DNA of 24,914 nucleotides from a virus: the IMG/VR virus record IMGVR_UViG_3300021365_000100, positions 1 to 24,914 of that record; one strand, 5' to 3'. The translations under genes and the position numbers were made by a program. Below the pieces are notes generated by a model that saw only the letters and a program-made list of their open reading frames with translations, searched no databases and was not told the origin of the DNA. Positions 1 to 24,914 of this stretch are shown here, piece after piece (position 1 is the first letter of the stretch; every line of letters starts with the position of its first letter).

Positions 1-524
1 TGCACAATCTCCCAAACTTCTGGATGATGTGATCGAGGGTCAGCGGGTCTGAACGCTGACCCAAATGTGTTGTGTTCCTTGACTTCACTAGAGGCATAAA
101 CTAACCAGCCACGGAGATTGTTACCGCCCTCGGGAATAGAATCGAGATCAAACTCATTGGCGTAATCACCGCGCGCCACTACTGATTCGTCAAAGGAAGG
201 TACTATGACCGCGCCACCGTATACTTCGGAATAGACCAACAAATCCTCAATAGCTGATTTATAATCCAAATCAATCTCTAAATTACCCCAAGCCTCTTGA
301 TCCTCAGGATCACCACCAGTGAACTCGCGCCATGCGCGGATTGCATCAGCGGGGGCGGCCTCGATAATATTACGCATGATAGGGTCAACACGCATAATGC
401 CTTCGAGCACAGGGATTTCCATGCGATCACGAGCACAAAACTTAGTATGCGCAATCTGGTCATTATTCGTACCAGCACCGGAAATTAAGTTAAAAAAACT
501 GGAATTCAATCGATCGTTGCTCAT
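1..524 (-). CDS. Portal protein, N-terminal part (runs off left edge)
   Basis: An open frame starts at ATG 524 and reaches base 1 without a stop, giving 174 residues of a larger protein. It resembles the N-terminus of the DUF1073-type portal family. The cues are a segment DPIMRNIIEAAPADAIRAW near residues 47-65 (the clip before the first conserved Trp in these portals) and a stretch LLVYSEVYGGAVIVP near residues 95-110 that matches the conserved 'yGga.i' strand. Portals form the dodecameric ring at the capsid vertex through which DNA is pumped. The start follows the upstream gene by seven bases and has GTGAGA as its only Shine-Dalgarno-like sequence. Family assignment is from pattern memory. 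The distal structural genes lie outside the window. Confidence 0.75.
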   Translation of the reverse strand, partial: MSNDRLNSSFFNLISGAGTNNDQIAHTKFCARDRMEIPVLEGIMRVDPIMRNIIEAAPADAIRAWREFTGGDPEDQEAWGNLEIDLDYKSAIEDLLVYSEVYGGAVIVPSFDESVVARGDYANEFDLDSIPEGGNNLRGWLVYASSEVKEHNTFGSAFRPADPRSHHPEVWEIV

Positions 525-531
525 ATTAGTC

Positions 532-903
532 TCACTTGGCGCGAAGTAGTAATTTCACATCATCACTGATTTCGTTTGTCTTGTCTTCAATGTTGGTCAA
601 TTTTTGCTCAAAAATAGCATCACTGCGTTTCAATTCACTGACCTCACGTTTTAAATAATCGATCTGACTGTCGTGTCGAGAGGTGCTTTTCCCTAACGCG
701 ATGCTATTTTGTTGCAGGATAGTGATATCTTTTGTATTTGATGACAGTTGATTGCCTTGCGTGGTAGTGGTTTCGGATGTCAAGTTATGGCTGACATACA
801 GCCCGCCCGCTACAAATACAATGCCTAATACCCAAGCGCTAATGCGAAATTCGTTGCCTTTCACAAAACTATGCTGGGTGCTTTCTGGTGTCTTAATAGT
901 CAT
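532..903 (-). CDS. Small membrane-anchored coiled-coil protein
   Basis: 123 residues. A polar N-terminus is followed by one hydrophobic segment near residues 21-41 (ISAWVLGIVFVAGGLY) and then a long polar, heptad-like region to the C-terminus rich in Asn, Ser, Lys and Glu. This is an N-in, C-out bitopic layout with a periplasmic coiled coil. Inner-membrane spanins and some virion-associated membrane proteins look like this, but there is no neighbouring endolysin or outer spanin to confirm a lysis role. The start overlaps the upstream stop as TAATG. Function is not assigned. Confidence 0.8.
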   Translation of the reverse strand: MTIKTPESTQHSFVKGNEFRISAWVLGIVFVAGGLYVSHNLTSETTTTQGNQLSSNTKDITILQQNSIALGKSTSRHDSQIDYLKREVSELKRSDAIFEQKLTNIEDKTNEISDDVKLLLRAK

Positions 904-1361
904 TAGTCTGACCCCCCAATAAATTTATCTTTGAATGTGTTTAGTCGGACCAGCCGATACATTAACGTTTGGTGAAATTCGGTTATCCCTAAATCTTTCA
1001 ATACCTCTTTCATTTTGCGATCCGCTTTTGTACGGTCTTCCAATTGCAGAAGAAGCATATCATGTAGTAACGCCGCCACCGCGTATGCTCCGAAAGGAGG
1101 GAACAAATAGGCAACCAATATCGCCAAAAACCCCAAGCCGAAAGCTAGCGGTGAAAACCAAAAATTAGATATCCCAAGTAGAATTAGGATCAAGGCTGTG
1201 GGGATAACGAAACGGGGCAAAGTCGCTCCATCAGTTTCAGTGCCTGCAGGGATTCGCACGCCTCCAATTTCAACATCATCAAGAGTCTTCCACCAAGATT
1301 GTTGGAAATAAGTGGCTGGCCGTATTAAGATCATTCGTGGCATTTTACTTAATTGTTTCAT
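903..1361 (-). CDS. DUF1353-family protein with an inserted hydrophobic hairpin
   Basis: 152 residues from ATG 1361. The frame could begin nine bases earlier at a GTG, but the AGGTG upstream fits the ATG better. Family cues are W..LDDVEIGGVRIPAGTETDGATLPR (residues 24-50), an AALLHDMLL segment near 97-105 with the His-Asp pair, then a basic, Asp-containing helix and a terminal MYRLVR. DUF1353 proteins are common in phage and prophage genomes and their role is not established. Here the link between the two conserved halves is a hydrophobic stretch of almost 40 residues (about 53-90) that could cross the membrane twice. DUF1353 proteins usually carry only a short linker there. Confidence 0.8.
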   Translation of the reverse strand: MKQLSKMPRMILIRPATYFQQSWWKTLDDVEIGGVRIPAGTETDGATLPRFVIPTALILILLGISNFWFSPLAFGLGFLAILVAYLFPPFGAYAVAALLHDMLLLQLEDRTKADRKMKEVLKDLGITEFHQTLMYRLVRLNTFKDKFIGGSD

Positions 1362-1362
1362 T

Positions 1363-2022
1363 CTAGGCACCTAATTTGTTGTCGTAATCGAGAGTCATAG
1401 CGATTAAGTGTTTAAGTTGAGTACCGACAGGGAGCGGAATAGGTATCATAGACTTGAATGGTTCTACCGTCACGTCAGTTGTGGCCCACACTGACGTTAA
1501 CGCCGCAATTTCCGTAATTAATTTCGGATCGTACAAATCCTCATAGCTACGTAGTTCCGCCGACATATTCCGAAACATTGTTTGCACAAAGGGTAATACG
1601 CCGAAGTCCTCCGCCTGTGACTCCAAACTCGAAACGATGTTCTTACGTCGTCTGGTGTCTGCGCGGTTGGATTGTTGCTTGGTTGCATAAATCTTGGGCT
1701 CGTCATAGACTTTCGGCCCAAGACTTCCGTCACGCCTAGCCCAACGACGGTAAGAAACTCTCTTAACTAGTCTGCCAGTGGGGACATCCCTAACCCACTC
1801 AAAATAAGCTGCCAAGACCAAGGTCTCGAATTCTGAGGTTTCCGGGTTGTAGTCCTTGAAGTATTCTGTCATGCCCAGCTGCCCGCTAGTGATATCTTCC
1901 TTCGGGTGGACTCTTCTGATCTGGACTTTGTAGTTTATGTGGCTGGGGATTGTAGTCCAGTCCTGCGGAGCATCTTGTGGGTTTTTAAGCAGCCCGTAGA
2001 TTATGTATTCTTGATCACTCAT
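1363..2022 (-). CDS. Conserved-looking phage protein of unknown function
   Basis: 219 residues, start ATG 2022 with GAGG eight bases upstream, inside the end of the previous gene. I do not recognise a family. The N-terminal 60 residues describe short beta-like segments and the middle is strongly basic (RLVKRVSYRRWARR, then RADTRRRKN). The last 80 residues look helical, ending in a hydrophobic patch PIPLPVGTQL. There is no signal peptide or clear transmembrane helix. It directly follows a likely virion surface protein, so a structural or assembly role is possible but only inferred from position. Confidence 0.75.
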   Translation of the reverse strand: MSDQEYIIYGLLKNPQDAPQDWTTIPSHINYKVQIRRVHPKEDITSGQLGMTEYFKDYNPETSEFETLVLAAYFEWVRDVPTGRLVKRVSYRRWARRDGSLGPKVYDEPKIYATKQQSNRADTRRRKNIVSSLESQAEDFGVLPFVQTMFRNMSAELRSYEDLYDPKLITEIAALTSVWATTDVTVEPFKSMIPIPLPVGTQLKHLIAMTLDYDNKLGA

Positions 2023-2025
2023 TGC

Positions 2026-3315
2026 TTATGCCTCTTGTATGGTGTATCCGACAAAATCTGCAAGCCCGTCAACCCAGAAGCTCACGAAAACAGTGTTGTC
2101 ATTATTTATGTTGTTGTTCCTGTTGACTTGGAGAGTGTTTAGGGCAACTCGCTTGAAGTTGGCATTTTCCACACCAATGTTTGAAGCCACGAAAGAAGCA
2201 CCAACAATTTCACTCCCTGCAGGAACTATAGATGTCCCAAAGATTAGATCGAATATGTCATCCTCATCCATCTCGAACTCTATGTGGCAGTGGGCCTTGA
2301 GGCCATACCTAGTAATTGAGCCACTCCTGAGAGCGACCTGTCCTTGAGCTGCTTCACTCCCTATGATCAGGTTAGTGTTTGTCGCAGTTATATCTGTAAG
2401 GTCCATCGAAAAATTGGGTGATTGCCTTATCAATTCATACTTCGTATCGTCATCGTTCGCCAACAACCACTTGGGAATTGGCGCAAAGTCAATAGCATAA
2501 GGAGAATTTGCACTCAATAGGCCAGCTGTGATCAACTCTTCACGGGTGTGGAAAGCTGCATCAGACTCCTGAACAATCTTACCAGCGTAATTCACCCAGC
2601 CTACAGACGCCTTCAGCAGCGGTCTGTAGTAAGTTGCATGAAATTGACCACCAGACCCGGAAGCAGGTGTGGTAAGATTGGTGAAAGTCTTGTACTTGAA
2701 CCGATTCAACCCATCAAATAAAGCAACATCAGGACTTATAACTAAGTTTTGATTCAACCCGTTGGGCTCGAACAATCCGGCGGTTTCGGTAAAGTTGAAT
2801 GTACCGGGGAATTGTGGGTGCGGTAAAGCTGTCCAGCCGAAGGGAGGCGGAAATGGCCCGGGATTATCATTCCCTGAGACATCAACAAATTCCTGTATGT
2901 TCACATTAGAATCGAGATCAAAAAAGCTACAATAAAAGCTCTCTATGATAGCATTCTGATTAACCAACAAATTAACGCTGTGAGATACGCTGTTGTGTTC
3001 TGTACCAATGTTGTAGTGCCCGAGAGTGTTACTCAAAGGCCAAACCTGCATCGTTATCAAGCCACGCTGATCGTCTGCTTCTACTTTTATATCAATAGAC
3101 AACTCACCGTCCGGGGTGTGCATTGTTGCACTCTCTCCTTCTTGGGCAGCATCGTTCTGGACACCAAAAAAGTCAATCGTTTTGTAAGACTGGGCGTAAA
3201 ACGATCCGTCACTGATGAACTGATTGTTTGTCTGTGCTGTGGGATTAGAAATCCAATCCACTTTCTCATAGGCGACCTCTAGGCCACCTCGTCTTGATAC
3301 TTGAGATTTTGCCAT
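2026..3315 (-). CDS. Probable virion structural protein (beta-rich)
   Basis: 429 residues, the largest gene between TerL and the portal. The composition is typical of phage surface proteins: rich in Asn, Thr, Ser, Gly and aromatic residues, few Cys, and many alternating hydrophobic and polar segments. There is a Pro-rich loop (PGPFPPPFGW) near residues 152-161. No enzymatic motif, signal peptide or coiled coil was seen. Its place beside the 175-residue beta-like protein and between TerL and portal suggests a head decoration, spike or fibre subunit. The homologous family is not recognised, so this is inference from composition and position. Confidence 0.75.
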   Translation of the reverse strand: MAKSQVSRRGGLEVAYEKVDWISNPTAQTNNQFISDGSFYAQSYKTIDFFGVQNDAAQEGESATMHTPDGELSIDIKVEADDQRGLITMQVWPLSNTLGHYNIGTEHNSVSHSVNLLVNQNAIIESFYCSFFDLDSNVNIQEFVDVSGNDNPGPFPPPFGWTALPHPQFPGTFNFTETAGLFEPNGLNQNLVISPDVALFDGLNRFKYKTFTNLTTPASGSGGQFHATYYRPLLKASVGWVNYAGKIVQESDAAFHTREELITAGLLSANSPYAIDFAPIPKWLLANDDDTKYELIRQSPNFSMDLTDITATNTNLIIGSEAAQGQVALRSGSITRYGLKAHCHIEFEMDEDDIFDLIFGTSIVPAGSEIVGASFVASNIGVENANFKRVALNTLQVNRNNNINNDNTVFVSFWVDGLADFVGYTIQEA

Positions 3316-3317
3316 GA

Positions 3318-3845
3318 TTACACCGCTGCTGGTAGTTCAGTTTCTTCGATCAACACATCAGCATTGTTGTTAGCCGTTGTTGTAATCGCAAACGTACCGA
3401 GATCAACTAAATCGCTTTCCCCAAACTGACGTGATCCCTCGGAATTAATTGTAGCCGTAAAAACATCAGTTCCGCGAGTAATAGTAATAGTCACAGGTGT
3501 GGAACCCTCATTACTGACGACTACTGAGATAAATTGTCCGTTAGGGGTAATTTGAGTAGTAGCATCGGCTGGTAAATCTATAGCACGCCCGTAGGATTGA
3601 GCTCGGATCAAGGAAATTTCCCCCTGAACATCAATAGGTGCGGGGTTGACAATGTTGACGTCCATGGGTCCTGTACCGCCACCACCTGAACTCTGGCCCC
3701 CTGTACCCGCTACCACGTGCGTTTGTGGGTGCCTGACGTACCAAGGTACCGCGGCCAATGCCCGACGAATGGCGGGTGTGTAACCGGACAAAGCCTCTAC
3801 TGGCGCGTCGTTATCATCTACAGGGTTTTTATTAAAATCAGTCAT
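3318..3845 (-). CDS. Probable virion protein with Gly-rich linker and beta domain
   Basis: 175 residues, start ATG 3845 with GAGG eight bases upstream. The N-terminal 45 residues contain a helix (TPAIRRALAAVPWYVRHPQ). A flexible Gly/Ser linker (residues 48-59, GTGGQSSGGGGT) leads to a C-terminal domain of short Thr/Val-rich beta strands. That layout, an N-terminal anchor then a linker then a beta sandwich, is common in head decoration and fibre-attachment proteins. It sits next to the larger beta-rich gene and ends two bases before it, so the two products may act together. No named family is recognised. Confidence 0.75.
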   Translation of the reverse strand: MTDFNKNPVDDNDAPVEALSGYTPAIRRALAAVPWYVRHPQTHVVAGTGGQSSGGGGTGPMDVNIVNPAPIDVQGEISLIRAQSYGRAIDLPADATTQITPNGQFISVVVSNEGSTPVTITITRGTDVFTATINSEGSRQFGESDLVDLGTFAITTTANNNADVLIEETELPAAV

Positions 3846-3858
3846 TTGTTAATCCTCG

Positions 3859-4218
3859 TTAAGCGGCTCGACCGCAGCATGGTGTTTGTGCCTCATCCTT
3901 AGCTTCATAGCGGGATAATTGGCGTTGTAGTTCAGTATCTCTTGCCGTTGCTACTGTGCGACGAACCCGAGCAGTGGAGCGAGCAGCGAGAGATTGCCAA
4001 GCCCTGACCCCCATTTCAACTACTAGATTCAATTCCGGTGTATCGATTTCCACTACGACATACCCTTCGATCTCCGCCGTCTGGTCCAGCACCACCTGAG
4101 TGCGTGTCATAGACTGTACGTCGATACGATCGTTTTTGGAATAAAGAACCGAACCCGAGAACGCTACATCAGATCGGTCGGCCCATTCGCCCTTAATGAC
4201 TCTCACTGGATGTCTCAT
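3859..4218 (-). CDS. Unknown protein directly downstream of TerL
   Basis: 119 residues. The start overlaps the TerL stop as ATGA, so the two are probably translationally coupled. The N-terminal two thirds look beta-rich (QVVLDQTAEIEGYVVVEIDT). A very basic Arg-rich stretch follows (ARSTARVRRTVATARDTELQRQ, quoted only in part as a motif around residues 78-99). The tail contains a Cys pair, TPCCGRAA. I do not recognise the family. A head-completion or DNA-contacting role is conceivable from position and charge, but nothing in the sequence proves it. Confidence 0.7.
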   Translation of the reverse strand: MRHPVRVIKGEWADRSDVAFSGSVLYSKNDRIDVQSMTRTQVVLDQTAEIEGYVVVEIDTPELNLVVEMGVRAWQSLAARSTARVRRTVATARDTELQRQLSRYEAKDEAQTPCCGRAA

Positions 4219-5837
4219 GCTAATCCTCCGAATCCGGCATAACTGTTTGTGGCTTTAACCTTGTGGAATTTGTCGAGCAGCGCAAGCACCGCTGTATCCA
4301 GAAGATCGTCAGACACGTGTGTATCGTTTAAATTAAATGTTTTAAATTCATTACGCAGGGTCAAGGCCCAAGCGCCATCCGTCCATTTGGTCATCCCAGC
4401 TGGTAGGATCAACCGTTTAGATTGTACCCAAGGCAGGACTAACTCGGCACGCTGGAATTTGTTTCGCGCAATAATTTCATTTTTCTCGGTTTTCTTATCA
4501 TACCGATATATAGTGCCTTTAACTAGCTCAATTCGACAAGATATGCCGCGCAGTGGCAATTCACCTTCTAAATAGCTAACTAACGCAGGGCCAATATTGG
4601 CGTACTCCACACGAATTACTGTGAATTTTAGGCTTTGCGTTTCTTTACCTTTGAGCTCTTCGATCCAGTCGGCGACCGCTTTGAACATGTCCATAGGGTT
4701 GGCTTTGATTCTGCAGCCGTCCACTCCATAGAGGTGTTTTGTGTGTCTACGGTCTGATCCCCACGCCGTACAGGCTGTGAAATCGTTGGCGATTCCGCCC
4801 AAATTAGCTGTGTCAATTCTGATAAACCCATTAGATAATAACTCCGGCGGCTCGACATACCAGCCCAGCCATTTTTCGTCAAACAATGAAATAGAAGGAT
4901 CGAGCGGCGATTGCATATATTGGCTAGCAAATGCTACTGCACCAGCTGGCAATTCATCTTCCTCGTCGGTCGTGGAATTTTGGATATTGCGTAAACGTTC
5001 AAGGCCAAATCTCTCTGGCCAAAGTGCGCCTTCTGGAATCTCGTCAATCGGGATAACTGTTGCGTGGCTATATTCCTTGTAATTGGGTGGCACCTCACCG
5101 TTACAAATAGCTGGGAGAGCCAACACGTGCCACTGTTCACCTACGCCGCCCGATAAAAGGTAGTTAGTTGTGTCGTTTTCGTTTAATCGCTGGGCTATAC
5201 ATATAATGGGTGTGTCGTCGTGGCCCAACCGTGATGTCACCGTGTCATTCAACAACTCATTGACGGACTTGCGTACAGTGGCCGACCTAGCGTCCATGGG
5301 CTTCATCATATCGTCTAAGATAATCAGGCCGTCCCAAGGATCGCCATCACGCCCGGCACGGAAACCAGTAACTTCACCCTTTGTACTTACCGCGTGGAAC
5401 TCCCCGCCTACAGTGGTTTCCCAATGCGATTGGCTGTCGGAATCTGCTGCGATTTTCGTGTTAGGGTAGTCCGACTGAAAGTCCTGCGATTTGACCATCC
5501 GACGAATGCGGCGGCTGTTCTTACGTACTAGGCTATCGGAAAACGATAGGTGCATGATGCGGGCGGCGGGATTTGTAGCGAAAATGCGACCCGATAATTG
5601 GATCGTCGTGAATTCAGTCTTACCGTGGCCCGGTGGCATGTTGATAATCAAACGTTTAATCTCGCCTGACATCACCCGATCTAGAGTATCACAAATCAAC
5701 TCATGGAACGGGGCTAAATCGATGTCTTTACCTTCCAATATGCCAAATGAATAAGCCGCCCAAAGATTATGGCGGGTCAAACGTGCTATGGCTTCAGGAT
5801 GGTACGGCCCAAGTGGGGCCTCGACGGCTGCGTTCAT
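4215..5837 (-). CDS. terL: Terminase large subunit (packaging ATPase and nuclease)
   Basis: 540 residues from ATG 5837. A TTG 12 bases upstream is in frame but less likely. The N-terminal ATPase shows Walker A MPPGHGKTE near residues 67-75 and Walker B LIILDD at 171-176. The C-terminal RNase H-like nuclease begins at FIRIDTA near 338-344, with the acidic residues D342 and D352, and a late acidic site HVSDDLLDTA near the end. TerL is the motor that cuts concatemeric DNA and pumps it into the prohead, docking on the portal. It lies three small genes downstream of TerS and about 3.7 kb upstream of the portal gene, which is a wide gap. Confidence 0.95.
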   Translation of the reverse strand: MNAAVEAPLGPYHPEAIARLTRHNLWAAYSFGILEGKDIDLAPFHELICDTLDRVMSGEIKRLIINMPPGHGKTEFTTIQLSGRIFATNPAARIMHLSFSDSLVRKNSRRIRRMVKSQDFQSDYPNTKIAADSDSQSHWETTVGGEFHAVSTKGEVTGFRAGRDGDPWDGLIILDDMMKPMDARSATVRKSVNELLNDTVTSRLGHDDTPIICIAQRLNENDTTNYLLSGGVGEQWHVLALPAICNGEVPPNYKEYSHATVIPIDEIPEGALWPERFGLERLRNIQNSTTDEEDELPAGAVAFASQYMQSPLDPSISLFDEKWLGWYVEPPELLSNGFIRIDTANLGGIANDFTACTAWGSDRRHTKHLYGVDGCRIKANPMDMFKAVADWIEELKGKETQSLKFTVIRVEYANIGPALVSYLEGELPLRGISCRIELVKGTIYRYDKKTEKNEIIARNKFQRAELVLPWVQSKRLILPAGMTKWTDGAWALTLRNEFKTFNLNDTHVSDDLLDTAVLALLDKFHKVKATNSYAGFGGLA

Positions 5838-5839
5838 TC

Positions 5840-5935
5840 TTACTTGCAAATCCTATCTATCCAACCACGGGCCAACCAATCATGATGGATGCGTTTGCCC
5901 TCGGCGAATAGGAAATCACTGAAAATTAAATACAT
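5840..5935 (-). CDS. 31-residue ORF before TerL
   Basis: A short frame starting MYLIFSDFLFAEGKRIHHDW with ATG 5935, overlapping the previous stop as TAATG, and GGGGA about eight bases upstream. It ends two bases before the TerL start. It is supported only by the tight spacing, the ribosome site and the absence of any other gene between its neighbours. The N-terminal ten residues are hydrophobic. It could serve mainly to couple translation into TerL. Confidence 0.5.
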   Translation of the reverse strand: MYLIFSDFLFAEGKRIHHDWLARGWIDRICK

Positions 5936-6057
5936 TATCGTTTCCCCTTTTTCACTATCTTGCGTACGTCTTTCACTTGGTCAATAACGACGCCAACCAA
6001 ACGACCGACGACATAAAGTCCGATAATTCCCGCAAATACTGCAATTAAAAGTCCCAC
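5935..6057 (-). CDS. Small single-helix membrane protein (GTG start)
   Basis: 40 residues, read from a GTG at 6057 that overlaps the previous TAG stop by one base (TAGTG). The product has one hydrophobic segment, LLIAVFAGIIGLYVVGRLVG at about residues 3-22, followed by a basic amphipathic tail (DVRKIVKKGKR). This looks like a membrane-anchored microprotein with a cytoplasmic C-terminus. No upstream ATG exists in this frame, so the GTG start is inferred from the overlap geometry. Confidence 0.5.
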   Translation of the reverse strand: MGLLIAVFAGIIGLYVVGRLVGVVIDQVKDVRKIVKKGKR

Positions 6058-6344
6058 TATTTCACTATCCCGGCTTTCGCCCGTTTGCGGCGTTCCCACC
6101 ACATTTGTAATTTAATAAACCAAACCACCACACGGAAGCGACGACGCCAAGCATGGTAGGTACAAAATAAAAAGGACGCTACCGAAATAGCGCCAAGAGC
6201 GCCAATTAAGGCGCTAAGGAGGGAGAAAAAGGAGGCGATTACCAAGAACCGAATGCTTTGACACATCGGACAAATGTTCTCGCTTTCCAACTTTCTCAAC
6301 ACGTCGTCAAACATGTTTCTCATGAAATCTTTGATCTTACTCAT
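6057..6344 (-). CDS. Membrane protein between TerS and TerL, holin-like size
   Basis: 95 residues. The ATG at 6344 is chosen because it overlaps the end of TerS and gives a compact protein; an upstream in-frame start exists at 6356. A charged N-terminal helix is followed by a CPMC motif (residues 25-28). Then comes a long hydrophobic region (about 32-63, FLVIASFFSLLSALIGALGA) able to form one or two membrane helices, and a highly basic tail (AWRRRF, WWERRKRAK). The size, membrane region and charged tail are compatible with a holin, but no endolysin is adjacent, so that is only a possibility. Confidence 0.7.
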   Translation of the reverse strand: MSKIKDFMRNMFDDVLRKLESENICPMCQSIRFLVIASFFSLLSALIGALGAISVASFLFCTYHAWRRRFRVVVWFIKLQMWWERRKRAKAGIVK

Positions 6345-6834
6345 TATCCGAATCACTCATTACTGTTCGTACGGCTTCTATCAAATCGGCCGGAGCAACA
6401 GTATTCATTGGGGCGTCGTTACCACTGCCGTCGTCTGTCACATGTTTAGTTTTCTCAGCCCATTTCTTGGGTTGGCGATTATTCAACCAATATCGCGCTG
6501 CGGCAACGTCCGGGGCAATTTCCTTAGTGATCGTTTTAGTTTTGATCTGTTTGCGCCCTTCGACCATTTCCGTGGATATATGTTTTTCCGTAACTTCGTA
6601 TCCTACTGCACGTTTGTGGAGACGAGTGCTCACCGCAGTATCGGCTATTAATGCACTACGACGATATGCCATCGCAAAATCAGGATATTTCTTAATCCAC
6701 TGGGCTATGGTCTGCTTTGTTACACCAAAAAATACTGCGGCATCTGCTTGACTAAATCCGCACATAAAGAATTTCTTAGCTTCACCGACAAATGATGGAT
6801 CGTATTTAACAGCTTTTGATTTAGAGTCGGCCAT
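6337..6834 (-). CDS. terS: Terminase small subunit (DNA-recognition, HTH)
   Basis: 165 residues from ATG 6834. A longer frame opening at TTG 6882 overlaps the -10/-35 region and is rejected. Residues 26-47 (GFSQADAAVFFGVTKQTIAQW) form a helix-turn-helix. The family signature continues with AVGYEVTEKH and a terminal APDVAAARYWLNNRQPKKWAEK segment typical of small terminases. TerS binds the packaging site and hands the DNA to TerL. Directly upstream lies a repeat-rich non-coding block, a natural candidate for its binding site. A sigma-70-like promoter (TTGACC-17-TAAAAT) reads into this gene. Confidence 0.9.
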   Translation of the reverse strand: MADSKSKAVKYDPSFVGEAKKFFMCGFSQADAAVFFGVTKQTIAQWIKKYPDFAMAYRRSALIADTAVSTRLHKRAVGYEVTEKHISTEMVEGRKQIKTKTITKEIAPDVAAARYWLNNRQPKKWAEKTKHVTDDGSGNDAPMNTVAPADLIEAVRTVMSDSDNE

Positions 6835-6860
6835 AATTACTTTTCTTTTGGTATGCGCCA

Positions 6861-6889
6861 ATTTTACCACGGGATCGCTCAACGGTCAA
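6861..6889 (-). promoter_or_regulatory. Sigma-70-like promoter for the terminase/late operon
   Basis: On the minus strand, TTGACC (6884-6889) and TAAAAT (6861-6866) are separated by 17 bases. The -10 is preceded by TGG, an extended -10. Transcription would begin near 6854, about 20 bases before the terS ATG. It lacks the tandem-heptamer leader found downstream of the other promoters, so the late operon may be controlled differently. Confidence 0.75.
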
Positions 6890-6914
6890 GACTCCGATAG
6901 TATCCCTGACACCC

Positions 6915-7265
6915 TGTGGAATTTAATGTGCCGTTGTGGAGTTTTTTGTTAGATGCGTTTTGCCTGTCGCCGCGACACCAAAATTGTCTACATCATATCC
7001 ACCGACTCCACCGAATATATTTTCCAAATATTCTGCCCTACAGTGCGGCGGCCCCCAGCCCCCGTCGGACGGACAATCTGTAGGTTTCTACTTTAATAGC
7101 AATCGGTGGAGTTTACACGTGTCGTTAATATATTCGTGCATCCATCTGAGACTCCACAAAATTTGTTTCACGTATGTTTCACGTACACATTTGTGTTAGA
7201 TTTGTCGGCCTTCGGTGGAGTTTGCATATCCACAACAACCCGTTCCGTAGCACTCCTGTGGATAC
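6915..7265. repeat. Dispersed GTGGA repeats (about nine copies, both orientations)
   Basis: Plus-strand copies: TGTGGAATTT at 6915, TGTGGAGTTT at 6935, TCGGTGGAGTTT at 7103, TCGGTGGAGTTT at 7212 and TGTGGATAC at 7257. Minus-strand copies: CGGTGGATAT at 6995-7004 and TCGGTGGAGT at 7005-7014 (abutting), TTTGTGGAGT at 7151-7160 and TTGTGGATAT at 7226-7235. The common core is YGGTGGAGTTT or TTGTGGATAT. Two copies are one base away from the DnaA box TTATCCACA when read on the opposite strand (ATATCCACA, GTATCCACA). Confidence 0.75.
7165..7185 (+). repeat. Tandem 10-bp repeat GTTTCACGTA, 11-bp period
   Basis: GTTTCACGTA occurs at 7165-7174 and again at 7176-7185. One base separates the copies, so they fall on the same face of the helix. 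It lies among the GTGGA repeats. A related ACACGTGT palindrome sits at 7115-7122. This looks like a paired protein-binding site. Confidence 0.7.
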
Positions 7266-7325
7266 CTCCCAGCACCCGAGTCACTACTTTTTCGAAATAT
7301 CGTTTGGCTCTACAAAGGTGCTGGA

Positions 7326-7634
7326 TTAGAAGGGCAAATTGTAATGGCCGCATTTTTTACACTCCATATACTCGTCGGCGGAGGAACAGGGGTATCCGCA
7401 TTCATCACATGGGAAAGTTGGTTTCTCCTCTTTCACCACCACCCTATACCGCACCTCAGCCCACATTAGTCCATCATCAATCCCGACCACTACTTCCGGG
7501 CGCGCCCTCTCGCAATATTTATCCATCACGTGTCCGATGGCCGCAGCTAATTCTTTTCGGTCTCTTAGATGATGTAATTTTATCACCTCTCGAATCTCGT
7601 TTTCCACCTTCTTTATCAGTTGTTTTTCGTTCAT
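7326..7634 (-). CDS. Small zinc-ribbon protein
   Basis: 102 residues from ATG 7634, which overlaps the previous stop as ATGA with GGAGG seven bases upstream. The in-frame start six bases earlier is too close to that site. The N-terminal 45 residues look helical and charged. The C-terminus carries a four-cysteine ribbon, CDECGYPC at 76-83 and CKKCGH at 92-97. Zinc ribbons in small phage early proteins often bind nucleic acid or host transcription factors. No specific role is visible. It is the last gene before the repeat block and terS. Confidence 0.75.
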   Translation of the reverse strand: MNEKQLIKKVENEIREVIKLHHLRDRKELAAAIGHVMDKYCERARPEVVVGIDDGLMWAEVRYRVVVKEEKPTFPCDECGYPCSSADEYMECKKCGHYNLPF

Positions 7635-7831
7635 AACCATACCTCCTTTCTAGAAACTTCGCCGCGAATTACACGCATGGCATCCACTGATAACCCATCA
7701 CCCGCACAACGGACTCCGACGGACTTCGCCACGGAACGACTTACCGTCTTCTCCCGACAAAAACAACAGAGACCATCATATTTACTGGCGAAGCCCCGTC
7801 CGCAACTACACTTTAATTTTAAATCACTCAT
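7631..7831 (-). CDS. Small Cys-rich (zinc-finger-like) protein
   Basis: 66 residues. CSCGRGF (residues 8-14) and LCCFCREK (21-28) form a compact zinc-ribbon-like N-terminus of about 30 residues. A short basic and helical tail follows. No family is recognised. The start is the first ATG after the preceding stop, and the end overlaps the following start, which also carries a zinc ribbon. The two could be diverged relatives or simply two nucleic-acid-binding early proteins. Confidence 0.65.
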   Translation of the reverse strand: MSDLKLKCSCGRGFASKYDGLCCFCREKTVSRSVAKSVGVRCAGDGLSVDAMRVIRGEVSRKEVWL

Positions 7832-7835
7832 TTTA

Positions 7836-8048
7836 TTAGTCTCTCGTCAAGTAGATCATCCAGAATATCGGGAAAAATAGGACGGCCGCGGTAAATATGT
7901 GTATGAATTTAACCGACTCATCACGCAGTAGATCGGCTATAGGGCCTTGCCCGCGCATCGCCTCCCTCCACATCATGTAGCCCATTAATTGAATTATCGC
8001 AGTCGCCGTCACCAACATCCCGATGCAATATATAGTCGAAAAAGTCAT
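7836..8048 (-). CDS. Small membrane protein, two predicted helices
   Basis: 70 residues with hydrophobic segments at about 4-26 (STIYCIGMLVTATAIIQLMG) and 49-66 (IHIFTAAVLFFPIFWMIY). A charged, Arg- and Asp-containing loop (REAMRGQGPIADLLRDES) separates them. Both termini would face the same side. The start overlaps the upstream stop as ATGA. Function unknown; it is one of several tiny membrane proteins in this region. Confidence 0.7.
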   Translation of the reverse strand: MTFSTIYCIGMLVTATAIIQLMGYMMWREAMRGQGPIADLLRDESVKFIHIFTAAVLFFPIFWMIYLTRD

Positions 8049-8221
8049 GATTCGGGTTCCGGCGTAGCCATTACGGCCATTTCCTCTATCACACCCTGTA
8101 GGGTTAGAATGCGTACTTTATACTCCAGCCGCTCGGAAGGACCACAGGATTTTGATAAACGTCGGCGGAAGTGCGCTATTTCCTCCTCGATCCATTTTCG
8201 TAATTGTTGCATGTCATTCAT
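8045..8221 (-). CDS. 58-residue helical protein
   Basis: Starts at ATG 8221 with GGAGG nine bases upstream and begins MNDMQQLRKWIEEEIAHFRR. The product is amphipathic and mostly helical, with a charged N-terminal half and a Glu-rich C-terminus (MATPEPES). It ends in an ATGA overlap with the next gene. Too short to place in a family. Kept as real because of the strong ribosome site and the tight coupling. Confidence 0.6.
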   Translation of the reverse strand: MNDMQQLRKWIEEEIAHFRRRLSKSCGPSERLEYKVRILTLQGVIEEMAVMATPEPES

Positions 8222-8252
8222 TTCAGATGTCCTCCGATTCCAATTTTAAGTA

Positions 8253-8723
8253 TCATACGTCGTGTATATGGAGCGGGTCGCCGCTGCGGTATACATTTTG
8301 TACCGCCTCCAATACCTCGATTCTATCCTCTATGGTGTTCAACTCGTGGGCAGGAGTGGTTTCCACATCGGATTTTGCGTCATGCTCGCGGCCGAGGTGA
8401 TCAAGCTCGCGGTCTAGCCACCTATCGAATCTGTCTATCTTGACTCGCTCGCGCAGTTCCTCCAACAGTATGTTATTCATGTTGGCCGTTTCTTTCAAAA
8501 TCTTGGTTACCGCCGGGTCGTGTTGGTTGGGGTAGTTGTGCATGTTGGCTATGTAGGTTTTGAAACAGAAAACGCATAAATGTTGTCGTACCGTGGTCAA
8601 TGGTTCAATGCTCTCACTAGTCATCGCGTCCCAGATGGTTGTTGGTGCTTCGGCCGTACAACAATCACACTCCCGCACGTATTTCTGTTCTTCATCTACG
8701 TATCTAATTCTAAAGTCACTCAT
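8253..8723 (-). CDS. Unknown protein with four-cysteine N-terminal motif
   Basis: 156 residues from ATG 8723. An open frame continues upstream but would run through a separate membrane-protein gene, and GAGGG lies just before this ATG. CDCC at 19-22 and CVFC at 50-53 are spaced like a zinc ribbon. The rest is an acidic and charged helical region (ELRERVKIDRFDRWLDRELD) that may form a coiled coil. No enzymatic motif was seen. Function unknown. Confidence 0.7.
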   Translation of the reverse strand: MSDFRIRYVDEEQKYVRECDCCTAEAPTTIWDAMTSESIEPLTTVRQHLCVFCFKTYIANMHNYPNQHDPAVTKILKETANMNNILLEELRERVKIDRFDRWLDRELDHLGREHDAKSDVETTPAHELNTIEDRIEVLEAVQNVYRSGDPLHIHDV

Positions 8724-8734
8724 AATTTTACCCT

Positions 8735-8881
8735 CTAGTCCATCCAATCGGACTTTACATGTTTGATGTTGTTTTTGCCTGCATTGCGACTGGCCAGAAA
8801 TGCAACTACAATTCCGATGACTATCGAGCCCGTAATCAACGCCACTAACCCAACGGCGAAGGGGTTCACAAAAATACTCAT
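8735..8881 (-). CDS. 48-residue single-helix membrane protein
   Basis: Starts at ATG 8881, overlapping the previous stop as ATGA, with GGGAG six bases upstream. Residues 8-30 form a clear transmembrane helix (AVGLVALITGSIVIGIVVAF), followed by a basic tail (SRNAGKNNIKHVK). Layout is N-out, C-in by charge. Supported by the ribosome site and by filling the space between two genes. Function unknown. Confidence 0.65.
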   Translation of the reverse strand: MSIFVNPFAVGLVALITGSIVIGIVVAFLASRNAGKNNIKHVKSDWMD

Positions 8882-9528
8882 GATTTCTCCCATTGGCTGT
8901 ACCCCAACCTTTCAAATGTGTTCAATGACTTGTTGTTCTTGTAGTCATCATATTGTTTTATTGCCCACACGATACTAAAAAGACTGTGGATATATTGAGG
9001 ACTGGGCTTATCACTGCGGACTTCCCAAAAGTCATGAAAATTAATGTGTTCGTTCTCGAAATTTTGTGTCGCATCATACGCCCGGACTTCCCCGTCCTCG
9101 GAACAACTCAAGATTTCGGATTTAACCGACCCCATGATATCAACTTTTTGTTCTTCATTCAGTTCGTCGTTCTCGGATAACTGATCCAGAGTCCACTCCT
9201 CGACGTTCTCGCGGAAAAGGTGTGGGCAAAAATCTTTGTAGCCGCCCCAAACCGATATTGAATTTAACTTCTGCCCCCAATACCCCGGGTTAATCTTCCT
9301 GTCACGGAAAAATTTGAACATATCATCAACCCGACTGAAAACGAACGTACCGTAATCGCCTGATATACAAAGCTCGCCCGACCAAGTTACGATCTTGAAA
9401 TGGCCCGTGAAATCGGTCGGGTTGATGAATTCAATAACACGGTTTACTCCGAAATCCACTATGATGTCCATTTTCAGACTCGCAGCAATCGATTCAAACT
9501 CTTGCTCTATGTGTTGGTACTCCCTCAT
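8878..9528 (-). CDS. Conserved phage protein of unknown function
   Basis: 216 residues. The stretch ISGDYGTFVFSRVDDMFKFF near residues 55-74 resembles a conserved block I associate with uncharacterised proteins in phages and prophages of Gram-negative bacteria. An acidic middle region (SENDELNEEQKVDIM) and a C-terminal segment with aromatic residues (YIHSLFSIVWAIKQYDDY) follow. No signal peptide, membrane helix or catalytic motif is evident. The start overlaps the upstream stop as ATGA. Probably cytosolic. Function not assigned. Confidence 0.7.
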   Translation of the reverse strand: MREYQHIEQEFESIAASLKMDIIVDFGVNRVIEFINPTDFTGHFKIVTWSGELCISGDYGTFVFSRVDDMFKFFRDRKINPGYWGQKLNSISVWGGYKDFCPHLFRENVEEWTLDQLSENDELNEEQKVDIMGSVKSEILSCSEDGEVRAYDATQNFENEHINFHDFWEVRSDKPSPQYIHSLFSIVWAIKQYDDYKNNKSLNTFERLGYSQWEKS

Positions 9529-9719
9529 AATTTTTCTCCTGTAAAGGGTTTAGCGGCCACTCTCTTATTGTCCAAATAGACACGATGTAATAAATCAGCC
9601 TCGTATGTGTATAGACTATTCATCCCGGCCCGAATAGTTGGATTTTCGTTGTGATCTATAGTTTCTAAGATTTGTAGCGCCTGACCGACTTTGATCAAAT
9701 TTTCTTGTAGATTTTGCAT
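9525..9719 (-). CDS. Small helical protein, unknown
   Basis: 64 residues beginning MQNLQENLIKVGQALQILET. It is almost entirely helical in appearance, with no cysteines and no hydrophobic segment. It starts two bases after the upstream stop, and its end overlaps the next start as ATGA with a good TCTCC complement (GGAGA) in its 3' end serving that gene. No family recognised. Confidence 0.65.
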   Translation of the reverse strand: MQNLQENLIKVGQALQILETIDHNENPTIRAGMNSLYTYEADLLHRVYLDNKRVAAKPFTGEKL

Positions 9720-9721
9720 GT

Positions 9722-10426
9722 TTACACTCCGATTGCTAATTTACGTTTTTCTAGGTACTCAGCGTCCAATTTAGCTTGTTGTTTCTCAGTACGCCTAGCT
9801 CTCGCCCGGGCGACCCGTTTGGCTTCCTCTGGTGACCGCATATCATTCGCTATTGCTTTTGCCAATAATATATCTTGATCATACTTGTAGATTTTCTGTT
9901 GATCAGTCAATTTAGTTTCACCGCTGGACGAATTTTTGAATAGAGGGTTTACATGGAATTTCAAAACTGGGCGCGTTTGGATCAAATTAGCGCCATACTT
10001 AAAGGCTTGAGTCACCATTTTCGAGTGATCTTTCATGTGGTCGCCTCCCCAAATCTCCATTAAAGTGGCGTCACCCCATTCAGCGTGATTAAAAGTACCT
10101 ACGGCGCGACGATAATCTCTTAAATCTGAATCACCATAAGTCTCGTCACGAACTGAAAACGCTTTGCCTTGGAAGCAAGTAGTGTGGTTCCTTGCGTCGA
10201 AAGTCTTGACGGCGACCCTTACTTTGCCGGACTCATCCAGAGGTTTTTTAGGGTAATTTCTATATATCTCCAATTCAGCATAGAGCATTTTTAATAGCAA
10301 GGGTCGCATTGAATCTAACTTTGGCATTAGCATGGATTCAACTAGGCTGGTTTGTGGCAAAATTTGTTCAATTTTCGCCTCTCTTGCTTTTCCCTCCGGG
10401 GAATTGTCTACATATTTAATATACAT
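9722..10426 (-). CDS. Unknown 234-residue protein with basic helical tail
   Basis: A globular-looking region (residues 1-165) contains HTTCFQGKAFSVRDE and FNHAEWGDATLMEIWGGDH. A strongly charged, Arg/Lys/Ala-rich tail follows (ARARARRTEKQQAKLDAEY) and probably forms a coiled coil or binds nucleic acid. The start overlaps the stop of the alarmone-hydrolase-like gene as TAATG, with GGAGGAG upstream, so the two are likely co-translated. I do not recognise the family. Confidence 0.7.
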   Translation of the reverse strand: MYIKYVDNSPEGKAREAKIEQILPQTSLVESMLMPKLDSMRPLLLKMLYAELEIYRNYPKKPLDESGKVRVAVKTFDARNHTTCFQGKAFSVRDETYGDSDLRDYRRAVGTFNHAEWGDATLMEIWGGDHMKDHSKMVTQAFKYGANLIQTRPVLKFHVNPLFKNSSSGETKLTDQQKIYKYDQDILLAKAIANDMRSPEEAKRVARARARRTEKQQAKLDAEYLEKRKLAIGV

Positions 10427-10950
10427 TATTTTTCTCCTCCGCCGAAGTACGCATCGACTAATGTTGTGGCGCGAGCCAACAGAAATTGATCACCGGATCG
10501 CAGGGCTGGTAATAACAAACGTTTCTCGGCCATGTAGACTTTAGCGAATTCCGGGTCATTCATGACGATGCTTGCTGTATTATCGATTAAGTCCGCGAGT
10601 TTAATCGTTTGTGCCTCGGGGCTGGCTAGCGCAGTATGCGCACGGTCTATCGCCTTTCTGGCCGCCCGGTTGCCGTCCTCGGGGCGCGAGACATCCGTCA
10701 ACATTTCGACAAGCACAGCGACCTCCGCACCAAACCGTTGGGCTATCTCGCCGAGTTCCACGGGTGTATCCTCGACCACATCATGTAACCAAGCTGCCGC
10801 TACCATTTCCGGCGTATGGTCCACCGATCGCACTATGGCCGCTACTGCCGCCGGATGTACAATGTAAGGGTCGTTTGTGTATTTACGCCGTTGGTCGATA
10901 GCTCCGTGGTGCTTGTGGGCAAACTGTTTGGCTCTTTTAATTAAACTCAT
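10426..10950 (-). CDS. MESH1/SpoT-like HD-domain (p)ppGpp hydrolase
   Basis: 174 residues from ATG 10950. The open frame extends upstream but overlaps two small genes and starts badly there. The metal-binding HD set is complete: HKHHG near 12-16, VHP at 31-33, WLHDVVEDT at 54-62 with the His-Asp pair at 56-57 and the ED pair at 60-61, and LADLIDN at 118-124 with D120. This is the arrangement of the hydrolase half of RelA/SpoT and of stand-alone MESH1 enzymes, which remove the 3' pyrophosphate from (p)ppGpp. No synthetase domain is present. In a phage it would blunt the stringent response. Substrate is inferred from the family. Confidence 0.85.
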   Translation of the reverse strand: MSLIKRAKQFAHKHHGAIDQRRKYTNDPYIVHPAAVAAIVRSVDHTPEMVAAAWLHDVVEDTPVELGEIAQRFGAEVAVLVEMLTDVSRPEDGNRAARKAIDRAHTALASPEAQTIKLADLIDNTASIVMNDPEFAKVYMAEKRLLLPALRSGDQFLLARATTLVDAYFGGGEK

Positions 10951-11036
10951 CTTGATGCCTCCAACTGGTCGACGTAATAATTCAGGTACAAGAGGCCACA
11001 CATGATGGATACAATGATTGGTATGATTACTAACAT
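10947..11036 (-). CDS. 29-residue membrane microprotein
   Basis: Begins MLVIIPIIVSIMCGLLYLNY at ATG 11036 and is essentially a single hydrophobic helix with a short polar tail (YVDQLEASR). GGGAGC precedes the ATG and the stop overlaps the next start as ATGA. Very short, so supported mainly by spacing and by the pattern of similar microproteins elsewhere in the operon. Confidence 0.5.
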   Translation of the reverse strand: MLVIIPIIVSIMCGLLYLNYYVDQLEASR

Positions 11037-11038
11037 TT

Positions 11039-11188
11039 TTAGCTCCCGCGCATAGCGCGCTTGTAACATTTTGGACACAATTTACCATGTGCCCGCTTGG
11101 GTTGTAGACTGCGGGGCTTGCCACATTTCTTGCAATGGTTCGCGCCCCGGATGACTAATTCCTCGACTCTATCAGCTATTTGGCACAT
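11039..11188 (-). CDS. 49-residue zinc-ribbon protein
   Basis: From ATG 11188 the product has two CxxC pairs, CKKCGKP at 19-25 and CPKC at 38-41, separated by a basic stretch (RSLQPKRAHGK). The tail is basic (YKRAMRGS). The spacing is that of a classic zinc ribbon. No strong Shine-Dalgarno sequence is visible, so translation probably depends on the gene five bases upstream. Likely binds nucleic acid. Role unknown. Confidence 0.65.
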   Translation of the reverse strand: MCQIADRVEELVIRGANHCKKCGKPRSLQPKRAHGKLCPKCYKRAMRGS

Positions 11189-11192
11189 CGGA

Positions 11193-11459
11193 TTATGTTG
11201 ATGGTACTGCGGTCAATGGCTTTTTAACACCCATCATGAAACCCACGTAATTGGCACCCGGAGCAGGCTGATATTGAAAACTAAATTTACCGCGGCGACG
11301 TGCAGTGCGAGTATTGGCCGGAGCATTGAAGTCAAAAGTCAACCACTTTATTGAGGGATTAGACGCAGAAATTTCCGCCGCCATCGCCAATTGCTCATCG
11401 CTGAAATTCCAAACACTATTATCGATTGTTTGGCCCATAAATTCTACTAGATTCTTCAT
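11193..11459 (-). CDS. First gene of a promoter-led early operon, unknown
   Basis: 88 residues, start ATG 11459. It is the first gene behind a consensus sigma-70 promoter and the tandem ATAGYGA leader. N-terminal half: MKNLVEFMGQTIDNSVWNFS and a helical section. C-terminal half: beta-like with a basic patch (TRTARRRGKF). No cysteine and no membrane helix. First position behind a strong promoter suggests early, high expression, as for host-takeover proteins. The family is not recognised. Confidence 0.75.
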   Translation of the reverse strand: MKNLVEFMGQTIDNSVWNFSDEQLAMAAEISASNPSIKWLTFDFNAPANTRTARRRGKFSFQYQPAPGANYVGFMMGVKKPLTAVPST

Positions 11460-11467
11460 TTTAATTG

Positions 11468-11484
11468 TCTCACTATTCGCTATG
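11468..11484 (-). promoter_or_regulatory. Tandem-heptamer leader element
   Basis: Minus-strand sequence CATAGCGAATAGTGAGA: two adjoining heptamers ATAGCGA and ATAGTGA followed by GA. It lies in the transcribed leader, ending eight bases before the ATG, where a Shine-Dalgarno sequence would normally be; no AGGAG is present. Confidence 0.65.
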
Positions 11485-11508
11485 TTGTGGCTTTATTACC
11501 ACCCCTTT

Positions 11509-11537
11509 ATTATACCACAGGCGTGCACATTTGTCAA
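11509..11537 (-). promoter_or_regulatory. Consensus sigma-70 promoter
   Basis: Perfect TTGACA (11532-11537) and TATAAT (11509-11514) with a 17-base spacer ending TGTGG, giving an extended -10. The -35 overlaps the last codons of the upstream gene. Start of transcription is expected near 11502. Just downstream the sequence GTGGTATAATAAAG is partly repeated as GTGGTAATAAAG. Confidence 0.9.
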
Positions 11538-11779
11538 GCATTTCCTTGTACCACTTGTCGGTACAAGCCGTCTAGACGATACCAATAAGGACCACCCTCG
11601 CGCGTCTGCCCCCACTTAAATGCCGCTTGTAGTACGTCAATAGGTTTCCAGCGATCCAACAATTTTTGTAGACTCTGGCGACCTAGGTTTCGATCAAACT
11701 GGCGTCGTACTATCCAATGTTCAGTATTATCCAGTCGAGCCGCGGCGTCTAGATTCTCATAAAACTCTTCGACACTCAT
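11534..11779 (-). CDS. Small unknown protein
   Basis: 81 residues from ATG 11779, which overlaps the previous stop as TAATG and has GGAGG nine bases upstream. An upstream in-frame ATG would overlap the neighbour by nearly 100 bases and is rejected. The sequence MSVEEFYENLDAAARLDNTE is followed by a basic, aromatic C-terminal half (DRWKPIDVLQAAFKWGQ, GPYWYRLDGL). Last gene of its operon: the next promoter's -35 lies in its 3' end. Function unknown. Confidence 0.7.
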   Translation of the reverse strand: MSVEEFYENLDAAARLDNTEHWIVRRQFDRNLGRQSLQKLLDRWKPIDVLQAAFKWGQTREGGPYWYRLDGLYRQVVQGNA

Positions 11780-12108
11780 TACCAATCCTCCGATTTGATC
11801 AACGCCCATACATTTACCTGTCTCTTGGAATCCGGAGTCGACCGCAGTGAATAGGTCGGATTTAATTCTAGCCAATTAGCTATCATTTGGATAGACCTTT
11901 CTTCTAGGGCTGCCAATTCTTCGGTTACTGGTTGCCCTACCAAGTTGTGGGCGTTAACAATTGTTTCGACTGATTCACCCCAGCGGGCAGCGAGTTCCAT
12001 TTCCACACGACGGTCGGGATATTCAGCGGGTTTGAAATAACTACCGCACCACCAACCGAGGGAGAAAAACATCATAACGCTAACTAGTATTGCTATATCT
12101 TGTATCAT
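11779..12108 (-). CDS. Membrane-anchored unknown protein
   Basis: 109 residues. An N-terminal hydrophobic segment (DIAILVSVMMFFSLGWWCG, residues 4-22) looks like an uncleaved signal anchor. It is followed by a soluble region with a Glu-rich helix (VTEELAALEERSIQMIANWL) and a basic C-terminus. Start overlaps the upstream stop as ATGA. The soluble part could lie in either compartment; by charge the C-terminus is probably cytoplasmic. No family recognised. Confidence 0.7.
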   Translation of the reverse strand: MIQDIAILVSVMMFFSLGWWCGSYFKPAEYPDRRVEMELAARWGESVETIVNAHNLVGQPVTEELAALEERSIQMIANWLELNPTYSLRSTPDSKRQVNVWALIKSEDW

Positions 12109-12581
12109 GATGATGCCTCGGAATTTATAACGTTTAGATAATAATCGCGAATGTGGTGTACGAGGTCCATTCGTAACTTGCCGTATTCAGTCCTACAATC
12201 CCAGTAGCGGTGGGTGTGAGTGTAAGCCCACTTGCCAGACAACCGCGGGTCAGGACTAGGAATGACATACTCAGGATCACCTGAGCGATGCGGCCAAGTC
12301 TTAAAAGGTGCTACTAACATTTTAGTGGGCGAGTGCACTGGATTTTCATCATCCCGACTGAGTGAATATATTTCGTTTGTGTCGCACACATTGTCATAAA
12401 ACATCTGCCAGTTGTCGCAAAATCCCGTGGTTTTGCACAAGTCCAACGGCGTATCGTAAATCTGGCCGTGTGAATTGCGTTTATTTTGGTGCACATCGAT
12501 AATACGTTGGCAATATTCGACCAGAATGCGTGACCAACAATTGTGGGTCATATCCAGATGCGGGTTTAAAATTGATTTCAT
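12105..12581 (-). CDS. Unknown 158-residue protein
   Basis: The protein is rich in His, Tyr, Trp and Cys (TCCs spread as single residues near 15, 24, 49, 55 and 66) with segments such as WPHRSGDPEYVIPSPDPR and KWAYTHTHRYWDCRTEYGK. It looks soluble and folded, with no signal peptide or repeated motif. The ATG overlaps the previous stop as ATGA. No known catalytic signature is evident. Function unknown. Confidence 0.7.
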   Translation of the reverse strand: MKSILNPHLDMTHNCWSRILVEYCQRIIDVHQNKRNSHGQIYDTPLDLCKTTGFCDNWQMFYDNVCDTNEIYSLSRDDENPVHSPTKMLVAPFKTWPHRSGDPEYVIPSPDPRLSGKWAYTHTHRYWDCRTEYGKLRMDLVHHIRDYYLNVINSEASS

Positions 12582-12802
12582 AAAAAGTCCTCAGAACAAG
12601 TTGTATATTGTACAGCTAGGGTCACGCGACAAGTTTCGACCACATGGTAACGGAATTTTTCGGCCTCAACACTACCAGCCCCGAATAACGTTAAGATCTG
12701 ACCATCGCGTCGAGCTAGACAATCGCACTCGGTGTTACGAATTTGTCGCACTACATCGGCGGGGGTCAAGGCTATTGTGGCCATTAAAATGATCTTAAAC
12801 AT
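12578..12802 (-). CDS. Small protein with hydrophobic N-terminus (possible secreted)
   Basis: 74 residues from ATG 12802. The open frame continues 46 codons upstream in the body of the neighbouring gene, but GGGAGG sits eight bases before this ATG. MFKIILMATIALTPADVV looks like a short signal peptide or anchor, with possible cleavage near TPA. The mature part has three scattered Cys pairs or singles (CDC, C, C), compatible with disulfides outside the cytoplasm. Function unknown. Confidence 0.65.
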   Translation of the reverse strand: MFKIILMATIALTPADVVRQIRNTECDCLARRDGQILTLFGAGSVEAEKFRYHVVETCRVTLAVQYTTCSEDFL

Positions 12803-13100
12803 TGCGTTCCTCCCAAGCCTTGGCCATTTGCGCATAAACACGGGACCAATAGACGTAGCCCTCGAAGCTACCGTCCCAAGGAAATGCATATCGAAGGGTA
12901 TAATGGGGTGATGACATGCACCAAGAACGGTAATCCTCACTATCTGGGTTGTCGTCCTCGGGCTTCTGGTCTACTTGATTGGCGAAAGCATCGCAGAGGG
13001 TATCCGAGTCCAAGGACAGAGCCTCCGCAGCCTTTTCGAGCCAGACAAACATTTCACTGACGGTTATAGGATCGCCGACAGAATTTACTAATTGGTTCAT
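12795..13100 (-). CDS. First gene behind the 13.15 kb promoter, unknown
   Basis: 101 residues from ATG 13100. A GTG at 13112 is in frame but is part of the shared leader element, which in other copies is not in frame, so ATG is preferred. MNQLVNSVGDPITVSEMFVW leads into an acidic middle (DQKPEDDNPDSED) and an aromatic C-terminus (YRSWCMSSPHYTLRYAFPW). Small, acidic and promoter-proximal, which is typical of early host-interaction proteins. No family recognised. Confidence 0.7.
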   Translation of the reverse strand: MNQLVNSVGDPITVSEMFVWLEKAAEALSLDSDTLCDAFANQVDQKPEDDNPDSEDYRSWCMSSPHYTLRYAFPWDGSFEGYVYWSRVYAQMAKAWEERNV

Positions 13101-13106
13101 TTTGTT

Positions 13107-13123
13107 TCTCACTATTCACTATG
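13107..13123 (-). promoter_or_regulatory. Tandem-heptamer leader element
   Basis: Minus-strand CATAGTGAATAGTGAGA: an exact tandem of ATAGTGA followed by GA. It starts about five bases into the expected transcript and ends six bases before the ATG. This is the cleanest of the copies. Confidence 0.7.
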
Positions 13124-13133
13124 TTGTAGGACT

Positions 13134-13162
13134 ATTATAACATGCCGGAGCCCGATTGTCAA
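13134..13162 (-). promoter_or_regulatory. Consensus sigma-70 promoter with inverted repeat around -35
   Basis: TTGACA (13157-13162) and TATAAT (13134-13139), spacer 17. The -35 lies in the loop of an inverted repeat GCCGGAG/CTCCGGC (13144-13150 and 13166-13172, 15-base loop; ten-base arms if one mismatch is allowed). A repressor operator is a natural reading. No T-run follows, so it is not an intrinsic terminator. Confidence 0.85.
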
Positions 13163-13180
13163 GGACTCCGGCTGCTGGGG

Positions 13181-13279
13181 CTAGTGTATCAAATCTTTGG
13201 CCTCCTCCTCGGTAATATGCCCTTCCTCCATCAAATCCCGCATGATCGCCTGTAACGGTGACGGTTTAGGCTCTCGCTA
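13181..13279 (-). other. In-frame continuation beyond an amber stop (SHOCT-like tail)
   Basis: After the TAG that ends the upstream gene at 13277-13279, the same frame stays open for 31 codons to a second TAG at 13181-13183. The decoded tail, ending EEGHITEEEAKDLIH, looks like the SHOCT short C-terminal helix pattern (Leu, helix, Gly-x-Ile-Thr-x-Glu-Glu). It has no good internal start except a Met after 11 residues. It is either a C-terminus detached by a nonsense mutation, a readthrough product or a 20-residue peptide read from that internal ATG. Confidence 0.5.
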
Positions 13280-13906
13280 CTGTCCCATCGTACATTCGCC
13301 GTTGTAGGCTTTAGCAAATGACTCCAATTGTTTATTCGAGAATTTCAATAAATCGGCCATACTATCGCCATGCTGAATCTCCAGTCCCTCGGCCCTGAAA
13401 CAGGCATGCGAAACGGTAAGCCAAAAAGGTTTGCTTTGTGCAGATTCCTTCCAATCAAAAACAGTCAGAATATCACTTGGGTACATCATATCTGCACCAC
13501 CAATCAGAATCGACCACGCTACTGCGGTCCGGACCGTCTGAAACAAATTCTGACTATCGTCGCGGATCAGTTCCAAAAATCCTAATGGGCTGGCTTCCTG
13601 CAAGCCACGCACTAATTGTACGATGTTGCGATCAAGTGTTTGTTCGCCTGTTTCCCCGACCCGCAGGGCCATCTCATGCGAAAGCTTTTCGGCCCAAACA
13701 GTCAGGTCCATTTGGAATCTCTCCCCCAGCTGGGTGTCAACCAGTTGGGCCATCTTGGCTACTACTGCACTGGTCCGGTAAAACGCAGAATTCTCGAACA
13801 CGTTTTTGTAGAGACTATGGAATTCTGCGCGGACCTCTTTTCGTTGCCCGTCTTCCATTCGACGTACGTAATCATTGAGTTGTTGCACTAATTCACTAAA
13901 TTTCAT
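13277..13906 (-). CDS. Unknown 209-residue protein
   Basis: Start ATG 13906, with GGAGG eight bases upstream inside the previous gene's end; a longer start at 13933 lacks this. The product appears mostly alpha-helical, opening MKFSELVQQLNDYVRRMEDG and continuing with regularly spaced hydrophobics, few cysteines and no membrane helix. FWLTVSHACFRAEG near residues 165-178 is the most distinctive piece. It ends ECTMGQ then TAG, beyond which the frame continues for 31 more sense codons. No family recognised. Confidence 0.7.
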   Translation of the reverse strand: MKFSELVQQLNDYVRRMEDGQRKEVRAEFHSLYKNVFENSAFYRTSAVVAKMAQLVDTQLGERFQMDLTVWAEKLSHEMALRVGETGEQTLDRNIVQLVRGLQEASPLGFLELIRDDSQNLFQTVRTAVAWSILIGGADMMYPSDILTVFDWKESAQSKPFWLTVSHACFRAEGLEIQHGDSMADLLKFSNKQLESFAKAYNGECTMGQ

Positions 13907-14177
13907 TTTTATCCTCCTCGGATGGTTGTTCACCAGATTGGCGTTTTTTAAAAGCTTTAATTAACTTTTGGTCTTGTATAAAGTCAGTCAACAATCGCCA
14001 AGCTAAGATACCAAGGATCGAGACCCCGGCGTAATTAAGTTGCTTATATACGCCGGGGTCTCGATCCGACATGATCCAGACTGCGGCTGAGATAGCGTGC
14101 CCAACACACAAAACGAATAGGACAAATTCGGCGCAATCAGATTTATTGGCCGACCACCACATTTTTAGATAATTCAT
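13896..14177 (-). CDS. Two-helix membrane protein containing a perfect inverted repeat
   Basis: 93 residues from ATG 14177 (ATGA overlap with the upstream stop; AGAGG upstream). Helix 1 is about residues 16-36 (AEFVLFVLCVGHAISAAVW) and helix 2 about 52-66 (GVSILGILAWRLLTDF). A basic, then acidic tail follows (KAFKKRQSGEQPSEEDKNE). The short inter-helix loop DRDPGVYKQLNYAG is encoded by a 19-bp perfect inverted repeat with a 15-base loop. Function unknown; size and topology would suit a holin-like or membrane-stress protein, but there is no lysis context. Confidence 0.7.
   Translation of the reverse strand: MNYLKMWWSANKSDCAEFVLFVLCVGHAISAAVWIMSDRDPGVYKQLNYAGVSILGILAWRLLTDFIQDQKLIKAFKKRQSGEQPSEEDKNEI
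14015..14067. repeat. Perfect 19-bp inverted repeat inside a gene
   Basis: Arms 14015-14033 (GGATCGAGACCCCGGCGTA) and 14049-14067 are exact reverse complements with a 15-base loop (14034-14048). The mRNA would fold into a very stable GC-rich hairpin in the loop region of a membrane-protein gene. No T-run follows on either strand, so it is not a normal intrinsic terminator. Confidence 0.95.
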
Positions 14178-14575
14178 AAACAACACCTCTTGTATTTTTT
14201 ACCACTGCCACAATAGCAGGGCTCATTTCTTCCAACTTTTTGGTTGTGACTTTTGATATAGGTCCCATTAGTCACAGCGTTATGTAACACTCTTTCGCGC
14301 CGCATTTGCTCTTCATGGTTTTTCAGGAACTCAGTAATCGTATCCTCTATCAACTTCTTAGGACTTTGCAAGAACTCATCGCGCTCGTCACCTAATGCTA
14401 AACAAATGCGTTGAAGAGCCCATTGCCGTTTGCCGCTACGAGCCATGTCGCCCGTAACAATTTCGTAGCCATGTTGTTTAGCAATTCGACGCAAATCTTC
14501 TCCAGTGGCCTCCGCTATGGCCGATCGCGGGGAAATCATAAGCTCTTTCGGGAGCGTTGGGTCACACGTACTCAT
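14174..14575 (-). CDS. SEC-C zinc-motif protein
   Basis: 133 residues from ATG 14575, which overlaps the upstream TGA (TGATG) with GGGGAGG eight bases before. Residues 1-95 are helical and charged. The C-terminus VGRNEPCYCGSGKKYKRCCL is the SEC-C motif, the C-x-C...CC zinc site first known from the tail of SecA, where it binds SecB. In other proteins this motif is a general protein- or nucleic-acid-contacting module. The ribosome site and start codon fall in and beside a 23-bp inverted repeat, suggesting translational control. Specific function unknown. Confidence 0.8.
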   Translation of the reverse strand: MSTCDPTLPKELMISPRSAIAEATGEDLRRIAKQHGYEIVTGDMARSGKRQWALQRICLALGDERDEFLQSPKKLIEDTITEFLKNHEEQMRRERVLHNAVTNGTYIKSHNQKVGRNEPCYCGSGKKYKRCCL

Positions 14576-14607
14576 CAATTTACCTCCCCGCGATCGGCCA
14601 TAGCGGA
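14511..14607. repeat. Perfect 23-bp inverted repeat across a gene junction
   Basis: Arms 14511-14533 and 14585-14607 are exact reverse complements (core GCTATGGCCGATCGCGGGG) with a 51-base loop. In the minus-strand transcript the first arm ends in GGGGA, the beginning of the GGGGAGG ribosome site for the SEC-C gene. That gene's ATG lies in the loop. Confidence 0.95.
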
Positions 14608-14847
14608 TTTAGCCCGCAGTAACAAATTTTGTGCGTGTTCAGAACGGGTTTTAGCATGCTCCACATTACGTAGCGCTTTCTGCAGATTGTATTCCAACGC
14701 TTCGTCTTTAGTCCCGAAATAGGCGTGTGTCAACGTATCGTTGTCCCGGGATCGCTCCATTATCTTCTCGAATGCGGGCGTGATCTCGCGATCTACCACG
14801 GTGACTTGTGCAGTCGTCCAATTAGCCATGTATATAATTGTCATCAT
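14575..14847 (-). CDS. Small helical protein, unknown
   Basis: 90 residues, start ATG 14847 (overlaps the previous stop; AGAGG upstream). A short beta-like beginning (MMTIIYMANWTTAQVTVVD) is followed by an all-helical charged region rich in Ala, Glu, Asn and Arg (KALRNVEHAKTRSEHAQNLL). Its last codons form one arm of the 23-bp inverted repeat and contain the ribosome site for the next gene. No family recognised. A second ATG seven codons in (MANWTT) is an alternative start. Confidence 0.65.
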   Translation of the reverse strand: MMTIIYMANWTTAQVTVVDREITPAFEKIMERSRDNDTLTHAYFGTKDEALEYNLQKALRNVEHAKTRSEHAQNLLLRAKSAMADRGEVN

Positions 14848-15029
14848 TTACCTCTTTTAGAATTTTCGTTTTCGCAACGACGATCGGCCGCGCGTTGTGT
14901 TCTGAACTTAGCTACCGTTTTACGGGTGTACAGGGCGGAGCGCAAGACATGAAACATGCCCGTTGCCTCAATAAATTCTACCCAGCATTCACCTACTATG
15001 CGTCGTTGCGCTTTATCTATATCAGTCAT
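14844..15029 (-). CDS. Small basic protein, unknown
   Basis: 61 residues from ATG 15029 with GAGGAA ten bases upstream. A TTG two codons earlier is also in frame but less likely. It begins MTDIDKAQRRIVGECWVEFI and ends in a highly basic tail (KFRTQRAADRRCENENSKRGK, residues 41-61 in part). It might bind nucleic acid. No family or motif recognised. Confidence 0.65.
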   Translation of the reverse strand: MTDIDKAQRRIVGECWVEFIEATGMFHVLRSALYTRKTVAKFRTQRAADRRCENENSKRGK

Positions 15030-15031
15030 TA

Positions 15032-15481
15032 TCAAACTTCCTCTTGGTTATTCGGACGCACGTAGTTTTTACGACGTCTTCGTTGGTTTTGTTTGTGTGT
15101 CACAGCCTCCAAATGGTTGGGGTTACAGCACAACCGATTCTCACAAATGTGGTCTACCTGTTTAGCTGCGGGCAACCACCCGTAAGTCAAAACGTATGCA
15201 ACTCGGTGTGTCGCTGATGTGCTGCCGCAAGCGGTAATTCTCCCATAACCTGCGCCCCGGTGATTTTCTCCTGAATTCGGGCCTTGCCAAATCCAACATT
15301 CATCTACGAACTCAATATTATTGATTATCTTTACAGCCAACTTACACCGATTCTCGGCTAACCACACCATATTAGGTGCACATAACAACTCTAATGCCTC
15401 CCTCTTTCTGGCTAGCATGGGTGCGTTGTAATCCAAGATAGCTTGGGCATGTGATGGCTTAATGTTCTGTTTATTGTTCAT
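15032..15481 (-). CDS. HNH endonuclease (HNH_3/AP2-type, homing-like)
   Basis: 149 residues; start ATG 15481 overlaps the DUF2786 stop as TGATG. The nuclease core is clear: CWIWQGP near 62-68, GYGRITA at 79-85, THRVAYVLTYGWLP at 91-104, VDHICENRLCCNPNHLE at 109-125, then NQRRRRK. The catalytic His pair and the Asn of the HNH fold are all present. Such genes are often free-standing homing endonucleases or packaging-associated nucleases. This one is far from the terminase and embedded among small early genes, which favours a mobile origin. There is no intron or interrupted neighbour here. Confidence 0.9.
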   Translation of the reverse strand: MNNKQNIKPSHAQAILDYNAPMLARKREALELLCAPNMVWLAENRCKLAVKIINNIEFVDECWIWQGPNSGENHRGAGYGRITACGSTSATHRVAYVLTYGWLPAAKQVDHICENRLCCNPNHLEAVTHKQNQRRRRKNYVRPNNQEEV

Positions 15482-16167
15482 CAGTTGAGCCCCTGAAAAA
15501 TTTGGCCGCCTTCAACCTGATCATGTAGATTAATATCCTGTGCAGCATTCTGGCCGTCCAGATATCCGTCCGGGTCTACGTCATAACTGACCGTTTTAAA
15601 TTGCTGCTCGCCATATTGTTGGTCTACCAAATCCTTTTTCACAACCACAAGGTCGGTGCCCGTGGAATTAGTGAATCGGGTTGCTCGGGCGATCATGATC
15701 TCGTCAATACGTTCCCCGATGATACTGACCGCACCCAACTTAAAGGCTTTTTGGCGGGAAGGATGGTTACCGTACTTTTGGTCACGGCATAAACGTAGGA
15801 TTGTGTCACGCAGATACTCATATATGGCTTTAGCTGTTATGACGTCATGCTCGAACCCGAGAAACGTTATGATACACTTACCCGATGCATTGCCAATACG
15901 TCGCGATTGGCAATCATTCCAGCGCGCCACATGGGCGCCCAGAAATTGTAACCATAGCGGCGTGTATTTATAAGGCTTGCCACTATGTACTTCATTGAAT
16001 CGGCTCCGGGCGCTGAACTGCTCGACCTCATAGGCTTCAATTTGGTGTTTGTCCATCAAACTGCGAGCACGGCGGGCGGCAATTACGGCTTCCTCTGGAC
16101 TACCTACGTCAGCGGACATAGCCAACAATTTTTTCACTCTATCTATTATTTTGGTTTTATCGCTCAT
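15481..16167 (-). CDS. DUF2786-domain protein
   Basis: 228 residues. The N-terminus has the DUF2786 pattern: KIIDRVKKLLAMSADVGSPEEAVIAARRARSLMDKHQIE, seen around residues 5-44. A second region (WLQFLGAHVARWNDCQ, then ITFLGFEHDVITAKAIYEYLRD) resembles the larger domain that usually follows DUF2786 in phage proteins. DUF2786 proteins are widespread in phages and plasmids with no established biochemical role. Start overlaps the upstream stop as ATGA. No catalytic residues can be assigned. Confidence 0.85.
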   Translation of the reverse strand: MSDKTKIIDRVKKLLAMSADVGSPEEAVIAARRARSLMDKHQIEAYEVEQFSARSRFNEVHSGKPYKYTPLWLQFLGAHVARWNDCQSRRIGNASGKCIITFLGFEHDVITAKAIYEYLRDTILRLCRDQKYGNHPSRQKAFKLGAVSIIGERIDEIMIARATRFTNSTGTDLVVVKKDLVDQQYGEQQFKTVSYDVDPDGYLDGQNAAQDINLHDQVEGGQIFQGLN

Positions 16168-16412
16168 TGTCTCGATCCCTTCCCACGTTTCATTGAATCA
16201 GCTAAGATAGCGGGGTCCGGTTCACCTACTCGCGATAAAACCCCTGAAATCCCGATACCGTGCTCGTTGAGTAGTTGGATAGCCCGCCACTCAATAAAGC
16301 TCATATCTTTCAATGTGGTGCATAGTAAACGTGAATACATTTGCTTACACTGTTCAGCGCTGGGCATCTTCTTCTTAGCCATATTTAGTAATTCTTGGTC
16401 TAGTGTACTCAT
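16164..16412 (-). CDS. Small helical protein, unknown
   Basis: 82 residues from ATG 16412, with AGGAGA seven bases upstream inside the end of the nuclease gene. An ATG eight codons earlier overlaps the neighbour more. MSTLDQELLNMAKKKMPSAE begins a basic helical region, followed by FIEWRAIQLLNEHGIGISG and a basic tail (MKRGKGSRQ). No motif recognised. It lies between the SNase-like and DUF2786 genes. Confidence 0.65.
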   Translation of the reverse strand: MSTLDQELLNMAKKKMPSAEQCKQMYSRLLCTTLKDMSFIEWRAIQLLNEHGIGISGVLSRVGEPDPAILADSMKRGKGSRQ

Positions 16413-16413
16413 T

Positions 16414-16767
16414 TTAGTATCTCCTGTAGACGGCATGGCCTAATTCAACAAGTTCAGTGCCAAGATTTTTGGTTTTACCGTCGTCCGGATCAGTGAATAA
16501 TATATCCACTAAAAGTCTGCCGTATTTGCCTGTTTTATCCCGATATGTACGGATCATGACCTCTTGGTCTAGAATCTTAGAACGAACCCAATCACGAGCC
16601 GCTCGACCTCGGGCTTTTTCTTCCTCACTACCGCGCAATTCTGGTGTGTCAATACCATGTAGGCGACACTTTTCGTTATGTAACCAGACCCAACATCCTA
16701 GGTCAATGTCCAATGTAACCGTATCGCCATCATAGGCGCTCTTGACTATTGCTTTATATTCATACAT
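16414..16767 (-). CDS. Staphylococcal-nuclease-like (thermonuclease) protein
   Basis: 117 residues from ATG 16767; GGAGG lies nine bases upstream, so the longer frame from 16791 is not used. The SNase fold signature is complete: AYDGDTVTLDID at 11-22 with calcium-binding Asp, CRLHGIDTPEL at 34-44 with catalytic Arg35 and Glu43, and TGKYGRLLVDI at 79-89 with catalytic Arg84. Family members cut single- and double-stranded DNA or RNA to 3'-phosphate nucleotides. There is no signal peptide, so it would act in the host cytoplasm, perhaps on host DNA. How Z-containing phage DNA would fare is unknown. Confidence 0.92.
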   Translation of the reverse strand: MYEYKAIVKSAYDGDTVTLDIDLGCWVWLHNEKCRLHGIDTPELRGSEEEKARGRAARDWVRSKILDQEVMIRTYRDKTGKYGRLLVDILFTDPDDGKTKNLGTELVELGHAVYRRY

Positions 16768-16999
16768 CTTTAGTTCCTCCAATAAGCTCATGCAAATAGG
16801 GTACTTTTTGACCCGAAGCCACGTGAACTTCTGTTAATTCATTTGTGATCTCACGGATCATCCCGTCAACCGTTTCCAGACGCACGTCGATGACCGCTAA
16901 TTTCACACTACCCACTAATTGATGACCCGACAAACGTTTTAATACTCTACGCTCAATCTGTAATTGCTTACGCCATGCGGCCTGTTCAAGGAGTGTCAT
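16760..16999 (-). CDS. Small coiled-coil-like protein
   Basis: 79 residues beginning MTLLEQAAWRKQLQIERRVL. Two charged helices with heptad-like Leu/Val spacing (residues 1-30 and 35-58) are followed by a short polar tail. No cysteine or membrane helix. ATG overlaps the upstream stop as ATGA, and its 3' end contains the ribosome site for the SNase gene. Function unknown. Confidence 0.65.
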   Translation of the reverse strand: MTLLEQAAWRKQLQIERRVLKRLSGHQLVGSVKLAVIDVRLETVDGMIREITNELTEVHVASGQKVPYLHELIGGTKDV

Positions 17000-17169
17000 G
17001 ACAACCTACTGGCCCAAATCGAATATACTGCGATTAAAGCGGCGATGACCATTATATAGACCGACAAGATGAAAACAACTTGCAGGGCTTCATTGGTAAA
17101 TAATCGACGCCTACTGGGCGTTCCAGCTGATCGAGTGGCGCGAGTGATATGTTTGCCTAATCTGGTCAT
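16996..17169 (-). CDS. 57-residue single-helix membrane protein
   Basis: Starts at ATG 17169, overlapping the upstream stop as TAATG, behind a strong GAGGAGGAG site. The N-terminus is very basic (MTRLGKHITRATRSAG then RRR at 20-22). One transmembrane helix follows at about 31-52 (VVFILSVYIMVIAALIAVYS). By the positive-inside rule the N-terminus is cytoplasmic. Too small for a family call. Well supported by the ribosome site and dual overlaps. Confidence 0.75.
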   Translation of the reverse strand: MTRLGKHITRATRSAGTPSRRRLFTNEALQVVFILSVYIMVIAALIAVYSIWASRLS

Positions 17170-17801
17170 TACTCCTCCTCCAACTCGTGACTACCAGTGA
17201 TATTCGCTGCTCCCCGAGCCAGATTACCTAGATTCATGCGTTGCATGCCGGGATTCAAATGTTGATAACGATTGCGCAACGCGGATTCAGACACGGTTAT
17301 TTTGCGTTTACCGCGGCCGATGGATTCAGTCCCGGCCGATAGTAGTATTCGCGCTGTATATATATATACTTCATCTAATGACAAACCGCGAAGCAATTCA
17401 GCTATTGAATCACCCGAATCATATGATGGTCTACCCGATGCAGTCGGGATTTCAGTATAGCTGGTGTATTTTTCGTGTTCAGGACGGATCAACGTTTCGT
17501 CAATTGCCACCTCTTCATCCAAGTCCTCCAAATCATCGGGGTCTAAATCGGATAGGGTAACGGACTCGCTGGAACTAGCGGCGATTTCCGCGGCGATTTC
17601 AGGCTCGGGCCGCACTGCTCGGCGTACCTCAAACTTATATACCTCGGCACGCGGCATCTTGACAGCGCCTTGGCCGTCATTGGGGTCAAATGTAATCGTA
17701 TCTTTATCGAACTCAGTGATCGGGCCGTATACCCACGTGCCGTTACCGATTACATCTGCTTGTACTTTTTGGCCTATTGTGGCTCTTTTAACTCTTTGCA
17801 T
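17169..17801 (-). CDS. Promoter-proximal acidic-linker protein, unknown
   Basis: 210 residues, first gene behind the 17.86 kb promoter. Residues 1-60 look like a small beta barrel (IGQKVQADVIGNGTWVYGPI, then DKDTITFDP). A very acidic linker follows (SDLDPDDLEDLDEEVAIDE). A C-terminal helical, basic domain contains IGRGKRKITVSESALRNRYQ and GMQRMNLGNLARGA. The mix of an acidic linker with a basic domain suits a DNA-associated or host-takeover protein. No family is recognised, and first position behind a consensus promoter implies early expression. Confidence 0.75.
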   Translation of the reverse strand: MQRVKRATIGQKVQADVIGNGTWVYGPITEFDKDTITFDPNDGQGAVKMPRAEVYKFEVRRAVRPEPEIAAEIAASSSESVTLSDLDPDDLEDLDEEVAIDETLIRPEHEKYTSYTEIPTASGRPSYDSGDSIAELLRGLSLDEVYIYTARILLSAGTESIGRGKRKITVSESALRNRYQHLNPGMQRMNLGNLARGAANITGSHELEEE

Positions 17802-17808
17802 TTTATTT

Positions 17809-17825
17809 TCTCGCTATTCACTATA
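17809..17825 (-). promoter_or_regulatory. Tandem-heptamer leader element
   Basis: Minus-strand TATAGTGAATAGCGAGA: heptamers ATAGTGA and ATAGCGA followed by GA, seven bases before the ATG. No AGGAG is present. Confidence 0.65.
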
Positions 17826-17850
17826 ATGGCCGGGATTGGCCGACTGTTTT

Positions 17851-17879
17851 ATTATACCACAGCCGACGATTTGTGTCAA
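17851..17879 (-). promoter_or_regulatory. Consensus sigma-70 promoter
   Basis: TTGACA (17874-17879) and TATAAT (17851-17856) with a 17-base spacer ending TGTGG. The -35 overlaps the end of the nuclease gene. The transcript would start near 17844 and include the tandem-heptamer element. Confidence 0.9.
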
Positions 17880-18334
17880 CCCCTCTGCAGCAAAATCTCG
17901 TAGAATTCGTCATAGTCTAATTTACAAGACCAATGTCCGTGAGATTTTGCTTTAAGGTCCTTATGCAACGGGATACTATCCAATTCTGCTGCTTGGTCAC
18001 CGCGAACCAAATACCAATCCATTGTATCAGTTTTGATCAATAGCCACGCATTCCCGGCCATGGTTTGCTCGTCAAGTAGAAATTCCCGTTGAGCCCCCGT
18101 GAAATGTTCAAGATCGTAGCTGGTACCGACAGCCCTCGACCTCAGGTATTTAAGTTCTATCCAACCCCGTACTTTTATCGGAGGCTTGAGGTTCGGTTGC
18201 CAACCAATTGTGAATGCTATATCCGACATTCCACGAGCCATACTGCCATTTTCTATTCGACGGAACTTGGCATACTTGAACTGTTCTAATTTCGGACGAA
18301 TTTCTCGCCACATTTCTTGTTCCTTTAAATTCAT
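17876..18334 (-). CDS. VRR-NUC-like PD-(D/E)xK nuclease
   Basis: 152 residues. FRRIENGSMARGMSDIAF (residues 24-41) and GWIELKYL (57-64) give the PD-(D/E)xK core, with D38, E60 and K62 in the usual spacing. FTGAQREFLLD and GNAWLLIKTD fit the later strands and helix. Family members are structure-specific or Holliday-junction-resolving nucleases in phages, linked to recombination or clearing of branched DNA before packaging. Start overlaps the datZ stop as ATGA, so it belongs to the nucleotide/replication operon. Confidence 0.8.
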   Translation of the reverse strand: MNLKEQEMWREIRPKLEQFKYAKFRRIENGSMARGMSDIAFTIGWQPNLKPPIKVRGWIELKYLRSRAVGTSYDLEHFTGAQREFLLDEQTMAGNAWLLIKTDTMDWYLVRGDQAAELDSIPLHKDLKAKSHGHWSCKLDYDEFYEILLQRG

Positions 18335-18936
18335 TTGAAATCTCCGGTAATATGTTCCAGATAGAATGGCTCTTGCTCGAAGCTCTCCACAACGCGGCCG
18401 TAAGCGTAACTAAAAGTGGGGCCGTCGTACTGACTGTCGTGCCGTTCATCTAGTGTAATAATATATTTAGTTAGAGCGGCGTCGATTCTATCAAACACTT
18501 TGCCCGCGTGATCTCCCCGACCATATCTGATCAAGAATTCCCGTGCTTCAATCAAGTCGGCAATTTTAACAATGTGCAACAGCAACTCATCATCATATGG
18601 CCGATCTGTACTAATGTACTCACGATAAATACCTCCCGATTTAGCCTCGATACCTTTTAATTTGCCCGCAGGTATTATCTTCTTTATAGGAGTAGGTAAA
18701 TCGCCCGTTAACACCTCGGGTACGTCATGCATTAAAGCCCAGCGTACGTAACGCAAGATGTCGTGTTTTTGTGTGATTTCCAGATATTTACACAACTCCA
18801 TGGTGATGATAGAAACAAAATACATATGCTCAGCGACATTTTGTTGGCGACTGGTGTCCACAATCTGCCAACGGTTCAGAGTGCCCAACCGATAGATATC
18901 GTTCAGGCTCAAACCCCTTTCATTACTTTTTAACAT
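18331..18936 (-). CDS. datZ: DatZ: HD-domain dATP triphosphohydrolase
   Basis: 201 residues, YfbR-like HD fold. IYRLGTLNRWQIVDTSRQQN leads to NVAEHMYF with H37. ALMHDVPEVLTGDLPTP holds the His-Asp pair H70-D71 and E74, and KIADLIEA holds D127, so the metal site is complete. In aminoadenine phages DatZ specifically removes dATP (to deoxyadenosine and triphosphate), lowering A available to the polymerase. Assignment rests on this fold plus the adjacent mazZ (14-base overlap) and nearby purZ. On its own it could be a general 5'-nucleotidase of the YfbR type, which the context makes less likely. Confidence 0.88.
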   Translation of the reverse strand: MLKSNERGLSLNDIYRLGTLNRWQIVDTSRQQNVAEHMYFVSIITMELCKYLEITQKHDILRYVRWALMHDVPEVLTGDLPTPIKKIIPAGKLKGIEAKSGGIYREYISTDRPYDDELLLHIVKIADLIEAREFLIRYGRGDHAGKVFDRIDAALTKYIITLDERHDSQYDGPTFSYAYGRVVESFEQEPFYLEHITGDFK

Positions 18937-19459
18937 GTCCTAATCTCCCGTTTTTATCAACCGCCCATTCGCGATCTCTGTTAATTTTCATTTTATCCCG
19001 CACAGCAGTTTCAATATCAATCCCGGCCAAATGGGCTACATCCAACAGTAGGATAGCGACATCAGCAAATTCCAACGGGTCCATAAATTCCGACTCCAAT
19101 AATTCAGGGATTTCCTCCTCCACCATTTTATCGAAAGCATGACTAACTTTGCGATCAGGAATAATTTCATCGGCCCAACTGGCTATCTCGGCTTGCAAAG
19201 CCCCCAGTCCGGGGCTCAACAAATCCGCGGCGTTATCAGCCTCCATTTCAAGAAGCACCCAACGATGCTTATTACCGTCGGCTAAGTGTTGGCCGCGAGC
19301 TATAACGTTGTACTGATCGGCCGGAATTTCTATCAAATCGGAGTCGTTGTTGCAAATCCTGACAGTGATAGAATTACCGCGCTCGGATATTAATTTGCAG
19401 TGAATCTCAACTGGATTTTTGAGTTCTCGGGGTTTTTGGTATGTGTAATCAGACATCAT
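18923..19459 (-). CDS. mazZ: MazZ: MazG-like/DUF550 (d)GTP pyrophosphohydrolase
   Basis: 178 residues (or 177 from the second ATG). The catalytic part is LQAEIASWADEIIPDRK at 88-104, the metal-binding EEEIPEL at 114-120, and DPLEFADVAILLLDVAHLAGID at 127-148. This matches the ExxE...ExxD arrangement of all-alpha NTP pyrophosphatases and the DUF550 dATP/dGTP pattern. In aminoadenine phages MazZ converts dGTP to dGMP, the PurZ substrate. About 85 residues precede the catalytic region (VEIHCKLISERGNSITVRI); a beta-like domain of this size is more than the catalytic fold needs. Overlaps datZ by 14 bases. Confidence 0.88.
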   Translation of the reverse strand: MMSDYTYQKPRELKNPVEIHCKLISERGNSITVRICNNDSDLIEIPADQYNVIARGQHLADGNKHRWVLLEMEADNAADLLSPGLGALQAEIASWADEIIPDRKVSHAFDKMVEEEIPELLESEFMDPLEFADVAILLLDVAHLAGIDIETAVRDKMKINRDREWAVDKNGRLGHVKK

Positions 19460-19787
19460 GACCTCTCGATTTAAGTGCTAGATTAGCGTAACCTACGATA
19501 TCGCGCCACGAATCTTCTTGTTTTTCAGGGTCGCCGCAAGCTATGCGGGCGAGTTTGGTGGCTATTAGGTCAAGGGCTTCCTGTTCGCTGTGATTGGCGC
19601 AAGTGTCCATCACATCGTCTCTGTTACTTTTGAACATAACGATTTGTTCTTTGATACCTTGCGCACAGGCCGCTACTTTTTCAAATTCCCCATAAGCGGC
19701 ACCACGATCCTCATCTATTTGATCCAGAATTGTCGGGTTCTGGGCTGATAGGCTTTTAGCCAAAGCCTTTAATTTTTCTTGGCTCAT
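19449..19787 (-). CDS. DUF6378-like protein
   Basis: 112 residues. RGAAYGEFEKVAACAQGIKE (about 28-47), an Ala/Leu-rich helix ending LIATKLARIACGDPEKQEDSWRDIVGYANLAL. The pattern 'Y-G-x-F ... K-x-x-R ... D-x-W-x-D-I-x-G-Y-A' is that of DUF6378, a small phage family often beside nucleotide-metabolism genes. Here it lies directly upstream of mazZ (11-base overlap) inside the Z cassette. Family named from pattern memory. Biochemical role unknown, though its all-helical character is compatible with MazG-type enzymes. Confidence 0.7.
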   Translation of the reverse strand: MSQEKLKALAKSLSAQNPTILDQIDEDRGAAYGEFEKVAACAQGIKEQIVMFKSNRDDVMDTCANHSEQEALDLIATKLARIACGDPEKQEDSWRDIVGYANLALKSRGHDV

Positions 19788-20086
19788 TCTGAATCCTCCG
19801 CTATCGTGTCTATAATCTCATCAAGCTGCTCCTCGAAGCTTCCGAGAAATCGCCCTAAATAGTTGACTTCCTCAAGTTGTGCCCCGCTCAAGAACTGAGT
19901 GAACTTAAAAAGATGTTCGCCGATTTCGGTTTTGTTTTCAGACTCGGCGACGTCCTCAATTAACCCGCCGACACAAATCTCGATGTTCGAAAATTTGATC
20001 TCAAATAAGTCGTTCGCTTCCAACCCCTCCTCAGCCATCTTCTGTTGAAAATCTTCTAAAATACGTAAAATTCTTTCTTTGCTCAT
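19784..20086 (-). CDS. Unknown acidic helical protein in Z cassette
   Basis: 100 residues from ATG 20086, which forms an ATGA overlap with the upstream stop. A longer frame from 20113 has no such signal. MSKERILRILEDFQQKMAEE begins an acidic, Glu- and Asp-rich, mostly helical protein with one conserved-looking Cys (IEICVGGL). It ends DEIIDTIAEDSE. No catalytic motif or membrane helix. Unknown function; may be a small partner of the neighbouring enzymes. Confidence 0.65.
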   Translation of the reverse strand: MSKERILRILEDFQQKMAEEGLEANDLFEIKFSNIEICVGGLIEDVAESENKTEIGEHLFKFTQFLSGAQLEEVNYLGRFLGSFEEQLDEIIDTIAEDSE

Positions 20087-20352
20087 TTTAAATTCTCTCT
20101 TTCTATTAACCATAACGGTACAGCCAGCCTCAGCATGGTCGATACATCGCCATCCGAATGTCTCACCTCGGATTTTTCCACCAATTCAGTGACGGACTTA
20201 GCGATTGACACCTCCTCGCCGTCCGGATTGAGTACCATGTACGCTTTTTTCTTCTCATATACTAATTCAACCATGATTTCATCATCGGACATACTGTCGT
20301 CGTCAGTGAAATCGTAATCGGATTTCCTAAGGTCTATGATACTACCTCCCAT
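20083..20352 (-). CDS. Unknown acidic protein following purZ
   Basis: 89 residues. Its ATG overlaps the purZ stop as TAATG. Residues 12-26 (YDFTDDDSMSDDEIM) are extremely acidic, followed by a beta-like section (VELVYEKKKAYMVLNPDGEEVSI) and a helical C-terminus. Possibly a small regulatory or DNA-mimicking protein. No family recognised. Confidence 0.65.
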   Translation of the reverse strand: MGGSIIDLRKSDYDFTDDDSMSDDEIMVELVYEKKKAYMVLNPDGEEVSIAKSVTELVEKSEVRHSDGDVSTMLRLAVPLWLIERENLK

Positions 20353-21425
20353 TATATTTCCTCCACATCAGTAACTAGAGGGCCTCGACCGACATACCTC
20401 ACATACTCATATTGATTAACAGCATTGATGTCATGAATTAACATTTCGACGTCATGATCTTCCATGTAATTAGCGAAATTCAAGAATATTTCGTCAGGGT
20501 GGATCATATTAAGTGATTCGACCAATTGATCATGGGACCAATTGAAAATACGACGTGGTAATTGTGTGACTGTCGTGAGTTCAGGCTCTTGGCCGATCTC
20601 CTCGAATGTCGTCTCTTCTTGATCCGGGTACCCGGGACCAGAGTACCCGACCATCTTACCATCACTATCGTAACGATTAGCGACTCGAATAGGGTAAGTT
20701 CGCATACTGGCGATGATAGTTGGGTTTATCCAACCGGGTAGGCCGCAATCGACCATTATTTGGCGAGGAGTACACTCACGACTAGTTACAAATGGGTAAA
20801 ACCCTGAATTTATGCCTAAACTATATCCTTGGGCACCCTCGATCAAAATTGATTCTGATCGATTGAATTTTGATATGTACTCGGATTGGTTAACAACCTT
20901 GAAAATATCTGGGAGATCACTACGATCGTTGAAGGACTCCAACATGCGCATTTGTGCGTTGCTTCCGAGAACAGCTGTGCTCCCTACCTGTCGCGCGATT
21001 TTATCCGACAAAGCTGCTCCGACCCCCTTCGACGTGCTGCCGATCCCCAGCATGGTCTCGGACTCTTTTTCGCGATGCTTTGATTCTATAACGGCCGCGT
21101 GTTCATGGATGAAAATACCTTCGAATTGGTGTTCAATGCTCTCGAAAATATCCGCGCATTCTTCCACCTCACGAATTAAATTGTTGATATTAATTAAAGA
21201 GCCCGGGCCGATCATGATGCGTTTTAGTCCGGGACTGACTACGCCGTTGGCCAGCATAGTATGCACGAATTTTCGGCCTTCGCCGTTGATGTAGGTGTGG
21301 CCAGCATTAGCCGCCCATGCTGTTACTACCGTGTCGGGTTTATCACGCTCGGCAATGTATCCTGCTAACAAGCCTTTTCCCGTTGAGCCGAATTGCGCGT
21401 CGCATATTAGTGTTGCTTTAGTCAT
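20352..21425 (-). CDS. purZ: PurZ: dGMP-specific adenylosuccinate synthetase homologue
   Basis: 357 residues, against about 430 for bacterial PurA, which is the usual shortening of phage PurZ. The P-loop reads DAQFGSTGKG (residues 9-18), where PurA has G-x-Q-W-G-D-E-G-K-G. The catalytic Asp13 of PurA is replaced by Ser14, a recognised PurZ hallmark that makes room for a 2-amino purine. NAGHT at 40-44 keeps the catalytic His. Conserved later blocks are IEGAQGYSLGINSGFYPFVTS and YSGPGYPDQEETTFEEIG. PurZ condenses dGMP with aspartate to N6-succino-2-aminodeoxyadenylate, which host PurB cleaves to dZMP. Its ribosome site lies within an overlapping 47-residue ORF. Confidence 0.95.
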   Translation of the reverse strand: MTKATLICDAQFGSTGKGLLAGYIAERDKPDTVVTAWAANAGHTYINGEGRKFVHTMLANGVVSPGLKRIMIGPGSLININNLIREVEECADIFESIEHQFEGIFIHEHAAVIESKHREKESETMLGIGSTSKGVGAALSDKIARQVGSTAVLGSNAQMRMLESFNDRSDLPDIFKVVNQSEYISKFNRSESILIEGAQGYSLGINSGFYPFVTSRECTPRQIMVDCGLPGWINPTIIASMRTYPIRVANRYDSDGKMVGYSGPGYPDQEETTFEEIGQEPELTTVTQLPRRIFNWSHDQLVESLNMIHPDEIFLNFANYMEDHDVEMLIHDINAVNQYEYVRYVGRGPLVTDVEEI

Positions 21426-21561
21426 TGTAGTATCCTCGGTGGTATGCTCTTCTTAAATATTTATCAAATTTCTTATGAAACACGACTTTAGGGTTACCGT
21501 GTATACGATCTTTGCATCCGCGGTCGTAGAACGATCGTTCACGTTGTGCTGGTTTGCTCAT
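21418..21561 (-). CDS. 47-residue basic, aromatic ORF leading purZ
   Basis: Starts at ATG 21561 with AGGAG seven bases upstream and ends 8 bases inside purZ. The product is basic and Tyr/Arg/His-rich (KPAQRERSFYDRGCKDRIHG, tail YLRRAYHRGYYND). It is the first gene behind the 21.6 kb promoter. Because it overlaps the purZ start, its translation probably feeds ribosomes into purZ. It could also bind RNA or DNA. No family recognised. Confidence 0.7.
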   Translation of the reverse strand: MSKPAQRERSFYDRGCKDRIHGNPKVVFHKKFDKYLRRAYHRGYYND

Positions 21562-21576
21562 TTTGTCTCCTATATT

Positions 21577-21593
21577 TTACACTATTTACTATA
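21577..21593 (-). promoter_or_regulatory. Degenerate tandem-heptamer leader element
   Basis: Minus-strand TATAGTAAATAGTGTAA, a weaker version (ATAGTAA then ATAGTGT) of the element at 11.47, 13.11 and 17.81 kb. Here it is 15 bases from the ATG and a normal AGGAG follows, so it is not itself the ribosome site. Confidence 0.5.
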
Positions 21594-21599
21594 GTATTA

Positions 21600-21628
21600 A
21601 TTTTAACACGCAATTTCGTGTTATTCAA
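21600..21628 (-). promoter_or_regulatory. Sigma-70-like promoter of the purZ-mazZ-datZ operon with palindromic operator
   Basis: TTGAAT (21623-21628) and TAAAAT (21600-21605) with a 17-base spacer on the minus strand. The spacer is an almost complete palindrome, TAACACG-AAATTG-CGTGTTA (21604-21623), a likely repressor site that would block the promoter when bound. The -10 is weaker than in the other three promoters. A start near 21593 puts the leader element at the 5' end of the transcript. Confidence 0.6.
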
Positions 21629-21639
21629 TGTGAATTTGC

Positions 21640-21975
21640 TTAGTTGTTCATCAATTCTAATTCGCGCATCGCTGCCTTTAAATCCTCTATATCACTCCAA
21701 ATAGATGTGTTCACAACTGGTTTGAGAGCGACCAAAAAATCATGACCGGGAGTTACATGGTCAAAGAATTCGGCTACGGCTGATTCAAACCTAGATATCT
21801 CAGCGCAGAGATCAGATATGTACTCCTGCTTTCTCTCTGAATCAGCTGTTATTGATGCATTGGGCTCATCTAATATCGTCCGTAATTGATTAGATTCCAA
21901 CGCTGACAAATCTAATATATCGATAACTTCGTTTACGATCTGCTCTCTCGACTGATTTCCTATTAATATTTTCAT
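21640..21975 (-). CDS. Unknown helical protein after the polymerase
   Basis: 111 residues; ATG overlaps the polymerase stop as ATGA. MKILIGNQSREQIVNEVIDI is followed by largely helical, acidic sequence (AMRELELMNN at the end) with one Cys. No catalytic or membrane motif. It is the last gene before the promoter region at 21.6 kb. Function unknown. Confidence 0.65.
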   Translation of the reverse strand: MKILIGNQSREQIVNEVIDILDLSALESNQLRTILDEPNASITADSERKQEYISDLCAEISRFESAVAEFFDHVTPGHDFLVALKPVVNTSIWSDIEDLKAAMRELELMNN

Positions 21976-23804
21976 GTGTATTTACTCGCGATTGTGGCGT
22001 CCCACCAATTATCGGCGGTTTCGGAAAAATCAATCCTGATCGGTACTTTGCAATGTGGGTTGTTTTCGATTACGTGCTTTATATCGTGCAACAGATGAAC
22101 ATCGTCCGGGTGTAAAGACATAGAATACTCATCATGGATGTTGAGCAATAAATTGCTTTGTGTACCAGATAAGATTTCGGATATGGCGATAATGTTCATC
22201 TTATTGGCTTCGGCACTGGTACCCTGATATAATAGCCCCGCCGCCTTTCTGGCCATCCACGATTGCGGGAACCTCAAATGACGCCCCTTTATAGTTTTAA
22301 CGAAACCGCGTTTAACGGCAACATTCTTGGCATCCTTGGTCATCTGTCTGATACCCGGTACTAGCCGATGGTATTCATCAATGATGGCTTGACCTTCGGG
22401 TCCTGCTTTATAGTAATGATGCTCTTTGCCATCGCCGCCCTTAAATACTTCAGTAGTGGAGGGATAACCCATGTTACGGCACAACGTGCCCTCGCCCATG
22501 TTAAAAATCATACCAAGATTCAATTGTTTGGCGTTGACTAGTCCAGTCACCTCATCACGATTTCGCGGTACACCCATGACCTCGGATACTAACGTGTGGA
22601 AATCGGTGTCCGGGTTTTTGGCATACATATCCATGATCTGTTTGTTCTGAATATAGTGCACAAACCAGCGGAATTCATGTTGATCCAAGTCGCCGTAGGA
22701 CCAGCCTTGGCCCTCGTCCGGCAGGAACATTGGACGTACCATTGCGGCGATCTCCCGGTCTCGGTTAGGTATTTGTTGCAGCGCAGGTTGAGTGTATGAC
22801 ATTCGCCCAGTACCCGTGCCACCTTCCTCGCCTTTCACTTGATTAATGTTGGGGTGCACGCGCCCATTATGTGATTTCTCGATTACGTGCTTATCTAAAA
22901 AAGTCCCTGACGCCTTCATGAATTTTCGACATTTCAATATTTCAGCCGCGACCGGATCAGTCATAGCTTGCAATTGTTCAGCGCCTATTGACGGTTTACC
23001 ACCCTCGGTTTCAGGCAGTACAGTGCCGTCGCGGGCAACCCATGCCCCCGTCTTGCTATTTTTCTTGGGTTGGAACAGTTGGTGAATACTGCCACTCGGG
23101 TTGGGATTCACCTCAAAACCTGCGTCCGCGGAAACTTTCTTCTGTATCTGTTCAGCACGTTTTTTCAATAGGTTGCTGGTGCGTTCAGCCAACTCAGTAT
23201 CGACACGAACTCCGCGCCGCTCCATATCAAATATGTGTGGGAACAGTTGGCGTTCGAACTGGGTCACCTGTTCAAGCTTCTGAATTTCTATTGATTTTTC
23301 CTGCCACTCCCACAGACGCCACGCCAACTCAGTATCTCGCATAGCATATTTACCCACCAATTCGGCCGGGGCGCGGTGTAAGTTGCCTATTTGGGCATTA
23401 CGTGTGGCGTGGCCGCCGAACATTTCGGCCAATTCCTCGTAGATATCTAATTTCTCGGCCTTCAGGTATTTGGTAGCTAGAGCATCAAGAGAATAGGAAA
23501 ATAAGTGTTCATCTATTAAATTAGCACGGATCATTGTGCAATCAGCACGCGCTGGGTCAAAAGTAACACCCTTATTCCACAACATATGCATATCAAATTT
23601 TATGTTGTGATTAACAATGAGGGGTAGAGCTCTGATACTGTCGCGTAGCCATTCCAAACATTCTGGGGTGTCCCGGGTGTCCCAGTAATATGATCGATCG
23701 CATGTTGTTATAGCAATACCAAAGATTTCATCTTCGTGCCAACTCAAGCCCGTGGTCTCAACGTCAATCGCTATCTTTTTTAGACCCGTTAAATCAGGAA
23801 ACAT
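21972..23804 (-). CDS. dpoZ: Family A DNA polymerase with 3'-5' exonuclease (DpoZ-type)
   Basis: 610 residues from ATG 23804 (GGAGG just upstream; a TTG five codons earlier is less likely). Exonuclease: AIDVETTG (D14, E16), NHNIKFD (D71), YAMRD (Y153, D157). Polymerase: TGRMSY...LQQIPNRD near 332-349, motif A GDLDQHEFR (D372), motif B VNAKQLNLGMIFNMG (K426, G431), motif C NIHDEYS (H557, D558, E559). All catalytic acids are present. In phages with PurZ, MazZ and DatZ this polymerase is the DpoZ type. Motif B has Leu430 where E. coli Pol I has Phe762, and Leu422 where most have the dNTP-contacting Arg. Overlaps its upstream neighbour by 11 bases. Confidence 0.93.
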   Translation of the reverse strand: MFPDLTGLKKIAIDVETTGLSWHEDEIFGIAITTCDRSYYWDTRDTPECLEWLRDSIRALPLIVNHNIKFDMHMLWNKGVTFDPARADCTMIRANLIDEHLFSYSLDALATKYLKAEKLDIYEELAEMFGGHATRNAQIGNLHRAPAELVGKYAMRDTELAWRLWEWQEKSIEIQKLEQVTQFERQLFPHIFDMERRGVRVDTELAERTSNLLKKRAEQIQKKVSADAGFEVNPNPSGSIHQLFQPKKNSKTGAWVARDGTVLPETEGGKPSIGAEQLQAMTDPVAAEILKCRKFMKASGTFLDKHVIEKSHNGRVHPNINQVKGEEGGTGTGRMSYTQPALQQIPNRDREIAAMVRPMFLPDEGQGWSYGDLDQHEFRWFVHYIQNKQIMDMYAKNPDTDFHTLVSEVMGVPRNRDEVTGLVNAKQLNLGMIFNMGEGTLCRNMGYPSTTEVFKGGDGKEHHYYKAGPEGQAIIDEYHRLVPGIRQMTKDAKNVAVKRGFVKTIKGRHLRFPQSWMARKAAGLLYQGTSAEANKMNIIAISEILSGTQSNLLLNIHDEYSMSLHPDDVHLLHDIKHVIENNPHCKVPIRIDFSETADNWWDATIASKYT

Positions 23805-24048
23805 TTTGGCCTCCGACAATTTTACTATTGGTTAGACGTTTATAGTCTTCGTGATTCATTATCACCATTCTTTCACAATCCTCTTCCTTGACGAAATTGG
23901 TGGTGCCGTCCTGAGTCACAACCCAATAGCAACACATGACTGAATCGTACGTATCGAATGCGATAGTTAGACCGATATATGGGGCATACCACATCATTTT
24001 GTCACCACACTTTTTGATCTTGAGCCAGTTGGTTTTGATACTGCTCAT
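23794..24048 (-). CDS. Small unknown protein between helicase and polymerase
   Basis: 84 residues, start overlapping the helicase stop as ATGA. The sequence has MMWYAPYIGLTIAFDTYDSVMCCYWVVTQDG, a hydrophobic, aromatic, beta-like block (residues 18-48) with a Cys pair, and a charged C-terminal half (KEEDCERMVIMNHEDYKRLTN). No recognised family. It could be a small folded accessory of the replication operon. Confidence 0.65.
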   Translation of the reverse strand: MSSIKTNWLKIKKCGDKMMWYAPYIGLTIAFDTYDSVMCCYWVVTQDGTTNFVKEEDCERMVIMNHEDYKRLTNSKIVGGQNVS

Positions 24049-24914
24049 AGTAGAAACTCTACTGGGTTTTCCCCCATGACAATGTGTAGATTGTGCTTGG
24101 CACGGGTAACACCCACATAAAAAACGCGTCTCTCGTTGTCGGCGTCTTGGCTGTAGCCCTCGGCAGTGAGAGCACCCATGCCATTGATTAAAACGACGTT
24201 ATCTGCCTCTCGACCCTTGGACCCGTGTATGGTGCTTAAGTGAAATTGGGTCGAATTGAACAGGTTTAGGATGGTATCGTCGTGTTGTGTCTCCATAGCC
24301 TCAAAGTACATCTGATATTTGAACCAATGTTGGTTTATTGCATCACGCCAGTTAAGCTTGGCCGCTTGGCCTTCTTTCATCAAGCCAGCCGCACGTTTCG
24401 TGATCAACTTCTCCAGTGCTACCTTGGCCGAGCCCGCTATGTTCTGTCCGATACTTAATCGTTGCCAATTCAATACCGCATTGGCGTATCGATTCTGCAA
24501 TGGTCCGGGTTTACCGTTGTCAACGTGAAAAGGTAAACACTGCTGCATCAAATAGTCTTCAATATCATCACGTAATGAGTGGTTGCGGTAAATCAACAAG
24601 ACTTCCTCATTCATGAAATCTAGTTGATTAGGTACGGTATGCATGCCGCCATGACGGGTGACAGTACCTTCGCGCTCTTGTGGTTGATAAACCTTTTCTA
24701 CACGATCTTGGACTGGTGTGATAATAGCTTCGGCCAGCACGTGCACCGCTCTAGGCACACGATATGATTGGTCCAGAATTACTTGCTTGGAGTCGGTGCG
24801 ATCCACGAATTTAGACATGCCTTGTGGGTCTGCGCCGCCCCAAGCGAAGATCGATTGATCGTCATCACCCGCTTGATAGATTAATTGTACCGACTGACCC
24901 CAGTAATCGATTAC
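24045..24914 (-). CDS. UvrD-like superfamily 1 DNA helicase, C-terminal part (runs off right edge)
   Basis: The frame is open from base 24914, giving 289 residues of the C-terminal part. An internal Met at 24818 is not the start. Motif III is AGDDDQSIFAWGGAD near residues 15-29. Motif IV-like is ILDQSYRVP near 46-54. Motif V is STIHGSKGREADNVVLING near 227-245 and motif VI is VFYVGVTRAKHNLHI near 264-278. These are the UvrD/Rep/PcrA signatures of a 3'-5' translocating ATPase. It would unwind DNA for replication or repair with the adjacent family A polymerase. The Walker A region lies outside the window. Confidence 0.92.
   Translation of the reverse strand, partial: VIDYWGQSVQLIYQAGDDDQSIFAWGGADPQGMSKFVDRTDSKQVILDQSYRVPRAVHVLAEAIITPVQDRVEKVYQPQEREGTVTRHGGMHTVPNQLDFMNEEVLLIYRNHSLRDDIEDYLMQQCLPFHVDNGKPGPLQNRYANAVLNWQRLSIGQNIAGSAKVALEKLITKRAAGLMKEGQAAKLNWRDAINQHWFKYQMYFEAMETQHDDTILNLFNSTQFHLSTIHGSKGREADNVVLINGMGALTAEGYSQDADNERRVFYVGVTRAKHNLHIVMGENPVEFLL

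Follow-up and report, generated by a model that had tools for sequence, protein, structure and literature searches.

The chemistry of the pathway by which phages replace adenine with 2-aminoadenine (Z) has been described (PMC8342488, PMC8065100, PMC8599892, PMC12884076), and papers on Acinetobacter phage SH-Ab 15497 and related phages have reported the gene set and its order (PMC12884076, PMC8342488, PMC8599892). More specifically, DatZ and DUF550 (MazZ), the latter often fused to DUF5664, occur as sets together with PurZ and DpoZ (PMC12884076). In SH-Ab 15497, Klebsiella K21lambda1, Providencia Kokobel2, Pseudomonas PSA28 and Salmonella PMBT28 the order is helicase, DpoZ, a small gene, PurZ, MazZ and DatZ, with MazZ fused behind a DUF5664 domain and a single-strand binding protein encoded between DpoZ and PurZ; gene order is identical in the four sequenced phages examined and recurs in many IMG/VR contigs. 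The Z operons of Vibrio phage phiVC8 and Alteromonas ZP6 instead carry MazZ-2 in place of MazZ-1, a primase between DpoZ and PurZ, and a DUF6378 gene at the operon end. Cyanophage S-2L has a PurZ-MazZ-DatZ triad with MazZ-1, but it possesses PrimPol and no DpoZ, and its DUF6378 gene is located far away from these genes.

The locus described here comes from IMG/VR virus record IMGVR_UViG_3300021365_000100, of which positions 1 to 24,914 were analysed (this whole stretch of 24,914 nucleotides is called the window). DpoZ, PurZ, MazZ-1 and DatZ form one tightly packed operon on the minus strand at 18331-23804, exactly where the original prediction had placed the four genes (Table 1). The window shares its overall gene order with the SH-Ab-type phages, the PurZ, DatZ, DpoZ and DUF6378 genes with phiVC8 and ZP6, and the triad with S-2L; it differs from the SH-Ab type in the N-terminus of MazZ, in a DUF6378 gene before MazZ and in the insertion of orphan frames. 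Overlaps of 1 to 31 bases join most neighbouring cassette genes. Many of the starts come with a ribosome site, and every cassette frame but the 47-aa one is supported by codon usage. The helicase gene is positioned as in SH-Ab 15497 and relatives. The PHROG 2165 gene, whose relatives are annotated as DNA helicase or nuclease, is the usual gene after DatZ and holds the equal position in SH-Ab-like and phiVC8-like phages.

Table 1. Features of the Z cassette and its neighbours, in order of transcription from the helicase end to the PHROG 2165 gene.
Feature	Position in window	Strand	Basis or remark
UvrD/PcrA-like helicase, C-terminal part	24045..24914	-	phrog_1967 DNA helicase, E 3e-45; runs off the window
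84-aa frame	23794..24048	-	codon usage; overlaps both neighbours
DpoZ, family A polymerase with 3'-5' exonuclease, 610 aa	21972..23804	-	NF038380
111-aa orphan	21640..21975	-	at the slot where many relatives have single-strand binding protein
possible 47-aa basic peptide	21418..21561	-	ribosome site, without codon-usage preference; weakest small frame
PurZ, succino-2-amino-deoxyadenylate synthase, 357 aa	20352..21425	-	NF038379, PDB matches, Ser14, tree
89-aa orphan frame	20083..20352	-	codon usage, strong ribosome site, 1-base overlap with PurZ
101-109-aa orphan frame	19784..20113	-	codon usage
DUF6378-family protein, 112 aa	19449..19787	-	PF19905, family HMM; overlaps MazZ by 11 bases
MazZ-1 (d)GTP pyrophosphohydrolase, 84-aa N-terminal extension	18923..19459	-	PF04447, 7ODY, predicted fold
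DatZ, HD-domain dATP triphosphohydrolase, 201 aa	18331..18936	-	phrog_7076, 6ZPA, metal and base-contact residues
152-aa PHROG 2165 protein	17876..18334	-	phrog_2165, E 2e-21

Portal-like, tail-assembly-chaperone-like and large and small terminase genes are found at 3-6882 on the minus strand, and the record is thus a fragment of a tailed phage. An HNH endonuclease is encoded at 15032-15481, and the window contains no tRNA genes. At 17169-17801 on the minus strand lies the gene for a 210-aa protein of phrog_8941, the C-terminal part of which is conserved in 46 of 106 PurZ loci, either before or after the cassette. A search at the DNA level among 50,697 phage records found no near-identical phage.

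The original prediction had acknowledged that the pathway itself was already described, and the survey bears this out with over 100 PurZ loci in addition to the published set and order; the window is a new lineage of a known Z cassette. DatZ is present in 94 of 106 PurZ loci and MazZ-1 in 67 of them, and thus the Z gene set travels together. PurZ-DatZ cassettes were also seen in two loci from genome_contigs (L044 and L047), on contigs assigned to Verrucomicrobia and Ca. Gottesmanbacteria MAGs, which may be phage contigs or prophages; one of the two carries DUF6378 just upstream of PurZ.

PurZ had been recognised by Ser14 in place of the PurA aspartate, and the alignment confirms this substitution: Ser14 aligns with the Asp of E. 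coli PurA, a Ser is also found in phiVC8, S-2L, SH-Ab and K21lambda1, and a Thr occupies the equivalent of S-2L T273. Against the NCBIfam model NF038379 (PurZ) the protein scores 349 bits (cut-off 300), whereas no PurA model exceeds 131 bits, and the best PDB matches are phiVC8 PurZ (6FM1) and S-2L PurZ (7ODX). Clustering with bacterial PurA had been named as the outcome that would speak against the prediction; in a 32-row tree the protein instead falls into a supported group (bootstrap/SH-aLRT 95/88) with SH-Ab 15497, K21lambda1, Kokobel2, PSA28 and two IMG/VR contigs, with E. coli PurA, Acinetobacter PurA and three PurZ0-type sequences outside. Models, residues and tree placement identify it as a phage PurZ, not PurA and not PurZ0. 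The nearest row in a 99-row tree is the IMG/VR contig IMGVR_UViG_3300033149_002311 (L050), at 58-59% identity.

The family A polymerase was likewise correctly named as DpoZ. It scores 792 bits (E 2e-238) against NCBIfam NF038380 (DpoZ_1), for which the cut-off is 500, as compared to 194 bits for the general Pol I model, and phiVC8 DpoZ (7PBK) is its best PDB match (E 6e-148). In the alignment the exonuclease residues D14/E16/D71 and the HD of motif C are kept, and the clade-typical L430, F434 and G523, equivalent to L455/F459/G548 of phiVC8 DpoZ, are present (residue list and clade residues from PMC8599892); judged by these features, the polymerase is a member of the phiVC8-like DpoZ clade. 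Upstream of the DpoZ ATG at 23804 there is also a TTG in frame, at 23819. Identity to the SH-Ab-type phages is 50-52% for DpoZ and about 50% for PurZ.

For MazZ and DatZ, functional residues are listed in PMC8342488 and PMC8065100. MazZ matches PF04447 above the cut-off (E 6e-8) and S-2L MazZ (7ODY) with an E of 4e-19. The EExxE/ExxD motif noted in the original prediction is present, corresponding to metal ligands E35/E38/E50/D53, as are the guanine contacts I56/D60 (S-2L numbering), and the predicted C-terminal domain superposes on 7ODY with an rmsd of 1.7-2.1 and a TM of 0.85-0.89 on the target. Its N-terminal 84 aa yield a beta-rich, low-confidence model (mean about 60) with weak matches to small beta barrels only, and full MazZ as a single-sequence query in an IMG/VR exact-peptide scan gave no match, which reflects the limit of the scan rather than absence. 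DatZ matches PHROG 7076 'dATP triphosphohydrolase' (E 1e-32), with S-2L DatZ (6ZPA) as its best structure match, and the predicted full HD site is there (H34, H66, D67 and D119 in S-2L numbering), along with E70, K81 and the equivalents of S-2L W20 and I22. The HMM comparison proposed for the four proteins ended with DpoZ and PurZ passing curated models and with MazZ and DatZ matching Pfam/PHROG families and S-2L structures; together with the residues, this is far more agreement than chance would give. PF04447 and PHROG matches alone do not fix a substrate, and those given for the latter two enzymes are predicted ones. A second HD-domain hydrolase (PF13328 HD_4, phrog_990 metal-dependent phosphohydrolase) is encoded at 10426-11124 on the minus strand, outside the Z cassette.

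PurZ, DatZ, MazZ and DpoZ descend from the families of PurA, YfbR-like phosphatase, MazG and Pol I, and generic models also match them, so that an ordinary set of these enzymes merely resembling the Z set, in a phage whose DNA has normal adenine, might be considered. The wide lead of the Z models for both PurZ and DpoZ, the Z-type residues S14, F434, L430 and G523 together with the I22 equivalent, and the co-location of the genes make this extremely unlikely. Because gene order is of the SH-Ab 15497 type, at about 50% protein identity, a Z-genome is a clear prediction. By analogy with characterised relatives, MazZ would cleave dGTP to dGMP, PurZ would join dGMP and aspartate to form succino-2-amino-dAMP, host PurB and nucleotide kinases would complete dZTP, DatZ would destroy dATP, and DpoZ would copy the genome with dZTP preferred over dATP, which would put Z into the phage DNA. 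Very probably, then, this is an operon for the complete replacement of adenine by Z, a judgement that concerns the pathway and leaves the role of the DUF6378 gene aside.

The window holds neither a DUF5664 partner nor a gene for single-strand binding protein, the latter sought throughout the window including between DpoZ and PurZ, which might be taken to mean that a once complete Z operon has decayed or replaces adenine only in part. We regard this as very unlikely, since the four core genes retain intact frames and catalytic residues, 42 of 107 PurZ loci have neither DUF5664 nor DUF6378 on the stretch covered, and S-2L, a proven Z phage, also does without DUF5664. A search for a DUF5664 (PF18909) hidden in the window gave no match, while the same search matched 8 of 28 records.

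The original prediction of a complete Z operon located its new part in the extra small genes of the cassette, and this stands for the DUF6378 gene, the rest being orphans. Apart from the 47-aa frame, these small genes look like real coding frames in their codon usage, their overlaps and their ribosome sites; the 101-109-aa frame likely starts at the ATG at 20086, where it overlaps the preceding gene by 4 bases. No relative of the 84-, 111-, 47-, 89- or 109-aa frames was found among the PurZ loci (by tblastn for the 84-aa frame), the 111-, 89- and 109-aa frames had no match in the phage collection, and IMG/VR scans with the 111- and 109-aa frames came back empty. The 111-aa orphan has no similarity to single-strand binding protein.

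The 112-aa protein encoded before MazZ scores 26.5 bits against PF19905, just below the cut-off of 27.1 (E 8e-6), and matches a newly built DUF6378 family HMM, whose seed included the same protein, with an E of 2e-27. DUF6378 recurs in Z phages, among them phiVC8, VP2, ZP6, Vibrio K227, S-2L and many IMG/VR contigs, and in several distinct PurZ groups its gene lies near the Z genes, although in the L003 group and S-2L it is several kb from the Z cluster. Modest novelty attaches to its place in the window, which is where related phages carry DUF5664, whose representative in phage Wayne is a hydrolase of dATP and dGTP (PMC12884076). In the window's clade the MazZ protein usually begins with a DUF5664 domain, a fusion that the window MazZ does not have. 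L050, the contig with the nearest PurZ, resembles the window in an unfused MazZ and in DatZ and a nuclease-like gene downstream, but where the window has DUF6378 it carries a stand-alone 111-aa DUF5664 gene, which has PurZ and MazZ as its immediate neighbours and overlaps the latter. In phiVC8-like Z phages, one slot after DatZ holds DUF5664 or DUF6378, never both (L008 and L087-L094, at +2.1 to +2.4 kb from PurZ; L009, L010, L012-L014, L034, L037, L042, L100 and L112). In five loci (L011, L078, L079, L083 and L091) a stand-alone DUF5664 gene lies between PurZ and DatZ and neither MazZ-1 nor MazZ-2 was detected, as if DUF5664 had replaced MazZ.

Across 107 PurZ loci, many of which are fragments such that absence of either family is uncertain for some, DUF6378 occurs in 26, DUF5664 in 39 and both in none (Fisher p 8e-7, kinship ignored). 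This mutual exclusion, together with the slot shared between the window and L050, suggests a functional replacement. It is possible, if doubtful, that Z phages have in DUF6378 an unrecognised accessory enzyme that trims the dATP/dGTP pool in place of the unrelated DUF5664 hydrolase, and the gene before MazZ in the window may perhaps act on dATP and dGTP as DUF5664 does in relatives. Somewhat probably, DUF6378 is instead a passenger whose position before MazZ, like its exclusion of DUF5664, arose by accident of lineage. Among 50,697 phage records, 202 contain the family, and many of these belong to enteric phages in which no Z cassette is known; in phages with normal DNA it is surrounded by unrelated genes. 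On the PurZ tree each of the two labels switches about 12 times, but an independent-pairs test of the exclusion, with too few pairs available (0 same, about 3 opposite, about 4 without difference), was not significant. Against a passenger stand the absence of any locus with both families, the proximity of DUF6378 to Z genes in separate PurZ groups and its occupation of the DUF5664 slot, both among phiVC8-like phages and when the window is set beside L050.

Comparison of the DUF6378 and DUF5664 profiles gave no significant match. A weak profile match between DUF6378 and MazZ, seen early with 9 sequences (P 0.003), lost strength when the alignments were enlarged (P 0.07) and was dropped. The AlphaFold2 model of DUF6378 (pLDDT 77), examined for a fold shared with all-alpha NTP pyrophosphatases, is a helical bundle for which Foldseek returned no significant PDB match (best E 0.5). 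The best VIA-align hits were to helical proteins of no relation and reached a Z of 7.8, under the noise level given for helical bundles. As a single-sequence query in the IMG/VR exact-peptide scan DUF6378 gave no match, again a limit of the scan and not a sign of absence. Because phylogeny-corrected support is weak and neither homology nor a fold match is detectable, replacement of DUF5664 by DUF6378 is offered only as a hypothesis.

If replacement is true, the use of DUF6378 for DUF5664 would be one more example of the functional convergence that Z phages are described as showing. The survey points to a testable function for a family that occurs in many phages and is annotated only as unknown. 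The window adds a phage lineage with a complete Z set, whose enzymes share only about 50% identity with those characterised so far and are useful new variants of PurZ and DpoZ.
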